From: Parashewanella curva
Lineage (GTDB): Bacteria; Pseudomonadota; Gammaproteobacteria; Enterobacterales; Shewanellaceae
NCBI RefSeq assembly: GCF_003675895.1
Contig: NZ_ML014765.1
Coordinates: 1-64,000 of the forward strand
Reading direction: 5' to 3'
Length of the DNA: 64,000 nt
The notes beneath the pieces were generated by a model, which did not search any database, was not told where the DNA came from, and saw only the letters and a program-made list of their open reading frames with translations. Shown here one piece after another: positions 1 to 64,000 of the stretch. Within the stretch, counting starts at the first letter, position 1, and every line of letters starts with the position of its first letter. The translations under genes and the position numbers were made by a program.

Positions 1-531
1 TTAGAAACCGCCATTAGCAGCGACGTAGCAGGCATGACCCGTTGTCAATTAAGTCGTGATATTTACTCTACCAATGGCAAGGTATTGCTGCTCGAAAAAG
101 GCAGTCATATTGTTGGTGAGTACCAAGCTGGATTAGAGCAAGGGCAAGCTCGAATCTTTGTATTGTGGGATCGCATCGAAACCCCAACAGGCGTGATTTT
201 GGATTTAGCGTCACCGGGAACCGATAACCTTGGCCGCAGTGGTCACAGTGGTTATGTCGATGGTCATTTTGGACAGCGATTTGGCAGTGCCATGCTACTC
301 AGTCTGATTGGTGATGTCGGCACTTATTACGCCAATAAATCCAAAGGAAATAGCAATAAAATCCAATTCGGAGACACCATTGGCGGCACTAAAGATCTCG
401 CTTCTATTGCACTGCAAGACTCAATTCATATCAAACCAACTTTGTATAAAAACCAAGGGGAACACATCAATGTATTCGTAGCTAGAGACTTAGATTTTAG
501 GAGTGTTTATGAGCTTAAACTTAGCCAATGA
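1..531 (+). CDS. virB10: VirB10/TrbI-like T4SS core protein, C-terminal part
   Basis: The reading frame is open from base 1, so this is the last 176 residues of a protein that starts outside the window. The stretch LETAISSD-VAGMTRC, then LLLEKGSHIVGEY, RIETPTGVILDLASPG and GYVDGHFGQRFG are the hallmarks of the VirB10/TrbI C-terminal beta-barrel, which spans from the inner-membrane energy complex to the outer-membrane pore of conjugative type IV secretion systems. The hydrophobic stretch after the FGQRFG motif (SAMLLSLIGD) fits the antenna helix region. It is followed by virB11 and virD4 with overlapping ends, the usual order in such operons. Family assignment is confident. Whether this copy works in conjugation or effector export cannot be seen here. 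Confidence 0.9.
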   Translation, partial: LETAISSDVAGMTRCQLSRDIYSTNGKVLLLEKGSHIVGEYQAGLEQGQARIFVLWDRIETPTGVILDLASPGTDNLGRSGHSGYVDGHFGQRFGSAMLLSLIGDVGTYYANKSKGNSNKIQFGDTIGGTKDLASIALQDSIHIKPTLYKNQGEHINVFVARDLDFRSVYELKLSQ

Positions 532-1552
532 AGTTGCAATTGAACCCAATCGTGCTGTTGCTTTATACGAGCACCTTAACGTACTCAACATTTATTTATA
601 TCCACCACAGATCACGGAAGTTGTCATCAATCAACCATTGCAAGTGCTAACTGAAAGGGAAAGTGGCTGGAAACAACATAAAGTGAAATCACTGACTTTG
701 GAGTACTGCCAACGATTAAGTAAGTTAATTGCTACTTATTCAGGTCAAAAACTGGATGCCGTGCATCCAATATTATCCGCCACTTTGCCTGATGGTGAAC
801 GAGTACAAATTGCCATTCCTCCAGTCACTCAAGTAGGTAAGATCAGCATTACTATCCGCAAGCCGTCCAAATCCGTGTTTACCTTGGACGAGTATCAACG
901 GCAGGGCTATTTTTCACAACAAAGCCATGTTGATGGCAGTCAGAATGAAACCGATGCCCAGCTGTTGGCCTTTAAGCAAGATGGCAATATTGCCGCTTTT
1001 CTAAAACTCGCCATCAAGCTGCGAAAAAACATTATCGTTTCTGGTGCGACAGGCTCAGGTAAAACTACATTTCTGCGCTCATTACTGCAACAAGTTCCTG
1101 ATTCAGAGCGATTGATAACCATAGAAAACGTCGATGAATTGCAGCTGTATAACACCCACTCCAATACCGTCAGTTTGTTCTACTCCGCAGGCAATCATGG
1201 CGTGGCCAATATCACTCAAAAGCAGTTGTTAGAAGCCAGCTTACGAATGAAGCCCGGCCGAGTGTTTGTCGCAGAGTTAATTCGTGGCGATGAAGCCTTT
1301 TACTTTCTTCGCAATATCAATTCAGGTCATCCGGGCAGCATCACTACCATGCACGCAGGTAGCCCCAAGTTGGCATTAGAGCAGCTGATGTTACTGCTAA
1401 AAGAAAGCCAAGCAGGTTCGTCATTATCCAGAGAAGACATTAAACAGCTTTTGAATTTGTGCGTCGATGTGATTGTGCAGCTGCAAGTGGTAAACGGCAG
1501 ACGTTTTGTCAGTGAAGTGTTCTTTAATCCCAAAGCTACGGAGACACAATGA
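509..1552 (+). CDS. virB11: VirB11-like T4SS traffic ATPase
   Basis: A 347-residue hexameric secretion ATPase of the VirB11/PulE family, which powers T4SS assembly and substrate transfer from the cytoplasmic face of the inner membrane. Walker A is GATGSGKT at about residues 179-186, and the Walker B/His-box region is VFVAELIRGDEA at about 251, followed by GHPGSITTMHA. The length is normal for the family. I prefer the ATG at 509, which has a GGAG five bases upstream, to the in-frame GTG at 503. The start lies inside the end of virB10, and the stop overlaps the virD4 start (ATGA), which indicates translational coupling. Confidence 0.93.
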   Translation: MSLNLANEVAIEPNRAVALYEHLNVLNIYLYPPQITEVVINQPLQVLTERESGWKQHKVKSLTLEYCQRLSKLIATYSGQKLDAVHPILSATLPDGERVQIAIPPVTQVGKISITIRKPSKSVFTLDEYQRQGYFSQQSHVDGSQNETDAQLLAFKQDGNIAAFLKLAIKLRKNIIVSGATGSGKTTFLRSLLQQVPDSERLITIENVDELQLYNTHSNTVSLFYSAGNHGVANITQKQLLEASLRMKPGRVFVAELIRGDEAFYFLRNINSGHPGSITTMHAGSPKLALEQLMLLLKESQAGSSLSREDIKQLLNLCVDVIVQLQVVNGRRFVSEVFFNPKATETQ

Positions 1553-3402
1553 GTAAACGTGGCTGGTTAATTTTATCAAGCATCATTGGCGTGTTAATCG
1601 CAAGCCTGTGGCTCAGTGGTGCCTTGTTCTTATGGTTCGCCAACCTTGATATAAAACAATCCAGCCCGATAACCATCTTCAAATACGCATACTACTTTGG
1701 GCATCAACGCATCACACAGTTTTATCTCATTCTATCCGTTACCATCGGCTTTGCGCCTGTAATTGCCTTTGTTGCTAAGAAGCTTAAAACAAAACAGCTA
1801 CCTCTCTACGGTGATGCCAAATTTGCCGATACCAAGCAGATCAAACAGGCAGGATTACTGGCTAAATCCGGCATTGTTGTTGGTAAAAAACGCTTTGGAT
1901 TGTCAGAGCAATATCTACAATTTGCAGGGCAGCAGCATGTATTAATGTCTGCACCGACTCGAAGCGGTAAAGGCGTAGGTGTGGTGATTCCAAATCTACT
2001 AAGTTGGAAAGATTCAGTCGTAGTCTTAGATATCAAACAAGAGAATTGGCACATCAGCGCGGGGTTTAGAAAGTCTCACGGCCAGCAATGTTTTCTGCTT
2101 AATCTTGCCCCAAGAAACTACCAAAGCCATCGCTGGAATCCACTGTATTACATCTCTAATGATCCTAGTTTTCGGATAAACGATATTCAGAAAATAGGGC
2201 AAATGCTGTTTCCCAATATCGATAACGAAGCCCCAGTTTGGCAAGCCTCTGCTCGTTCTTTATGGCTTGGATTAGTCTTGTACCTGATTGAATCGCCACC
2301 TTTACCCGTAACTATGGGCGAGGTATTACGATTACTCACTCAAGGCGATGAATATCTGGCTCAGCAATTAGAATTGAGGCTGGATTCCAATGTCAGCTTA
2401 TCTAGCCAATGCCTGTTAGCCCTAAAAGAATATCTAGATACACCAGAGCGCACTCGTGGTTCTGTGCGAAAAAGTTTCACTTCAGCCTTAGAGCTTTTTT
2501 ATAACCCTGTAATTGATGCCGTGACCGCAGGTAATGACTTTGATCTTCGCCATATACGTCAGCATAAAATGTCGATTTATGTGGGTGTCACGCCCGATGA
2601 TTTAAATCGTTTATCACCACTGATTAATCTGTTCTTTCAACAGCTGATTGACCTTAATACCAGAGAGCTGCCTGAGCAAAATCCACAGCTGAAATATCAA
2701 GTGCTATTACTACTCGATGAGTTTGCAGCCATTGGCAAAGTCAACATCTTAAGCAAAGGCATTAGCTATGTTGCAGGTTACGGCTTACGATTGCTTACCA
2801 TTATTCAATCTCCAGCCCAGCTGCGAGAAATCTACGGTCATGATGGTGCTGAAACCTTAATAGATAACCATGCGCTGCAAATTGTGTTTGCACCGAAAAA
2901 TCCCAAAGTTGCGAGAGAGATCTCCGATAGCCTTGGCACTTCCACGATCAACAACCGCAGTCGAAGCCGTCAGCTATCAGGCAAAGGTGGTAAAAGTGAA
3001 AACATTAGCGATCACGGACGAGCCTTAATGCTGCCACAAGAGTTAATGCAAATGGGCGCTGATAATGCCATTTTACTCCTAGAAAACTGCCCTCCGGTGA
3101 AATGTAAAAAACTGCGTTGGTATCAAGACAAACAGCTAAGTGTTCGGGGTAATTATCCAGATAAAAATCATTACTCAATACCGAATATTCCCAAGGTTAC
3201 GCCTAAACAGCATTCAATCACTATCACTCAAATTCGCTGCGCTGAGGATGGCGATACAACAAGTGTTGAGCAATCTGAAGCTGACAATAGTGCTACATCG
3301 CAGTCGAGCCAACCAAACCCCGAGCCTATATATCAAAAAACACCAATGAATGACTTGGTTACCAATTTCAAAAACGTAGTTGGAGATGAAAACTATGAGT
3401 AA
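1549..3402 (+). CDS. virD4: VirD4/TraG-like coupling protein
   Basis: A 617-residue type IV coupling protein that links the relaxosome to the secretion channel. Two hydrophobic segments near the N-terminus (about residues 5-30 and 60-80) would anchor it in the inner membrane. Walker A is PTRSGKG at about 136-142, and Walker B is LLLLDEFAAIG with the Asp-Glu pair at about 390-391. The motif region TIIQSPAQL-REIYG follows, as is usual in TraG/VirD4. The start codon overlaps the virB11 stop by four bases, and the 3' end overlaps the next gene. The C-terminal 70 residues are polar and poorly conserved in appearance. A relaxase and MobC gene lie 27 kb downstream and could be its partners. Confidence 0.93.
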   Translation: MSKRGWLILSSIIGVLIASLWLSGALFLWFANLDIKQSSPITIFKYAYYFGHQRITQFYLILSVTIGFAPVIAFVAKKLKTKQLPLYGDAKFADTKQIKQAGLLAKSGIVVGKKRFGLSEQYLQFAGQQHVLMSAPTRSGKGVGVVIPNLLSWKDSVVVLDIKQENWHISAGFRKSHGQQCFLLNLAPRNYQSHRWNPLYYISNDPSFRINDIQKIGQMLFPNIDNEAPVWQASARSLWLGLVLYLIESPPLPVTMGEVLRLLTQGDEYLAQQLELRLDSNVSLSSQCLLALKEYLDTPERTRGSVRKSFTSALELFYNPVIDAVTAGNDFDLRHIRQHKMSIYVGVTPDDLNRLSPLINLFFQQLIDLNTRELPEQNPQLKYQVLLLLDEFAAIGKVNILSKGISYVAGYGLRLLTIIQSPAQLREIYGHDGAETLIDNHALQIVFAPKNPKVAREISDSLGTSTINNRSRSRQLSGKGGKSENISDHGRALMLPQELMQMGADNAILLLENCPPVKCKKLRWYQDKQLSVRGNYPDKNHYSIPNIPKVTPKQHSITITQIRCAEDGDTTSVEQSEADNSATSQSSQPNPEPIYQKTPMNDLVTNFKNVVGDENYE

Positions 3403-5272
3403 TGAGCAATTGAAACATAAAACCTATTTGGCCGTGGGTTATGACGATAGAGCAAAAGCCCAAGAAGAAATAGGCAGACTCAGTAATGGTGTTTCGGCTA
3501 TCAGCTTTGATGGTGAACAAGGCTTGTGGTTCGCCAAAGCGGGCACTGATAAACGCAAAGTTCAACCTTGGCTGCCCGATCCCAATATGATGAAGCAGCA
3601 CAGCGATACTGATTCTCTGCTTGAATTTAACAATGTGCTGGAAACCGCAGGCTTTTTACTGAAAGAGCCACCTATGATGGATGGGCAAATTCATCGGGTA
3701 GCGACACAGGACGATAAACGAGGGCAAAAAAGTGGCGTCTATGCCGTGTTTAATGATGGACATCCCGTTGGCTGGTATCAAGATCACCGCAATCATAGCG
3801 AACCACAAAAATGGCATGCAAGCTTTGAGCAGGCCGATCCAACCGCACGTCTTCATCAAAAGGCACACATGGCCAATATTCGCTATAAACGAGAGCAAAG
3901 CCTTAATCAAAAGCAACAACATCATGCCAAACGCTGCACTCAATTGTATCGACAGCTACCCACGGCAAACTCTGGTCAAGGCTATTTGAATCGTAAAGGC
4001 GTACAAGCTTATCCCGGTGTATGTCAGGACAAGAAAGGCCGCTTGGTGATCCCACTTTATGATACTGAACAAAATATCCATAGCCTTCAGAGGGTCAGCT
4101 CTAATGGCTTTAAGTGCCTAAAAAAAGGCGCACAGAAATCAGGACATTTCTTCGTGGTCGGTGATAGGCCGCTAAACACTAATGAGCCAATTTTGTATGC
4201 AGAAGGCTATTCGACCGCAGCCAGTATTGTCGAGGCCACAGGTCGCAGTGTAGTGATGACCGTCGATGCAGGCAATATGCCCAAAGTAGCTGAAAAAATC
4301 AGTGCAAAATATCCCAATGCCAAACATCTATTTCTTGCCGACAATGACCATAAAAATCAAATCAACAAAGGCATACAAAAAGCCAGAGAGTCAGCCAACT
4401 TAGTTGGTGGGCATTGGCTAACCCCTAAATTTTCTACAGAGCAAATTCAACATGGCTTAACCGATTTTAATGATTTACATATGAGCAACAGTGTATTCAG
4501 AGTGAAAAAGCAAATCGAAGGTTACATTGAACGCTGTTGGCCAGAGCTGAAGTACCAAAAACCAGAACGATTACAGCCACCACTTAATAGCATTATGCCT
4601 ATCAGGCCTGTACTCAAAGCCATAGCTACACAGCCGAAAAAAACTACGTCTGAACACGCAATGGCACCAGAAACTGAATTAGAAATACAGCCAGACAATC
4701 CGACACAGCCTACGAAACCAAACAAGAAACAACCAGAAGAAGAAAAGTCAAAAATGCCGATGCCTAAGCATCTGTATATGCGCTATACCTCTGCAAATGG
4801 TAAAAGCTATTTCCCAAATCGAAACTCAGCAGCGCTGGCCTTTATCGACAAAGGCAACAAGCTCCAAACTCGGCTTGAACACAGCAAAATCATTATGGAT
4901 TTATTGGCGATTGCCAAACATCGAGGCTGGCAACAAATCAAGCTTAGAGGTAGTCAAAACTTCAAACGTGAAGCTTGGTTACAAGCCAAAATCAAGGGAA
5001 TGGACGTCACAGGCTATAAACCACAACCCATGGATTACCAACGCTTGGCACAGCAAGGAGTAACCATAGGAAAGCAATCTCAACAAACTCAAGCGGTAAA
5101 GCCCCAAGCTCAGCCAACCACTTCATCACCAAACCTGCAAGCGACTACACAAGCCAAACCCCAATCCGCATTAGAACGATTTAAGCAAAGATTTACACCA
5201 CAAAATTCAATTGCCAAATCCCGTTTTGCACAAAATAAGGAAAACCACTATGAACACCAACTCGAACACTAA
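3395..5272 (+). CDS. Toprim-domain, LPD7-type conjugation primase-like protein
   Basis: A 625-residue protein starting at an ATG inside the end of virD4, with GGAG nine bases before it. The middle (about residues 180-370) has the TraC/Toprim-type primase arrangement: a segment with GYLNRKGV and VIPLYDTEQNI, then ILYAEGYSTAASI (the Toprim glutamate) and HLFLADND (the Asp-x-Asp). The C-terminal part (about 455-560, MPKHLYMRYTSANGKSYF to LAQQG) resembles the large polyvalent-protein domain LPD7 found in plasmid and ICE proteins. Proteins of this kind prime the transferred strand or travel with it. A Gln/Pro-rich tail follows. The position directly after virD4 supports a role in conjugative DNA processing, which is inferred. 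Confidence 0.75.
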   Translation: MSNEQLKHKTYLAVGYDDRAKAQEEIGRLSNGVSAISFDGEQGLWFAKAGTDKRKVQPWLPDPNMMKQHSDTDSLLEFNNVLETAGFLLKEPPMMDGQIHRVATQDDKRGQKSGVYAVFNDGHPVGWYQDHRNHSEPQKWHASFEQADPTARLHQKAHMANIRYKREQSLNQKQQHHAKRCTQLYRQLPTANSGQGYLNRKGVQAYPGVCQDKKGRLVIPLYDTEQNIHSLQRVSSNGFKCLKKGAQKSGHFFVVGDRPLNTNEPILYAEGYSTAASIVEATGRSVVMTVDAGNMPKVAEKISAKYPNAKHLFLADNDHKNQINKGIQKARESANLVGGHWLTPKFSTEQIQHGLTDFNDLHMSNSVFRVKKQIEGYIERCWPELKYQKPERLQPPLNSIMPIRPVLKAIATQPKKTTSEHAMAPETELEIQPDNPTQPTKPNKKQPEEEKSKMPMPKHLYMRYTSANGKSYFPNRNSAALAFIDKGNKLQTRLEHSKIIMDLLAIAKHRGWQQIKLRGSQNFKREAWLQAKIKGMDVTGYKPQPMDYQRLAQQGVTIGKQSQQTQAVKPQAQPTTSSPNLQATTQAKPQSALERFKQRFTPQNSIAKSRFAQNKENHYEHQLEH

Positions 5273-5423
5273 ACTTGATGAAAAATTAATTTTGCTCAAC
5301 ACACCGCAGAATATTGTAGAAGTCACGAAAGCAGAAGCCGAGGAACTTGGCGCATTTGAGGAAGATGCGTTGTCTGAACAAAACGCATGGGAAGCCACCG
5401 AAGTTGATACTGATGAGGAGTAA
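5250..5423 (+). CDS. small acidic protein of the transfer operon
   Basis: A 57-residue, strongly acidic protein (many Glu and Asp in the second half, ending in TDEE). The start at 5250 has AAGGA eight bases upstream and overlaps the end of the Toprim gene. The ArdC-like gene begins four bases after its stop. I do not recognise a family. The tight packing between two conjugation-associated genes argues that it is a real part of the operon. Its acidity would be compatible with a DNA mimic or a small antirestriction-type accessory, but nothing specific in the sequence shows this. Confidence 0.55.
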   Translation: MNTNSNTKLDEKLILLNTPQNIVEVTKAEAEELGAFEEDALSEQNAWEATEVDTDEE

Positions 5424-5426
5424 ACC

Positions 5427-6422
5427 ATGCCTACGAACCAAAAGAGCAAAGTCCCATACTATGAGCAAATAGCAAACAAGCTTATTGAGCAATTAAAACA
5501 AGGCACTGCGCCTTGGCAATTGCCATGGAAGCCGGGCGAGCCAAGAATGCCACATAATCCAGTCAGTGGCACTAAATATAAAGGTTCCAATGCAATTTGG
5601 TTAGCCATGCAAGGCCGAGAAGATCCAAGATGGATGACTTTCAAGCAAGCCAATAGCCTCGATGCCAAAGTCATGAAAGGACAACACGGCACTATCGTTC
5701 AATATTGGAAACTATTCGATAAGGTAGATAAAACCGACTGTAACGGCAAAAAGATCTTAGGGGTAGATGGAAAGCCTTTGAAAGAAACTATCAAACTAGA
5801 AAAGCCCAAAGTCTTCAGTGCTGTTGTCTTCAATGCCGCACAAATTGAAGGCTTACCAGAGCTTGAAATCAAAACCGAACCAGACTGGCAACGGCATGAA
5901 CGAGCAGAGAAAATCATCAATAATCTTGGTGTTAGTCTTCATCATGATCAGCACGACAATGCCTACTACAGCCCTGTAACTGACAGCATTCATTTACCCG
6001 CCAAATCCCAATTTGAAACCGCAGATCGATATCTGGCGACGATTTTTCATGAGGCAGCACATTCGACTGGCGCCAGCCACAGACTCAACAGAGATATGTC
6101 AGGCCGCTTCGGTGATGAATCCTACGCCAAAGAAGAACTCAGAGCCGAAATCGCCTCTCTCATGATCGGTGATGAGCTCCAAATCGGTCATGATTTTGGT
6201 CAGCATGCCGCCTATGTTGATGCTTGGATTAAGGTTCTACAGGATGAACCTAAAGAAATATTAAGGGCTTCGAGAGATGCAGCGAAAATCCAGAATTACG
6301 TGATGGGGTTAGAAAATGTCAATCAATTCACTAAAAATCTAAATGAACCAATAAATACTTCTGGTTCAAAGTTAGTTTCAAAGCAACTTGTTAAAAAAAA
6401 TGAAAGCATCTTGGAAATATAA
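5427..6422 (+). CDS. ArdC-like antirestriction protein / zincin metallopeptidase
   Basis: A 331-residue protein with the two-part ArdC architecture. The N-terminal ssDNA-binding-like domain (YEQIANKLIEQLKQG, then PWQLPWKPG and YKGSNAIWLA) is followed by a zincin domain with HEAAH at about residues 208-212 and a downstream Glu-rich YAKEELRAEIASLM. ArdC proteins protect incoming plasmid or ICE DNA from host restriction. GAGGAG precedes the ATG. The last 35 or so residues (after about YVMGLEN) are Asn/Lys-rich and read unlike the family; base composition also becomes AT-rich there. The C-terminus may therefore mark the junction at which the polysaccharide cluster was inserted. Confidence 0.82.
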   Translation: MPTNQKSKVPYYEQIANKLIEQLKQGTAPWQLPWKPGEPRMPHNPVSGTKYKGSNAIWLAMQGREDPRWMTFKQANSLDAKVMKGQHGTIVQYWKLFDKVDKTDCNGKKILGVDGKPLKETIKLEKPKVFSAVVFNAAQIEGLPELEIKTEPDWQRHERAEKIINNLGVSLHHDQHDNAYYSPVTDSIHLPAKSQFETADRYLATIFHEAAHSTGASHRLNRDMSGRFGDESYAKEELRAEIASLMIGDELQIGHDFGQHAAYVDAWIKVLQDEPKEILRASRDAAKIQNYVMGLENVNQFTKNLNEPINTSGSKLVSKQLVKKNESILEI

Positions 6423-6612
6423 CCGATCAAGCATATTAGCTCAGATATATGTGATGCTTCTAATTAAAAAATAGAGAGTTATCAACTTTGACTCTGGAGA
6501 AAGCGGGATACTTTTATTTGTACAACTAAAGTATGAGCATGTAAGGCTGCCTTTAGACTAAAAAATCTAAACACAGAAGAAAATACCTAGGAAAAAACTC
6601 AAAAAATAAGCT

Positions 6613-6641
6613 TTGGCACAAGCTATATATGTGTGTAGAAT
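6613..6641 (+). promoter_or_regulatory. sigma70-like promoter for the polysaccharide operon
   Basis: TTGGCA (6613-6618) and TAGAAT (6636-6641) are separated by 17 bases, close to the sigma70 consensus at ideal spacing. It points towards the JUMPStart/ops element and wza. A second, weaker candidate starts with TTGACT at 6488 but has no well-spaced -10 box. Read from sequence only. Confidence 0.6.
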
Positions 6642-6752
6642 TCCTGTCCTGATTCTTTGGTGATCAATTCATTAAGGAAAAAGAATTGTGGTTGGCTTAA
6701 CAAAGCATAACTACCTCAGCATTAAGTAAGCTAAGGATAAAGCTTGGCAAGC

Positions 6753-6787
6753 GCAGTAAGAGCTACAACTTAGTGGCGGTAGCGTGC
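6753..6787 (+). promoter_or_regulatory. JUMPStart sequence with ops element
   Basis: GGCGGTAGCGTGC at 6775-6787 is a match to the ops pause element at which RfaH is recruited to RNA polymerase through the non-template strand. The preceding CAGTAAGAGCTACAACTTAG (6753-6772) resembles the upstream part of the JUMPStart element found before capsule and O-antigen operons. It lies about 83 bases before the wza ATG in the transcribed leader. An RfaH-like gene lies at the far end of the cluster (29770). Confidence 0.88.
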
Positions 6788-6869
6788 CAAAATTTTATTC
6801 CTCAAAAATCATTCACAAACTATTCAATAGCTTACCTCACCTTATTACTTGCTTTAAAAATAAAACAAC

Positions 6870-8000
6870 ATGAATATACATTTCAACAAGGTCGTCAAGT
6901 TAATGCCTGTATTATTGCTTTCAGGCTGTACTATTGTTCCCGGCAGCCATATATCAGGTGAAGATTCTTTTAGTGGGAATACGGAACAATTACAACAAGA
7001 TTTAGCCAATGTTAACGTATCTGTTATTGATTCAAAATTGATCGCTGAACAACGACGAATTCGTAAAAATTCACAAGCATTAATTACATCTCACAAATTG
7101 CCAAATACCAAAAACTATGAATATAAAATTGGGATTGGTGATGTATTAGCTATCGGTGTTTGGGATCACCCAGAGTTAACCATACCAGCTGCGACGCAAC
7201 GAACTGCGGACTTTGATGGTATTCGTGTTCAAAAAGATGGCACCATTACTTATGCCTACGCAGCAGGTTTAAAGGCTGCGGGAAAAACGGTTCAGGAACT
7301 TCATTCCGACTTAGTTAACAAGCTCAGTAAAGTGATTGAAAAACCACAAGTTGATGTAAAAGTTGTCGGTTATAAAAGTCAAAAGGTCTACATCACTGGT
7401 GAAGTACAAAAACCGGGTGTCGAAGCCATTACAGAAGTTCCCCTCACTCTGGTTGATGCGATTAATGCAGCTGGTGGGCTGACCAAGCAAGCAGATTGGA
7501 GTGATGTGACATTTTCTCGCGGAGACAAGTCAGAAGTTATTCGTCTGAATGATTTTTACACCCGTGGTGATTTATCACAAAACCGTCTATTAAGAGATGG
7601 TGACATTGTGCATATCAACCGTGTTGATCAGCAAAAAGTATTTGTTTTAGGTGACGTAACCCGAAGCGGGGCTGTGGATATTAATCGTTATGGTATTACC
7701 CTTGCACAAGCATTAGCGGATGTTGGCGGCATCAACGAACGCAGTGCAGATGCAAATGGTATTTTTGTTTTACGCAAACGTGATATTGAAAAAGACGGAG
7801 TTATTGCTGATGTTTACCAATTACATGCCAAAAATGCGATAGCACTTGTTTTGGCAAATCAATTTCAGTTAGAACCACAAGATATTGTTTATGTAACCTC
7901 AGCGCCGCTTGCTCGCTGGAATAAAGTCATTAGCTTGTTACTTCCTTCTGTTTCTGCGATTAATGTTGGTGCGGATACCAACAATAAGCTGACGAATTGA
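6870..8000 (+). CDS. wza: Wza-like outer-membrane polysaccharide export lipoprotein
   Basis: A 376-residue lipoprotein: a short signal peptide ends in the lipobox LLSG-Cys20. The polysaccharide-export domain begins at about residue 85 (YKIGIGDVLAIGVWDHPEL), followed by SLBB-type beta-grasp repeats (VYITGEVQKPGVEAI and VFVLGDVTRSGAVDI) and a C-terminal amphipathic segment that forms the outer-membrane helix barrel in this family. It forms the octameric translocon through which capsule or group-1-type polymer leaves the cell, together with Wzc. It is the first gene after the ops leader and is followed by wzb and wzc, the classical order. Confidence 0.93.
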   Translation: MNIHFNKVVKLMPVLLLSGCTIVPGSHISGEDSFSGNTEQLQQDLANVNVSVIDSKLIAEQRRIRKNSQALITSHKLPNTKNYEYKIGIGDVLAIGVWDHPELTIPAATQRTADFDGIRVQKDGTITYAYAAGLKAAGKTVQELHSDLVNKLSKVIEKPQVDVKVVGYKSQKVYITGEVQKPGVEAITEVPLTLVDAINAAGGLTKQADWSDVTFSRGDKSEVIRLNDFYTRGDLSQNRLLRDGDIVHINRVDQQKVFVLGDVTRSGAVDINRYGITLAQALADVGGINERSADANGIFVLRKRDIEKDGVIADVYQLHAKNAIALVLANQFQLEPQDIVYVTSAPLARWNKVISLLLPSVSAINVGADTNNKLTN

Positions 8001-8041
8001 TTAGGTGTCATTAATCATTATGTGGTAAAGGTCATAAATAA

Positions 8042-8482
8042 ATGTTTAATAAAATCTTAGTGGTCTGTGTAGGGAATATTTGTCGCTCGCCAGTAGGTGA
8101 ATATTTACTAAAAAAGCAATTACCTAATAAGCATATTGCTTCAGCGGGCATTGCATCGAAAAAGAGCAAGCTTGAAGGCAAGCCTGCAGATAACAGCATG
8201 ATAGAGCTTGCTTCAGAAAATGGCCTCGATATTTCAATGCATCAATCTCAGCAATTAACACGAGAGATGTGCAATGAATACGATCTGATATTGGTAATGG
8301 AAAAAGGCCATATTGATGCCGTGACCAGCATTAACCCTGCTGTAAGAGGAAAAACCATGCTGTTAGGGCAATGGATTGGTCAAAAGGAAATTCCAGATCC
8401 TTATAAAATGAGCAAAGAAGCTTTTGAGCATGCTTACTCATTAATCGACCAAAGTACTCGTGAGTGGGCGAAAAAATTGTAA
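8042..8482 (+). CDS. wzb: Wzb-like low-molecular-weight protein tyrosine phosphatase
   Basis: A 146-residue phosphatase with the P-loop C-x5-R-S at residues 9-16 (CVGNICRS) near the N-terminus and the general-acid DPY motif (IPDPYKMS) near the C-terminus. Its usual job is to dephosphorylate the tyrosine-rich tail of Wzc, which keeps the export complex cycling. Length and motifs are normal for the family. It lies between wza and wzc on the same strand. Confidence 0.93.
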   Translation: MFNKILVVCVGNICRSPVGEYLLKKQLPNKHIASAGIASKKSKLEGKPADNSMIELASENGLDISMHQSQQLTREMCNEYDLILVMEKGHIDAVTSINPAVRGKTMLLGQWIGQKEIPDPYKMSKEAFEHAYSLIDQSTREWAKKL

Positions 8483-8573
8483 ATGCAAATACTGCCCTTC
8501 CCATGTGGCAGATATCCAGCGTCTTAATTCGATTTCAGAAAATTAAGGCAAGGTCTTAAATTCACTTTCCTAG

Positions 8574-10763
8574 ATGTATATGACAACTCAAACAAAAAGC
8601 TCAGTAACACAAAGTGCTAACGATCAAATCGATCTTGGTAAACTCATAGGATTGCTACTTGATGATAAATGGCGAATATTAATCATCACGATGCTTTTCG
8701 CCGCTGTAGGTGTTGCCTTTGCACTTTTCTCTACGCCCATTTATAAATCAGATGCGCTAATACAAGTCGAAGATAAGAAAGGCGGAATGTCACAGCTTCT
8801 CAGTGAAGACATGGGCGACTTATTCGGTGGTGAATCTTCTGCAACAACAGAGATTGAAATCATCAACTCAAGAATGATTTTGGGAAAAACCGTTGAATCA
8901 TTAAACCTAACCACATCGGCTTCACCAAACTACTTCCCGATTATTGGTAAAGGGTGGGCGAGAAGAACAGGTAATCAAAACAGTATTGAGGTTTCACGAT
9001 TTGATGTACCTGAGTACCTGAAACCCATCACGTCACCACTTTCCTACACCCTAGTTATTACTAATGCTGAAGCTGGAGAGTATCAATTAGTCAGTAATGG
9101 TGAACAAAAAACGCTGCTTAACGGTAAGGTTGGTGAGCTGGCAAAAGGGCAAGGTTACAAGCTGTTTGTTCAGTCATTGAAAGGCAAGGCTGAAGATAGT
9201 TTTACTATTCAAAAAGTAAACGAAATCGATGCCATTGGTAGCCTCAAGCAAAGTTTAAGTGTAAGTGAAAAGGGCAAGCAAACAGGCATTTTGCAGCTTT
9301 CCTATACAGGCGAAAAGCCTAAAATGGTTGAAGCGATTTTAAATAGCATCGCGCAAAACTACTTTTTACAAAACGTTGAGCGTCAGTCTGCAGAAGCCGA
9401 GAAAAGCTTATCTTTCTTAAAAGGCCATTTGCCTGATGTAAAAAAAGAACTGGATAGCGCTGAAGGCAAGCTAAACAATTATCGACAATCCCATGATTCC
9501 ATAGACCTCACACTTGAAGCAAAAGCTACGCTTCAATCCATGGTGCAGTTAGAATCACAACTCAACGACCTAAAATTCAAAGAAAGTGAATTAAGCCAAA
9601 AATTTACCAAAGATCACCCTGCCTACAAGTCGCTGCTTCAACAAAAAGCAGTATTACTAAAGCAAAAGCACGACCTTGAAGTTCAAGTACAAAATATGCC
9701 TGAAACTCAACGTGAAATACTGCGGATGACGCGTGATGTTGAAGTGAATCAGCAAATTTACGTACAACTGCTTAATAAGGTACAAGAGTTAAACATATTA
9801 AAAGCGGGTACTGTTGGTAATGTTCGTATTCTTGATAATGCAAGAACCTACACCAAACCTGTTAAACCGAAAAAGCCACTCATAGCTGTATTAGCTACTT
9901 TGTTAGGCGGTATGTTTGGCGTTGCCATCACGCTTATTCAGGCAGCCCTTCATCGTGGTATTGAAAACCCCGATGAGATTGAAGAATTAGGTTTGCCTGT
10001 GTATGCCAGTATCCCAGACTCTAAAGAGCAAAAGTTATTAGATGTCCGATACAGCAAGAAAAAGCGCAATAAGCATGGCTTACTTGCTGCTGAAAATCCA
10101 GCCGACTTAGCCATCGAGGCACTGAGATCACTCCGTACTAGTTTGCACTTTGCAATGCTGGAATCAAAAAACAATATTGTCGCGATATCAGGCCCTGCAC
10201 CAAGCGTGGGTAAATCATTTATTACTGCAAACTTTGGTACCATTCTCGCCCAAGCTGGTCAAAAAGTATTAGTCATTGATGCTGATCTACGTAAAGGTCA
10301 TTTAATTCGTTACTTTAAAGCCAAAAATGATATTGGCTTATCAGAGGTGATTACCAACAAAGGTAGCTTAGAGCAAGCCATTCAACAGACATCAGTCGAA
10401 GGATTAGATGTACTGGTTCGAGGCCAAGTGCCACCCAATCCATCAGAATTATTGATGCATAGTCGATTTGCAGAAACGCTAGAACTTGTGTCAGAACAAT
10501 ATGACATTGTACTAATTGATACGCCTCCAATTCTTGCAGTGACCGACCCTAGCATTATCGCCAAGCATGCTGGTACAACATTAATGGTTGGCCGATTTGG
10601 TCAAAATACCATTAAGGAAATCGAAGTCGCACAGCATCGCTTTAACCAAGCTGGAACAGAAGTCAAAGGCTTCATTCTCAATGCGGTAGAGAAGAAAGCT
10701 TCAAATTCCTATGGCTACGGCTACGGGTATTACAACTATGCGTATGAGAGTGATAAAGCTTAA
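8574..10763 (+). CDS. wzc: Wzc-like polysaccharide co-polymerase and BY-kinase
   Basis: A 729-residue inner-membrane protein. The Wzz domain (about 18-110, first membrane helix at about 35-55) is followed by a periplasmic coiled-coil region, a GNVR-like stretch and a second membrane helix at about 440-460. The cytoplasmic BY-kinase has Walker A GPAPSVGKS at about 539-547, an A'-type motif VLVIDADLRKG, and VLIDTPPI. The C-terminus has seven tyrosines within 14 residues (YGYGYGYYNYAY), the autophosphorylation cluster acted on by Wzb. It controls chain length and export. Two ATGs (8574 and 8580) are possible and neither has a clear ribosome-binding site. Confidence 0.93.
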   Translation: MYMTTQTKSSVTQSANDQIDLGKLIGLLLDDKWRILIITMLFAAVGVAFALFSTPIYKSDALIQVEDKKGGMSQLLSEDMGDLFGGESSATTEIEIINSRMILGKTVESLNLTTSASPNYFPIIGKGWARRTGNQNSIEVSRFDVPEYLKPITSPLSYTLVITNAEAGEYQLVSNGEQKTLLNGKVGELAKGQGYKLFVQSLKGKAEDSFTIQKVNEIDAIGSLKQSLSVSEKGKQTGILQLSYTGEKPKMVEAILNSIAQNYFLQNVERQSAEAEKSLSFLKGHLPDVKKELDSAEGKLNNYRQSHDSIDLTLEAKATLQSMVQLESQLNDLKFKESELSQKFTKDHPAYKSLLQQKAVLLKQKHDLEVQVQNMPETQREILRMTRDVEVNQQIYVQLLNKVQELNILKAGTVGNVRILDNARTYTKPVKPKKPLIAVLATLLGGMFGVAITLIQAALHRGIENPDEIEELGLPVYASIPDSKEQKLLDVRYSKKKRNKHGLLAAENPADLAIEALRSLRTSLHFAMLESKNNIVAISGPAPSVGKSFITANFGTILAQAGQKVLVIDADLRKGHLIRYFKAKNDIGLSEVITNKGSLEQAIQQTSVEGLDVLVRGQVPPNPSELLMHSRFAETLELVSEQYDIVLIDTPPILAVTDPSIIAKHAGTTLMVGRFGQNTIKEIEVAQHRFNQAGTEVKGFILNAVEKKASNSYGYGYGYYNYAYESDKA

Positions 10764-10775
10764 GGATAATAAGTG

Positions 10776-11903
10776 ATGGAAAATAAAAAGAAAATTCTTA
10801 CGGTTTTTGGTACGCGACCAGAAGCAATTAAAATGGCTCCACTGGTTCACGCTCTCAACGAAGATGCTCGGTTTGATGCCAAAGTCTGCGTAACGGCTCA
10901 GCATAGAGAGATGTTAGATCAGGTTTTAGATCTTTTTGAAATAACGCCTGATTACGATTTAGACTTAATGAAAGCTGGACAAACGTTACCAGAAGTGACA
11001 AGCCGAATTCTTTTAGAGTTAACCCCAGTATTAAAAGACTTTAAGCCAGATGTCGTTTTAGTTCATGGCGATACTGCAACGACCTTTGCTGCAAGTCTAG
11101 CAGCATATTATGAGCAAATATTAGTAGGGCATGTCGAAGCAGGGCTTCGGACTGGCAATATTTACTCCCCATGGCCAGAAGAGGCAAACCGAAAATTAAC
11201 AGGTGCATTGACTAAATACCATTTTGCACCAACTAAAACGTCTAAAGAAAATTTGCTTGCTGAAAACTATCAAGAATCGAACATATATGTTACTGGAAAT
11301 ACCGTTATTGACGCACTATTGATAGTCAATGAAAAAATTAAAACTGATGATGATTTAAAAGCGACTTTAAATGCTGTATTTCCGTTTTTAGATGAAAACA
11401 AAAAACTCATCTTAGTAACTGGTCACCGTCGTGAAAGCTTCGGTGGTGGTTTTGAGCGAATTTGTGAAGCGCTAGCAATAACAGCAAAAAAACATCCTGA
11501 GACGCAAATTTTATACCCTGTACATTTAAATCCAAATGTCAGAGAGCCTGTAAATCGTATCCTTTCAGGGATCGATAACGTTATTCTTATTGAACCACAG
11601 CAATATTTACCATTTGTTTATTTGATGAGTCGAGCAGAAATTATTCTTACGGATTCGGGCGGTATACAAGAAGAGGCCCCTTCATTGGGTAAACCCGTTT
11701 TGGTTATGCGTGATACAACTGAAAGACCAGAAGCCGTATTAGCAGGAACCGTCAAGCTAGTTGGTACGGAAGTAGATGTCATCACAGCGAATTTAGATGA
11801 ATTACTGACAAACGAAGAAGCCTATGAAGCAATGAGTTTTGCTCATAACCCATACGGTGATGGTAAAGCATGCCAAAAAATTCTTGAAGAGCTTGCAAAG
11901 TAA
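10776..11903 (+). CDS. wecB: UDP-N-acetylglucosamine 2-epimerase (WecB-like)
   Basis: A 375-residue non-hydrolysing epimerase converting UDP-GlcNAc to UDP-ManNAc. The N-terminal [18 protein letters not shown], the HGDTATT stretch, [18 protein letters not shown] and [19 protein letters not shown] are the family signatures. The ATG at 10776 is preferred over the GTG three bases earlier, with AAGGA nine bases upstream. It is followed by wecC, so the product is most likely oxidised to UDP-ManNAcA for the polymer. Confidence 0.93.
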
Positions 11904-11976
11904 GAATCACTTCATTTATAAGCAGCCAAACTTTCAGGCGAAAATAACACGTTTTAAATTATTCTGGGAAAAGAAA

Positions 11977-13245
11977 ATGCCATTCGAAACTATTTCAGTA
12001 ATTGGTTTGGGATATATCGGTTTACCAACAGCCGCAATGTTTGCATCAAGAAAGAAAAAAGTAATTGGAGTTGATGTAAACCAACATGCAGTCGATACAA
12101 TTAATCAAGGTAAAATTCATATTGTTGAACCTGATTTGGATATGATTGTACATGCAGCTGTTTCTGAAGGTTATTTGAAAGCAGTTACAACACCAGAGCC
12201 AGCAGATGCTTTTTTGATAGCTGTACCTACTCCATTTAAAGATAATGGTGCAGAAATACCAGAACCAGATTTGACTTATATTAAAGCTGCAACAAAAGCT
12301 ATTGCTCCAGTGCTTAAAAAAGGTGATTTAGTGATTTTGGAATCAACATCACCAGTCGGTGCTACAGAGCAAATGGCTGAATGGTTATCAAAGCTGAGAG
12401 CTGATTTGAGCTTTCCATTAACCCACGGTGAAAATGCAGACGTAAATGTATCCCATTGCCCTGAGCGGGTTCTACCTGGTCACGTCGTTAGAGAGTTAGT
12501 TGAAAACGATAGAGTTATTGGAGGCATTTCATCCAAATGCTCTGAACGTTCAGTTGAACTCTATAAAACCTTTGTACAAGGTGAATGTGTAATTACAAAT
12601 GCCAGAACTGCAGAAATGGCAAAGCTAACAGAGAATAGCTCACGCGATGTCCAAATTGCCTTTGCAAATGAGTTATCAATTATCTGTGACAAGTTAGATA
12701 TAAATGTATGGGAATTGATTGCACTAGCAAATCGCCATCCCCGAGTGAATATCCTCCAACCAGGTCCCGGTGTAGGTGGGCACTGTATCGCTGTTGATCC
12801 TTGGTTTATTGTGTCAAAAAATCCGAAAGAAGCGCGAGTAATCCATACTGCTCGTACGGTAAATGATTCAAAGCCAGAGTGGGTAATTAATAAAGTAAAA
12901 TTAGCAATAGCAGATTTTTTGCAATCAAATCCAGAAAAAACAGTATGTGAAGTCACAATTGCTTGTTACGGATTAGCATTTAAAAAGAACATTGATGATC
13001 TACGAGAAAGTCCAGCTTTAAATATTACGAGTGAAGTTTGTGCTTTTCATAGTGGTCAAGTATTAATTGTAGAGCCAAATATACACAAATTACCTAACAC
13101 TCTACAAAGCGGGTTTTTAGTCGAGTTTGAAAATGCTATAGAGCTAGCGGATATAAACTTGATATTGGTAGATCATGATGAATTTAAATTTTCAAATTTA
13201 ATTAGGAAAAATACTATAGACACAAAGGGAATATGTAATGAGTAA
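11977..13245 (+). CDS. wecC: UDP-N-acetyl-D-mannosamine dehydrogenase (WecC-like)
   Basis: A 422-residue NAD-dependent enzyme making UDP-ManNAcA from UDP-ManNAc. The N-terminal Rossmann motif is VIGLGYIGLPTAAMF. The catalytic cysteine is in GPGVGGHCIAVDPWF, and the C-terminal UDP-binding domain has GLAFKKNIDDLRESPAL. The open frame extends upstream to 11839, but homology and length (420 residues in E. coli) favour the ATG at 11977, 73 bases after wecB. The 3' end overlaps the tagD-like gene by eight bases. Confidence 0.92.
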   Translation: MPFETISVIGLGYIGLPTAAMFASRKKKVIGVDVNQHAVDTINQGKIHIVEPDLDMIVHAAVSEGYLKAVTTPEPADAFLIAVPTPFKDNGAEIPEPDLTYIKAATKAIAPVLKKGDLVILESTSPVGATEQMAEWLSKLRADLSFPLTHGENADVNVSHCPERVLPGHVVRELVENDRVIGGISSKCSERSVELYKTFVQGECVITNARTAEMAKLTENSSRDVQIAFANELSIICDKLDINVWELIALANRHPRVNILQPGPGVGGHCIAVDPWFIVSKNPKEARVIHTARTVNDSKPEWVINKVKLAIADFLQSNPEKTVCEVTIACYGLAFKKNIDDLRESPALNITSEVCAFHSGQVLIVEPNIHKLPNTLQSGFLVEFENAIELADINLILVDHDEFKFSNLIRKNTIDTKGICNE

Positions 13246-13711
13246 AGTAGTGATTACATATGGAACATTTGATCTATTTCATATAGGGCATGTCCGTTTA
13301 CTTAAGAGGCTTAAAAGCCTAGGTGATAAGCTCATTGTAGGCGTTTCTAGTGATGAATTTAACGAAGTTAAAGGAAAGTGTTCATATTATTCTTATAATG
13401 AAAGAGTAGAAATCTTGAAAAGTTGTGTGTATGTCGATGAAGTTATTGAAGAAGCTTCATGGGATCAAAAAGTAAAAGATATAAAGAAATATAACGTAGC
13501 TATATTTGCAATTGGTGACGATTGGAACGGTGAGTTTGATTATTTGTCAGACTATTGCCAAGTGAAATATCTAAAAAGAACTAAAGATATTTCGACGACC
13601 CAAATTAAAAGACAGCTTTCATCAGTTAATGATAATGAGTTGGAGGAGTTGGAGAATAAATTACATGAAACAATAGAGTTAGTTAAGTGCTTAAGTAAAA
13701 TAAGTAGGTAA
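13238..13711 (+). CDS. tagD: glycerol-3-phosphate cytidylyltransferase (TagD-like)
   Basis: A 157-residue nucleotidyltransferase making CDP-glycerol from CTP and sn-glycerol 3-phosphate. The HxGH motif is H15-I-G-H18 in FDLFHIGH, and RTKDISTT at 114-121 is the second family signature. The C-terminal extension of about 35 residues is helical in character. The gene overlaps wecC, and a CDP-glycerol transferase follows three bases downstream, so it supplies activated glycerol phosphate for a polymer substituent. The TagD/GCT family is best known from Gram-positive teichoic acids but also occurs in Gram-negative capsule clusters. Confidence 0.88.
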   Translation: MSKVVITYGTFDLFHIGHVRLLKRLKSLGDKLIVGVSSDEFNEVKGKCSYYSYNERVEILKSCVYVDEVIEEASWDQKVKDIKKYNVAIFAIGDDWNGEFDYLSDYCQVKYLKRTKDISTTQIKRQLSSVNDNELEELENKLHETIELVKCLSKISR

Positions 13712-13714
13712 TAA

Positions 13715-14800
13715 ATGAAAAAGCTGTTGATGACAGTGGTTAACACCCTTAATAAAATAATAAAAAAAGACTCTCAAAAAGTTGTTTTTACTGGGCAACC
13801 CGACTTCGATGACATGCTGAGGGGGATGTTGCCATATCTTCATGATTACAAAAAAATTATAATCCTTCTTAGCTCAAATAATTACAAAGAACCAAGTTGG
13901 CTACCCAAAAACTGTACGATATATCCAAAGTTATCAATAATGGGGCTGTTCTCTATTATTACTAGTTCTAGAATTTATTATACTCATGGTTTATTTCAGG
14001 GTTTTAAAACTTTAAATAGCACAAGACAAGTAGTGATCAACCTCTGGCATGGTATGCCATTAAAAAGAATAGGCCATTATATAGAAGAGCAACCACAACC
14101 ACAGTTTCACTATACTATCGCTACATCGGGAATTTATCAAAAAGTAATGTCAAATGCCTTTGGTGTAGATATTAAAAAGGTGTTGTTAACAGGGTTGCCA
14201 AGGAATAATCTACTTAAAAATAATAATAAAGTTGATTTGGGTCTGTCTGGTAAAATAATTTTTTGGTTACCAACTTACCAAGAAAAAAATGAAGTTGATG
14301 ATTTCTTCGGGTTTCAGAGTTTTGATATTGAGAGATTAAATGATACATTGAAGTTGAAAAATACTACTCTTATAATTAAGCCTCACCCTTACGAAAGGAT
14401 AAAAATAGATAATTTCACTAAGTTAAGCAATGTAATGATGATTGATGAAAACTATTTTTATATGAAAAAAACCTCACTTTATGAGGTGTTAGGGAGTGTT
14501 GATGAGTTGTGGACGGACTATTCGTCGGTGTTTATAGACTTCATTGCGACTAATAAAAAAATAACATTTATACGTCCAAATAGCAGACATTATAAAAATA
14601 AGAGAGGATTAATACCGGATGTTTCTAGCCTTGAATTACCAGGAGTTGTTATAACAAGTCAAAATGAACTGCATAGATATTTGGAATTTAATAATCCAGG
14701 TAACAAACAATATCATGAAATTGGAAAGCAATTTTTGGCATATGATTTTTACGAGCATAATATTATTGAAGATGCTATAAAAGGTGCTGGATGTATTTAA
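13715..14800 (+). CDS. CDP-glycerol glycerophosphotransferase family protein
   Basis: A 361-residue TagB/TagF-family enzyme that transfers glycerol phosphate from CDP-glycerol to a polymer or lipid-linked sugar. Visible signatures are YYTHGLFQGF, INLWHGMPLKRIG, the HPYE segment (IIKPHPYERI) and ELWTDYSSVFIDFI near the C-terminus. It follows the tagD-like gene directly and overlaps wzx. The small size and lack of a membrane anchor fit a transferase adding single GroP units better than a polymerase, but this is inference. Composition is clearly more AT-rich from here to about 19.9 kb than in the flanking wza-wecC genes. Confidence 0.82.
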   Translation: MKKLLMTVVNTLNKIIKKDSQKVVFTGQPDFDDMLRGMLPYLHDYKKIIILLSSNNYKEPSWLPKNCTIYPKLSIMGLFSIITSSRIYYTHGLFQGFKTLNSTRQVVINLWHGMPLKRIGHYIEEQPQPQFHYTIATSGIYQKVMSNAFGVDIKKVLLTGLPRNNLLKNNNKVDLGLSGKIIFWLPTYQEKNEVDDFFGFQSFDIERLNDTLKLKNTTLIIKPHPYERIKIDNFTKLSNVMMIDENYFYMKKTSLYEVLGSVDELWTDYSSVFIDFIATNKKITFIRPNSRHYKNKRGLIPDVSSLELPGVVITSQNELHRYLEFNNPGNKQYHEIGKQFLAYDFYEHNIIEDAIKGAGCI

Positions 14801-16053
14801 GGCAAGTTTCCTGGAGCAGTTTGTACAAATTTGGCAGCATAGTGCTAAATTTTTACTTGGTTTCTTTAATTGTGTCGCTTGTAGGTGTCGAAGGTTATGG
14901 GGTATATACTGCTGCTATTTCTGTTACTACTTGGATGTTTTTATTTGATTTCGGGGTGGCTAAAGGTGCAAGAAATGTAATTACAAAAGCTTTAATTGAA
15001 AAAGACTTTGCCCTAATAAGAAAGACAGTCCTAATAACTTATACTGTAACAGCACTTGTTGTTTTGGTAATGATAGGATTTTTTTATTTCTTGGTGATTT
15101 ATTTTGATGCGCTGAAAATTGAAGCTATAAAAAATGAAACATTGTTTATCTTGTTAGTGACTTGTGTTGTTTATTTTTTATTTTCAATTGTTGATCAATT
15201 AAATTATGCTGTTCACAAAGGTAATTTAGTTTTTGTTAATTCATTTTTTGTTGCTTTTATAAATGTTGTTTTGATTAAGTTTTTTTACCAGGATGTTACA
15301 GTTGATGATGTTGTTATATTGTTTTGCTTATCTAAAGTAGCTCCTTATATATTTTCGAGTGTATATTTTTTTGTTGTTAATATCGACTTTAGGGTGGGCT
15401 TTACAGTTGCATTTGACTGGGTTTTATTGAAAAGGATTTTGTCTAACAGTATATTTATAATATTAATACAGCTTTTATTTCTTTTGATGATTGGTCTGGA
15501 TAGGATTATTTTACTAAATTGTTCATCAGGAACTGAAGTTGCAAAGTATGATATATTATATAGAGTGATGGGAGTTGTGATGTTGCCTTATAGCCTTTTA
15601 GTTTCACCTTTATGGGCAACTCTAAAAAAGGTATTAGAAGATAAAGATTGGAAAAAATTTACCGAAATTAAATATAGATTTCATTTGCTTTTGGCTGTTG
15701 CTGTTTTCCTTCTTGTTTTAGTAGTTATTTCGTTTGATTGGATTGTTGGTATATGGTTGACACAATCTATTCTAATTGATTTTTATAGTAAGGCCTTAAT
15801 GGCAGTTTTATTTGTTTGCTTTATTTATTGCGGTTTCTATACTGATATGTATTTTTCTTTTGAAGTATACAAAGTACTAGCTTTTTCCCTAGTTCTAAGT
15901 TTATTTCTTAAGTATATGTATATATATATGTCGAATGAAATTAACGCATTTGCTATGATATTTTCATCAGTGATTGGTTATATGTTTTTAAGTGTTTATT
16001 TTATGATGTGTAACAACTCTGTTTCTAAGGGTAAATTTGGAACTAATTTATGA
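14791..16053 (+). CDS. wzx: Wzx-like O-antigen/capsule repeat-unit flippase
   Basis: A 420-residue, very hydrophobic protein with about 12 membrane segments, starting with a typical flippase opening (SLYKFGSIVLNFYLVSLIV, then GVEGYGVYTAAISVTTW and FDFGVAKGARNVI). It flips the undecaprenyl-linked repeat unit to the periplasmic face of the inner membrane. The start overlaps the previous gene by ten bases, and the stop overlaps the next start (ATGA). Flippases are poorly conserved, so the call rests on topology, the N-terminal pattern and the presence of a separate polymerase gene nearby. Confidence 0.83.
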   Translation: MYLRQVSWSSLYKFGSIVLNFYLVSLIVSLVGVEGYGVYTAAISVTTWMFLFDFGVAKGARNVITKALIEKDFALIRKTVLITYTVTALVVLVMIGFFYFLVIYFDALKIEAIKNETLFILLVTCVVYFLFSIVDQLNYAVHKGNLVFVNSFFVAFINVVLIKFFYQDVTVDDVVILFCLSKVAPYIFSSVYFFVVNIDFRVGFTVAFDWVLLKRILSNSIFIILIQLLFLLMIGLDRIILLNCSSGTEVAKYDILYRVMGVVMLPYSLLVSPLWATLKKVLEDKDWKKFTEIKYRFHLLLAVAVFLLVLVVISFDWIVGIWLTQSILIDFYSKALMAVLFVCFIYCGFYTDMYFSFEVYKVLAFSLVLSLFLKYMYIYMSNEINAFAMIFSSVIGYMFLSVYFMMCNNSVSKGKFGTNL

Positions 16054-16562
16054 GCTACCTGATAAAGCTGATTTGTATTATGATAAGTATATTGCCTGAA
16101 ACAAGGTTGTTTAAGTTTAAGGTTTTCTTACTGAATTTATGTGGGTTTAAATTCTCACAATCGAGTCGAATAGTTTCTTCTATTTCAATAGTGGGAACGG
16201 CTAAATTAACAGTTTTAGATGGGAGTTATTTAGGGCACTTTTTTAAATGCTATGGTGATGGTGTAATTCGAATTGGCAGTGAAGTCGATATTGGACCAGA
16301 AGTATCAATTGTTACAGGTACGCACACAGTGAACGTTGATGGTGGAAAAGTGGCCGGAGAGGGTAGGTGTGAAGATGTTTTTATTGGCGATAATTGCTGG
16401 ATATGTACTGGAGTTAAAATCTTAGGTGGGACGGTAATTGGTAATGACTCATTAGTTGCGCCAGGTTCTGTAGTTAAAGGAACATTTTCTGAAGGTGCAT
16501 TTATTGGGGGGAATCCAGCAAAGGAAATATGCAAACTGAAGGATTTATATAACAAAAAATGA
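16050..16562 (+). CDS. left-handed beta-helix acyltransferase
   Basis: A 170-residue protein with hexapeptide repeats from about residue 70 (IGSEVDIGPEVSIVTGTH, then VFIGDNCWICTGVKILGGT and VIGNDSLVAPGSVV) and the closing IGGNPAKEI seen in the NodL/WbbJ-type acetyltransferase group. It probably O- or N-acetylates a sugar of the repeat unit using acetyl-CoA in the cytoplasm. The conserved histidine region is VTGTHTV. The N-terminal 45 residues are partly hydrophobic. It is translationally coupled to wzx and wzy by ATGA overlaps. The substrate cannot be read from sequence. Confidence 0.8.
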   Translation: MSYLIKLICIMISILPETRLFKFKVFLLNLCGFKFSQSSRIVSSISIVGTAKLTVLDGSYLGHFFKCYGDGVIRIGSEVDIGPEVSIVTGTHTVNVDGGKVAGEGRCEDVFIGDNCWICTGVKILGGTVIGNDSLVAPGSVVKGTFSEGAFIGGNPAKEICKLKDLYNKK

Positions 16563-17686
16563 AATATAAGCCACTTTATTACTTATTAGCATTTTTACTT
16601 ATTACGGATATAAGTTTTCCATTTGAAGGGAAAGTTACAATTATAAAGTGGGGAGTGTTAATATTAACATCTATTTGTCTATTAACTTTGCCGAAAAATA
16701 AATTTAGCATTGATATTTGTAGTGTTTTTTATTTTCTATTCCTGACTGTGTCTATATTTTCAACACTTATTCATTCAGGTATTAATTTTAAATCTATAAC
16801 CTACATTTTCCCTTATCTTTTGATGTTTTTTATTTATTTGAATTTTCTCACATCAAATTTTGATTTGTACCGCTTAATATGCATTCTTGGTAATGTTAGT
16901 GTTTTTTCTGTGTTGGTTAGTATTCCGATGATAGCTTTTCCTTCATTCTATGAAGACTCAAGGTTTCATGGTATTTATGGTAACCCCAATTCTATGTCAG
17001 GATTTGCAGCTTTATCAGCTGCATTTGTGTTCTCAAAGTTAATTAGTGTGAAACAAAAGACTAATAAAAATTACATTTTATATTCTTTAGCGTTTATCAT
17101 GTCTTGTTTTATCATTATTATCCTGTCTAAAAGTAGGGCGTCATTAGGTGTGTTTTTTGGAATTTTTGCTTTTTCTGTAATCTTTATAGACTTTGGCATT
17201 AAATTAAGATACAAATTAATTTTATCTTTGATTACTTCATTTCTTTCTATATCTTCTTATGTTTACTCATCAACTCTATTTTTGTCTAGTGTTGACTCTA
17301 AAAGTCGAAATTTATTAGATTTTAGTAATAGGCTGTCTATTTTTGAAGCTCAGTTGAATTCATTTTTATACAGCCCTATGGTTGGGGTTGGCTTTGTTAT
17401 TGACAAAAGCGTTGAGTTTTCTAGGCGTGGTGGCGAGCTGTCTTATTCTGATATTCTTTCATTTAGTGGAGGAATAGGTTTTTTATTCTTCATGTTAATA
17501 AATGTGTTTTCATTTCTGTACCTTTATAAAAACAGGAGGGTAAATAATAACATAGTTATTATTTTTGTTTGTATTCTACTTTTATCCATATTTGAAGGTT
17601 ATATATCAAATGTCGGGAGCCTAATTAGTATATTATATTGGGCGGTTGTCTCTTTTACATTTAAGGGCGTACATGAAAAAAATTAA
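16559..17686 (+). CDS. wzy: Wzy-like O-antigen/capsule polymerase
   Basis: A 375-residue protein with around ten predicted membrane segments and a periplasmic loop between about residues 240 and 300. FHGIYGNPNSMSGFAALSA and the region FSNRLSIFEAQLN followed by GVGFVIDKS correspond to the usual O-antigen ligase/polymerase-like pattern. It would polymerise flipped repeat units in the periplasm. The sequence is extremely AT-rich, as is common for wzy. The start overlaps the acyltransferase stop, and the 3' end overlaps the next glycosyltransferase. The assignment depends on topology and cluster logic. Confidence 0.78.
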   Translation: MKYKPLYYLLAFLLITDISFPFEGKVTIIKWGVLILTSICLLTLPKNKFSIDICSVFYFLFLTVSIFSTLIHSGINFKSITYIFPYLLMFFIYLNFLTSNFDLYRLICILGNVSVFSVLVSIPMIAFPSFYEDSRFHGIYGNPNSMSGFAALSAAFVFSKLISVKQKTNKNYILYSLAFIMSCFIIIILSKSRASLGVFFGIFAFSVIFIDFGIKLRYKLILSLITSFLSISSYVYSSTLFLSSVDSKSRNLLDFSNRLSIFEAQLNSFLYSPMVGVGFVIDKSVEFSRRGGELSYSDILSFSGGIGFLFFMLINVFSFLYLYKNRRVNNNIVIIFVCILLLSIFEGYISNVGSLISILYWAVVSFTFKGVHEKN

Positions 17687-18740
17687 GATTGTTTACCTGT
17701 ATTCTGTTTTGGCTGGATATGTCGAATCAATTTTGAAAGGATTAGTTGAAAAAAATAATGTTGAAGACATAGAAGTTATTCACTGGTTGCCTAAAGGTAT
17801 TAACTCTACTTGTTATGAATTACCACATATCGAAGGTGTTAATTTTTATGAAAGAAGCCGCTTCGATGATTTTTCGTTATTAGAGTTTTTAAAGTCACAT
17901 AAACCTAATATTATTTATGTCAGTGGTTGGATGGATAAAGGTTATTTAAAAGCCATTAAACATTATAGAGTGCAAGGTTATGAATGTAACGTTGTTTGTG
18001 GTATTGATGATCAATGGAAAGGTAGTTTTAGACAACTAGTAGGGCAATACTATTTCCGTATATTTTATCGTTCAATTTTCGATTATATGTGGGTTGCAGG
18101 TAAACCGCAATATCTTTATGCTAGAAAATTTGGCTATAAAGATAATCAGATAATTTATAATTTATTATCAGCTGAACCTCATTTTTTCAATGCAAAAACA
18201 AATGCCTGTAAGAGGTTTGTTTTTGTTGGCAGGCTCGATCCTGTAAAGGGAATTGATACTTTAATTCAAGCGTATTCTTTACTTTCTGAAAATGAAAAAA
18301 ATGAATGGCCACTTATAATAATAGGTACTGGTGAAATGGAGTCTTTGATTAAGAGCAGTAATGTTAGTTCAATAATTCATATACCTTTTTTACAACGTGA
18401 TGCATTAGTAGGCGAACTAATGAAGGGAGGGGTGGGCTGTTTACCTAGTTCTCATGAACAGTGGGGTGTTGTAATTCACGAATTCACAGCGATGGGAATG
18501 CCGTTGTTGTTGTCTGATGAGTGCGGAGCTGCAAGTGAATTTCTGATTAATGATGCAAATGGCTATTCATTCGAAAGTAACAATGTTATTTCATTGAGTG
18601 AAAAGATGAAATCTTTTATTAGTATGAGTAACAGTCAGTTTGAACTTATGTCAAATAAAAGCAAGTCTTTATCTAAAAGAATTACACCTGAATTGACCAT
18701 TGATTCTTTGTTGTCTATATATAGAGAAAAACACAATTGA
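17673..18740 (+). CDS. GT4-family glycosyltransferase
   Basis: A 355-residue GT-B enzyme. The C-terminal Glycos_transf_1 domain shows FVGRLDPVKGIDTLIQAY, IIGTGEMESLI and the acidic-pair region CLPSSHEQWGVVIHEFTAMG (an EQWG-VxxEF variant of EPFG-xxxxE). The ATG at 17673 has AAGGG five bases upstream and lies inside the end of wzy; the frame is open further back, but without a convincing start. It would add one sugar of the repeat unit at the cytoplasmic face. The sugar specificity is unknown. Confidence 0.85.
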   Translation: MKKIKIVYLYSVLAGYVESILKGLVEKNNVEDIEVIHWLPKGINSTCYELPHIEGVNFYERSRFDDFSLLEFLKSHKPNIIYVSGWMDKGYLKAIKHYRVQGYECNVVCGIDDQWKGSFRQLVGQYYFRIFYRSIFDYMWVAGKPQYLYARKFGYKDNQIIYNLLSAEPHFFNAKTNACKRFVFVGRLDPVKGIDTLIQAYSLLSENEKNEWPLIIIGTGEMESLIKSSNVSSIIHIPFLQRDALVGELMKGGVGCLPSSHEQWGVVIHEFTAMGMPLLLSDECGAASEFLINDANGYSFESNNVISLSEKMKSFISMSNSQFELMSNKSKSLSKRITPELTIDSLLSIYREKHN

Positions 18741-19867
18741 AAAAAATAATTGTTGGAGTTGATGCTTCTAGAAATAAATCTGGTGGTGCAATAGATCACA
18801 TAAAAGGGATTATCAATTGCTTTGATCGGGAGAGCCATAATATCAAAGAAATTCATATATGGTCATATAATGAACTTCTTAATGAGCTTCCAGACAATAG
18901 CTGGTTAAAAAAACATAGTAATTCGTATATTGAATCAGGAATTATAAAAAACCTTTATTGGCAAAAGTTTTTATTAAAAAAGGAGCTCGAATATCACGAC
19001 TGTGATGTGCTTTTTAGTTCAGATGCTTCTTCATTATGCCGTTTTTCCCCATTTGTAACATTAAGCCAAGATGCACTTAGTTTTGAGAAAGGCACTATAA
19101 GAAAGTTTTTGTTTACTCGTTCTATTTTTAGAATGTTGTTTATTTATTTTTTACAAATTTCAACAGTTCGAGCAAGTAAAGGAACAATTTTTTTAACAGA
19201 ATATGCTAAAAATCTTGTAATTAGAAAAACAGGAAGCATCTCTAGAACTCAAATTATTCCTCATGGTGTCAATAGCATATTTAAACTTAATATTTCACAT
19301 GTAAAGCTGAGTTTATTAGAGCCAGTTTCTGTTATTTATGTTTCCAACTATTCAATGTATAAGAACCAATGGAATGTTGTACAAGCAGTTGATCAGCTTA
19401 ATAAAGAAGGTTACTCAATTAACCTTGCTTTAGCAGGGGGGGGCGGGGGTAAAGCAAAAAAATTAACTGACTCTGCTATGTGTAATGCAAAATGTCCTCA
19501 AAATTTTCATGATCTAGGGCGAGTTCAGCATTCTGATTTACCAAAGTTGATTGCCAAACACGACATTTTTCTTTTTGCTTCCTCTTGTGAGACAATATCT
19601 ATAACTTTACTCGAAGGGATGGCATCTTTTAAGCCTATTGCATGTTCAAATAAAGGACCAATGCCTGAAGTTTTAGGCAATAACGGTGTGTTTTTTGATC
19701 CAGAAGATCCATTTTCAATAAAGTTAGCCTTAAAAAAAATTATGTTAAATTCTGATAGTGAAAATTATAAATTGGCGTTTGGCGCATTTGAACGATCAAA
19801 ATACTTTTCTTGGGAGAATTGTTCCCGTGAAACTTGGAATTTCATTGAGAAAACACTAGAGGAATAG
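18737..19867 (+). CDS. GT4-family glycosyltransferase
   Basis: A 376-residue GT-B enzyme beginning VGVDASRNKSGGAIDHI. Its C-terminal nucleotide-sugar domain has VIYVSNYSMYKNQWNVVQAV, LALAGGGGGKA and IFLFASSCETISITLLEGMA, with the last Glu of the E-x7-E region. It appears to start at a TTG that overlaps the stop of the previous gene (TTGA) and lacks a strong ribosome-binding site, suggesting coupled translation. A G-run at 19435-19448 encodes the glycine stretch and is a place where slippage or a sequencing error could occur. Sugar specificity is unknown. Confidence 0.83.
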   Translation: MKKIIVGVDASRNKSGGAIDHIKGIINCFDRESHNIKEIHIWSYNELLNELPDNSWLKKHSNSYIESGIIKNLYWQKFLLKKELEYHDCDVLFSSDASSLCRFSPFVTLSQDALSFEKGTIRKFLFTRSIFRMLFIYFLQISTVRASKGTIFLTEYAKNLVIRKTGSISRTQIIPHGVNSIFKLNISHVKLSLLEPVSVIYVSNYSMYKNQWNVVQAVDQLNKEGYSINLALAGGGGGKAKKLTDSAMCNAKCPQNFHDLGRVQHSDLPKLIAKHDIFLFASSCETISITLLEGMASFKPIACSNKGPMPEVLGNNGVFFDPEDPFSIKLALKKIMLNSDSENYKLAFGAFERSKYFSWENCSRETWNFIEKTLEE

Positions 19868-19868
19868 A

Positions 19869-20993
19869 ATGAGAATTTGCACAAAATGTGTAATGGATAC
19901 CACAGATTCTAAAATAACATTTGATGAAAATGGAGTTTGTGATCATTGCAATACCTATTTTTCAGATATCTTGCCAAAATGGAATCCAGATGGCATTGAC
20001 GAGTCCGAATTATACAAATTAGCCGAAAAAATCAAACAAGAAGGTAAAGGTCAAGATTTCGACTGCATTATTGGTATGAGCGGGGGGATTGATAGTTCTT
20101 ACCTTTTATATCTTGCGAAAGAAAAACTCGGGCTTAGACCTCTTGTTTTTCATGTTGATGCGGGTTGGAACTCCCAAGAAGCGGTCAATAACATTGAGCG
20201 CTTGGTTGATGGCTTAGGGCTTGATCTTTATACTGAAGTGATTGATTGGGAGGAAATGAAAGATCTACAACTTTCATTTTTCAAAGCAGGTGTTTCACAT
20301 ACCGATACGCCGCAAGATCACGCTTTCTTTGCGACAATGTATAAGTTTGCTTCTAAACATGGTGTTAAAAATATTTTAACTGGTGGTAATTACTCCACCG
20401 AGTGTATCCGTAATCCTTTAGAGTGGATGTATTATCAATCTGATAGTCGTCAGCTAAAAGATATTCATGATAAGTTTGGTACACGTCCTCTTAAACGCTT
20501 TCCAGTGACAAACATCCTTTGGCACAAAGTCTATTTACCTTATTTCAAAGGAATTAAGGTGACTCGTCCTTTAGACTACATGAAATATAACAAAGAAGAA
20601 GCGACTCAACTTCTCGAAAACAAATTTGGTTACCAGCGTTATCCTCAAAAACATTTTGAGTCACGCTTCACACGTTTTTATGAAGGGTATTGGTTACCTG
20701 CGAAATTTGGCTATGATACTCGTAAAGTTCAGTTTTCAAGTCTAATTCTAACGGGGCAAATGACTCGCGATGAAGCTCTTGAGCAACTTAAAAAGCCAGC
20801 AATGACTGAAGAGCAGGTTCGCCAGGAATTTGAGTATATTGCTAATAAGCTGGGTATCTCTGTTGAAGAGTTACGTGGTTATTTCGATGCTCCAAACAAA
20901 ACGTATCGCGATTATAAGTCTCAGCAAGGGATATATGATGTTGGTGCGAAAGTCTTGCGCGCATTTGGTCTGGAAAAAGGAGGCAAGCGTTGA
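19869..20993 (+). CDS. N-acetyl sugar amidotransferase (WbuX/WbpG-like)
   Basis: A 374-residue PP-loop ATPase of the N-acetyl sugar amidotransferase family. The adenylation loop is SGGIDSS at residues 71-77. Paired cysteines (C4, C7, C24, C27) form a likely zinc site. With HisH- and HisF-like partners it converts an N-acetyl group on a nucleotide sugar to an acetamidino group using ammonia from glutamine. This is the WbpG-HisH2-HisF2 system of Pseudomonas aeruginosa O5-type and WbuX-WbuY-WbuZ of E. coli O145-type clusters. The next two genes overlap it and complete the set. Composition returns to a more moderate GC here. Confidence 0.88.
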
Positions 20994-21607
20994 TTGCGAT
21001 TGTCGACTATGGCTTAGGAAATATTCGTGCTTTTGGGAATATATACAAACGCTTAGGGATCCCTTATTGCTTTGCCAAAACCAAGGAAGAATTGGCACAA
21101 GCGAGTAAGATTATTTTACCCGGTGTGGGTTCTTTTGATTATGCGATGGAGCTTTTAAATAATTCAGGGCTTCGTGAGCAATTAGATGAGCTCGTATTAG
21201 AAAAAAAAGTCCCAGTAATCGGTATTTGTGTTGGTATGCAAATCATGGCAAAGGGAAGTGAAGAAGGCAAAAGTAAAGGACTCGGCTGGTTAGATACCAC
21301 TGTGGTTAAGTTTTCTGATGATAACGAACTAGAGTTTCCATTACCTCATATGGGGTGGAATAATTTGTCATTGCAAAAAGATGACCCACTTTTTGATGAT
21401 CTCGATATAAATCCTCTTTTTTACTTTTTACACTCATATCACTTTGATGCCGATTATGAGCATGTCATAGCGTCGGCAAAATACTCGGAACGCATTGGCT
21501 GTATCGTAAAAAAAGAAAACATTTATGGTATTCAGTGTCACCCTGAAAAGAGCCACCATAATGGTGTCAATTTGCTGAAAAATTTTGCAGAGGTAGCTAA
21601 TGCTTAG
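20990..21607 (+). CDS. HisH-like glutamine amidotransferase subunit (WbuY-like)
   Basis: A 205-residue class-I glutaminase with the nucleophile Cys80 (IGICVGMQ) and the His-Glu pair in [12 protein letters not shown]. It starts at a TTG that overlaps the previous stop (TTGA), with a strong AAGGAGG six bases upstream. It would hydrolyse glutamine and pass ammonia to its HisF-like partner for acetamidino formation on a sugar. It is a paralogue of histidine-biosynthesis HisH; the context (no other his genes, adjacent amidotransferase) argues for the polysaccharide role. Confidence 0.88.
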
Positions 21608-22364
21608 GTCGCGTGTTATTCCTGTTCTTTTAGTGCGTGATAAAGGTTTAGTTAAAACCACTAAGTTTTCAGATGACAAATATGTTGGTGATCCGCTCAA
21701 TGCAGTTCGAATTTTCAATGAAAAAGAAGCAGACGAACTAACCATTTTTGATATTGATGCAACTGTGCATGGTAATGAACCAGATTATAAGACAATTGAG
21801 AACTGGGCTGCTGAGTGTAGAATGCCACTTTGCTATGGTGGTGGAATTAAAACGGCTGAGCAAGCACTTAAAATCTTGTCCTTAGGTGTTGAAAAAGTGG
21901 CACTAAGCGCAGCAGCTATCAACAATCCTCAGTTGATTAAAGTGATTGCACAACAAGTTGGTAATCAAAGTGTTGTTGTAGTTCTTGACGTTAAGAAAAA
22001 GCTATTTGGTAGCTATAAGGTTTATACTCATAACGGTAAAAAAGCAGTTGATATCGATTTATTTGATTTTATAAAAACAGTTGAATCTCTGGGTGCAGGC
22101 GAAATCGTTATAAATAATATCGACCTTGATGGCTCTATGAAAGGCTATGATCTAAGCCTATTAAAAAAACTGAAAGCAGCAGTATCGATTCCTTTAACCA
22201 TTTGTGGTGGGGCAGGTTCTCATTCTGATTTAAAACATGTGATTAGCACGTATTCTCCAATAGGCGTCGCAGCAGGTAGTTTATTTGTTTTCAAGGGTAA
22301 ATATAGAGCGGTCTTGATTAACTACCCAAACTCAAGTGAAAAGAATTCTTTATTTTCTAATTAG
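21600..22364 (+). CDS. HisF-like cyclase subunit (WbuZ-like)
   Basis: A 254-residue TIM-barrel protein with HisF signatures: RVIPVLLV at the N-terminus, [44 protein letters not shown] and TICGGAGS. It overlaps the HisH-like gene by eight bases, and GAGG precedes its ATG. It forms the ammonia-channelling partner of the HisH-like subunit in the WbuXYZ-type acetamidino module. It differs from true HisF in context and in the C-terminus ([14 protein letters not shown]). Confidence 0.88.
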
Positions 22365-22372
22365 GTAATTTG

Positions 22373-24484
22373 ATGCAACAAGTATTACAAAATCTTGCCA
22401 ATGGTGAAACATCATTGGTCGATGTTCCTTGCCCAAATTCGAAAAATGGTCATGTACTAATTCAAACAACTAAAACATTAGTTTCTGTTGGCACCGAGCG
22501 AATGCTTGTTGATTTTGGTAAAGCAGGGTGGATTGAAAAGGCTCGTTCTCAACCTGACAAAGTCAAAATGGTTTTAGAAAAAGTTAAAACTGATGGACTT
22601 TCTGCCACTTATGATGCTGTTAAATCTAAGTTAGACCAGCCTTTACCGCTAGGTTATTGTAACGTTGGCACTGTAATGGATGGTAGTGACACTGGGTTCG
22701 AGCAAGGTACTCGTGTTGTATCAAACGGTAACCATGCTGAAGTGGTAAGAGTACCTAAAAATTTAGTTACGGCGATTCCTGAGGGAGTTGATGATGAAAC
22801 TGCCTCGTTTACAGTTCTTGGTGCAATTGCGATGCAAGGCATCCGGTTAATCAAGCCGACCATCGGAGAAGCGGTTGTTGTAACGGGTTTAGGTTTAATT
22901 GGTTTATTAGCTGTTCAGATATTAAAAGCTAATGGCTGTCGTGTTCTGGGCATTGACTTTGACTCATCTAAATGTGAACTCGCTAAGCAGTTTGGTGCTG
23001 AGGTTGTTGACTTATCCAAAGGTGAAGACCCATTAGTTGCTGCTGAAGCTTTTTCTCGTGGACGTGGTGTTGATGCGGTATTAATCACTGCAAGCTCAAA
23101 AAGCAATGACATCATGCATCAAGCAGCAACCATGTGCCGTAAACGCGGTCGAATCGTTTTAGTTGGGGTTGTTGGCTTAGAGTTGAGCCGTGCGGATCTC
23201 TATGAAAAAGAGCTTACTTTCCAAGTGTCTTGTTCTTATGGCCCAGGTCGATATGATGATGAATATGAAGCTAAAGGGAAGGACTATCCTTTTGCGTTCG
23301 TTCGTTGGACAGAGCAACGAAACTTTGAAGCTATTTTAGATTTGATGGCTGCAGGTGCTATCGACATTAAACCTTTAGTAAGTCATCGATTTGTTATTGA
23401 TGATGCAAAAGAAGCATACGCTAAGCTTGATGACAAAGCCTCTTTAGGTATTGTTCTTGATTACAGTAGTTCTGATCCTGAAAAATTAACTCAATCGACC
23501 GTTAATCTTGGAGCAATCTCGGCTCCTTCTAAAGGAAAAGGTAATGTGGCCTTTATTGGCGGTGGTAACTATGCATCAAGAGTGCTTATTCCAGCATTTA
23601 AAAAAGCTGGTGCTAATTTGACTTCTATCGTCACTAGCGGTGGGATCAGTGCTGTACACCATGGTAACAAAAATGGCTTCGGATCTGCTTCAACCGATTT
23701 GCAGCAAGCTCTTGATGACAAAACAGATACAGTGGTCATTGCTACTCAGCATAACCTGCATGCATCACAAGCTATTGCTGCACTAGAGAAAGGCAAGCAT
23801 GTATTTGTAGAAAAGCCGTTAGCGTTAAATCATGAAGAAATTAATGCATTAGAAGCCGCTCAGAGAGCTTCGAATAGCATTGTTATGGTCGGATATAACC
23901 GCCGTTTTGCTCCTCAAGTTCAAAAAATGAAAGCGTTACTGAGTAACAAATCTGCACCGAAGACGTTTATCATGACCATGAATGCTGGTGATATACCTAA
24001 AGATCATTGGACTCAAGATCCAAGCGTTGGCGGTGGCCGGATTATTGGTGAAGCTTGTCATTATATTGACTTAATGCGCTTTTTATCAGGCTCTGAGATT
24101 TCTTCCTTCAACGCTGTAAAAATGGGTGAAAATGACTTTGTTGAAGTGACTGAAGACAAGGCAATCATAACCCTGACTTTTAAAGATGGCTCAATCGGTA
24201 CGATTCATTATTTTGCTAACGGTGGCAAGTCATTTCCAAAAGAAAGAATAGAAGTATTCTGTGACGATGCTGTGCTGCAGTTAGACAATTTCCGTAAATT
24301 AACAGGATTTGGCTGGAAAGGGTTTGATAAAATGAACCTTTGGTCACAAGATAAAGGGCAAGCTAATTGCACTAAGACATTTATGCAGTCAGTGATATCT
24401 GGCTCTGCTAGCCCAATCCCTCATGAGGAAATTTTTGAGGTGGCGCGAATATCCGTTGATATTGCAGAACATCTCAGGAGTTAA
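22373..24484 (+). CDS. bi-domain oxidoreductase (MDR dehydrogenase fused to Gfo/Idh/MocA)
   Basis: A 703-residue fusion. The first half (to about 365) is a medium-chain dehydrogenase with VVTGLGLIGLLAVQILKANG as the NAD(P) site and RGVDAVLITASS. The second half starts at about 385 with VAFIGGGNYASRVLIPAF and has the Gfo/Idh/MocA motif HVFVEKPLALNHEE. The role is unknown; it is probably oxidation/reduction of a sugar intermediate in polysaccharide modification. The ATG at 22373 is preferred, with AGG seven bases upstream. The next genes are heparinase-like and WbuB-like, a trio that I recall from other surface-polysaccharide clusters. A terminator-like hairpin directly follows its stop. Confidence 0.83.
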   Translation: MQQVLQNLANGETSLVDVPCPNSKNGHVLIQTTKTLVSVGTERMLVDFGKAGWIEKARSQPDKVKMVLEKVKTDGLSATYDAVKSKLDQPLPLGYCNVGTVMDGSDTGFEQGTRVVSNGNHAEVVRVPKNLVTAIPEGVDDETASFTVLGAIAMQGIRLIKPTIGEAVVVTGLGLIGLLAVQILKANGCRVLGIDFDSSKCELAKQFGAEVVDLSKGEDPLVAAEAFSRGRGVDAVLITASSKSNDIMHQAATMCRKRGRIVLVGVVGLELSRADLYEKELTFQVSCSYGPGRYDDEYEAKGKDYPFAFVRWTEQRNFEAILDLMAAGAIDIKPLVSHRFVIDDAKEAYAKLDDKASLGIVLDYSSSDPEKLTQSTVNLGAISAPSKGKGNVAFIGGGNYASRVLIPAFKKAGANLTSIVTSGGISAVHHGNKNGFGSASTDLQQALDDKTDTVVIATQHNLHASQAIAALEKGKHVFVEKPLALNHEEINALEAAQRASNSIVMVGYNRRFAPQVQKMKALLSNKSAPKTFIMTMNAGDIPKDHWTQDPSVGGGRIIGEACHYIDLMRFLSGSEISSFNAVKMGENDFVEVTEDKAIITLTFKDGSIGTIHYFANGGKSFPKERIEVFCDDAVLQLDNFRKLTGFGWKGFDKMNLWSQDKGQANCTKTFMQSVISGSASPIPHEEIFEVARISVDIAEHLRS

Positions 24485-24488
24485 TTTC

Positions 24489-24517
24489 AAGGGGGCTTAG
24501 CCCCCTTTCGTTTATTT
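24489..24517 (+). terminator. intrinsic-terminator-like hairpin inside the operon
   Basis: GGGGGC (24491-24496), loop TTA, GCCCCC (24500-24505) is followed by a T-rich stretch (TTTCGTTTATTT). It lies between the oxidoreductase stop and the heparinase-like start, only 12 bases before that ATG. It may attenuate distal genes unless transcription is antiterminated, or may limit ribosome access. Confidence 0.6.
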
Positions 24518-26149
24518 ATGAAAAAATTATTATTACTATTTCACACTGTTAAGTGTCTAAAGTGGCCTCAATTTTATTTTAGATTTTACCGTAAGTTTTT
24601 TAAACCTAAGGTAACTGAGCAATTTAATCAATACGTTGTAAAAAGAAGTCATCTTTGGAAAAGTGTTGAGCTTTTTGAAGAGAAAATTACTTTTGATTAT
24701 CGAGCTACATTTTTAAATCATTCTAAAACACTTAATTTTCCCGTTGATTGGAATGATGAATCTCATAGTAAACTTTGGACGTATAACCTTCATTATTTTG
24801 AAGAACTTTTATCAATAAATTCAGATCAGAAACGCGACTTTCATTCTGAGTTAATTGAACAGTGGATCCAAGATAATCCTATAGGAAAGGGGAATGGTTG
24901 GGAGCCTTATCCTATCTCTTTACGTGTTCCCAACATATTTAAAGCTTGGCTCTCAGGAATGGAGCTTACTCCGTCCATGTTTGAGAGCTTGCATGCTCAA
25001 GCTAGTTATCTTTCTAATGATTTAGAAAAGCACCTCTTAGGAAATCATTATTTTGTCAATTTAAAGGCATTGCTTTTTGCTGGAGTCATTTTTAAAAATT
25101 CTCGATGGCTGAATATAGCTGAAAAAGGCTTGCTGAAAGAAATTCCTGAACAGATTTTAGATGATGGCTTCAACTTTGAACTTACACCCATGTATCATTC
25201 ACTTATCCTTGTTGATATGTTGGACATGTGTAATTTATGTCGCTCTTATCCAGAATCTGTTTCATCTGAACTATCAAGGCTAATTGAAAAATATATTCCT
25301 AAAATGCTTCATTGTATGGAAGCTATATCTCATCCTGATGGCGGTGTATCCTTCTTTAATGATTCAGTTGACGGAATTGCTCCTCAACAAGCGTTAATAA
25401 AAAATTATGCAAAAGGCTTAGGCTTTCAATCTGAGAACTTCAATTTAGAAAACGCCCAAGTGTTTGATTTGAAACATTCGGGATATTTGGTTGCAACCCT
25501 CAAAGGCCTAAAAGTCATTTTTGATGCTAGCAATGTTGGGCCTGATTATATCCCAGGTCACGCTCATGCAGATACGTTGTCATTCGAGATGTCTATTGGG
25601 CCTGAAAGAGTTTTCGTTAATACTGGTATTTCTCAGTATGGGTTGTCACCTCAGCGTTTAATAGAAAGAAAAACAATTTCTCATAACACAATTGAAGTAG
25701 ACAATAAAGATTCCTCACAGGTTTGGAGTGGCTTTAGAGTAGCTAAGCGAGCTCGAATTAACTGGCGCTATGCTGAAATTAAAGGCGATGGAGTTATTTT
25801 AAGCGCAAGTCACAATGGTTATGAAAATATCATTGGTGGATGCGAACATGCTCGTACAATTGAGTTAGGTACAAATAGCTTTGTTATCTCTGACAAAATT
25901 AAAGGTCAATTTAATACTGCGATATCACGGCTTTACTTTCACCCTGATTTAAGTGTCACTTTAAGTGAAGGGATGCTTGCAGTTGAGGGACAGCATTTTT
26001 CTATGCGGTGTGACTTATCAAGCTTAGATGTGTGTTTAAAAGAATCTCTGTGGCATCCAGAGTTTGGTTTATCACGAGCAAACAAGGTATTGGAAACAAA
26101 GATGGAGACAGATGCTCTTTCTTTAAATTTTTTATGGAATAAAAAGTAG
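24518..26149 (+). CDS. heparinase II/III-family protein
   Basis: A 543-residue protein. The N-terminal part is an alpha/alpha-toroid (WTYNLHYFEELLS, NGWEPYPISLRVPNIFKAWL, LLGNHYFVNLKALLFAG), and from about residue 330 there is a heparinase II/III beta-sandwich (DASNVGPDYIPGHAHADTLS, RKTISHNTIEVDN). In polysaccharide clusters these proteins may cleave or modify the polymer or take part in synthesis; the family is otherwise known for polysaccharide lyases. No signal peptide is obvious, although a short hydrophobic N-terminus (MKKLLLLFHTV) is present, so location is uncertain. It is followed with a one-base gap by a WbuB-like glycosyltransferase. Confidence 0.8.
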   Translation: MKKLLLLFHTVKCLKWPQFYFRFYRKFFKPKVTEQFNQYVVKRSHLWKSVELFEEKITFDYRATFLNHSKTLNFPVDWNDESHSKLWTYNLHYFEELLSINSDQKRDFHSELIEQWIQDNPIGKGNGWEPYPISLRVPNIFKAWLSGMELTPSMFESLHAQASYLSNDLEKHLLGNHYFVNLKALLFAGVIFKNSRWLNIAEKGLLKEIPEQILDDGFNFELTPMYHSLILVDMLDMCNLCRSYPESVSSELSRLIEKYIPKMLHCMEAISHPDGGVSFFNDSVDGIAPQQALIKNYAKGLGFQSENFNLENAQVFDLKHSGYLVATLKGLKVIFDASNVGPDYIPGHAHADTLSFEMSIGPERVFVNTGISQYGLSPQRLIERKTISHNTIEVDNKDSSQVWSGFRVAKRARINWRYAEIKGDGVILSASHNGYENIIGGCEHARTIELGTNSFVISDKIKGQFNTAISRLYFHPDLSVTLSEGMLAVEGQHFSMRCDLSSLDVCLKESLWHPEFGLSRANKVLETKMETDALSLNFLWNKK

Positions 26150-26150
26150 T

Positions 26151-27383
26151 ATGCATATTCTTTTTCTGACAGATAACTTTCCTCCAGAAGGTAATGCTCC
26201 TGCATCCAGAACTTATGAACACACTAGAGAGTGGGTTAAAGCTGGTCACAAAGTAACAGTAATAACTTGTGCACCAAACTTCCCTGAAGGTAAAGTCTTT
26301 GAGGGTTACAAAAATTCATGGTTCAGTAAAAGTAAAGTTGAAGGCATTAATGTTTGGCGTGTTAAAACTTACATTACGGCCAATGAAGGGTTTATCAAGC
26401 GTATCTTAGACTTTATTTCTTTTATGCTGAGTAGCTTTATTTTTGGTCTATTTAGTAAAAAAGTTGATGTTGTTATTGGTACTTCACCTCAATTTTTTAC
26501 TGTTATTTCAGCTTGGGCTTTAGCAAAGCTTAAAAGCGTGCCCTTTGTTTTTGAACTACGTGACATTTGGCCTGCATCTATTACTGCCGTTGGTGCAATG
26601 AAAAAGAACAAGATTATTCAGATACTGGAAAAAGTTGAGATGTTTTTATACAAGCAAGCTGACTTGATCGTGTCTGTCACTCATAGTTTCAAAAAGGAGT
26701 TAATCGAGAGAGGTGTTGATGGCAATAAAATAGACGTTGTCCTAAATGGTGTTGATCTCTGTAAGTATCACCCCACTGATAAAAGTAAATCTATTTTCGC
26801 TAAAAAATATAAACTTGAAGACAAATTTGTTGCCGGGTATATCGGCACTCACGGTTTGGCTCATGGCTTATCTACTATCGTGGAAGCCGCTGAACTCTTA
26901 AAAGAACATGATGAAATTCGCTTTGTTTTTGCTGGTGGAGGTGCAGAGAGAGACAAGGTTAAGAAGTTAGTTATTAAGAAAAAATTAGAAAACGTAATTT
27001 TGATTGATAGGCAATCTAAAGAGATGATGTCTCAATTGTGGGCTGTTTGTGATATCTCTCTTGTTCCATTAATTAATAAACCGTTATTTAAGACTGTAAT
27101 ACCTTCCAAAATATTCGAATGTATGGGGATGGGAATACCTTCAGTAATTAGTGTTCCTGAAGGTGAAGCAACCAAGATAGTTAGAGATACTGACAGTGGA
27201 TTAGTTGTTGAATCAGAATCTGCAAGTGAAATAGCCAAAGCGGTTCTCGACTTACATTCTAATAAAGAACAATACGTCAGTTTAAAATTCAATTGCAGTG
27301 AAAATTCTTCTTTGTTTGATAGGAGGTTGCTTGCTGATAAAATGCTTAAAATTGTAGAGCGTGTAGTAAAAAGAGTTGGTTGA
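26151..27383 (+). CDS. WbuB-like GT4 glycosyltransferase
   Basis: A 410-residue GT-B enzyme opening with ILFLTDNFPPEGNAPASR, a WbuB-type start. FVFELRDIWPASI and a hydrophobic segment (about residues 88-103, FISFMLSSFIFGLF) suggest peripheral membrane contact. The C-terminal domain has GYIGTHGLAHGLSTIVEAAE, FVFAGGGAERD and PSKIFECMGMGIP with the catalytic-region Glu. WbuB enzymes transfer a deoxy-amino sugar in E. coli O26/O145-type units. Here it would add a sugar early in the repeat unit, near the WecA-like product, which is inferred from position only. Confidence 0.85.
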   Translation: MHILFLTDNFPPEGNAPASRTYEHTREWVKAGHKVTVITCAPNFPEGKVFEGYKNSWFSKSKVEGINVWRVKTYITANEGFIKRILDFISFMLSSFIFGLFSKKVDVVIGTSPQFFTVISAWALAKLKSVPFVFELRDIWPASITAVGAMKKNKIIQILEKVEMFLYKQADLIVSVTHSFKKELIERGVDGNKIDVVLNGVDLCKYHPTDKSKSIFAKKYKLEDKFVAGYIGTHGLAHGLSTIVEAAELLKEHDEIRFVFAGGGAERDKVKKLVIKKKLENVILIDRQSKEMMSQLWAVCDISLVPLINKPLFKTVIPSKIFECMGMGIPSVISVPEGEATKIVRDTDSGLVVESESASEIAKAVLDLHSNKEQYVSLKFNCSENSSLFDRRLLADKMLKIVERVVKRVG

Positions 27384-27415
27384 TTAAAATAACAAACTCT
27401 ATATAGGTACTATAT

Positions 27416-28459
27416 ATGGAATATTTTCTTGCCTTTATGGGCTCATTTTTATTTACATTGTGCGGTGTTGCTGCATTAAAACCTCTCGCACAAAAAATGG
27501 GGTTAGTTGATATACCGAATGATCGTAAGTTGCATGTTGGTGATACGCCTTTAATTGGTGGGGCAGCAATTTTTTTGGGTGTGTTGTTTGCGTCGGCAAT
27601 AATAATGCCTTTAAGTCGAACTTTTAATTTGTACTTATTATCTGCAAGCCTTATTTTAATTTTGGGGATATTGGATGATAAGTGTGACTTGTCTGTACGC
27701 TCAAGACTTTTAGTGCAAGTTTTTGTGGCTTCAATATTGATCTTTGGAGCAAATTTTTACCTTTCAACATTTGGTTTTATCTTTCATTTTTTTGAGTTTA
27801 AGCTTGGGTATATTGGAACCGTAGTTACGGTGGTTGCTGTTATTGGGGCAATTAACGCATTTAATATGGTTGACGGTATTGATGGCTTAGCGGGAGCGCT
27901 CAGTTTAGTTACTTTTGGTTCACTTTCATTGCTTCTATATAAAGCTGGTAATCACTGGTTTATATTAGCTTTTTTATTTATTCCAGCTATTCTTGCTTAT
28001 CTCTCATTTAACTTACGCTGGCCTTTTAAAAACGTTACTAAGGTGTTTATGGGCGATGCAGGAAGCATGTTGATCGGGCTTTCAGTAGTTTGGCTGTTAG
28101 TCATTGGTGTTGAATCTGAAAATAGGGCCTTTTCTCCTGTTACAGCATTATATTTAATCGCTATCCCACTCATGGATATGGCTGCGATAATGTATCGAAG
28201 AATGAAGAAGGGTCAATCACCATTTAAGCCAGATAGAGATCATTTGCATCATATTTTCGAACGTGCAGGCTTCTCACGCCGTCAAACTTTAGTCAGAATA
28301 TTTTTAGGAGCGATTGTCATTGCTCTAATTGGTTTAATTGGTGAAGCTCTTCATGTACCAGAGTCCATAATGTTTGTTTTATTTGTCACCATCTTTGTTT
28401 TTTATAATTGGGCATTAATGCATGTTTGGCAACTGCTCAAAAGGTTCAGAAAGGATTAA
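27416..28459 (+). CDS. wecA: WecA-like undecaprenyl-phosphate GlcNAc-1-phosphate transferase
   Basis: A 347-residue polytopic enzyme of the WecA/MraY/WbpL family with about 11 membrane segments. Visible signatures are DIPNDRKLHVGDTPLIGGAA, the LGILDDK acidic pair, NAFNMVDGIDGLAGALS, FMGDAGSMLIG and the HLHHIF stretch (DRDHLHHIFERAG). It starts the repeat unit by placing a HexNAc-1-P, probably GlcNAc, on undecaprenyl phosphate. The end-of-cluster position just before galU is common in marine gammaproteobacteria. Whether GlcNAc or another HexNAc is used cannot be told. Confidence 0.87.
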   Translation: MEYFLAFMGSFLFTLCGVAALKPLAQKMGLVDIPNDRKLHVGDTPLIGGAAIFLGVLFASAIIMPLSRTFNLYLLSASLILILGILDDKCDLSVRSRLLVQVFVASILIFGANFYLSTFGFIFHFFEFKLGYIGTVVTVVAVIGAINAFNMVDGIDGLAGALSLVTFGSLSLLLYKAGNHWFILAFLFIPAILAYLSFNLRWPFKNVTKVFMGDAGSMLIGLSVVWLLVIGVESENRAFSPVTALYLIAIPLMDMAAIMYRRMKKGQSPFKPDRDHLHHIFERAGFSRRQTLVRIFLGAIVIALIGLIGEALHVPESIMFVLFVTIFVFYNWALMHVWQLLKRFRKD

Positions 28460-28461
28460 AA

Positions 28462-28497
28462 ATGAAAGCAGTAATTCCAGTTGCAGGGTTAGGAACC
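28462..28497 (+). pseudogene. galU: galU 5' fragment cut off by the IS element
   Basis: The ATG at 28462 is followed by codons for MKAVIPVAGLGT, the invariant start of UTP-glucose-1-phosphate uridylyltransferase. After codon 12 the sequence becomes the left end of an IS element, and no galU sequence resumes on the other side (the next gene is RfaH-like). The remainder of galU has therefore been lost from this locus. A short hybrid frame runs on for a few codons into the IS. Another galU elsewhere in the genome would be needed for UDP-glucose. Confidence 0.8.
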
Positions 28498-29752
28498 TTA
28501 AGCATCCCCTCATATAAATCAGTCATATCAACGGTTGTGAGGTAAAATACTCCAAATAACCTTAATACGCACAATGACCGCACCATGATAAATCAAGATT
28601 TAATTCATAATCACGTAGATGAACTTTTTGGCCATAGCATGCATGCTCGAAGAGTTCAGTCTTTAGCAAATGCGGCTCATGGTGTAATAGAAAAAGGTTC
28701 CCTCGCTGTTCACGCTATTGGTGCAGGCTTAGCTCAAGCTTGTGAGCTAAAGAGAAAGTCTGCAATAAAGCAGGTTGATAGGTTAGTGAGCAACACCAAG
28801 CTCAATGTATGGCAACTACTTGATAGCTGGGCTTCTTATATTATTGGTTCACGCAGCGAAATTGTTGTATCTCTGGACTGGACAGAGTTCGATGCCGACG
28901 AGCACTCCACTATTGTCTTAAGCATGCAAACCTCGCATGGTCGTAATACGCCTCTATTATGGAAAACGCACAAGAAACTCGGGTTAAAGGGGAACCGTAA
29001 TAATCATGAAGACGAGTTGCTGGTAAAGCTCAGAGAGATTGTTCCTCAAAGGGTTAAAGTTACTATTGTTGCCGATAGAGGCTTCAGTGACACCAAGCTA
29101 TTTAATTTCCTTGAGCATGAGCTTGGATTCGATTACGTCATTCGAAACAAAGTCTAATATCAAGGTTACAGACGCCGAAGGTGAGTTATTTCCAATCAAA
29201 GACTTCTTACTTCCGAGTGGACGAGCAAAGACTCTGAAGAATGTTGAGTTAACCAGCAAGCGTCACCCTGTGGCGAAAGTCATCTGTACCAAGAAAAAGG
29301 GAATGAAATCAGCATGGTTTATCGTCTCGAGCCGGGCAGATTTAGGTACACCGAAAATTTTACAGCTATATGGAAAACGCTGGGGAATTGAAACCACATT
29401 CAGGGACATTAAGGATTATCGCTTTGGAATGGGCATGAGCGAAACCTATACACGCTCAACCACAAGAAGAGATAGGCTATTTTTACTAAGCGCACTTGCG
29501 ATTGGTTTACTTACTCTGCTAGGTAAAGCAGGTGAAGAAGCTGATTTAGAAAAGACAATTAAAGCCAATACGACCAAAACTAGGAGCTACTCTTTATTTC
29601 GCCAAGGCTGCATTTACTATGAGCTTTTACCGACAATGAGAGAAGAATGGGCGCATCCATTAATGGAAAATTTTTATCGTTACCTTAAAAATCACAGTAT
29701 TTACCGCAGTGTCTTTGGGATTATTTAATTCAAAAATATGAGGGGATCTTTA
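28498..29752 (+). mobile_element. IS4-family insertion sequence (about 1.25 kb), inactive
   Basis: Bounded by imperfect 18-base terminal inverted repeats: TTAAGCATCCCCTCATAT at 28498-28515 and the complement of TTAAAGATCCCCTCATAT at 29735-29752 (16 of 18 match). It carries one transposase gene broken by a frameshift. The left end sits inside galU codon 13 and the right end 17 bases before an RfaH-like gene. No target-site duplication is seen in the flanks (GGAACC on the left, GCTCCC on the right), which fits an adjacent deletion after insertion. Confidence 0.8.
28585..29728 (+). pseudogene. IS4-family DDE transposase, frameshifted
   Basis: Two overlapping pieces make one transposase. 28585-29157 has the N-terminal region (NHVDELFGHSMHARRVQSL) and the first two acidic residues (SLDWTEFDAD and VADRGFSD). 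The rest continues in the +1 frame from about 29153 to 29728 with the Y-x2-R-x3-E-x6-K signature (YGKRWGIETTFRDIK). Reading through at 29149-29155 would be restored by removing one base (such as the G at 29152), giving RNKSNIKV. A +1 shift of this kind is not the usual programmed -1 frameshift, so a damaging insertion is most likely. Confidence 0.8.
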
Positions 29753-29769
29753 AGCTCCCGTATTCTATT

Positions 29770-30159
29770 ATGCAAAATCAGTGGTACCTCATAAAAGTAA
29801 AGCGAAATCAAACTGATCGCGCTTTACTCAATTTAACGCAAATGGACTGTAAGTGTTATCGGACACTATTATTTTCAAAATATTTGTTTGTCTGTATCGA
29901 AGAAGATAGTTTACTTTTCTCTAGTGCTAGATTTGCAAGAGGAGTGGACGATTTTTTTAGAATTCAAAATAATCCAGTTCCAATCCATAAAGAAGTAATA
30001 GATGGATTGATTTCACTAGGATTATTAATAGATTCTGAGAAAAGCCTTACCCAATTTAATGAGCCTGATAACAATATCTGCTCTCATCTTTTATCAATTA
30101 GTGGTTTTGATAACGAAGATAAGCGAGTAATAGAATTTTTTAAACTTGCTTTCAAATAA
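29770..30159 (+). CDS. RfaH/NusG-like antitermination protein, reduced
   Basis: A 129-residue protein whose first 80 residues align with the RfaH NGN domain: WYLIKVKRNQTDRALLNL, LFSKYLFVCIEED, ARFARGVDDFFR and an IHKEVIDGL helix. Compared with E. coli RfaH (162 residues) about 17 residues are missing before LFSKYLF, where RfaH has its beta-hairpin. The C-terminal part is short and diverged from the KOW domain. It lies at the end of the cluster, behind an IS, while an ops element lies at the front. No strong ribosome-binding site is visible. It may be a specialised antiterminator or a decaying gene. Confidence 0.65.
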   Translation: MQNQWYLIKVKRNQTDRALLNLTQMDCKCYRTLLFSKYLFVCIEEDSLLFSSARFARGVDDFFRIQNNPVPIHKEVIDGLISLGLLIDSEKSLTQFNEPDNNICSHLLSISGFDNEDKRVIEFFKLAFK

Positions 30160-30194
30160 AAGTACCTTCTCTCCATCTAACTAGTCAATTGAAC

Positions 30195-30836
30195 TCACGG
30201 CTCGATCATGTGTTCTTTCGAAGCTGTTTTTGTAGTTCTTAGTAACCGTAAACTCATCAAACTCGATGTAGCCTCAGCTGCAACGCCCTCTCTTTCCATT
30301 TCTATAGCAAAACGCTCACGCCACACTTGGGGTAATCCTTTTCGTACGTGCAATCGCTTCCCATCAAATCCTAAGTTCTTAACAGTCAAATGAACATGTG
30401 GGCTGTCGGTATCGGTGTGCAATGCCATGATGTATTGATGATTATCGGAGAAGGTCTTTTTTGCGAACTCTCTTACGGCTTTTTTCACAGCTTTAGGTTC
30501 GGTGCCATCGGGCATAGATAAAACGATGTGAGTACTATGGCGAGTGCGTCTTTTGGTATTGGTTTGCGGTTCTCCCCAATCTTTAGCTAGCAGATGCAGT
30601 GACTGTTTATCATGGTAGATCTGACCACATTCATCTTCAATTTCTAGCTTTCCATTACGGCTGATGTAATCAAAATGACTTCGAGTATGATCGGCAGTGT
30701 AGCAATAACCACTGATTTTCACCATGACTTCTGGAGGTTTTCGAGTAAAGCTTTTCGATGATTTGATACGGTTGGGTTTGTGCCAAACGTCATTATTGAG
30801 TAATCCAGATATTCGGTCATTCAGCAGTTGGCTCAT
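30195..30836 (-). CDS. MOB-type relaxase, probably C-terminally truncated
   Basis: A 213-residue protein on the minus strand. It contains the relaxase metal-binding motif H-x-D-x3-PH-x-H (ALHTDTDSPHVHLTVKNLG) and KAVREFAKKTF upstream. The catalytic tyrosine is likely in the N-terminal half (VMVKISGYCYTADHTRSHFDYISR). The ATG at 30836 lies inside mobC, overlapping by 20 bases; the frame is open further upstream. Relaxases usually continue with a helical or helicase/LPD domain after this region, whereas this one ends with SLRLLRTTKTASKEHMIEP right at the polysaccharide-cluster junction. It would nick oriT with MobC. Confidence 0.75.
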   Translation of the reverse strand: MSQLLNDRISGLLNNDVWHKPNRIKSSKSFTRKPPEVMVKISGYCYTADHTRSHFDYISRNGKLEIEDECGQIYHDKQSLHLLAKDWGEPQTNTKRRTRHSTHIVLSMPDGTEPKAVKKAVREFAKKTFSDNHQYIMALHTDTDSPHVHLTVKNLGFDGKRLHVRKGLPQVWRERFAIEMEREGVAAEATSSLMSLRLLRTTKTASKEHMIEP

Positions 30837-31347
30837 GATCAATGCTCCAACGAGTACGGTTTTTGTCGAGTAATTTGTAAACCTTATCTTTATGTTTATC
30901 AATTCTGTTACTGAGCATTTCAATCATTCCTTTAGTGATCTTGTCGCTCTCTCTGAATTCAATATTCAGCACTCTAGCTATTTGATTAAGGTTGCGACCA
31001 ATGGCTGATAACTGGCGGTTGGATTGACGTAAGATGTTTATTTCATCATCACTTAGCACTGGCTCTTGGTGTAAACGAGATAGAATACAAGCAGAAGCCC
31101 AGTTAGTTTGTGATAAATAGCCTTCCGATTTTGCTCTGGTAGATAAAAGGTGGTGATTATGATCCGAAAGTCTGATGGTAATTTTATTGGTTTTTAGCTC
31201 TTTAAAATCATTAGTGTTGGCCACACCAGGAGAAGATTGATTTATCAACGTTCTGATCATACTTGAGGCTGTAATTCCTTGAGTATCACAATAATCCCTC
31301 AAATTTGTTTTTTCTTCATCGCTGAGCAAAATTTCAATTCGTGCCAT
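30817..31347 (-). CDS. mobC: MobC-like relaxosome accessory protein
   Basis: A 176-residue protein with a ribbon-helix-helix-like N-terminus (MARIEILLSDEEKTNLRDYC) and a second similar segment (KITIRLSDHNHHLLSTRAK). The C-terminal MobC motif is NRQLSAIGRNLNQIARVLN. It helps the relaxase to bind and open oriT. It is encoded before the relaxase with overlapping frames, the normal order for mob operons. An oriT would be expected just upstream of its start (31348-31560), where a short inverted repeat is seen. Confidence 0.82.
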   Translation of the reverse strand: MARIEILLSDEEKTNLRDYCDTQGITASSMIRTLINQSSPGVANTNDFKELKTNKITIRLSDHNHHLLSTRAKSEGYLSQTNWASACILSRLHQEPVLSDDEINILRQSNRQLSAIGRNLNQIARVLNIEFRESDKITKGMIEMLSNRIDKHKDKVYKLLDKNRTRWSIDHEPTAE

Positions 31348-31367
31348 TTGTGCATCCTACCGCAGTT

Positions 31368-31401
31368 ACTCGCTTTCAAATTACTACATATTGTTGCGAG
31401 T
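31368..31401. repeat. inverted repeat upstream of mobC, possible oriT part
   Basis: ACTCGC (31368-31373) and GCGAGT (31396-31401) form a perfect six-base inverted repeat 20 bases upstream of the mobC start. Origins of transfer in mob modules often lie here and contain such repeats. No nick-site consensus was recognised, so the oriT idea rests on position only. The remaining bases to 31595 show no gene or other signal. Confidence 0.25.
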
Positions 31402-31595
31402 CTGGATAGTTTAAAAGGATATATGTTAGAAGTTTATTCTTTCAGAATGGCGTTCCCGGAAAATGCCAGCAAAACATACGGAGTTTGCCATCATTTTGCG
31501 AATCCTGCACTAGTCAATAAAAGACGAATTTTACTCAGATTAAGGTGATTCAGCTTCGATGTAATTTAAGCAAAAAGAAAATCAAAACCTGTGGG

Positions 31596-31919
31596 TCAAT
31601 CGTCTGTGGAGGCACTCTTAAACCAAATAATGGCTCTGAAAATTGCCTTTGTGGTGAAATACCCAAACAGAAAAAACATTGCTGTAGACTCAACGCTAAC
31701 GAATAAGTCATAGGATACGAAAGAGATAAGAAAAATATACTCCAATAGATGCAGAGGATAAATTTTCGTTCTTTGAACAAAGAGTTGACAGCTGTAGCCT
31801 ATAAAACCAAGTGAAAAAGCTAATAGGGACTCAGGAACCTTTTCATAGTATTCGTTATACAAGAGCAAACCTAGCCCTATAATCATACACCTAACTATTA
31901 GTTCTCTTGGTGAACCCAC
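31596..31919 (-). CDS. small membrane protein, unknown function
   Basis: A 107-residue frame on the minus strand from a GTG with GGAG about six bases upstream (complement of 31920-31930). It has three to four hydrophobic segments: CMIIGLGLLLYNEYY, LLAFSLGFIGYSCQLFV, LLEYIFLISFVSYDLFV and MFFLFGYFTTKAIF. No family is recognised. The good start site and coherent membrane pattern argue for a real gene, perhaps cargo of the mobile element. The AT-rich context makes a chance frame possible. Confidence 0.4.
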   Translation of the reverse strand: MGSPRELIVRCMIIGLGLLLYNEYYEKVPESLLAFSLGFIGYSCQLFVQRTKIYPLHLLEYIFLISFVSYDLFVSVESTAMFFLFGYFTTKAIFRAIIWFKSASTDD

Positions 31920-32220
31920 TTTTTCTCCAGACTACATATTTTTAACTACAGCAAAAAGCGAACGGACATTGCTCGATGCTGTGTAATGAACTTATTAAAC
32001 AGAACTCATCCTACCTCAAATCTAAAATGTTCGCTTCTTTTCGATAAAAGTTCCCTACGAGCTTTAAAAATTAATTTTCTTCTACAGCCCCTATTTTTAC
32101 TTACACCTTTCCCCAAACCTTTGTTTTTATCCTGAATTTAACCTTAACAATTTAAAGGTTTATTTTGACAGAGTTGCATACGTTTAGCGTAGGCTACCAA
32201 AAAAAACAAATGGCACAGTT
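31920..32220. other. intergenic region before the first XRE gene
   Basis: A 301-base non-coding stretch between divergent genes. An inverted pair AAGCGAAC (31956-31963) / GTTCGCTT (32029-32036) and TTGACA at 32165-32170 (containing one TTTGAC box) are visible. No well-spaced -10 box was found for TTGACA. No RNA gene was recognised. Confidence 0.4.
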
Positions 32221-32724
32221 ATGAGTCTTACATTTGGTGAACGTTTGGAATACGCCTTGATGCAACTGCATGTTAGTCAAGCCGAACTAGGTCGGCGCAG
32301 TGGGGTATCTCAGCAGAGTATTAATTACATTGTTCAAAAGAAATTAGATAAATCCAAATTTGCTTTCCAGCTTGCTGACTGCCTTGATGTGAATCCGTCT
32401 TGGTTATTACACGGAGTTGGGCGATTCGAAAGCTGCTTTGCGATAGATATTCCGATCATTAATAGCTTTGTCGATGTGCAGAAATTTATTCGTGATGGGC
32501 AGTTACTGGATCACAAGAAGTACATCATCATCGAAAAAGACATTGGCAAGCTCAGCTTTGCTTTTCAGCTCCAGTTAGACGAACTCATTATTTGTGGTGA
32601 ACAAAATACCTTTGGCGCTAAACAGTTTCTAAAAATCGAACCACTCAAAATTGAAGTGTTAGATAAATCCGATGTGAATACCTTTCCTATTTATGAAATA
32701 AGGAGGCGCTGTGTCGAGTATTAA
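32221..32724 (+). CDS. XRE-family regulator A (paralogue of the gene at 34370)
   Basis: A 167-residue protein. Residues 5-62 are an XRE helix-turn-helix (LGRRSGVSQQSINYIVQKKL as the recognition part, then NPSWLLHGVG). The C-terminal 100 residues (IPIINSFVDVQKFIRDGQ, then IGKLSFAFQ and ENQNTF-like GEQNTFGAKQFLKI) form an unrecognised domain shared with the paralogue at 34370. It heads a tightly packed set: its end overlaps a small partner gene, then a membrane protein and a VOC protein. It probably regulates the mobile element or its own operon. A TTTGAC box lies upstream. Confidence 0.8.
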   Translation: MSLTFGERLEYALMQLHVSQAELGRRSGVSQQSINYIVQKKLDKSKFAFQLADCLDVNPSWLLHGVGRFESCFAIDIPIINSFVDVQKFIRDGQLLDHKKYIIIEKDIGKLSFAFQLQLDELIICGEQNTFGAKQFLKIEPLKIEVLDKSDVNTFPIYEIRRRCVEY

Positions 32725-33052
32725 TGCTTTTAAAAGTTCACTTGATTATGCCTTGAGCAACCTGTTTGCCAGCAAGATGAAAATCTTTATTGAACAAATG
32801 GTGTTTATGGATGGCACGTTCTGGCTACGCTTTCGGTTTGGCTCCAGTATGAAAATCCATAAAGAGCGTATTGAAGTTGTACATGAACAATATGGCGCAC
32901 CGTTTTTTAATGAAATTCAGTGGGCGAAATTCAATCAGTATTTGAGTTTCTATAAAACCTACCAGAATTTCATTAAATTCCAGTGTCCAGAAAGCCAAGC
33001 TAATTTTATCGAATTCGTAATGAAGGAGGTACAAGATGGCCACGGCTTCTGA
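32711..33052 (+). CDS. small partner protein A of the XRE regulator
   Basis: A 113-residue protein with no recognised family, starting at GTG with a strong AAGGAGG inside the end of the XRE gene. Its core (FWLRFRFGSSMKIHKERIEVV, KFNQYLSFYKTYQNFIKF) is similar to the product of the gene at 34860, which stands in the same position after the paralogous XRE gene. The conserved overlap and GTG start in both copies suggest translational coupling and a functional pair. A toxin-antitoxin or co-repressor relation is possible but not shown by any motif. Confidence 0.7.
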   Translation: MSSINAFKSSLDYALSNLFASKMKIFIEQMVFMDGTFWLRFRFGSSMKIHKERIEVVHEQYGAPFFNEIQWAKFNQYLSFYKTYQNFIKFQCPESQANFIEFVMKEVQDGHGF

Positions 33053-33722
33053 ATACCAGAAAATGCTGAGAACAACAAAGCTGAATTATATTTTGATTGG
33101 CTTGTTGATCACGACATCCATTACCTCTCACTTAATCGCCAATCGGTTTATCGTACTATTTGGTTATCCGGTGATCCCTGCCACTTTCACTTATATGTTG
33201 GTGTTTTCGCTTTCAGATATGTTGGCTGCACTTAATAATCGTCGGTTTGTGGTGTGGGTCTTGGTGGGGGAAGCACTTGCCAACTCCTATTGGTTGATGG
33301 CCGCCACGGGTGTTGATATTTCACCTGCGCCAGATTTCTTCCCACTGGCTCAGTCTTATCACGATGTGTTTGGCAGCGTACCTGAGTTGTTCCTTGCCAA
33401 TTTAGGTGGTGGCTTGATTATCGGCATCATTGATATACTTCTGTTCTCTCATTGGTATCAAGTCAAGCAATACCCGTATTTCAAATCTACATTATTCTCG
33501 ACCTTAGTGAGTATCAGTGCTTACACCTATTTCACCGATTACTTTGGGTTTAAAGGTAACTATCCAGAGAGTGTGTTTTTACTCGCTCATGTGAATATCG
33601 TTACCAATGTTCTTTGCGTAATTGTGTACTCCATTTTAAGTACATTGGCGATGAAAGCCATCAGGGAATACATTTCTACCAATCAACCAACTGCAGGAGT
33701 TCAAGCCCATGATCCAGTTTGA
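33036..33722 (+). CDS. polytopic membrane protein, VUT-family-like transporter
   Basis: A 228-residue protein with about six membrane segments: YILIGLLITTSITSHLIA, PATFTYMLVFSLSDMLAAL, VVWVLVGEALANSYWLMAA, LANLGGGLIIGIIDILL and two more near the C-terminus. The pattern, especially the early NRFIVLFGYPVIPATFTY and the SDM after a long helix, resembles the VUT/YhhQ family of vitamin or queuosine-precursor uptake proteins. The match is from memory and not certain. GAAGGAGG precedes the ATG, and the gene overlaps both neighbours, tying it to the XRE operon and to the VOC gene. Confidence 0.5.
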   Translation: MATASEYQKMLRTTKLNYILIGLLITTSITSHLIANRFIVLFGYPVIPATFTYMLVFSLSDMLAALNNRRFVVWVLVGEALANSYWLMAATGVDISPAPDFFPLAQSYHDVFGSVPELFLANLGGGLIIGIIDILLFSHWYQVKQYPYFKSTLFSTLVSISAYTYFTDYFGFKGNYPESVFLLAHVNIVTNVLCVIVYSILSTLAMKAIREYISTNQPTAGVQAHDPV

Positions 33723-34284
33723 AGGGTTTAGTCACATTAATATTGTGGTGAATGATTTAGAGCAAGCCTTGGCATTTTATCAAACTGTGTTTGGTGCCAT
33801 TCCTCAGCAATCGTTTCCACACTTTAAAAACATTGGTTTTAGTCGATCAGCTGGTTTTATAGAGCAGCCTGAAAAAGTCGATGTCACCATTACCTTTTTA
33901 GAGATCCCAAATACGGGAGTATATTTAGAGCTGATGGAATATCACCAACCTGTTGGCCGACAGGAAGTGACATTTAAAGCCACGAATGATGTCGGAAATG
34001 TCGGACACATAGCCCTCAAGGTGAGCAATATTGAGGCGGCATTTGAATTTGTGAAAGCGCAAAAAGACGTGACCTTAATTAGCCAAGATATTAATTATCA
34101 GCCTTACAAGATCGACACCATTACCCCTGACGATTTCTACTTTTTTGATAAAGAGCAAGAAGCTAATCTTGAAGCTAAACAAGAAGTTTGTGATGTGGTT
34201 TCTAACATCAAGTATTTTTACTTTATCGACCCTTATGGCGTGCAGTGGGAACTTGAGCAAGGGCATTTAGATATTGGCAGTTAA
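33709..34284 (+). CDS. VOC-family (glyoxalase/bleomycin-resistance-like) protein
   Basis: A 191-residue protein of the vicinal-oxygen-chelate fold. The first half-module is FSHINIVVNDLEQALAFYQTV (metal-ligand His), followed by VYLELMEY (ligand Glu). The second is GHIALKVSNIEAAFEFV with a late FYFIDPYGVQWELEQG. Substrates of this family range from methylglyoxal adducts to antibiotics, and the sequence does not decide. It ends the XRE-A operon and overlaps the membrane gene by 14 bases. Confidence 0.82.
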   Translation: MIQFEGFSHINIVVNDLEQALAFYQTVFGAIPQQSFPHFKNIGFSRSAGFIEQPEKVDVTITFLEIPNTGVYLELMEYHQPVGRQEVTFKATNDVGNVGHIALKVSNIEAAFEFVKAQKDVTLISQDINYQPYKIDTITPDDFYFFDKEQEANLEAKQEVCDVVSNIKYFYFIDPYGVQWELEQGHLDIGS

Positions 34285-34307
34285 TTAACCTTATTATTAA
34301 TATTTAA

Positions 34308-34325
34308 TTTGACTAAACTGTCAAA
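34308..34325. promoter_or_regulatory. TTTGAC inverted repeat, putative XRE operator
   Basis: TTTGACTAAACTGTCAAA is a perfect inverted repeat (6-6-6) located 52 bases before the second XRE gene and overlapping a TTGACT -35-like hexamer. The same TTTGAC half-site occurs before the first XRE gene (32164-32169) and twice before the AlpA-like gene (35303 and 35343-35358). The position and recurrence suggest an operator for the XRE proteins. Confidence 0.5.
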
Positions 34326-34369
34326 AACATTTGTATTTAGGAGGTAACAATCCCTTTGAGACAAAATAA

Positions 34370-34873
34370 ATGGAAACAACTTTAGGTGAACGATTAGAAC
34401 GAGCGTTGATTGAACTTCAAGTATCTCAAACTGAGTTGGCGAAACGCTCAGGGGTCACCAAACAAGCTATTAACTATATTATTAATCAAAAGCTTACTGA
34501 ATCAAAGCTTGCTCCTAAACTTGCCAATGCATTAAACATAAACCCCAATTGGCTAATGTTGGGAATTGGGCAGCTTGAATGTAAGATAAGTCGAGAAGTT
34601 CCCATTCTAAATAGCTTTGTGGCTTTACAAAAATACTTAAAAGATGGGATTTTTATATGGGGAAGTCCATCAATATTGACAGAAAAAAATTTAGGTAAAT
34701 TAGCCTTTGCTTTTCAAACAGAACTTAAAAAGGTGGCGTTATGTGGCCTTGAAAATACTTTTAATGCTACAGAGTTTTTGGTGATCGAACCAGCTAAGTA
34801 CGAAATCGTTACTGAGCAAATCGATGGTTCATTTCCTATTTATGAATGGAGGATACGCTGTGTTGAGTTTTGA
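34370..34873 (+). CDS. XRE-family regulator B (paralogue of the gene at 32221)
   Basis: A 167-residue regulator of exactly the same length and layout as the one at 32221. It has an N-terminal HTH (LAKRSGVTKQAINYIINQKL, then NPNWLMLGIG) and the same C-terminal domain (VPILNSFVALQKYLKDG, LGKLAFAFQTELK, ENTFNATEFLVIEP, closing FPIYEWRIRCVEF). The HTH is the best-conserved part; overall roughly half of the residues agree by eye. It overlaps its partner gene at 34860. An inverted repeat sits just upstream, suggesting autoregulation. Confidence 0.8.
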   Translation: METTLGERLERALIELQVSQTELAKRSGVTKQAINYIINQKLTESKLAPKLANALNINPNWLMLGIGQLECKISREVPILNSFVALQKYLKDGIFIWGSPSILTEKNLGKLAFAFQTELKKVALCGLENTFNATEFLVIEPAKYEIVTEQIDGSFPIYEWRIRCVEF

Positions 34874-35207
34874 CAATTTAACTAAATGGTTTCATTACCA
34901 TTCTGAATGTAACAGAGCCTCAGCCATATTGATTGTATTTAATGGATTGGTATTCAAAGAAAATGAATTTTTGATAGAGTATAGGTTTAGCAATTCCCGT
35001 AAGACCCTTGTTGATCCTTTGTATATTGTGGAAAAAGTTCTTCCTGCTTATGCCTTATCTATAGAAGAGGCGGCTAAATTTCAATGTTATGTTGCATGGA
35101 TAAAGACATACGATAGATTTATTCGATTCTTGCCCGAATCTACTCGCAAAGCTTTTATTGAGTACGTCCAGAGCGAACACAATAAAAATTTTTCAAGCAT
35201 TCATTAA
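34860..35207 (+). CDS. small partner protein B of the XRE regulator
   Basis: A 115-residue protein of unknown family, a paralogue of the product of 32711. Shared core: FLIEYRFSNSRKTLVDPLYIV and KFQCYVAWIKTYDRFIRFLPES, followed by FIEYVQSE. The frame is open from an earlier ATG (34824), but the GTG at 34860 matches the start of the paralogue both in position within the regulator gene and in the following MLSF/MSSI opening, with GAGG upstream. No motif reveals the activity. Confidence 0.65.
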   Translation: MLSFDNLTKWFHYHSECNRASAILIVFNGLVFKENEFLIEYRFSNSRKTLVDPLYIVEKVLPAYALSIEEAAKFQCYVAWIKTYDRFIRFLPESTRKAFIEYVQSEHNKNFSSIH

Positions 35208-35342
35208 TCACCTTCAAGCCAGTCATCCATTTTTTCCTTTCAAAGACTTTGTGTTTATTTTGTCTAAATTTCCAAACATGAAGTAAATTTCATCAATATT
35301 AATTTGACTCATTTTACTTAGAAATTCAAAAATGCCGTAAAG

Positions 35343-35358
35343 GTCAAATTTTTTTGAC
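35343..35358. promoter_or_regulatory. GTCAAA-N4-TTTGAC inverted repeat before the AlpA-like gene
   Basis: GTCAAA (35343-35348) and TTTGAC (35353-35358) flank a T-run, 18 bases upstream of the AlpA-like start at 35376. A further TTTGAC is at 35303-35308. The half-sites match those before the XRE genes but in the opposite arrangement, pointing to shared control of element functions. Confidence 0.45.
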
Positions 35359-35375
35359 ATATTTTAGGAGTGATT

Positions 35376-35585
35376 ATGATTAACAAAGAAACTGTTTTAT
35401 CAAGATCTCTTTCAAAGCAAATTTGGTTCACGAATGCTCAACTCTGTGAACATTTTGGTATCCATAGGGCAACTCTTTGCCGTTGGAAAAGGCACCGCAG
35501 GTTTCCTCAGGCTGAGATAAGGCTTACTGGACGAGAACGGTACGATATAAGAAAGATAAATGCTTTTTTACAATCAAAGCTGTAG
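35376..35585 (+). CDS. AlpA-like/MerR-type small HTH regulator
   Basis: A 69-residue DNA-binding protein with an AlpA/excisionase-like winged helix: FTNAQLCEHFGIHRATLCRW followed by KRHRRFPQAEIRLTGRERYD. The ATG at 35376 is preferred, with AGGAG five bases upstream; a GTG six bases earlier is in frame. AlpA-like proteins activate integrase or excision genes of prophages and islands. Here it sits just before the replication protein and about 3 kb before the Xis-like and integrase genes. TTTGAC boxes upstream suggest control by the XRE proteins. Confidence 0.72.
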   Translation: MINKETVLSRSLSKQIWFTNAQLCEHFGIHRATLCRWKRHRRFPQAEIRLTGRERYDIRKINAFLQSKL

Positions 35586-35617
35586 TTGTGTTTTGAAGCT
35601 AGCTATGGAGTGTAGTT

Positions 35618-38296
35618 ATGTATCCAGAGTTATATCAAGAAGTGTTGCGCCGATTACCGAGAGACTTTGATTTCAAGAAGCAAAGTACCGACTTTCTACA
35701 ACAAGGCATTTGCCCTAACTGCGGTAAAAGAGAACTTTATACTTCTAAAAATGAACCTTGGTTACTTCGCTGTGGACGATTAAACAAATGTGGACATGAA
35801 CTGCATATCAAGCAGCTTTACCCTGATCTATTTAATTCTTGGAGCGAACGCTTTCCTGTCTACGATGAAAGTCATGGTTCAACCGATACCGCTGATGCTT
35901 ACTTAAAATACGGACGAGGTTTCACACTCAGTCTTATCAAAGATTGGTATCAACAAGGTTCCTATACTGATAAAACTACAGGCTTTAGTAGTTCGACGGT
36001 CAAATTCACCTTAACCAATGGCACCACTTGGGAAAGGTTAATTGATAAACCTGAGCGTTTTGGCAGTAAAAAAGCCATATTCAAAGGCAAATACCAAGGA
36101 GAATGGTGGCAAGCACCTAATTTTTGCGTTGATACCCTGCCGCAAGAGTTATGGCTAACTGAGGGAATATTTGATGCCATTGCTCTGATCCATTCTGGCT
36201 TAACTGCTGTTAGCACCATGAGCTGTAACAATTTTCCTGAAAAAGCTCTTCAACACCTTGAGGTGTTATTAGCTGGTAAGCCCAAACCAACTTTAGTCTT
36301 CGCCTTTGATACGGGTAATGCAGGCGAATCCTTTACTCAAAAATTTGTTGATAGAGCAAGAGAACTTGGTTGGCAAGCCACAGCAGCTCAACCCTACACA
36401 GCCAAAATAAAACTGGATTGGAATGAGCTACTTTTAAGAGAAAAGCTGACAGCGGAACATCTTGAACATTACCGACACCTTGGCAAATTGCTAATCGCAA
36501 GATCAGCAATGGATAAGGCGCTACTCATATACCAAAAGAATGGTAATACCGAATTTTCATTCGACTTTGAGCAAGCTTTATATTGGTACACTATTGATCT
36601 TAAAAATTTCCGTAAGGTGGAAGAACAGCTACTGGATGGTAACTCTAGCAAAGATACACGAGAAGAAGTTCGAGTACAGACTATTCGTGAGTCGAGTAAG
36701 GTAAAGTTACTTTGTAGGTGTTTTCCTCAAGCTTTGTATTCATGTCAGCTCTGTGATTCAAAAGAAATAAGCTATACCTTTAAAATTGATTTTCCACATC
36801 AAAATAACCGTATAATTACCAACTTTACAGGTTGTCAACTTAGCTCGTGTTATGAATTCAAACGAAGATTACTCAGTGTTGCACCTGGAGCGATCTTTCG
36901 AGGAAATACACACCAACTCGATCAGGTTGTTGAAAAGCAGCTATACAATATTAAGCATGTGCAATCCATTGATTTTATAGGATATAGCAAAGAGCATCAG
37001 TGTTATATATTTGATGATATAGCCGTTAAGCAAGGGAGGTTATACAGTCTCAATGATGAAGATTACTTTGATATTCCTCCCTTAAGTATCAAGTCGATTT
37101 ATTCTCTCAAGCTTAAAATCAACTCAAATCTAGAGCAGTTTGGCACAACTTGGATAAACCTTCTTTGGCAAGCCTTTAATACAAAAGGGATCATAGCCTT
37201 AGCGTTTTGGTTCGGTAGCTTGTTTGCTGAGCAAATTCGCGAGTCACAAAAGACGTTCCCATTTTTAGAAGTTACGGGTGAACCGGGTAGCGGAAAAACC
37301 ACATTGGTAGAATTTCTTTGGAAGTGTTGTGGTAGGTTAAATTATGAAGGTTTTGACCCTAATCGCGCATCTCCATCCGCTAGAGAAAGGCTCATGGCAC
37401 AAGTGGGCAACCTTCCAGTGGTTCTCAGTGAAGCAGATAGAGAGCAAAGCAAAGACCCTAAGTTAGCACGTTTTGATTGGGAAGAGTTGAAGATGCTCTA
37501 TCATGGCCGTTCAACATGCTATAAGGGAGTTAAAAGCAATAACAATGAAACTCGTGAGCCCAAATTTAGAGGTGCTATTGTTATTGAGCAAAACACTGAA
37601 GTGCAGGCATCAAGACCGATTTTACAGCGCATTATAAAACTGAGTTTTGAAACTCGCACCCAAACACCAGAAAGTTTATCGGCAGCAGAATGGTTAGAAT
37701 CGATTGACGTCGAACAGGTGTCTGGTTTTATTTTAAAAGCCATTGTAAATGAGCAGCAAGTGCTTGCACAGCTCAAAGACAGAGTGCCTTTCTACCTAAA
37801 GCAAATCAAAAAAGAATACAAAATTTACAGCAATCGTATAGTAAAAAATCATGCTCAGTTGTGTGCATTAACCGAAATTATGTCGTCTCTATTTGGTATA
37901 TCAGATGAATTTGTTGATCAGACGATTCAAGTTTTGAAAAGCATGGCGAAAGAGCGTCAGCAAGTAACAAGTAAAGAGATCCCGCAACTGCAATTATTTT
38001 GGGATATTTTTGAGTTCTTAGAGTCTGAACAAATCAATTCGGTTAACCATGCCAGAGATCCGGAGTTAATTGCTATTAATCTCAACCAGTTTTCTGAAAT
38101 TGCCAGTTCCCGTAAGCAACAAATGCCAATATTGAGTGAGTTAAAGCGACTACTCAAATTAAGCAAATTACACCCGTTTATCGGGCAAAAAGCTGTGAAC
38201 AGCGCCGTTAATGATCGGCTTAATAAATCTTTCCCAAACATGAATAAACCCGCTTGTGTTAAGTGCTGGGTATTCCATAAAGGAGAAAAGTCATGA
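35618..38296 (+). CDS. mobile-element primase/helicase-like replication protein
   Basis: An 892-residue protein. The N-terminus has a zinc-ribbon (CPNCGKREL and CGRLNKCGHEL). A Toprim-like primase region follows at about 180-260 (ELWLTEGIFDAIALIHSG, TLVFAFDTGNAG). From about residue 530 it has an ATPase domain with Walker A GEPGSGKTT (about 550) and the Walker B-side VVLSEADREQSKD. Such fusions replicate phage satellites, plasmids or integrated elements after excision. An Asp/Asn-rich middle region (about 380-500) is unassigned. The stop overlaps the Xis-like start. No host homologue is evident. Confidence 0.75.
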   Translation: MYPELYQEVLRRLPRDFDFKKQSTDFLQQGICPNCGKRELYTSKNEPWLLRCGRLNKCGHELHIKQLYPDLFNSWSERFPVYDESHGSTDTADAYLKYGRGFTLSLIKDWYQQGSYTDKTTGFSSSTVKFTLTNGTTWERLIDKPERFGSKKAIFKGKYQGEWWQAPNFCVDTLPQELWLTEGIFDAIALIHSGLTAVSTMSCNNFPEKALQHLEVLLAGKPKPTLVFAFDTGNAGESFTQKFVDRARELGWQATAAQPYTAKIKLDWNELLLREKLTAEHLEHYRHLGKLLIARSAMDKALLIYQKNGNTEFSFDFEQALYWYTIDLKNFRKVEEQLLDGNSSKDTREEVRVQTIRESSKVKLLCRCFPQALYSCQLCDSKEISYTFKIDFPHQNNRIITNFTGCQLSSCYEFKRRLLSVAPGAIFRGNTHQLDQVVEKQLYNIKHVQSIDFIGYSKEHQCYIFDDIAVKQGRLYSLNDEDYFDIPPLSIKSIYSLKLKINSNLEQFGTTWINLLWQAFNTKGIIALAFWFGSLFAEQIRESQKTFPFLEVTGEPGSGKTTLVEFLWKCCGRLNYEGFDPNRASPSARERLMAQVGNLPVVLSEADREQSKDPKLARFDWEELKMLYHGRSTCYKGVKSNNNETREPKFRGAIVIEQNTEVQASRPILQRIIKLSFETRTQTPESLSAAEWLESIDVEQVSGFILKAIVNEQQVLAQLKDRVPFYLKQIKKEYKIYSNRIVKNHAQLCALTEIMSSLFGISDEFVDQTIQVLKSMAKERQQVTSKEIPQLQLFWDIFEFLESEQINSVNHARDPELIAINLNQFSEIASSRKQQMPILSELKRLLKLSKLHPFIGQKAVNSAVNDRLNKSFPNMNKPACVKCWVFHKGEKS

Positions 38297-38502
38297 ATCA
38301 TAAATTAATGAAAGCTTCCCATTGGGCAAAACGTGAGTTTGACCAAGGTTCTATGCCATGTGCTAAAACACTTCGAAATTGGATTAAATCAGGCATTGTT
38401 GAAGGTCGCTTTATTGATGGTAAGCCCTATGTGTTTGCTAATGAAAGAGCTGGAATTGATGCACGTGTAGCTGATGGAGTCAAAGCATTATTGAGGGCTT
38501 AA
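38293..38502 (+). CDS. Xis-like excisionase / small DNA-binding protein
   Basis: A 69-residue protein with an excisionase-type winged-helix pattern: ASHWAKREFDQGSMPCAKTL, RNWIKSGIVEGRFIDGKPYV. AAGGAG lies nine bases before the ATG, and the gene overlaps the end of the primase gene. It precedes the integrase by four bases, the expected arrangement for a recombination directionality factor. Confidence 0.75.
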   Translation: MNHKLMKASHWAKREFDQGSMPCAKTLRNWIKSGIVEGRFIDGKPYVFANERAGIDARVADGVKALLRA

Positions 38503-38506
38503 TGAT

Positions 38507-39685
38507 ATGGCTGGTATTAGACAAAACAAACTTACTAAGCATTTGCCAGAGCATGTTTATTATGACGCTCGGCGAGGAAGCTTTAGGATAAAATTAGTGG
38601 ACGGAAGATTTAAAGAATTAGGACGAGATAGGGAAGTGGCTATTTCTGTTGCTAAGGAGTACAACCGAATAGCTAGACCTAAAGTGAATGTTACAGTGGA
38701 GCAATTGCTTGCTGATGACAAAGACAATGAAACTTTTTTTGGCTCTTGTGTAGATAATTTATTAAATAGGATCCTTCAAGAAGAACAGCCATCTACGAGA
38801 GTGAAGTATTCATTTGTGAGTGATGCTACACGTTGCAAAGAGTTTTTTTGTAATATTCCTGCATCAAAAATAGAGCTTCGTCATGTTAACGACTATATCA
38901 ATGAGTATCACGGTGATGCGAGCGCAAATGTTCAAAACCGAAAGGTAGCCTGGCTCAAAAAACTGTTTTCTTATGCCATAGATGAAAGCATTATGACGAC
39001 GAACCCTGCCACTCTAAAAAAAAGGAAAAGAGTTGCAGATAAAGCTCGTCAAAGACTGAAGTTGGAGTGGTATCACGCTATTCATGAGGCATCTCCTCTT
39101 TGGCTGCAAACTGCGATGGATCTCAGTTTACAAACGACACATGCTCGATTGGAAATATCAAGAATTCGTTATCATATACCTCCTTCTGATACGAGAAACT
39201 GTGGCTGTACTTGGTTTAAAGATCCTGTGACCACTGAGAATGGAGCAATCTACGGAAAACTTTTAATTCATAGGCAAAAGGTGCTACACAAAGAGTCTGC
39301 TCATGTTGCAATTCCGATTGGTGAGAAACTGAAGCAAATCATTGATCGCAGCAAAGATAAAGTAATGAGCCAATTTGTTGTGCATCGAATTCAAAAGCGT
39401 AAATTTAAAAAAGTAAGAAAAAATTTAAACCAAGTCCCCCTTAATGCTATTTCTAGCACGTTTACGGAGGTCAGAGATTTAATTGGTTGTTGTGACCATT
39501 TAGCACAAGAGCAGAGACCTACCTTTCATGAAATACGAGCTTTAGCCGCCCATTTGTATGATAAACAGGGGATCGATCTTCAGTCTCGAATGGCGCACGC
39601 TGATGAAAAAAGCACAAGAGTTTATACCAAAAACCATGTAGAATTTATTGAAGTTCCACTTGCTGAAATTGACACTGGGAAATAG
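38507..39685 (+). CDS. int: tyrosine-recombinase integrase
   Basis: A 392-residue site-specific recombinase. The N-terminal arm-binding-like part (MAGIRQNKLTKHLPEHVYYD) is followed by a SAM-like core-binding domain (about 75-165) and a catalytic domain. The first catalytic Arg lies in TTHARLEISRIRY, the H-x-x-R in FHEIRALAAHLYD, the second His in RMAHADEKST, and the nucleophilic Tyr in RVYTKNH. It is the last gene of the mobile region; after a terminator the sequence becomes host-like, so the right attachment site should lie just downstream. No tRNA is seen there. Lambda-type integrases with this N-terminus are common on ICEs and prophages. Confidence 0.9.
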   Translation: MAGIRQNKLTKHLPEHVYYDARRGSFRIKLVDGRFKELGRDREVAISVAKEYNRIARPKVNVTVEQLLADDKDNETFFGSCVDNLLNRILQEEQPSTRVKYSFVSDATRCKEFFCNIPASKIELRHVNDYINEYHGDASANVQNRKVAWLKKLFSYAIDESIMTTNPATLKKRKRVADKARQRLKLEWYHAIHEASPLWLQTAMDLSLQTTHARLEISRIRYHIPPSDTRNCGCTWFKDPVTTENGAIYGKLLIHRQKVLHKESAHVAIPIGEKLKQIIDRSKDKVMSQFVVHRIQKRKFKKVRKNLNQVPLNAISSTFTEVRDLIGCCDHLAQEQRPTFHEIRALAAHLYDKQGIDLQSRMAHADEKSTRVYTKNHVEFIEVPLAEIDTGK

Positions 39686-40435
39686 TCATCTATCTGATAC
39701 AAATAAAGATCACTATAAATGCTCATAAAGGTAACTTATTAACCATTCTGTTTTTTGAAAAGTTACCTTTTTTTGTTGATTAAATTCTTAATTGCTTCAG
39801 TGTCTTAGCTTCGATTGTAAACTTATGTAACCAAGGTTACTATTTTCCGGTGGCGTATTGAGTTATATGAGTTTGTCCTCGATTGTCGTTTAGTTCGTTA
39901 GTTTACATTCTGATCACTAGCACTCAACCAAGAGCTTTCTCCTTTATTAATGCCTATATCAAGCAGCCTGCAACTCTATTTTCGCTTGAAATGCTATCTG
40001 TATTTTTGAGCTCAAGTATCATGTATAGTGCCTGAACTGAACATAAATCATGTGAAAGTATATGCTCAGATACTTAGATAAATTGTTATCAAATCATTCG
40101 ACTTTGCAGTATTTCAAATATGGCTTTGAGTGCTAAAAATATCAGTAACAAAGCAGGAACAACACAAATTTTTAGCTGAATTAGCATAATGAAAACTTAG
40201 ATATGTAAATGATGGGAAAGTGGTATAATTGCGCAAAATAAAGGTTTATCTTATTGATTTATAATAGCTCTTTAATACCTAAAATGCTTAATTTTTGCAA
40301 AATTTAGCAAAAGCTTTATTTTTATTAAAATCAATAAGATAAGTCACGATGATAATAATTAAGTATAGATGACAATTTTGAAATATCACTTGAGATGATG
40401 ATTTCAAAAAACAAACTAAATTTAGGGAAATATAA
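39686..40435. other. 750-base intergenic region, element/chromosome junction
   Basis: No gene is seen between the integrase and the DUF885 gene. The region holds the terminator at 39727, a TATAAT at 40234-40239 without a good -35, and a 15-base perfect inverted repeat TTATCTTATTGATTT (40246-40260) / AAATCAATAAGATAA (40328-40342). The right end of the integrated element should fall here or just inside the integrase 3' end. No tRNA-like sequence or recognisable direct repeat to a left end is visible in the window. Confidence 0.5.
39727..39774 (+). terminator. rho-independent terminator after the integrase
   Basis: AAAGGTAACTT (39727-39737) pairs with AAGTTACCTTT (39760-39770), with a 22-base loop and a run of T residues to 39774. 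It closes the integrase transcription unit. Confidence 0.75.
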
Positions 40436-42265
40436 ATGAAAAAGTCTCTTCTTTTTATGGCGATAAGTTCAGTATTAACTTTATCTGCCTGTCAGGATAA
40501 TGACGTACAAGAAACTCAAGTGACATCTAAAAAGCAAGCTTCATCGGCTGTTTCTAGTAAACAGCAGTCAGCTGAAAAGATTTATCTTGATCTGGTTGAT
40601 AATTACTTTAAAGATCAACTTAAGTTAAATCCTTTAATGGCTACTTTTGTTGGAAATAACGATTATAACGATGAATTTGGTAGCAACCTTACAGAAGCAT
40701 ATCTCAAAGCTCGCCACGAATTAAATCAAGGTTATTTGGATAAGCTAAAAAAAATTGATCGCGCTAGCTTGCCGACAAACCTTCAATTCAGTTACGACTT
40801 ATTTGGTTACGACCGTAACATGGAGCTGATTTCAGAAACCTATCCGTCACGTTGGTTACCGATGAATCAATTTTATAACACGGTTATTACCATGGTTCAG
40901 CTAGGTACAGGAGAAAGCGCACAACCGTTCAAAACTGTTGAAGACTATCAAAACTGGTTGTCTCGTCTTGATGGATTTATTGAGTGGACTCAACAAGCTC
41001 AAGAGCGTATGAACCAAGGCATTGAGAGCAAAGTGGTACTTCCACGTGTTTTAGCTGAGAAAATAGTGCCACAGCTTCAAGCTCATATTGTTGCCAATCC
41101 TGAAGAAAGTATCTTTTTTGCGCCAATCAAAAATATTCCTGACAATTTTACCGACTCGCAGAAAGCTGAGTTAACGGCGTCTTATAAAAAAATGATTGCT
41201 GAAAAGTTGGTTCCAGCTTTAGCTTCATTAAAAGACTATTTTAAAGATACCTATATCCCTAAAACACGTGCGGCTGATGGTTGGTGGGGATTGCCTAATG
41301 GTAAAGCTTGGTATCAGCATTTAGCAAACCAGCACACCACTACCAAAATGCCCGTAGATGAAATTCATGAGATTGGGTTATCAGAAGTGGCTCGTATTTT
41401 ATCTGAAATGGATAAAGTTCGTGAACAAGTTGGATTTAAAGGTGATTTAAAAGCATTTTTCGCACACCTATCGTCAGATCCTAAATACTTCTTTACTGAG
41501 CGCCAAGACCTAGTTGATGGTTATATGGGGCTTAAAGACAGTATTAACAAAGAGCTGCCTAAATATTTCAATGTAATGCCAGAGGCGGATTACATTGTTA
41601 AGCCAGTAGAAGCGTTCCGTGAACAATCTGCTGCTGGTGCATCTTATCAATCTCCTGCTGTAGATGGTTCTCGTCCAGGCATTTTCTACATCAATACCTA
41701 CAATTTGAAAGCTCAGCCTAAGTGGGGCATGACAACCTTATCTTTGCATGAAGCGGCTCCAGGACATCATTTTCAAATAGCCATTAAGCAAGAACTTAAA
41801 GGTGTGCCTCAGTTCCAACGCTTTAGTGGGTATACCGCTTTTGAAGAGGGATGGGCGCTTTATGCAGAATACCTAGGAATGGAAATGGGTTTATTTAAAG
41901 ATCCTTACCAATACTTCGGCAAGTTATCAGATGAAATGCTTCGTGCGATGCGTTTAGTTGTTGATACAGGTCTACATGCTAAAGGCTGGAGTCGTGAACA
42001 AGCAATTCAATACATGAAAGATAATTCGCCAATGGCTGAATCTGATATTACCGCTGAAGTTGAGCGTTATATGGCTATTCCGGGGCAGGCATTGTCGTAT
42101 AAAATTGGTCAGTTAAAGATTATCGAGCTTCGTGAACGTGCTGAAAAAGCACTGGGTAATAAATTTGATATTAAGGCATTCCATGATCAAATTTTGACGA
42201 CCGGCTCACTGCCAATGGCGGTGATGGAAGATAAAATTGATAGCTGGATTGCATCTAATCAATAA
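40436..42265 (+). CDS. DUF885-family lipoprotein, putative metallopeptidase
   Basis: A 609-residue secreted lipoprotein: signal peptide with lipobox LTLSA-Cys19. The DUF885 catalytic signatures are LHEAAPGHHFQIAI (HExxx-H zinc ligands) and AFEEGWALYAEYLGME (third ligand Glu), followed by DEMLRAMRLVVDTGLHAKGW. The family is related to M1/M3-like zincins and is common, often in several copies, in Shewanella and related marine bacteria. It should act in the periplasm on peptides. It is the first apparently core-chromosomal gene after the mobile element and ends in its own terminator. Confidence 0.88.
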   Translation: MKKSLLFMAISSVLTLSACQDNDVQETQVTSKKQASSAVSSKQQSAEKIYLDLVDNYFKDQLKLNPLMATFVGNNDYNDEFGSNLTEAYLKARHELNQGYLDKLKKIDRASLPTNLQFSYDLFGYDRNMELISETYPSRWLPMNQFYNTVITMVQLGTGESAQPFKTVEDYQNWLSRLDGFIEWTQQAQERMNQGIESKVVLPRVLAEKIVPQLQAHIVANPEESIFFAPIKNIPDNFTDSQKAELTASYKKMIAEKLVPALASLKDYFKDTYIPKTRAADGWWGLPNGKAWYQHLANQHTTTKMPVDEIHEIGLSEVARILSEMDKVREQVGFKGDLKAFFAHLSSDPKYFFTERQDLVDGYMGLKDSINKELPKYFNVMPEADYIVKPVEAFREQSAAGASYQSPAVDGSRPGIFYINTYNLKAQPKWGMTTLSLHEAAPGHHFQIAIKQELKGVPQFQRFSGYTAFEEGWALYAEYLGMEMGLFKDPYQYFGKLSDEMLRAMRLVVDTGLHAKGWSREQAIQYMKDNSPMAESDITAEVERYMAIPGQALSYKIGQLKIIELRERAEKALGNKFDIKAFHDQILTTGSLPMAVMEDKIDSWIASNQ

Positions 42266-42286
42266 CTTATGTAATTTGGTTACCTC

Positions 42287-42310
42287 AAGGCGACAATGAA
42301 GTCGCCTTTT
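42287..42310 (+). terminator. rho-independent terminator after the DUF885 gene
   Basis: AAGGCGAC (42287-42294), loop AATGAA, GTCGCCTT (42301-42308) followed by T residues: a perfect eight-base stem. Confidence 0.8.
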
Positions 42311-42325
42311 TAGTCTGAGGAAGCC

Positions 42326-42859
42326 ATGAACCTGCCTTCAAGCCTGAATCTTACATATCGTGTGCCTAATCAGTCCGATTGGGATAACTACTTAAAACTA
42401 AACCTATCACCTGAGGTTAATCGTTATATTCGTGAAGTTTTGCCAGACAGCGACATTCGCAGTCGTTTCAATATTAAGACCCAACCTTGGACTTTCAAAT
42501 CGGGTGGTTGGCTTATGTTGGTGTTGGAAGATAACTTAGGTGAGTTTGTTGGATACAATGGCTTTCATTGTTTTGATCTTGAATTAAAACATGTTGAAGT
42601 GGGGTATATGTTAACTCCAGAACAACAAGGTAAAGGTTACGCTACTGAAAGTTTAAAAACTATAACCAAGTGGGGCAGAGATCAGTTCGATATTCATAAA
42701 TTTGTTGCTTATTGTTCTTCTCAAAATGTCAGTTCGCAACGAGTTCTGGAAAAGTCAGGGTTTCAGCAAGAAGGTTTATTGCGAGAAAACATTAAAATAG
42801 GTCAAAACTGGAGTGATGACTATGTTTATGGATTATTGTCTAGGGAAATTCCTCGATAA
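42326..42859 (+). CDS. GNAT acetyltransferase, RimJ/RimL-like
   Basis: A 177-residue N-acetyltransferase. The acetyl-CoA loop is in GYMLTPEQQGKGYATESLK (Q-x-x-G-x-G/A), and the C-terminal NVSSQRVLEKSGFQQEGLLR is the typical RimJ/RimL ending. A good RBS (GAGGAAGCC) precedes the ATG at 42326. The substrate (a ribosomal protein, an amine or an antibiotic) cannot be told. It lies between a terminator and the S4/RraB gene. Confidence 0.85.
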   Translation: MNLPSSLNLTYRVPNQSDWDNYLKLNLSPEVNRYIREVLPDSDIRSRFNIKTQPWTFKSGGWLMLVLEDNLGEFVGYNGFHCFDLELKHVEVGYMLTPEQQGKGYATESLKTITKWGRDQFDIHKFVAYCSSQNVSSQRVLEKSGFQQEGLLRENIKIGQNWSDDYVYGLLSREIPR

Positions 42860-42896
42860 ACCAGTATAATCCCTTTTATTTTTCATTGGTTAAAAC

Positions 42897-43517
42897 ATGT
42901 CTGAGATTGAAACACTAGAACTTCGCTCTGGTGATGAGTTTATTGAGCTATATAAGATTCTGAAAATTCAAGGGATGATCAGTGCTGGAGCTGAAGCTAA
43001 GCACGTTATCTCTGAAGGTTATGTTCTAGTAAATGGTGAAGTAGAAACCCGCAAACGTAAAAAAGTAGTTGCGGGTGATATAGTTACTTTTAACGGTGAA
43101 TCGGTAATGATCACCTCTGAGGATGAAATAATGCAGTTTCCTGATGATGATAACGGGCAAATGCTAGCCGCTATGGCTGATGCTGGCATGGATCTCTCTA
43201 AGCCACAAAATATTGACTTTTTCCTTGTGTTTGACGAACAACGCGATGCGGAAACAGCCCTTGAAGATCTTGTTAACTCTGATCGTGAAGGTGAAGTTGA
43301 ATTGTTGTTCAATGAAGAATCGACAAAGTGGGAATTGATTGTTTCTATTCATATGATGCCTGAGTATGATGCCATCATTACTACTGAGTCAGAACTTCAT
43401 ACTTATGCTGAAGAATATGATGGTATTTCTGATGGTTGGGGCGTGATGCAACATCAAGAAGGCGATGATGAGTTTGCCGATGAAGAGCATGAATGTGGAG
43501 AAGGTTGCTCTCACTAA
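42897..43517 (+). CDS. S4 RNA-binding domain fused to RraB-like RNase E inhibitor
   Basis: A 206-residue protein in two parts. Residues 1-70 are a YbcJ-type S4 RNA-binding domain (FIELYKILKIQGMISAGAEA, then VLVNGEVETRKRKKVVAGD). Residues from about 80 onward resemble RraB, the regulator of RNase E activity B (FFLVFDEQRDAETALEDLV, then EYDGISDGWGVMQHQEGD with the YDGWG-type motif and an acidic tail). The frame is continuous. In E. coli the two are separate proteins. The fusion may bring the RNase E inhibitor to ribosomes or RNA, which is inference. The C-terminus EHECGEGCSH is His/Cys-rich and could bind metal. Confidence 0.8.
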   Translation: MSEIETLELRSGDEFIELYKILKIQGMISAGAEAKHVISEGYVLVNGEVETRKRKKVVAGDIVTFNGESVMITSEDEIMQFPDDDNGQMLAAMADAGMDLSKPQNIDFFLVFDEQRDAETALEDLVNSDREGEVELLFNEESTKWELIVSIHMMPEYDAIITTESELHTYAEEYDGISDGWGVMQHQEGDDEFADEEHECGEGCSH

Positions 43518-43557
43518 TACTTAGCGGTTATTAGAAGATCAGTTTTTCGGAGGGCAT

Positions 43558-43776
43558 ATGTCTGCAGCAGTGGAAGGAGACTTAACGGTAAGCTTTAGTG
43601 ATCGTGTTTTAATTAACGCTCCACCCATTTCCGAAAAAGTGACTTTATTGAGTTTCAAACCGCGGTCAGCTAACTATTCTGTATGTGGCAAATGCTGCAA
43701 CAGCATAAGGCTTGCTATTTGCTGCTTTTTTGTTGCTCCTCTCGTTTGTTGTTGTGACTATTTGGAATGTAAGTAA
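43558..43776 (+). CDS. small open frame with a strong RBS, doubtful or decayed
   Basis: A 72-residue frame preceded by GGAGGG five bases before the ATG. The first 45 residues read like a soluble protein (VEGDLTVSFSDRVLINAPPI), but the rest is Cys-rich and unnatural. In the +1 frame, bases 43709-43780 encode a clear membrane helix (GLLFAAFLLLLSFVVVTIW). This suggests a gene broken by a frameshift, or a short real gene of unknown type. Confidence 0.3.
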   Translation: MSAAVEGDLTVSFSDRVLINAPPISEKVTLLSFKPRSANYSVCGKCCNSIRLAICCFFVAPLVCCCDYLECK

Positions 43777-43883
43777 TTGACGTTCTACTTATTTGCTGAT
43801 TCAAAAGCTAGATGAGTGCATAGCTTTGCACTCATCAAAATGAAAACATCAATGGTTCTATATTCAATGCAAAAAGAATAAAG

Positions 43884-44045
43884 CTAGTTTTTCTCGTTTT
43901 CTAAATAATTTTCATCAAATTTAGACTTTTTCTTTTTGGCTCTAAAGTCCTTTTCTTTTTTCCACTTGCGTTTTTCATGCTTGGCTTCAATGTGATCTGA
44001 ACCTTCATCCCATTCATCTTTATCGAAGCGATAATCCTTGCTCAT
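43884..44045 (-). CDS. small highly charged protein, unknown
   Basis: A 53-residue protein on the minus strand from the ATG at 44045 (AAGG seven bases upstream). It is packed with Lys, Glu and Asp (DYRFDKDEWDEGSDHIEAKH, then KRKWKKEKDFRAKKKK) and has no hydrophobic core, so it is probably disordered. The frame is open upstream to 44123, but without a better start. It is similar in type to small charged proteins seen in Shewanella and Vibrio. Function unknown; it is divergent from the TSUP gene. Confidence 0.5.
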   Translation of the reverse strand: MSKDYRFDKDEWDEGSDHIEAKHEKRKWKKEKDFRAKKKKSKFDENYLENEKN

Positions 44046-44190
44046 AACTAAACCTTGCTGTTCCTCAAATTGCCTCGTGGCATGGTCATAAGTAATTTTA
44101 GTAGGTATATGAGAATATCCCAAAAAGTTTACCGTTTGATTTCAGTGGGTAAGGCGTATAATGCAATCTCATTTCTTTTATGGGATACGC

Positions 44191-44958
44191 ATGGATTTTG
44201 AGCTAACACTTCAAATAGCATTGATACTTTTTTCCGTTGCAGTGATTGCTGGCTTTATTGACTCTATTGCGGGTGGAGGAGGATTACTTACTGTTCCTGC
44301 TTTAATGTGGGCAGGACTTCCGCCTGTTGCTGCGCTTGCAACCAATAAACTGCAATCTAGTGCAGGAAGCTTTTCTGCAAGCTGGTATTTTATCCGTCAC
44401 GGAGTCGTTAAAATTAGCAGTATATGGTTGGCTGTTGTATGTGCTTTTGTGGGAGCGGCCGCAGGAGCTTTCGCCGTTCAACAAGTAGACCCTCAAATAT
44501 TGAAAATTATTCTGCCCTTTCTAATTCTTGGCATTGGAACCTATTTCCTGTTTTCAAAGAAGCTCTCAGATGATGACAAACATCAGGTTCTTACACCCAC
44601 AGTGTTTGCTTTTACAGCAGCACTAGCTGTTGGTTTTTACGATGGTTTTTTTGGCCCTGGAACGGGTAGCTTCTTCGCATTGGCCTTTGTCATGCTATAC
44701 GGTTTTGGATTAGGTAAGGCAACGGCTCACGCGAAACTGTTAAATTTTTCTACTAATCTAGCATCCCTTATTATTTTCATCATTGGTGGTCATGTGGTTT
44801 GGTTGCTGGGCTTTATCATGATGATAGGGCAGGCCATTGGGGCGAATATCGGTTCTCGGTTAGTTTTATCTAAAGGTTCTAAGTTGATCCGTCCTATGGT
44901 TGTGATCATGTCATTGGCAATGAGTATCAAGTTACTGCTTGATCAATTTTCTGCTTAG
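44191..44958 (+). CDS. yfcA: TSUP-family membrane permease (YfcA-like)
   Basis: A 255-residue protein with about eight membrane segments and TauE/SafE-type hallmarks: GFIDSIAGGGGLLTVPALMW, ALATNKLQSSAGS, GFYDGFFGPGTGSFFALAFV and AHAKLLNFSTNLASLI. It is probably an exporter or importer of small sulfur or organic anions; the substrate is unknown. The ATG at 44191 fits homologues (MDFELTLQ start); the frame opens at 44161. It stands just before sbcD. Confidence 0.88.
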   Translation: MDFELTLQIALILFSVAVIAGFIDSIAGGGGLLTVPALMWAGLPPVAALATNKLQSSAGSFSASWYFIRHGVVKISSIWLAVVCAFVGAAAGAFAVQQVDPQILKIILPFLILGIGTYFLFSKKLSDDDKHQVLTPTVFAFTAALAVGFYDGFFGPGTGSFFALAFVMLYGFGLGKATAHAKLLNFSTNLASLIIFIIGGHVVWLLGFIMMIGQAIGANIGSRLVLSKGSKLIRPMVVIMSLAMSIKLLLDQFSA

Positions 44959-44967
44959 GAGCAAAAA

Positions 44968-46110
44968 ATGAAATTTCTGCATACTTCTGATTGGCATATC
45001 GGTCGATACCTCCATAACCAATCTTTGCATAACGAGCAGGAAGCTGTGCTCAACCAAATTATTGAGCTTGCCTTAGAGCATAATGTCGATGCCTTAATTG
45101 TCGCTGGTGATATTTATGATCGCTCCGTTCCTCCAGCAACTTCAGTTGAGTTACTCAATAAAGCACTCAATCAAATACTCGGTCTGGGTATTCAAGTGAT
45201 CATGATTGCAGGTAACCATGATAGCCATCAGCGGCTTGGTTTTGGTTCAAACCAAATGTCTAACAGCGGTCTTCATATTATTGGACCTTTAACCAAAACA
45301 CTTTGCCATATCGAGCTGAAAGGTAAAAATAGCAATGCGATTTTCTATACCATTCCGTACGCTGAACCATCGCGAGTGAGAGAGTTGTTTGATTGTGAGG
45401 TTAGTACCCACGAACAAGCCATGAATGTTTTGCTGAAGCAAATACATGATCACGATAGTAAGGGCTTACCCAAAGTGGTGATCAGCCATTGTTTTATTGA
45501 TGGAGCGATTGACTCAGAGTCCGAACGACCATTGAGTGTTGGTGGCGCTGATAAGATCAGTGCTACTTTATTTGAGCCATTTGATTATGTGGCGCTTGGG
45601 CACTTGCATGGACCACAGTACAAAGGGGCTGAGCATGTTCGCTACTCAGGCTCACCGTTGAAATATTCGTTTAGTGAAACTAATCATAATAAATCTGTCA
45701 CGCTGGTGGAGTTTAGTTGTGACTCAAACAAACCTGAAATTACGCTATTACCGCTCACTAGTCCTAGAGATGTCAGAGTGATAGATGGCTTTCTTGAAGA
45801 CATTATTGAGCAAGGCAAAAGTGACTCTAACTCAGAGGATTATATACTGGTACGTTTGCAAGATAAGCATGCAATCTTGGACGCAATGGGCAAACTAAGA
45901 GCTGTGTATCCAAATGTGTTACACCTTGAGCGTGCCGGTTTATTAGCAAACTCAGAAAAAACAGAAATCAGGCGTCAGCACATCAAGCAAAACGAAATGG
46001 ATATGTTCTCCAGTTTCTTTACTGAAATGACTGGGGAGAACTTAAATACCGATCAGCAAGCGTTAATGGGCAATTTGTTGGAACAGCTACATAAAAACAA
46101 GGAAAACTAA
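44968..46110 (+). CDS. sbcD: exonuclease subunit SbcD
   Basis: A 380-residue metallophosphatase-type nuclease, the Mre11 homologue. Motifs in order: DWHIGRYLH, AGDIYDRSVPP, AGNHDSHQRLGFGS, ISHCFIDGA and ALGHLHGPQ. With SbcC it forms the SbcCD complex that cleaves DNA hairpins and protein-blocked ends. It overlaps sbcC by one base. Length is close to the usual 380-400. Confidence 0.95.
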   Translation: MKFLHTSDWHIGRYLHNQSLHNEQEAVLNQIIELALEHNVDALIVAGDIYDRSVPPATSVELLNKALNQILGLGIQVIMIAGNHDSHQRLGFGSNQMSNSGLHIIGPLTKTLCHIELKGKNSNAIFYTIPYAEPSRVRELFDCEVSTHEQAMNVLLKQIHDHDSKGLPKVVISHCFIDGAIDSESERPLSVGGADKISATLFEPFDYVALGHLHGPQYKGAEHVRYSGSPLKYSFSETNHNKSVTLVEFSCDSNKPEITLLPLTSPRDVRVIDGFLEDIIEQGKSDSNSEDYILVRLQDKHAILDAMGKLRAVYPNVLHLERAGLLANSEKTEIRRQHIKQNEMDMFSSFFTEMTGENLNTDQQALMGNLLEQLHKNKEN

Positions 46111-49100
46111 TGAAGCCTGAATTATTAAGCATGTCAGCATTTGGGCCTTTTTCACATACCCAAGACATAGACTTTAATGCCTTGTCGGAACACGCCTTGT
46201 TTTTAATCAATGGTCCAACAGGTGCAGGTAAAACCACCATTCTTGATGGCATTTGTTTTGCGTTATATGGAAAAACTACAGGCAATGAGCGTGAAGGTAC
46301 TCAAATGCGCTGTGATATGGCCGATGATGATTTATTAACAGAAGTGACTTTTCAATTTCGCTTAGGTGAAGACTGTTATCGTATTCGTCGTGTGCCTGAG
46401 CAAGCGCGTAAGAAAAAAAGTGGGGATGGTTTTACCCAGCAAAAGCCAGAAGCTCAGTTATATCGAATTGAAACCGATGGTACACAAACCCTGTTGGTGG
46501 AGACAAAAGTATCTGAAGCGACGACTGAAATAGAGCAACTGATCGGGTTGGATGTTGAACAATTCAGGCAAGTAATGGTGTTGCCACAAGGTAAGTTTCG
46601 TGAACTGTTAATGGCCGATTCTAAATCTCGTGAAAAGATTTTTGGTCAGTTGTTCCAGACTCAAATTTATAAACGAATTGAAGATCAGCTTAAACAGCAA
46701 TCAGCTTCGATTCGCCAACAAGTGCAAGATATTCGTAACCAACGTAAAGGCATTTTACAATCGGCAGAGCTGGATTCGGATAAAGCACTTGCTGAACAAA
46801 CCGAAGGGCTAAAGCCGCAACTTGAGCAAGCTGAAAAGCAAAAGCATAGTGCTCAAATGGAATTACAGACGGCAACTAAGTCGTTAGAATCGGCACAGCA
46901 ACTTAAGCAAAAGTTTGTCGAGTTTAATAATGCTAAAGAAAAGCAGCAGCAATTAAAGCAACAAGCTGAAACTATTGATCAAATCAAACATAAGCTCGAA
47001 CTGGCTCATCAAGCCAGTAAACTATTACCTGTATTTGAGAATTTTAAGCAGCGCCAACAAGAACATAGTAACTCAGAGCTTCAGCTTAAAAGTGCACAGC
47101 ATCAATTACAAAAAATTGAGGGCGAGCTTCAAGCATTTCAACAGCAACTACAACAGCAACCCCAACTAGAATCTGATCTTAAACAAGCTCATATTAAGTT
47201 GGAACGATTACAACAGCTACAACCTTTGGTCATTGAGAAACAAAACCTTGTAGAGCAAGTGCATCGCAATAACCAGCAGCTTAATATTGGAAAACAAAAA
47301 GAGGGCGAAGCGAAACAAGCATTACAACAGCTGGCTGCTCATAAAATACAGTTACAGCAGCAAGTCGGGGAACTACAAAAGCAGTCCAGCGCTCAGTTTG
47401 AGCTGCAAAATCAAGTTAACACACTTGAGAGCATATTGAGTCGCTATGAGCAATATCAGCAACAAAAAGCGCAAGTCAACAGGTTACAGCAGCAACTTGA
47501 ACAAGCTAAACAGCAGGGGTTAGCCCTTAAAGCGAGCCATCAGCAAGCTGAGTCAGAATATAAAATGTTACAGTTAACTTGGCACCAAAGCCAAGCGGCA
47601 GTGTTAGCAAGCCAATTAAATAATGGTGATGCTTGTCCTGTATGTGGCAGTGTTGAGCATCCTCAGTTAGCGACGGCAAGTGTCACACCACCAACTGAAC
47701 GGCAGTTAGACACTGCTGCAAAAGCTGAGCAGCAAGCACTTCAAAAACTAAATGACGCTAGAAGTCAGTATTCAAGTTTGCAAGATCAATTAAAGCTGTT
47801 AAATACTCAAATACAGCCTTTAAAAGAACAATTAGCTGACTACCTAATTCAACCCATATCAGAATGGCAAAATCAGCATAAAGCTCTATATGCTCAGTTA
47901 CAGCAAGCGATTCAAGCTCAAAGTAGCTTGAATCAAACTCAACAGCAATTGCAAGGAATTGAGCAGCAAGAACAGCAATGTCGTCAAGAGTTAGAGTCAT
48001 TAACTACAGAAGCAAACCGCCAAGACAAAGTCGTCACAGAGCTTCAAGCGAAGCTAGCATCTGTTGACCAGCAATTACCAGACAATATAAATGATGCTGA
48101 ACAGCTATCATCCTCACTGTCGGATGCTGAAAAGTTGGCTCAAGATTTAGATAATCAGCTCAAAAACCTTCTGCAACAATCGACACAACTAAATGAGCGG
48201 CTAGCGTCTGCCAAATCAGTATTAACCAGTGCCGAAGAACGAATAAAAGAGACACAAGTTAATAGTGATGAAGCTCAAAAAGTATTTGAGCAACAGTCAT
48301 CAGATGCTGGCTTTGCAGATGGAGCTGCAGTTGAAAAATCGATCATCGACCAAGACAAGCAAGTTCAATTAAAGGAGCAAGTTGAACAATATCAGCAGCA
48401 GCTTGCCGTAAATGAGGCTCAAGTTTCTGGGTTCAATAAAGATCTGGAAGGGCAAGAACCACCAGAAACGGCATTGCTTGAACAGGTTGTGAAGCAAAAA
48501 CAGCAATTATTGAAAGATAAAGAGCAAGCTTGGCAGGCGTTGGAGTCAACTCGTTCTCAATTACACAATATTCAAACAAGGTTGGTTGAGGTAGATGAAA
48601 CCTCTAAATCCCTAGAGCAAGAGTATGCGGTTGTGGGTACTTTGTCTGACATTGCGAACGGACAAACAGGGAACAAAATCAGTTTAAACCGTTTTGTATT
48701 AAGTGTGTTGTTGGATGATGTACTATTGGATGCCAGTACTCGATTAAGCGTAATGAGTAAGGGGCGATATCGTTTATATCGCAAAGAGGATAAAGCTAAA
48801 GGTAATAAGGCATCTGGACTCGATTTAGAGGTAGAAGATGCTTATACATCGAAAGTTCGAGATGTGGCAACGTTAAGTGGCGGCGAGTCATTTATGGCGG
48901 CATTATCGTTAGCACTCGCATTATCCGAAGTCGTACAAGCCTATGCAGGTGGCATTAAGCTCGATACCTTATTCATTGATGAAGGTTTCGGCAGCCTAGA
49001 TCAAGACTCATTAGATTTGGCAGTGCGAACACTAATGGATTTACAATCCACAGGCCGAATGATTGGGGTGATTTCTCACGTTACTGAAATGAAAGAGCAA

Positions 49101-49166
49101 ATTCAGCAGCGTATAGATATTTCGAAAAACTCAACCGGCAGCGTGGCGAAGGTGGTTGCCATCTAA
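46110..49166 (+). CDS. sbcC: exonuclease subunit SbcC
   Basis: A 1018-residue SMC/Rad50-like ATPase. Walker A is NGPTGAGKTTILDGICFA near the N-terminus. Very long Gln/Glu/Lys-rich coiled coils follow on both sides of a zinc hook (CPVC at 509-512). The C-terminal lobe has the ABC signature LSGGESFMAALSLALALS and Walker B LDTLFIDEGFGSLDQ. It tethers DNA and drives SbcD cleavage. The last 36 bases overlap a convergent minus-strand gene. The Gln content of the coiled coil is striking but fits the domain. Confidence 0.95.
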   Translation: MKPELLSMSAFGPFSHTQDIDFNALSEHALFLINGPTGAGKTTILDGICFALYGKTTGNEREGTQMRCDMADDDLLTEVTFQFRLGEDCYRIRRVPEQARKKKSGDGFTQQKPEAQLYRIETDGTQTLLVETKVSEATTEIEQLIGLDVEQFRQVMVLPQGKFRELLMADSKSREKIFGQLFQTQIYKRIEDQLKQQSASIRQQVQDIRNQRKGILQSAELDSDKALAEQTEGLKPQLEQAEKQKHSAQMELQTATKSLESAQQLKQKFVEFNNAKEKQQQLKQQAETIDQIKHKLELAHQASKLLPVFENFKQRQQEHSNSELQLKSAQHQLQKIEGELQAFQQQLQQQPQLESDLKQAHIKLERLQQLQPLVIEKQNLVEQVHRNNQQLNIGKQKEGEAKQALQQLAAHKIQLQQQVGELQKQSSAQFELQNQVNTLESILSRYEQYQQQKAQVNRLQQQLEQAKQQGLALKASHQQAESEYKMLQLTWHQSQAAVLASQLNNGDACPVCGSVEHPQLATASVTPPTERQLDTAAKAEQQALQKLNDARSQYSSLQDQLKLLNTQIQPLKEQLADYLIQPISEWQNQHKALYAQLQQAIQAQSSLNQTQQQLQGIEQQEQQCRQELESLTTEANRQDKVVTELQAKLASVDQQLPDNINDAEQLSSSLSDAEKLAQDLDNQLKNLLQQSTQLNERLASAKSVLTSAEERIKETQVNSDEAQKVFEQQSSDAGFADGAAVEKSIIDQDKQVQLKEQVEQYQQQLAVNEAQVSGFNKDLEGQEPPETALLEQVVKQKQQLLKDKEQAWQALESTRSQLHNIQTRLVEVDETSKSLEQEYAVVGTLSDIANGQTGNKISLNRFVLSVLLDDVLLDASTRLSVMSKGRYRLYRKEDKAKGNKASGLDLEVEDAYTSKVRDVATLSGGESFMAALSLALALSEVVQAYAGGIKLDTLFIDEGFGSLDQDSLDLAVRTLMDLQSTGRMIGVISHVTEMKEQIQQRIDISKNSTGSVAKVVAI

Positions 49167-49568
49167 CTTGCGATTTTGCTTTTTAATTGCGCATTTACAT
49201 AAACCGTTTTTAAGAGCAGGACATCCACCGCAAGGCTTTGCTTTTAGCGGTACGGTTAGGGAAATAGCTGGGATTGACTCAAAAGAGTACTGCTCATCGT
49301 TCTGGCTAGTTTGGATATTTAACTGCTGTAATACGGTTTGCTTCGCTTGTTGCTTTATTTCTTTTTTCGAAGGCAGTTTAAATTGAAGTTTGAGCTGCCT
49401 ATAAGCCTCTCTTGTTAATTTTTTGCGCTGTTTTTTGAGCTGTTTTTTGAGCTGTTTTTTTGAAGACTCAGCATCAAGTGTTGGCAGTGACTTCTTAGCC
49501 TGTTTTTTACAGACTTTTTTCAAAAGCTTGTCGAACTTCTTAAGTTGCTTTCGTTCTAATTTAGTCAC
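49131..49568 (-). CDS. basic protein with C-terminal cysteine cluster, unknown
   Basis: A 145-residue protein convergent with, and overlapping, the end of sbcC. The N-terminal 80 residues are extremely Lys/Gln/Leu-rich (KKQLKKQLKKQRKKLTREAY), suggesting a positively charged helix. The C-terminus has a C-x2-C then C-x-C pattern (CGGCPALKNGLCKCAIKK) that could bind a metal or iron-sulfur cluster. No family is recognised. Convergent overlap with a core gene and a coherent composition argue for a real gene; an RNA-binding role would fit the charge. Confidence 0.5.
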   Translation of the reverse strand: MTKLERKQLKKFDKLLKKVCKKQAKKSLPTLDAESSKKQLKKQLKKQRKKLTREAYRQLKLQFKLPSKKEIKQQAKQTVLQQLNIQTSQNDEQYSFESIPAISLTVPLKAKPCGGCPALKNGLCKCAIKKQNRKLDGNHLRHAAG

Positions 49569-49740
49569 TTCAGTACGCTCAATTTACCAACACTCAATGT
49601 ATTCTAAATAAAAACTATTCTCAGTCAATGTTTTTGGTTCACAATTTTAGTTAAGTAATCGCCCTTGATAGTGCTGCAAATCCTTAGAATTGTACTTAAC
49701 TTAATCAAGACAAAAAGGTTAGGGATTGTGAGGTTAAGTG

Positions 49741-51393
49741 ATGCGATTAAAAAATTTCTTTGAGCGTGAAAAATCATTTGAGAGCGTCGTCGCATTTTTA
49801 GCGTTGTATTTTACCTTGGTACTAAATATCCCCGTTTATCATAAGTTGTACGACATTTTTGTAAAAGAACCACAGCATAGTATCGCCTTTATTATATCTA
49901 TCCCTATTTTCTTTTTTTTCATCATCTACCTTGCACTTCATGTACTGGCATGGCCTAAGTTGATCAAATTGATTTTCATTCCGTTATTGCTCATTTCTAG
50001 TGCAATGAGCTATGCCAGTTTCAGTTATGGTGTGATTTTCAATGAAGATATGTTGATCAATATTTTTGACACTAATGTTGGGGAAGCTTCTTCATATATA
50101 AACCCGATTTCAATCAGCTGGGTGGTGCTGTTAGGTATTTTGCCGAGCTTGATCTTGGTCTTTGTTAAAATAAAAGCCATCTCTTTTAAAAGCTTGGTGC
50201 TTAAAAAGCTTAAAGTGCTAATTCTTGTGGTGGTGGGGATATTCTCTATTGCGGCTATTTTTTACAAAGACTATGCATCTTTTGGTCGTAGCCATAACCA
50301 TTTACAAGATTTAGTGATCCCTACCGAGTTTTTTTATAGTGTCACTAAATTGGTAAAGCAAAAATATTTTAGTCCTAAGTTGTCTTATAAAGAAATTGGC
50401 TTAGATGCTAAATTGGATCCCAATGCCTTTGGTGGGAAAGCTTCAAAGAAGCCGAACTTAGTTATTTTTTTATTGGGTGAAACGGCAAGAGCACAGAATT
50501 ATCCATTTAACGGTTACCATCGAAATACGACTCCTTATACTCAAAGGTTAAACCCTTTTGTTTTCACTGAGGTAGCCTCTTGCGGCACGGCTACAGCTGT
50601 TTCTGTGCCGTGCATGTTCTCTAATATGAACCGAACTGAGTTTGATGTTAAGCGTGCCGATAACCAAGATGATGTGCTAGACATTATGCAGCGTGCTGGT
50701 ATAGATGTGTTATGGAAAGAGAATGACGGAGGTGATAAGCATGTGGCAAAGAATGTTCGCCAAATAAAATTGGATACTTCGCAGGTCAATGAGTTTTGTA
50801 ATGGTTCAAGTTGTCAAGATGAGGCCTTACTGAAAGGTTTACCCTCACAAATTAAAGGAATGAAAGGCAATAAGTTTGTTGTATTGCACTTAATTGGAAG
50901 CCACGGTCCAACTTATTTTGAGCGTTACCCTAAATCTTTGGACTTTTATCAGCCAAGTTGTCAAAGATCGGATATTGAAAACTGCACTACTGAACAAATT
51001 TATAATGTTTATGACAATACCCTGAGGTATACAGATCTTGTTATGGCAAAAGCCATTGATTTGCTAAAGAGTTTTGAGTCTAGTCATAATGTGGCTTTAA
51101 TGTATATGTCAGACCATGGTGAGTCACTAGGTGAAAATGGTATTTACTTACATGGATTACCTTATAAATTTGCGCCAATAGAACAAAAGCGTGTTCCGTG
51201 GATGTTTTGGATGTCCGATAGCTTTGCCAAAATTAAAAACATTGATGGTGAGTGTTTAAGGAAGAATACTCACAGTGCCTATAGCCAAGATAACTTATTT
51301 TCAACTTTACTTGGCTTAATGGATGTATCAACTTCGGTTTACGATAAGAAGATGGATATATTCTCTGAATGTCGTGGAGAAAAAGCGGAGTGA
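49741..51393 (+). CDS. eptA: EptA-like lipid A phosphoethanolamine transferase
   Basis: A 550-residue inner-membrane enzyme with five N-terminal membrane segments and a periplasmic sulfatase-like domain. Metal/catalytic motifs: LLGETARAQNYPFNGYHRN (Glu), ASCGTATAVSVPCMFS (nucleophile Thr), HGPTYFERYP and YMSDHGESLGENGIYLHG (Asp-His). It transfers phosphoethanolamine to lipid A, which usually lowers binding of polymyxin-like peptides. The start at 49741 has AGG seven bases upstream. Function is well supported by family; the lipid A substrate position is not seen. Confidence 0.88.
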   Translation: MRLKNFFEREKSFESVVAFLALYFTLVLNIPVYHKLYDIFVKEPQHSIAFIISIPIFFFFIIYLALHVLAWPKLIKLIFIPLLLISSAMSYASFSYGVIFNEDMLINIFDTNVGEASSYINPISISWVVLLGILPSLILVFVKIKAISFKSLVLKKLKVLILVVVGIFSIAAIFYKDYASFGRSHNHLQDLVIPTEFFYSVTKLVKQKYFSPKLSYKEIGLDAKLDPNAFGGKASKKPNLVIFLLGETARAQNYPFNGYHRNTTPYTQRLNPFVFTEVASCGTATAVSVPCMFSNMNRTEFDVKRADNQDDVLDIMQRAGIDVLWKENDGGDKHVAKNVRQIKLDTSQVNEFCNGSSCQDEALLKGLPSQIKGMKGNKFVVLHLIGSHGPTYFERYPKSLDFYQPSCQRSDIENCTTEQIYNVYDNTLRYTDLVMAKAIDLLKSFESSHNVALMYMSDHGESLGENGIYLHGLPYKFAPIEQKRVPWMFWMSDSFAKIKNIDGECLRKNTHSAYSQDNLFSTLLGLMDVSTSVYDKKMDIFSECRGEKAE

Positions 51394-51406
51394 AAATAAC
51401 TCCGCT
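51384..51406 (-). terminator. terminator for the minus-strand DUF3010 gene
   Basis: Read on the minus strand, AGCGGAGT, a 7-base loop and ACTCCGCT are followed by TTTTCTCC. It overlaps the eptA stop codon on the other strand. The run of T is on the minus-strand side, so it mainly terminates 51416-51850. Confidence 0.65.
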
Positions 51407-51415
51407 ACGAACTAA

Positions 51416-51850
51416 TTACTTTTGGTAGATCAAGCGATTTTGGAATGCGTAAACGGTTTCAAAAGCTGTTTTTTGGAATTTCTTTAAACCAAGTGTATCG
51501 AAGTCTACATGTGGAGGGTTACGTTTAATTTGCTCCTTCACATCTAAGACAGAAATCAAATCGACAGGTCGTTCTTGTAATTGAATTGCCGCTTCAAGTT
51601 TAAAGCTGGTGGCACTTCCTGCAAACTTACCTTTTTGGTGACGCTCTAAAATGACGATACGATCAATTTTATAATCTTCCATCAGTTTATTGAATGCAAA
51701 GGAGAAGTCACGAATGTTGTCAGTTTCGCTCGATTTAGATACGCTGAATGAACGTTTTCTACATTCAGGAACGGTAAAAGTATCACCTTCGTAACTTAAC
51801 AAGCATAAGATGGCTTCGCCACCAGATAGTTCTACACCACAAATTCTCAT
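51416..51850 (-). CDS. DUF3010 family protein
   Basis: A 144-residue protein of the DUF3010 family (MRICGVELSGGEAILCLLSY, then DRIVILERHQKGKFAGSATS and FKLEAAIQL). The layout of beta-strands with an RNase H/RuvC-like feel (VILERHQKG) is typical of the family, whose function is unknown. It lies 15 bases after the DEAD-box helicase stop on the same strand, so the two may be co-transcribed. Confidence 0.8.
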   Translation of the reverse strand: MRICGVELSGGEAILCLLSYEGDTFTVPECRKRSFSVSKSSETDNIRDFSFAFNKLMEDYKIDRIVILERHQKGKFAGSATSFKLEAAIQLQERPVDLISVLDVKEQIKRNPPHVDFDTLGLKKFQKTAFETVYAFQNRLIYQK

Positions 51851-51865
51851 TGTATTTCCTAATTA

Positions 51866-53206
51866 TTAATCTTCGTCTATTGGTAAGTTAGCAGCTGGTT
51901 TACGACGCATAGGCGCATCACCAATATCTATTGAATTGGCAAATCGATTGTCACGTTTCGGAGCAGGTTTCGATTTTTTATTTTGCGGTTTACGCTTTGC
52001 AGAAGCTTTTGCATAAGGTTTTGGCGCTTTTGCTTTGTTTTTAGGCTTAGGTTTAAAGCCTTTAAACTTGCCTTTTAACCCTTCGAATGTTGAAAAATCG
52101 AAAGTTTTGCGAAGGAAAGTTTGGATTTTCAAAAAGCTTTCCCAGTCTTTTGGTCCAACAAGGGATACTGCGTCACCTTTAGCGCCTGCTCGTCCTGTTC
52201 GACCAATACGATGAACGTATTCTTCGGTCATCTTTGGCATATCAAAATTTACAACCAAAGATACATTCAGTAAGTCCAGTCCTCGTGATGCTACATCAGT
52301 AGTAACAAGGATTTGGTAGTGGCCTCGGCTGAATTGATCCATGATTTTGTTACGGGCACTTTGATTTAATTTACCGCTTAGAGCGATAGACTTAAAACCA
52401 TCTTTATTCAATTTATCTGCAAGGCGTTGAGTATCATTTCTTGTCGCGGTAAAAATGATGATTTGTTTTTGCTGATCTTGCTTGAGAACAGTATTAAGTA
52501 TGGCTTCTTTATGATCTAAATGATCACATAAATACACTTTTTGAGTGATATCTTTGTGTTCTGTATGACCGCTATCTACCAAGATGTGCTCTGGTTCTTT
52601 TAATAGTTCAGCAGCAATTTCATTGACTTCGTCGTGTTCTAGTGTGGCAGAAAACATTAATGTTTGACGGCGGCGATGATCTGCGGCTTTATGGATGGCT
52701 CTAAGCTGAGGTGCAAAGCCTAAATCGAGCATGCGATCTGCTTCGTCTAGAATCAAAAATTCCAAACCATTCAAATATAAATGCTTCTGAAATAAATGAT
52801 CTGTGACTCGACCTGGCGTTCCAACAATAAAGTGAGGATCTTTCGCGAGTGCTTTCGCTTGGTCGTTAAAATTTTCACCGCCAAGAATACTGACTGCTTT
52901 ATATCGTGTATTTGCAACTAATAAACGAAGCTGACTATACACTTGCTGCGCTAGTTCACGAGTAGGTAATAAGATTAAAACTCTAGGATCTCGTTTCGTT
53001 AATGCTTTTGTAGATATTACTCTTTGCATTGCAGGTAAGAGAAACGCTAATGTTTTACCTGAGCCTGTTTTGGACGAAGCCATTAGATCTCGACCAACCA
53101 TAGCCACCGGGATGGCTTGCTGCTGTATTTGTGTAGCCTCAGTAAACCCCATGTGGTTGATGGTTTCAATAATGCGGCGGTCTAAGGAAAACTCAGTAAA
53201 TTGCAA
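51866..53206 (-). CDS. DEAD-box RNA helicase (SrmB/RhlE-like)
   Basis: A 446-residue ATP-dependent RNA helicase with all core motifs in order: Q motif (FTEATQIQQQAIP), I ASSKTGSGKT, Ia PTRELAQQ, Ib TPGR, II DEAD (ILDEADRML), III SAT, V TTDVASRGLD, VI HRIGRTGRAG. The C-terminal 70 residues are Lys/Pro/Ala-rich (KPKNKAKAPKPYAKASAKRK), probably RNA-binding. It is likely to act in ribosome assembly or mRNA decay in the cold, as family members do. The exact orthologue (SrmB, RhlE or other) is not settled by reading. Confidence 0.92.
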   Translation of the reverse strand: MQFTEFSLDRRIIETINHMGFTEATQIQQQAIPVAMVGRDLMASSKTGSGKTLAFLLPAMQRVISTKALTKRDPRVLILLPTRELAQQVYSQLRLLVANTRYKAVSILGGENFNDQAKALAKDPHFIVGTPGRVTDHLFQKHLYLNGLEFLILDEADRMLDLGFAPQLRAIHKAADHRRRQTLMFSATLEHDEVNEIAAELLKEPEHILVDSGHTEHKDITQKVYLCDHLDHKEAILNTVLKQDQQKQIIIFTATRNDTQRLADKLNKDGFKSIALSGKLNQSARNKIMDQFSRGHYQILVTTDVASRGLDLLNVSLVVNFDMPKMTEEYVHRIGRTGRAGAKGDAVSLVGPKDWESFLKIQTFLRKTFDFSTFEGLKGKFKGFKPKPKNKAKAPKPYAKASAKRKPQNKKSKPAPKRDNRFANSIDIGDAPMRRKPAANLPIDED

Positions 53207-53343
53207 AAGAATGCTCCAGTATTTTAATCAAGAAGCATTATACCTGAATCTCACTTTGATAGAGCAAATTAAAATGACTAAAAGTGTTCAAATAAAGTGC
53301 TAATGAATTATTTATTACTGTTATTCATTTGTAAAATGATCTG

Positions 53344-53372
53344 TTGACTATCAAAGGTCGCCCCTTTATATT
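53344..53372 (+). promoter_or_regulatory. sigma70-like promoter of the adhesin gene
   Basis: TTGACT (53344-53349) and TATATT (53367-53372) with a 17-base spacer, about 65 bases before the adhesin ATG. Strong match to consensus. Confidence 0.65.
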
Positions 53373-53436
53373 GGCTTTTTATATTGTATAAAATTTAATC
53401 TATTTTTCGCTCAAGGACGAGCGTTTAGGGGCTAAC

Positions 53437-56400
53437 ATGGAATTGTTCACTGTCTTGAAAGCAGGCAAGTTTCAGTCTGTTAATGGTCAAATTGAAGTTA
53501 CTTTGGGTGATATTGAATATCGTGCAAAGGCTGGAGACTTCATTCCTGAGGGAGCAAGCGTCATTGTTTTTGATGGTGCACTATTCACTATTAAGTTTGA
53601 AAATGGCGAAGTTCATTCAAACTCTGAGAACTTTACCTCATCCAATGCTTCCAAAAACTTACTTTCTGTCACCGATGCCAATGATATAGAAAATATTCAG
53701 GCAATCATTTTAGCGGGTGGAGATCCAACCTTAGCTATTGAAACCGCAGCTGGTGGAACACAGCAAGAAGGTGGGTTCGATTTTATTGCCATTGATCGAA
53801 CAGGTGACGAAACCATTGCTCAAGCAGGGTTTAATACTCTTGGGTTAGCCGGAGGAAACCCTAACGGAAATACTCAAGAAGAAAGCATTGTTTTATTCAA
53901 TTCTGTTCTAGCTAATGACTCAAATACCATTGCTGAAGATCAAGTTGCTGTAGGTAATGTATTGGCAAATGATGTAGATCCAGATTCTAATTTATTGGTT
54001 TCCAATATCTTAATTAACGGTCAAAGCTTTGCAGCTGGACAGAATATTCAACTTGAGAACGGAGGTTTGGTTGTTAATGCCAATGGTGATTACCGTTTTG
54101 AGCCTGATGCGAATTGGCATGGCACATTACCTTTAATTACTTATACAACTAATACAGGGGTATCGGCCACACTTACGATAGTGGTTACTCCGGTAAATGA
54201 TGATGTAAATGCAGAGCCTGATAGCTTTTCGGTAGCTGAAGATGGCTCAGTAATATTAAATTTACTGCCAAACGATACTGCGCCGGACGGTGGATTAGCA
54301 ATTCAATCCATTAATGGTGTCGCTCTTACGGGAACAGCGCAAGCCATCGCGGTTACTAATGGTCAAGTATTCATTGCAGCAAATGGCACCATCACCTTTG
54401 AACCAACGGCTAACTATAATGGCGAAGTCACCTTCAGTTATGTTGCACAGGATGCCGATGGTGATACCGATGAAGCCAATGTGAGCATCACCGTTGAACC
54501 ACAAAACGATCTGATAGATGCCATTGATGATAGTTTCAACGTTGATGAGGATGGCAGCGTTACTTTAGATCTTCTCGCCAATGACACCGCCCCAGATGGC
54601 GGCAAATCTATAGTCTCCATTAATGGAGTAACACTAACAGGCTCAGCGCAAGCCATCGCGGTCACAAATGGCAATGTACTCATTGCGGCAGATGGCACCA
54701 TTACCTTTGAGCCAACGGCTAACTACAACGGCGAAGTCACCTTCAGTTATGTTGCACAGGATGCCGATGGTGATACCGATGAAGCCAATGTGAGCATCAC
54801 CGTTGAACCACTTAATGATCTGATAGATGCTGTTGATGATAACTACAACGTGCCTGAAGATGGCAGCGTTACCTTAGACCTGCTCGCCAACGACATCGCC
54901 CCAGATGGCGGCAAATCTATCGTCTCCATTAATGGAATAACACTGACAGGTTCAGCGCAGACCATCGGAGTCACAAATGGCCAAGTACTCATTGCGGCTG
55001 ATGGCACCATTACCTTTGAGCCAGTAGGTGACTACAATGGCGAAGTCAGCTTTAATTACATAGCACGAGATGTGGATGGCGATACCGATGAAGCCAATGT
55101 GAGCATCACCGTTGAACCACAAAACGATCTGATAGATGCCATTGATGATAGTTTCAACGTTGATGAGGATGGCAGCGTTACTTTAGATCTTCTCGCCAAT
55201 GACACCGCCCCAGATGGCGGCAAATCTATAGTCTCCATTAATGGAATAACACTGACAGGCTCTGCGCAAACCATCGCGGTCACAAATGGCAATGTACTCA
55301 TTGCGGCAGATGGCACCATTACCTTTGAGCCAGTAGGTGACTACAATGGCGAAGTCAGCTTTAATTACATAGCACGAGATGTGGATGGCGATACCGATGA
55401 AGCGACAGTGACGATTGCAGTGACGCCAGAAAACGACTCAGTGAACATTGCTACCACAGGTGTCTATGTTTCTGAAGAAGGATTAGTCGGTGGCGTTCCT
55501 GATAATGATGGGGTTATCGATACTACAGATAGTGCTACAGGCAGTGGTGCAATTGTTCTGACAAATGTTGATGGAGATAACTTAACATTAGAGCTAGGTG
55601 GTCCAGCAGGATTAAACTCTGGCGGAGAAGCGGTTAATTGGCATTGGGATGATGGCAGCCAAACCTTGATAGGTTACACAGGCACCGACCCCGACATGAA
55701 CCAAGTCATGACCATCAAGCTCAATGCGCCAGTGAACACAACAGGCGGAACCTGGACGTACGATGTGACCTTATTACAGCCTGTCGATCATGCAGATCCG
55801 CTCACCGAGGATGCTATTTCACCCTTGTTTTCCGTAATCGTTACTGATAGTGAAAATAATGTGGATACTGGTAGCTTCTTTGTTGCTTTTGAAGATGACG
55901 GAGTTACAGCAAATAGTTATACACATGTATTTGATATTTCAGTTGAATCCTTTATTTCAAGTAATATTGAAGCAAACTGGGCTAATTTATATAGTGACCC
56001 TAGTGATCCTAATTTTAATAGTACCGTCAATAGGTTTGATGGAAATGACAATGATTTGGGATTAGATCAAATTCGTTGGGGAACAACTTCTGGTAGCCAA
56101 TCAGGCTATGGGTTTGTTGATAATGATATTAACTTAGGTAATACTCTACCATTAAATCAAGATATTGTTCTGGGCACATTTACCCACTATAACTTCTCAA
56201 TTGGCTCCGGTACTTCTATTAGTGAGGCATTGCTCAATATTGCATTCTCCTTAACTGATAGTAATGGTGTCGAGACTTCTGTCGATATGAATATTGAGTT
56301 TGATCACAATGAAACTCCAAATAATAGTGACTCCCCAGAAGATATTATTACAGTCGGTGACTCAACGGTTACATTTGAATATGAAGGAAGCCTTTATTCT

Positions 56401-57171
56401 ATTCAAGTTATCGGTTTCGTTGATGCTAGTGGTAATGTTAAACAAACCATTGAAACAGAAGAAAATACAGCTACCAGTCACGATTTAGTTATTAGAATTG
56501 TCGAAGGGGACCAATTTACCCCTCCAAGTCTAAATGGCAATATTATCGAAACAAGTGTTGCTGGTGCGGATCAAGGCTTTGAAGTCATCGGTATTGAATT
56601 TGGTGATACTGTGATAGCTGTTAATGGTGGAACTGTAACTATTGCTGGGCAGTTTGGTGAGTTAGAGATAGATGATGAAGGCAACTACACATACACATTA
56701 AATGTCAGTGCTGATCTTATTCCTGATAATCAAAGTGAAAGCTTTACTTATATTGTCAAAGACGCTGATGGTGATACTGATGAGGCTAACTTAGTTATTG
56801 ATTTAAATGTAATTAACCAAACTAGTAACAATATCACTAGTTCAGTTTCAGGGTTATCTGAACCTTTAACTTCTTCTGATATTTTTGATTCACTGATAAA
56901 CCATGACTCACTCTTTGGGAATGGCTATACAGAGCTAAGCTCTGTTGAATCGAACAAAATTAATTCTCAATTCAATTTAGAACACCAGTCCATTATGCTT
57001 GAAGAAAATTTGGAACTCTTAGAATTAAAAGACAATGAAAATGGATTATCTCATAGTTTTTCAATGAATTCGTACGAATCTGCAGAGAGTGAAGCTTATC
57101 AAAATACTGTTGTAGAGGCACTTAACCAATACCGTGATGATCACGATATACGAGGTGAGCTCTTATCTTAA
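53437..57171 (+). CDS. LapA/BpfA-like repeat adhesin with cleavable retention module
   Basis: A 1244-residue adhesin. Residues 1-100 resemble the LapA-type N-terminal retention module (AGKFQSVNGQIEVTLGDIEY), ending at TAAG (103-106), a LapG-type protease cleavage motif. A cadherin/VCBS-like domain (about 160-255) is followed by four tandem 103-residue repeats (258-669; 54208-55443), then a T1SS-143-like domain, a choice-of-anchor-like domain and a final VCBS-like unit ending DADGDTDEAN. The C-terminal 110 residues lack RTX nonapeptides. TolC-like and OmpA-like genes follow, but no ABC or HlyD gene. The DNA repeats are near identical, a substrate for copy-number change. Whether it is exported by type I secretion is uncertain. 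Confidence 0.82.
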   Translation: MELFTVLKAGKFQSVNGQIEVTLGDIEYRAKAGDFIPEGASVIVFDGALFTIKFENGEVHSNSENFTSSNASKNLLSVTDANDIENIQAIILAGGDPTLAIETAAGGTQQEGGFDFIAIDRTGDETIAQAGFNTLGLAGGNPNGNTQEESIVLFNSVLANDSNTIAEDQVAVGNVLANDVDPDSNLLVSNILINGQSFAAGQNIQLENGGLVVNANGDYRFEPDANWHGTLPLITYTTNTGVSATLTIVVTPVNDDVNAEPDSFSVAEDGSVILNLLPNDTAPDGGLAIQSINGVALTGTAQAIAVTNGQVFIAANGTITFEPTANYNGEVTFSYVAQDADGDTDEANVSITVEPQNDLIDAIDDSFNVDEDGSVTLDLLANDTAPDGGKSIVSINGVTLTGSAQAIAVTNGNVLIAADGTITFEPTANYNGEVTFSYVAQDADGDTDEANVSITVEPLNDLIDAVDDNYNVPEDGSVTLDLLANDIAPDGGKSIVSINGITLTGSAQTIGVTNGQVLIAADGTITFEPVGDYNGEVSFNYIARDVDGDTDEANVSITVEPQNDLIDAIDDSFNVDEDGSVTLDLLANDTAPDGGKSIVSINGITLTGSAQTIAVTNGNVLIAADGTITFEPVGDYNGEVSFNYIARDVDGDTDEATVTIAVTPENDSVNIATTGVYVSEEGLVGGVPDNDGVIDTTDSATGSGAIVLTNVDGDNLTLELGGPAGLNSGGEAVNWHWDDGSQTLIGYTGTDPDMNQVMTIKLNAPVNTTGGTWTYDVTLLQPVDHADPLTEDAISPLFSVIVTDSENNVDTGSFFVAFEDDGVTANSYTHVFDISVESFISSNIEANWANLYSDPSDPNFNSTVNRFDGNDNDLGLDQIRWGTTSGSQSGYGFVDNDINLGNTLPLNQDIVLGTFTHYNFSIGSGTSISEALLNIAFSLTDSNGVETSVDMNIEFDHNETPNNSDSPEDIITVGDSTVTFEYEGSLYSIQVIGFVDASGNVKQTIETEENTATSHDLVIRIVEGDQFTPPSLNGNIIETSVAGADQGFEVIGIEFGDTVIAVNGGTVTIAGQFGELEIDDEGNYTYTLNVSADLIPDNQSESFTYIVKDADGDTDEANLVIDLNVINQTSNNITSSVSGLSEPLTSSDIFDSLINHDSLFGNGYTELSSVESNKINSQFNLEHQSIMLEENLELLELKDNENGLSHSFSMNSYESAESEAYQNTVVEALNQYRDDHDIRGELLS
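54208..55443 (+). repeat. four tandem 309-bp coding repeats in the adhesin
   Basis: Units at 54208-54516, 54517-54825, 54826-55134 and 55135-55443. The 165-base segment 54463-54627 is identical to 55081-55245, 618 bases (two units) downstream, and a segment at 55021 recurs at 55330. The pattern suggests recent duplication or gene conversion. Units code for Ig/cadherin-like folds ending in TVEPQNDLI. Confidence 0.88.
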
Positions 57172-57232
57172 ATAAACAAGTAATTAATAATTCGCGCTCG
57201 TTGCGCTAGATAAAACATACGGAGAGATGAAA

Positions 57233-58621
57233 ATGGACCTAAAAGGAATTAGGCAACTTACACCCATTGCATTAGCTGTTGGGTTATGGGCGCTACCCTC
57301 GATAGCAACTGCTCAGTCATTAGAACAAGCTGTTGCTCATGCTCTGGATACCAATCCAGAAGTGCGTATTTCTTATAATCGCTTTAAAGCGAATCAAGAA
57401 ATTCATAATCAAGCTTGGTCGGGTTACCTTCCTAGCGTTGATTTAACCGCGGGGTATGGTGTTGAATATACTGACTCGCCATCTACAAGACGTGATAGTT
57501 CGTTAGGGGCAAATATTGATGATCGTGATGAACGCCTCAATCGCGGTGAGTTAGGGTTAAGTATTAGGCAGTTGGTTTTCGATGGTTTTTATACCAGCAG
57601 TGAATCTGAAAGGACTGATTTTGAGGCAAGTGCTGCTCAATGGAGTTTGTTTTCGAAAGCAGAAAATGTCGCACTAGATGTTGTGAAAGTTTACATAGGT
57701 GTTCTTCATGCTCAGGAAATACTGACATTGGCCGAAAAGAATTTATCTACTCACCAAGAAATTTTTGATCAAATTAAGCAAAAAACAAATTCTGGCTTAG
57801 GTTCTACAGCGGATTTATCCCAAATCACAGGCCGTTTAGCAAGAGCAAATGCCAATGTGGTTGCAGCTAAAAATAACCTGTTAGATACTCAATCTCAGTT
57901 TTACAGAGTAGTAGCGCAGCAACCAAAAGATATTGTTGCGCCTGTACCAGATGCTGATATGTTACCTAAAAATTTGTCTGAGACTTTGCTGTTGGCGAGT
58001 GAAAATCATCCTATCTTAAAGGCTGCAAAGAGCGATATTAGTGCAGCTAAGTCAGCTCAAGAAACTTCAAAGTCAAATTATTATCCCAAAATAACGTTAG
58101 AGTTAAATGGCACTGCTAACAATGATACTAATGGTGAAGATGGTATAACCAATAATCCTCCGTTCAGAACTGATGTAGGTGGTCATACTAAAAACTACTC
58201 TGCTATGTTGAGACTCCGTTATAACCTATATGCAGGTGGAAAAGACTTAGCCAAAGAAAAAGAAAGTGCATACCGTATAAGTGAAGCTAAAGAAATACGA
58301 GAACGGGCTCACAGAGAAGTGGTTGAAGGAGTCAATCTTTCATGGAATGCTTTGAATTTACTTACTCCGCAAAAAAAATATATAAGACAACACGTAGAGG
58401 CGGCAAAAGAAACTCAAAAAGCTTATGTGCAGCAGTTCCGTTTAGGTCAAAGAACATTGTTGGATTTGCTTGATACAGAAAATGAACTCTTTGAATCTAG
58501 GAAAGCATATTTGCGTGCAGAATTGGATGAAATTGTGGCTAAGTACCGAGTGCTAAATTCAACAGGGCGATTACTCGATTCATTACGAGTTACTCGTCCC
58601 CCTGAGTGGCAAGGAAAATGA
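57233..58621 (+). CDS. TolC-family outer-membrane export channel (AggA-like)
   Basis: A 462-residue outer-membrane channel with signal peptide (ALAVGLWALPSIATAQS) and TolC-type repeats: SLEQAVAHALDTNPEVRISY, GYLPSVDLTAGYGVEY, and the second half with LLLASENHPILKAAKSDISA, SNYYPKITLEL, RYNLYAGG and FRLGQRTLLDLLDTENELFE. It would serve a type I secretion system, probably the one exporting LapA-like adhesins. GGAG is two bases before the first ATG (57227) but eight before the next (57233), which I prefer. It is separated by about 60 bases from the adhesin and followed by an OmpA-like gene. Confidence 0.9.
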   Translation: MDLKGIRQLTPIALAVGLWALPSIATAQSLEQAVAHALDTNPEVRISYNRFKANQEIHNQAWSGYLPSVDLTAGYGVEYTDSPSTRRDSSLGANIDDRDERLNRGELGLSIRQLVFDGFYTSSESERTDFEASAAQWSLFSKAENVALDVVKVYIGVLHAQEILTLAEKNLSTHQEIFDQIKQKTNSGLGSTADLSQITGRLARANANVVAAKNNLLDTQSQFYRVVAQQPKDIVAPVPDADMLPKNLSETLLLASENHPILKAAKSDISAAKSAQETSKSNYYPKITLELNGTANNDTNGEDGITNNPPFRTDVGGHTKNYSAMLRLRYNLYAGGKDLAKEKESAYRISEAKEIRERAHREVVEGVNLSWNALNLLTPQKKYIRQHVEAAKETQKAYVQQFRLGQRTLLDLLDTENELFESRKAYLRAELDEIVAKYRVLNSTGRLLDSLRVTRPPEWQGK

Positions 58622-58649
58622 TGACTCATATTTTCAAGGAGGAAAACAA

Positions 58650-59246
58650 ATGAGAGCAATAATTTTTATAGTAATAACTCTTGTTGCTACTGGGTGTGCA
58701 ACAAGAGACATAAAGCCCATGAGTGGTTCAACGGCACAAGTTTATGATCTTAACGATAAGGATAACGATGGTGTAGTTGTTGCTAGAGAAAAATGCCTAA
58801 AAACTGAAACTGGTGCAGAGGTTGATAATTATGGTTGTGGCACGGTAAGTAAGCACTTAAAACGAAAAGAGTTGAATATTCAGTTTGCGAATAATTCAGC
58901 TTTTTTAGCTCCCAAGTATTTTAATCAATTAGAGGAAGTTGCTTCTTTCTTAAAGAGTAATCCTGATCTAAATGTGACAATCGAGGGGCATACCAGTAAA
59001 ACAGGAAGCTACGAGTATAATCAAGAGCTTTCACAGAGACGTGCTAAAGCTGTGATTAAAGTGCTTTCTGAGGAGTTCCAAATTGAGCCGGCTAGGCTAA
59101 ATGCTGTTGGGTTTAGCTATGATCGTCCAGCAGCTGAAGGCGATGATTCTTATGCCCATGCTCGTAATCGCCGAGTTACAGCAGAATCAACAGTAGAAGG
59201 TACTTCTACTGCGTATAAATGGACAATTTGGACAGTTGACCAATAA
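58650..59246 (+). CDS. OmpA-domain lipoprotein
   Basis: A 198-residue lipoprotein (lipobox LVATG-Cys16). After a Ca-binding-like loop (DLNDKDNDGVV) it has an OmpA C-terminal peptidoglycan-binding domain: NIQFANNSAFLAPKYFNQL, VTIEGHTSKTGSYEYNQELS, RRAKAVIKVL and RNRRVTAE. It anchors the outer membrane to peptidoglycan and here probably supports the adhesin export unit. AGGAGG precedes the ATG. A terminator follows. Confidence 0.9.
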   Translation: MRAIIFIVITLVATGCATRDIKPMSGSTAQVYDLNDKDNDGVVVAREKCLKTETGAEVDNYGCGTVSKHLKRKELNIQFANNSAFLAPKYFNQLEEVASFLKSNPDLNVTIEGHTSKTGSYEYNQELSQRRAKAVIKVLSEEFQIEPARLNAVGFSYDRPAAEGDDSYAHARNRRVTAESTVEGTSTAYKWTIWTVDQ

Positions 59247-59265
59247 GCTAAAAGTATAGAAAAGT

Positions 59266-59301
59266 AGGTTTGGCGGCATTCTTTGCTTCCAAACCTTTTT
59301 T
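59266..59301 (+). terminator. rho-independent terminator after the OmpA-like gene
   Basis: AGGTTTGG (59266-59273) pairs with CCAAACCT (59289-59296), followed by six T residues. It closes the tolC-ompA unit before the convergent CurA-like gene. Confidence 0.75.
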
Positions 59302-59310
59302 AGCGATAAC

Positions 59311-60306
59311 TTATAGTTTCACTAACATTTTTCCTTTGTTTTTACCTTCAAATAGCCCAATAAATGCATCAGGTGCATTTTCTAGCCCTTCAAAAACAGT
59401 CTGCTCAACTTTGATTTTCCCTTCAGCTAACCATTGCCCCATTTGCTGAGTAAATTCACCATAATGTTCCCAATGGTCAAATACAATAAAGCCTTCAATG
59501 TTCAGCTTTTTAATGATAATTTGAGCAAGGTTTGCAGGTCCAGGGGTTGGTTTGGTGTCGTTATATTGAGCAATCATGCCACATACGGCAATTCGGCCAT
59601 AATCTTTCATATTGTTTAGCGCAGCTTCTAAATGCTCACCACCGACATTTTCAAAGTAGACGTCAATCCCTTCAGGTGCGGCTTGGGCGAGGGCTGCATT
59701 TAAATCATCTGTAGTCTTATAGTTGATCACTTCATCAACGCCAAGAGCTCTTAAAGCATCTGCTTTTTCATCACTGCCTACCGAGCCAACCACTTTTGCG
59801 CCCATTAATTTGCCTAATTGGCATGCTACACTACCAACAGCTCCAGATGCCGCAGATACGAATAAAGTCTCGCCAGCTTTTAAGTTAGCGATGCGGTTTA
59901 ACCCCGTCCATGCTGTCATTCCCGGCATACCCATGACACCTAAGAAGTAAGAAGGATCGTATGGTGTTTGTGGCAGGGCTGTAAGTGGTTCAGCTGATGA
60001 AACAAAATGCTTGCGCCACCCCATCATATGAGTGACAAGCGTGCCCACTGCTAAATTATCATTTTTAGACTCGATAACTTTACCAATTGCACCGCCCTCA
60101 AGCACATCACCGATTTGGAATGGTGCAATGTAGCTTTTGCGGTCGATCATTCTTCCACGCATGTATGGATCAACAGACATCCATAAGTTTTCAACCAAAA
60201 CTTCTCCTTCTTTAAGTTCTGGGAGTGTAACTTCAACAAGTTTAAAGTTTTCAGCTGAAGGTAAACCTTCTGGACGGGAATGGAGATGGATATTTTGTGT
60301 GATCAT
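59311..60306 (-). CDS. CurA-like NADP-dependent MDR oxidoreductase
   Basis: A 331-residue medium-chain reductase of the leukotriene-B4/CurA type. Signatures: LWMSVDPYMRGRM (substrate side), GMPGMTAWTGLNRIANLKAG, the nucleotide loop AASGAVGSVACQLGKLMGA, and VDVYFENVGGEHLEA-like IDVYFENVGG. It reduces reactive enones and similar compounds with NADPH. It is divergent from a MarR/OhrR-like gene, with paired operator-like repeats between them, so it is probably part of a regulated stress response. Confidence 0.9.
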   Translation of the reverse strand: MITQNIHLHSRPEGLPSAENFKLVEVTLPELKEGEVLVENLWMSVDPYMRGRMIDRKSYIAPFQIGDVLEGGAIGKVIESKNDNLAVGTLVTHMMGWRKHFVSSAEPLTALPQTPYDPSYFLGVMGMPGMTAWTGLNRIANLKAGETLFVSAASGAVGSVACQLGKLMGAKVVGSVGSDEKADALRALGVDEVINYKTTDDLNAALAQAAPEGIDVYFENVGGEHLEAALNNMKDYGRIAVCGMIAQYNDTKPTPGPANLAQIIIKKLNIEGFIVFDHWEHYGEFTQQMGQWLAEGKIKVEQTVFEGLENAPDAFIGLFEGKNKGKMLVKL

Positions 60307-60343
60307 AACTTTTACCTAAAATCATTAAAGACAGAATATTGCT

Positions 60344-60415
60344 TTGCGCGCTAACTAATTGTGGTAAACTATACACTTGAAGAAAATGAAAAACAATTAC
60401 TTTGTGCGCAAACTA
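60344..60415. promoter_or_regulatory. paired operator-like repeats between the CurA- and MarR-like genes
   Basis: TTGCGCGCTAACTA (60344-60357) and TTGTGCGCAAACTA (60402-60415) agree in 12 of 14 positions, 58 bases apart, in the 125-base gap between the divergent genes. The second sits inside a near-palindrome TTTGTGCGCAAA. MarR/OhrR regulators bind such TTGCGC-type sites. Confidence 0.55.
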
Positions 60416-60431
60416 TTTTTAAGGAAGAACG

Positions 60432-60857
60432 ATGACAGATAAACAGCAATTAACCGATAACGTGTGTTTTGCCGTTTACTCTGCAAATAATGCGATTATT
60501 CGAGCATATCGCCCGCTGCTAGAGCAGTATCAACTGACTTTTCCTCAGTATTTGGTAATGCAAGCACTGTGGTGTGAAGATGGAATAAGTTTAACTGAAC
60601 TTTCCCAAGCGACCATGCTTGATTTAGGAACATTAACTCCGATAGTTAAGCGGTTAGAGAGTAAATCTCTCCTGACAAAAGCCAAGAACCAAGCTGATGA
60701 AAGAAAAAAAGTGTTGGTTTTAACAGAGCAAGGTAAAGGTATACGTTTAGAAGCATTATCACTTAAGCAAACCTTGCTTGAGAAGGTAGATATTCCTCAA
60801 GAAGAGCTGGCATTGTTAAAAGATCAATGTTTAAAGATAGTGAATGATTTAAGTTAA
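60432..60857 (+). CDS. MarR-family regulator, OhrR-like
   Basis: A 141-residue winged-helix regulator. A conserved N-terminal cysteine (Cys12, in NVCFAVYSANNAIIRAYRPL) lies where OhrR proteins have their peroxide-sensing cysteine. The wing region is LTELSQATMLDLGTLTPIVK, then ADERKKVLVLTEQG. OhrR-type repressors leave DNA when this cysteine is oxidised. It probably controls itself and the divergent reductase. No ohr gene is seen nearby. Terminator at 60890-60925. Confidence 0.85.
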   Translation: MTDKQQLTDNVCFAVYSANNAIIRAYRPLLEQYQLTFPQYLVMQALWCEDGISLTELSQATMLDLGTLTPIVKRLESKSLLTKAKNQADERKKVLVLTEQGKGIRLEALSLKQTLLEKVDIPQEELALLKDQCLKIVNDLS

Positions 60858-60889
60858 AAATAAAATGCAAGATTGACATTCTGGTTTAG

Positions 60890-60925
60890 TGGGCTGGTCA
60901 GCATAAATGATTAGCCCATTTTTTT
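60890..60925 (+). terminator. rho-independent terminator after the MarR-like gene
   Basis: TGGGCT (60890-60895) pairs with AGCCCA (60913-60918), followed by a run of seven or more T. Confidence 0.65.
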
Positions 60926-60939
60926 GTTCGCATCATAGG

Positions 60940-60999
60940 TGATCGAGATCATAGTTATATTCGATTTTATATTGCTTAATACACATCATCTAGTGATGT
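60940..60999. promoter_or_regulatory. FNR-like site and palindrome upstream of nrdD
   Basis: TGATCGAGATCA (60940-60951) matches the TTGAT-N4-ATCAA core of FNR/EtrA sites, as expected before an anaerobic enzyme gene. A 17-base palindrome ACATCATCTAGTGATGT (60983-60999, six-base arms, five-base centre) follows and could bind another regulator. No canonical NrdR boxes were found. Confidence 0.5.
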
Positions 61000-61058
61000 T
61001 TATCTAAAGTGGCACTACATAGAGTATCTATTGCAAGCAATGTAAATTGGAGAATGGC

Positions 61059-63176
61059 ATGGCATTAGTGATAAAGCGAGACGGACTCAAAACAGTATTT
61101 GATCCAAAGCGTATTTATTTAGCGGTGAATGCAGCAGCACAGGCTGCTGGAGTATCTGACCAAGCGTATGCTCAATTGGTCGCTGATAGGGTTCATAAAA
61201 AATTTGCCTTTCAGCAAGAGGTCGCCATTCAACAATTACAAGATGCAGTTGAAAATGAGCTTATGGTTGGCCCCTATAAAGCAATGGCTAGACATTACAT
61301 TGAATATCGACATGATCGTGATGTTGCTCGCGAAGCTAGCAGTCACCTAAATAAAGAAATTCGTGGCCTTGTTGAGCAAAGTAACGCTGCTTTGTTAAAC
61401 GAGAATGCTAATAAAGACGCCAAAGTTATACCAACGCAGAGAGACTTATTGGCAGGTATTGTTGCTAAAAATTATGCTAAAAAGCACATGCTGCCAAAGC
61501 AAGTGGTGCAAGCTCATGACAGAGGTGAACTGCATTTTCACGACTTAGACTATGCGCCATTTTTCCCAATGTTTAACTGTATGTTAATCGATCTTGAAGG
61601 CATGCTTACTCATGGTTTTAAAATGGGGAATGCTGAAATAGAAACGCCAAAATCAATTTCAACAGCAACAGCTGTAACGGCTCAAATCATTGCTCAGGTG
61701 GCCAGCCATATTTATGGTGGAACTACCATTAATCGAATAGATGAAGTATTAGCTCCTTTTGTACGTAAAAGCTTTGATAAGCATCTAGCTACAGCTGAAC
61801 AATGGAACATCGTTGATGCTGATGCCTACGCCAAAGCACAAACAGTAAAAGAATGTAACGATGCTTTCCAATCATTAGAATATGAAGTAAATACGCTACA
61901 TACGGCAAATGGCCAAACTCCTTTCGTTACTTTTGGTTTTGGCTTGGGCACCAGTTGGGAGTCAAGGTTAATCCAGCAATCCATTTTGAAGATTCGAATA
62001 GCAGGTTTAGGTAAAAACCGAAAAACAGCCGTATTTCCTAAATTAGTGTTTGCAATTAAAGATGGTGTAAATCACAAACAAGGTGATGTTAACTACGACA
62101 TCAAACAGCAAGCTCTACAATGCGCTGTCGCTCGTATGTACCCTGATATTTTGAATTATGATCAAGTGGTTGAAGTTACAGGCTCATTTAAAACACCAAT
62201 GGGTTGTCGAAGTTTCTTAAGTGAATACCAAGAAGACGGTAAGCTTTTACATGAGGGACGGAATAATATTGGTGTTGTAAGCCTTAACTTACCTCGTATT
62301 GCAATCGAAGCAGAAGGTGATGAGGAATCATTTTATCAGCTACTCAATAAAAGACTCAAAGTGGCTCGCCTTGCATTGGACACCCGAATTGAACGTCTAC
62401 AAGGTGTCAAAGCCAAAGTCGCACCAATACTCTACATGGAGGGAGCTTGTGGAGTTAGATTAAAGGCCGAAGATGATATCTCTAGCATTTTCAAAAACGG
62501 TCGCGCTTCGATTTCACTAGGTTATATAGGGCTTCATGAAACGATTAATGCTCTTTATGGCGCAGATATCCATGTTTATGACAGTAACTTTCTTCGCGAA
62601 AAAGCGCTTAGTATCGTTAAATATCTGAAAGCAGCAACAGAAACTTGGAAAAAAGAAACAGGATATGGTTTTAGTTTATACAGTACTCCAAGTGAAAACT
62701 TATGTAGTCGTTTTCATTCCATTGATTCTAAAGAGTTCGGGTTAATTAAAGGGGTAACTGATAAAGGTTATTACACCAATAGCTTTCACTTAGATGTTGA
62801 GAAAAAAGTAAACCCATACGACAAAATTGACTTTGAACAAGAATACCCAACCGTCGCCAACGGTGGTTTTATTTGTTATGGCGAATATCCAAATTTACAG
62901 CACAATTTAGAAGCGTTAGAAAACGTGTGGGACTATAGCTATAGCAGAGTTCCATACTATGGAACAAATACACCGATAGATGAATGTTATGAGTGCGGCT
63001 ATCTAGGTGAATTTGACTGTACCAGTAAAGGTTTTACTTGCCCTAAATGTGGTAACCACGAGCCAAGTCGAGTATCAGTGACAAGAAGAGTATGTGGCTA
63101 CTTAGGAAGCCCTGATGCACGACCGTTTAACTCAGGTAAGCAAGAAGAAGTTAAACGTCGAGTAAAACACCTTTAG
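61059..63176 (+). CDS. nrdD: anaerobic ribonucleoside-triphosphate reductase NrdD
   Basis: A 705-residue class III reductase. An N-terminal ATP-cone (VIKRDGLKTVFDPKRIYLAV) is followed by the catalytic barrel. The C-terminus carries the zinc site (CYECGYLGEFDC, CPKCGNHEP) and the glycyl-radical motif RRVCGYLGSPDARPF. It makes deoxyribonucleotides without oxygen, with the radical installed by NrdG. GGAG lies six bases before the ATG at 61059; an in-frame TTG at 61047 is less likely. nrdG follows after seven bases. FNR-like site upstream. Confidence 0.95.
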   Translation: MALVIKRDGLKTVFDPKRIYLAVNAAAQAAGVSDQAYAQLVADRVHKKFAFQQEVAIQQLQDAVENELMVGPYKAMARHYIEYRHDRDVAREASSHLNKEIRGLVEQSNAALLNENANKDAKVIPTQRDLLAGIVAKNYAKKHMLPKQVVQAHDRGELHFHDLDYAPFFPMFNCMLIDLEGMLTHGFKMGNAEIETPKSISTATAVTAQIIAQVASHIYGGTTINRIDEVLAPFVRKSFDKHLATAEQWNIVDADAYAKAQTVKECNDAFQSLEYEVNTLHTANGQTPFVTFGFGLGTSWESRLIQQSILKIRIAGLGKNRKTAVFPKLVFAIKDGVNHKQGDVNYDIKQQALQCAVARMYPDILNYDQVVEVTGSFKTPMGCRSFLSEYQEDGKLLHEGRNNIGVVSLNLPRIAIEAEGDEESFYQLLNKRLKVARLALDTRIERLQGVKAKVAPILYMEGACGVRLKAEDDISSIFKNGRASISLGYIGLHETINALYGADIHVYDSNFLREKALSIVKYLKAATETWKKETGYGFSLYSTPSENLCSRFHSIDSKEFGLIKGVTDKGYYTNSFHLDVEKKVNPYDKIDFEQEYPTVANGGFICYGEYPNLQHNLEALENVWDYSYSRVPYYGTNTPIDECYECGYLGEFDCTSKGFTCPKCGNHEPSRVSVTRRVCGYLGSPDARPFNSGKQEEVKRRVKHL

Positions 63177-63183
63177 GTTCATG

Positions 63184-63654
63184 ATGCACTATTCTCAATA
63201 TTATCCCGTTGATGTAGTCAACGGACCGGGCACTCGTGCAACTCTGTTTGTTTCTGGTTGTATTCATCAATGTCGTGGTTGTTACAATCAAAGTACATGG
63301 AATACCAGCTCTGGATCTCCATTCGATAAAGCCATGGAGCAGCAAATCATAGATGATTTAAAAGATGTCAGAATAAAGCGTCGTGGACTGAGCCTATCAG
63401 GGGGCGATCCGCTTCATCCTGCCAATCACCATGGTATTTTATCTTTGGTAAGGCGAGTTAAGTCAGAATGTCCAGATAAGGATGTTTGGCTTTGGTCAGG
63501 CTATACCTTAGATGAGCTTTCCCCAGAGCAGAAGCAAATAACAAATCTTGTTGATGTGATGGTGGACGGCAAATTTGAGCTGTCTTTGGCTGATCCAAGT
63601 TTGAAATTCAAAGGCAGCTCCAACCAAATTATTCATTACTTTACGCAATGTTAG
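63184..63654 (+). CDS. nrdG: NrdG, anaerobic RNR activating enzyme
   Basis: A 156-residue radical-SAM enzyme. The iron-sulfur motif C-x3-C-x2-C is in FVSGCIHQCRGCYNQSTW, and SLSGGDPLHP is the SAM-binding region. It generates the glycyl radical on NrdD using SAM and an electron donor. Of two adjacent ATGs (63181 and 63184) the second aligns with E. coli NrdG (MNYHQYYPVD start). Confidence 0.95.
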   Translation: MHYSQYYPVDVVNGPGTRATLFVSGCIHQCRGCYNQSTWNTSSGSPFDKAMEQQIIDDLKDVRIKRRGLSLSGGDPLHPANHHGILSLVRRVKSECPDKDVWLWSGYTLDELSPEQKQITNLVDVMVDGKFELSLADPSLKFKGSSNQIIHYFTQC

Positions 63655-63751
63655 GGTTTGCTGGTATAATGCTGCATATTTCTCACTAGCGCCCCTTGGC
63701 GTGAGGTGAGTAACATATTCATATGTCTATCTTAGGGCATAAGGTCGTAGA

Positions 63752-64000
63752 ATGAATTTAAAGCAAGAACTGCAAACACTTAACAATAAGTTAGATAAAT
63801 CTCGCCGTAAACTATCGGCTGCTCAAGCTCGGGGCGATGAAAAGGTACAATTGCAGTTTAAACAGGAAATTGCGGCATTAACTAAACGCATCACAGCCGT
63901 AAAATCTCAGCAGCAACGTCAATTAAATAATAAGGGAAGTAAGATCCAAAACTTACCTTTTAACCGTACTTTAAGCAAAGCAGAACAGGCTGATCTTGGT
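63752..64000 (+). CDS. yibL: YibL-like ribosome-associated protein, 5' part
   Basis: The first 83 codons of a gene that continues past the window. AAGG lies seven bases before the ATG. The N-terminus is a Lys/Gln-rich coiled coil (ELQTLNNKLDKSRRKLSAAQ), and the fragment ends NLPFNRTLSKAEQADLG, a close match to the conserved core of YibL (DUF2810). E. coli YibL associates with ribosomal subunits. It follows nrdG on the same strand. Confidence 0.82.
   Translation, partial: MNLKQELQTLNNKLDKSRRKLSAAQARGDEKVQLQFKQEIAALTKRITAVKSQQQRQLNNKGSKIQNLPFNRTLSKAEQADLG

Follow-up and report, generated by a model that had tools for sequence, protein, structure and literature searches.

A repressor-like regulator and its overlapping partner recur in the control region of a predicted integrative mobilizable element of Parashewanella curva

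The window analysed here is a 64,000-nucleotide stretch of the Parashewanella curva genome in which two XRE-type regulators, R1 and R2, are each followed on the same strand by a small partner gene, S1 and S2. These pairs and the genes around them are:

30195–30923, minus strand: MobA-type relaxase (Pfam Relaxase, E = 1.9e-18, 67.4 bits; tblastn relatives of 63–75% in loci L006, L011 and L012)
30817–31347, minus strand: MobC/NikA-like relaxosome protein, divergent from R1 (Pfam NikA-like, E = 8.4e-9; MobC, E = 5.4e-7; both above cutoff)
32221–32724, plus strand: R1, predicted XRE/434-type repressor of 167 residues (Pfam HTH_3, 24.1 bits, cutoff 23; plasmid relatives adjoin transfer operons)
32711–33052, plus strand: S1, partner of R1, 113 residues, GTG start, 14-bp overlap with R1 (AlphaFold mean pLDDT 86.6)
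33036–33722, plus strand: VUT-like membrane protein, distant member of the Vut_1 family (Pfam Vut_1, 30.6 bits, cutoff 27.2)
33709–34284, plus strand: VOC-superfamily protein, 191 residues (Pfam Glyoxalase, E = 2.8e-12; 57% identity on Arsenophonus plasmids)
34306–34343, plus strand: conserved box before R2, with a 434-type palindrome at 34321–34334 (one mismatch)
34370–34873, plus strand: R2, second predicted XRE/434-type repressor, 167 residues (Pfam HTH_3, 33.2 bits)
34860–35207, plus strand: S2, partner of R2, 115 residues, GTG start, 14-bp overlap with R2
35373–35585, plus strand: AlpA/excisionase-like small HTH protein (weak HTH matches, all under cutoff; relatives at the same position in L007, L011, L012 and L040)
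35618–38296, plus strand: Toprim primase-helicase (Toprim_2, E = 8.9e-10)
38293–38502, plus strand: Xis-like small protein, kept beside the integrase in L012 and L040
38507–39685, plus strand: tyrosine integrase (Pfam Phage_integrase, E = 7.4e-5, 23.0 bits, short of the cutoff of 27.1; NCBIfam tyrosine recombinase, E = 1.7e-5, also below cutoff)

The earlier note on this DNA had described two regulators of 167 residues, each overlapped by a GTG-started partner (113 and 115 residues), as duplicated pairs that bracket the VUT-like and VOC genes, and this description holds: the overlap is exactly 14 bp both times, R1 and R2 are homologous (50% identity over their full length), and S1 and S2 are homologous as well, with S2 recovered by an S1 query at E = 3.7e-8 (31% local identity) and an identity of only 15% in the multiple alignment. 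The start codon of S lies inside R, and a Shine–Dalgarno-like sequence falls within the last codons of R. An ORF finder began S2 at an upstream ATG (34824; 127 residues) instead; we favour GTG because the 14-bp overlap repeats in the R2/S2 pairs of L006 and L011 and on two Arsenophonus plasmids. At R1/S1 of L011 the overlap is 11 bp and the start is ATG. S diverges the fastest, and dN/dS is below 1 in all four S pairs measured (dS is saturated for S1). Together with the five copies of S and four of full-length R in the P. curva genome, this constraint indicates that the pairs are more than chance juxtapositions.

Gene content places the R–S pairs in a predicted integrative mobilizable element, with MobC and relaxase matches above cutoff and an integrase identified from matches below it. 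MobC has 34 matches, itself included, across all five genomes of the genus, and at 21 of the 34 neither R nor a CI-like hit (E 1e-10) lies within 10 kb on the contig. Relatives of the primase occur in phage records (32–44% in the best 20 of 21) and in four plasmid records (39–42%), and relatives of the integrase adjoin Xis and primase genes in L012 and L040. No VirB/Tra mating-pair gene was matched among the genes searched between relaxase and integrase, and comparison of the flanks at 28400–30300 and 39600–41200 gave no convincing attachment repeats, the two sharing one 11-mer only. R–S does not stand alone as a module; it appears to belong to the control region of this element, its unit being an operon of four genes, R–S–VUT–VOC, accompanied by a second R–S pair.

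Both VUT and VOC overlap their neighbours, so that R1–S1–VUT–VOC reads as a single coupled operon, and overlaps at R–S, S–VUT and VUT–VOC are all present in Arsenophonus locus L048. The VUT-like protein reaches 23.2 bits against the queuosine precursor transporter model (YhhQ/VUT, TIGR00697), under the NCBIfam cutoff of 50.95. VOC is the best conserved member between two islands, at 74% compared with 52–67% for R1, S1 and VUT. Its relatives at E ≤ 1e-25 occur in 3 other genomes of 197; inspection by eye of L050, the one such locus viewed, revealed no VUT-like ORF adjoining the VOC relative. VOC has no matches in viral contigs, and in Xenorhabdus a VOC relative sits within a biosynthesis-like cluster. 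The coupling by overlaps, the conservation of VOC as far as Arsenophonus and the Xenorhabdus cluster would all suit a regulator that controls its own cargo operon, S–VUT–VOC, for metabolite uptake or detoxification and travels as a passenger on mobile elements, S being a pathway accessory or co-regulator with no role in transfer. The stretch before MobC points the same way: none of six islands has an exact R-type palindrome there, and none of the sites is above chance. Such a passenger operon is nonetheless rather unlikely, given that R adjoins transfer operons on plasmids that lack any S–VUT–VOC cassette and that S–R occurs in L007 and L012 without VUT–VOC.

In the insect-associated Arsenophonus nasoniae, VirB-type plasmids carry the whole R–S–VUT–VOC cassette beside their transfer genes, and R and S overlap there to the same extent. 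Arsenophonus VUT is detected by pairwise blastp, despite the absence of a tblastn match to VUT on plasmids at 1e-5. In a shuffle control, Arsenophonus S outscores every shuffled copy among those listed; its plasmid matches are confined to four Arsenophonus records, S2 has no plasmid matches, and S has none in phages and viral contigs. Homologues of R were found in 19 plasmid records, and in 11 of the 12 opened, some of them near-identical and so not independent cases, R is divergent from the conjugation operon. R1 holds the corresponding transfer-region position in the window, divergent from MobC. Ten other plasmid stretches have R relatives but no S by profile scan, which argues that S is not essential to R. 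In two islands S lies upstream of R. All eight sibling Parashewanella islands opened (L040 and L065–L071, picked for an HTH hit near MobC) carry an S24/CI-type repressor divergent from MobC. These repressors resemble R in their position and in the element family that they occupy; they differ in matching Peptidase_S24 (8/8), in their length of 211–232 residues and in having no S in the stretches opened.

Both R1 and R2 carry an N-terminal HTH_3/Cro-CI domain above cutoff, and profile comparison puts this domain closest to phage 434 Cro and CI (E = 2.3e-11), which are its closest solved relatives. Beyond the HTH, R has no significant family match, as the earlier note had observed of its C-terminal domain, and Peptidase_S24 is not matched by R1 or R2 in Pfam up to E = 10. 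Alignment of the R C-terminus with S24 is weak and partly collinear (hhalign E = 0.011, probability 4%), and we keep a degenerate S24 domain as a suggestion at most. The structure model of R (mean pLDDT 78.2, pTM 0.54) tests the C-terminus barely, its match lists being filled by the HTH.

The conserved box before R2 is the sole strong match in each element (31–40 bits against no more than 11.9); in the window its leave-one-out matrix score is 33.5 bits and the next best score in 64 kb is 11.9. The box holds the palindrome ACAA-N6-TTGT, which we take to have the form of a 434 operator, and which precedes R2, or the sole R, in all five islands (four exact, one with a mismatch, in the window); the expected exact count is 0.000–0.010 per region, and because the palindrome was spotted in those very boxes the count of five is partly post hoc. 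No exact palindrome was found before R1 (two of two islands), before the AlpA-like gene of the window or before R on the plasmids scanned, where one-mismatch sites occur in L056, L057 and L058 only, about the number expected. In L040, which has no R, the AlpA gene is preceded by an exact site. The R2 box is not among the sites of a sigma-70 scan. On the strength of its 434-type domain, the 434-type site before R2 and its divergence from transfer operons, R most probably acts as a repressor of the mobile element that also regulates itself.

Neither S1 nor S2 has a convincing match in Pfam (best E = 0.057 and 0.12, respectively), NCBIfam, PHROGs or PADLOC, in keeping with the earlier statement that the partner family is unrecognised, and no toxin family was matched in these four collections. 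AlphaFold models S as H-E-E-E-H-H-H. Foldseek returned 342 matches to this model from the PDB at E up to 10 and 977 from BFVD, none of either at E ≤ 0.001, and the best VIA-align result was to chromo-shadow domains (Z = 4.1, rmsd 3.7 over 50 residues), a level that is common by the tool's own warning. No profile match relates S to the R C-terminus. An ImmA-like metalloprotease was rejected, as S sequences show no HExxH by eye and no peptidase match in Pfam. We recognised no description of the cassette in the part of the literature covered, and make no claim that it is absent from print.

A small overlapping partner, an XRE regulator, a mobile setting and duplicated pairs are also what a toxin–antitoxin-like addiction pair would offer, in which S would be the toxin and R the antitoxin that binds DNA, and the R HTH weakly matches HigA-type and YdaS-type domains, all under cutoff. 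Such a pair fits poorly with the length of R and the conservation of its C-terminus as far as the plasmid relatives, with the rapid divergence of S and its lack of a toxin match, and with the plasmid R relatives that have no S; contig C115 of genome G000 retains S1 without an adjacent R1, which speaks only mildly against such a pair, since R2 is present there. We consider addiction very unlikely. Defence or toxin–antitoxin function was also tried as the leading explanation and not retained; the YdaS_toxin match of R2 is weak (15.0 bits, cutoff 30), and it and the PADLOC matches fall in the HTH. The earlier suggestion of a regulatory, defence or toxin–antitoxin-like system therefore survives in its regulatory part, through the R relatives divergent from conjugation operons and the 434-like site before R2; its other parts lose ground to the confinement of PADLOC matches to the HTH, the unpaired S1 of C115, the S genes upstream of R and the S-less plasmid stretches.

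S could also be a structural partner that supplies a missing C-terminal oligomerization module, so that R and S together would equal one CI. R, at 167 residues, falls short of the 211–232 residues of its S24-type counterparts in sibling islands, the collinearity of its C-terminus with S24 is partial and weak, and S would be translated from the R tail; yet no PDB structure matches the S model at E ≤ 0.001, the R C-terminus and S share no profile match, and plasmid relatives of R with 176–182 residues manage without S. This division of one repressor into two proteins seems quite improbable.

We consider it an even bet that the R–S pairs form the regulatory core of the integrative mobilizable element, with R as repressor and S acting on R. 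Against this weigh the lack of an exact palindrome before R1, MobC, the AlpA-like gene of the window and the plasmid R genes, the absence of the R2 box from the sigma-70 scan, the S-less plasmid stretches, the weak likeness of the R C-terminus to S24 and the 21 MobC matches with neither R nor a CI-like hit within 10 kb. R would be a phage-CI-type repressor with a 434-like DNA-binding domain and a C-terminal domain that has no S24 match in Pfam; it would repress its own promoter at R2 and silence the mobilization and/or replication genes of the element. S, whose translation begins within the end of the R message, would act upon R and most likely serve as an antirepressor or co-regulator, in place of the RecA-triggered self-cleavage of LexA/CI-like repressors. 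R1–S1 would head the coupled operon with the VUT-like transporter and the VOC protein, and R2–S2 would be a duplicate closer to the primase genes.

This predicted core has partial counterparts in known systems. From phage 434 Cro/CI, R differs in its C-terminal domain and in being accompanied by S. ICEBs1 encodes an XRE repressor, ImmR, followed by a small partner, ImmA, on a mobile element, an arrangement that R–S resembles; ImmA is an HExxH metalloprotease, whereas S lacks both the motif and any peptidase match. On the Bacillus plasmid pLS20, the XRE-type master repressor RcoLS20 holds transfer off and the antirepressor RapLS20, which answers the signal Phr, relieves it (PMC3814332). R–S shares with that system an XRE-type repressor with a separate partner protein and, if S acts as proposed, antirepressor action; host, element and protein families differ, and S matches no Rap family in Pfam or NCBIfam.

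A slim chance attaches to a fuller scheme in which a small molecule would signal for horizontal transfer in Gram-negative bacteria through a self-contained circuit: a diffusible compound, produced or modified by VOC, would cross the membrane by way of VUT and be sensed by S, which would then relieve or adjust R, the gatekeeper of the transfer genes. Such a circuit, if real, would do with a chemical what repressor/antirepressor switches under peptide control do on Gram-positive plasmids, and it would be common to elements as unrelated as Parashewanella islands and Arsenophonus VirB plasmids. The cassette probably helps to decide when mobile elements move: R represents a candidate family of repressors that recurs on unrelated Gram-negative elements and would act on their conjugation and mobilization genes, and S, a partner family that evolves fast and is missing from the libraries and collections searched, may be the switch. 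Should S and VUT–VOC tie a metabolite to transfer, the cue for island and plasmid movement would become testable.

The two XRE regulators in the window, R1 and R2, are 50% identical to each other over their whole length, and each is followed by a small partner, S1 or S2. An earlier note on this DNA had described regulators of equal length and GTG-started partners that overlap the regulator ends in the same way, and the coordinates bear this out.

Features of the R/S pairs and of the element around them
30195-31347, minus strand: relaxase and the relaxosome protein MobC
32221-32724, plus strand: R1, XRE protein, 167 aa
32711-33052, plus strand: S1, partner with GTG start, 14-bp overlap with the R1 gene end
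34370-34873, plus strand: R2, XRE protein, 167 aa
34860-35207, plus strand: S2, partner with GTG start, 14-bp overlap with the R2 gene end
35373-39685: AlpA-like gene (small HTH gene), Toprim primase-helicase, Xis-like gene and tyrosine integrase

S1 as query retrieved S2 from the window's genome at E 3.7e-8, so we treat both as one family despite an aligned identity of 15%. The gene for a VUT-like membrane protein (VUT) starts within S1 (33036) and that for a VOC-superfamily protein (VOC) starts within VUT (33709); through these overlaps R1-S1-VUT-VOC forms a coupled operon. At all five Parashewanella R/S junctions listed, the final codons of R contain GGAG or GGAGG, and S would be translated from the tail of the R message. 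S diverges faster than R (15-53% against 48-60% identity to the first sequence in the alignments), yet is under constraint. Its AlphaFold model, built with eight relatives (mean pLDDT 86.6, pTM 0.71), runs helix, three strands, three helices. The partner family remains unrecognised, as the earlier note had it: the model has no significant structural match in PDB or BFVD, and the sequence has none in PDB.

We read the surroundings of the pairs as an integrative mobilizable element, whose ends were looked for in the window and not found. Family matches of the tyrosine integrase all fall below curated cutoffs, and relatives of the primase occur in 21 phage and 4 plasmid records. R1 occupies the place divergent from MobC, 873 bp away. 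Between the two lies a 107-aa hydrophobic ORF (31596-31919, minus strand, GTG start) with no Pfam match at 0.01, and just beyond the relaxase end a 129-aa ORF (29770-30159) matches NusG barely over the cutoff (22.4 against 22.2 bits). One interrupted transposase lies at 28585-29728, seen as a pair of ORFs that overlap in different frames and each match part of DDE_Tnp_1.

The window's genome holds five S and four full-length R copies. Besides the window's own contig, C115 has the order S1-VUT-VOC-R2-S2 without R1, and on C95 S stands upstream of R. P. hymeniacidonis carries one complete R1-S1-VUT-VOC-R2-S2 (island L011) and one S-R pair (island L012); L011 also contains an AbiEi/AbiEii cargo pair (3253-4708), type IV toxin-antitoxin families in Pfam. 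Islands L007 and L012 have no VUT-VOC; in its place, between S-R and MobC, they carry a sub-cutoff GerE (LuxR-type) gene and a TMP-TENI (ThiE-like) gene (L007 4751-6226, L012 8629-10033). In distribution searches with a loose first pass and partial genome samples, the S1 query found S in 2 of 97 genomes (the window's own and G002, of the same genus); the S profile hit 1 of 394 members of the order, full-length R 1 of 394 and VUT 1 of 247, in each case the window's own genome; within the genus, full-length R occurs in two of five genomes, in seven copies. When two islands are compared, VOC is best conserved at 74%, followed by VUT at 67%, R1 at 64%, R2 at 60%, S1 at 52% and S2 at 30%, an order that fits a fixed-substrate enzyme and a drifting regulator pair. 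VUT-VOC may be cargo, or it may feed a signal.

The same cassette occurs on plasmids. VOC relatives at 57% were found by tblastn on four Arsenophonus nasoniae plasmids, and the two opened (L046, L048) share one gene order: R of 174 aa, S of 112 aa, a VUT-like frame, then VOC of 192 aa. In both, R and S overlap by 14 bp, and a VirB operon adjoins the cassette on the opposite strand. The L046 VUT frame is unannotated but open, and Pfam gives no match to the Arsenophonus VUT at 0.01. Against a seven-sequence set, VOC matches at 57% identity (E 6e-84), R1 at 30-33% over 168 aa (E 2e-31 and 2e-30) and VUT, with L048, at 25% (E 3e-12). Arsenophonus S is detectable by profile only; the two matches span the full length, score 15.6 and 13.4 bits (E 7e-6 and 3e-5) and carry high bias terms of 9.9 and 9.5. 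The best among 998 listed of 1000 shuffled copies reached 8.6 bits, and position, length and overlap are consistent with the match. A Xenorhabdus bovienii megaplasmid has a 43% VOC relative within a biosynthesis-like cluster of LD-carboxypeptidase, nucleoside phosphorylase, leucine-tRNA ligase, aaRS-related and MFS transporter genes.

Relatives of R are found on 19 distinct plasmid records, pooled from tblastn with R1 (16 at 1e-8) and with a P. syringae relative (12 at 1e-10). Twelve were opened (two Arsenophonus, Pantoea, Proteus, two P. syringae, Erwinia pyrifoliae, Erwinia tracheiphila, two Serratia symbiotica, two Morganella), the other seven being sister records of these. In 11 of the 12, R stands divergent from a transfer operon of F or VirB type, whose start on the opposite strand is no more than about 2 kb away; several records are near-identical pairs, so independent cases number fewer than 11. 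From this position, the plasmid relatives are predicted to repress transfer. The exception, S. symbiotica pSsAf2.3-2 (L059), has TcpQ and secretin-like genes; R is flanked on its other side (3980-6813) by queC and a queuosine precursor transporter. This transporter is a clear Vut_1 member, and its gene shares a 14-bp overlap with an HTH regulator of its own. In four of the 11 the transfer operon starts after a NusG-family gene; such genes adjoin R homologues on the Pantoea plasmid, both Erwinia plasmids and one Serratia plasmid. Profile search of the ten non-Arsenophonus stretches found no S (best E 3.9 in L054-L061, 2.5 in L062/L063). Of four plasmid R proteins run in Pfam, three show only the HTH, and one, from Morganella, has no match at 0.01.

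The best solved-structure matches of the R HTH are phage 434 Cro and 434 repressor. In five islands, AATTTGACT-N6-ACAAAAAnGnTTGTATTTA precedes R2 or the sole R. This candidate operator includes ACAA-N6-TTGT, the form of the 434 operator; four islands have it exactly, and the window's copy has one mismatch. Mononucleotide shuffles predict 0.000-0.010 exact occurrences per region, a comparison that is partly post hoc because the pattern was first spotted in the same boxes. With a matrix built from the other four islands, the box is the top hit in every element (31-40 bits, against 11.9 or less for the runner-up). The exact pattern also precedes AlpA in L011 and in L040, a sibling island with an S24-type repressor instead of R. 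Two results count against a simple picture: the exact pattern is absent before R1 (window, L011), MobC, the window's AlpA and R on plasmids, and a sigma-70 scan of the region (13 found, 11.8 expected) did not list the R2 box.

The five genus genomes contain 34 MobC matches, some partial and two with a stop (G000, the window's genome, 11; G001, 1; G002, 11; G003, 7; G004, 4); many fall in each of G000, G002, G003 and G004, so the island family has multiplied within single genomes. Five matches are R islands. Eight further islands, selected for an R-profile HTH match near MobC, all encode a 211-232 aa protein divergent from MobC (at most 0.7 kb away in L040, L065, L066 and L067, 2 to 6 kb in the other four) with Peptidase_S24 over cutoff, and no S was found in these stretches. 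At the catalytic serine motif, three read GDSM, as in LexA/CI, and five GDGM (L040, L065, L069, L070, L071), which may thus have lost the self-cleavage serine. For the remaining 21 matches, no R-profile match at E 1e-10 lies on the same contig within 10 kb, so many islands must rely on something else or be broken.

The module had been proposed as a new regulatory, defence or toxin-antitoxin-like system. Its regulatory part is upheld by R beside transfer operons and the box before R2; defence has little support, and the toxin-antitoxin reading of R-S is weak. Most likely, R acts as a repressor of the mobile element and regulates its own expression, and S modulates R. By analogy with RcoLS20-RapLS20 (PMC3814332), S could act as the antirepressor of R.
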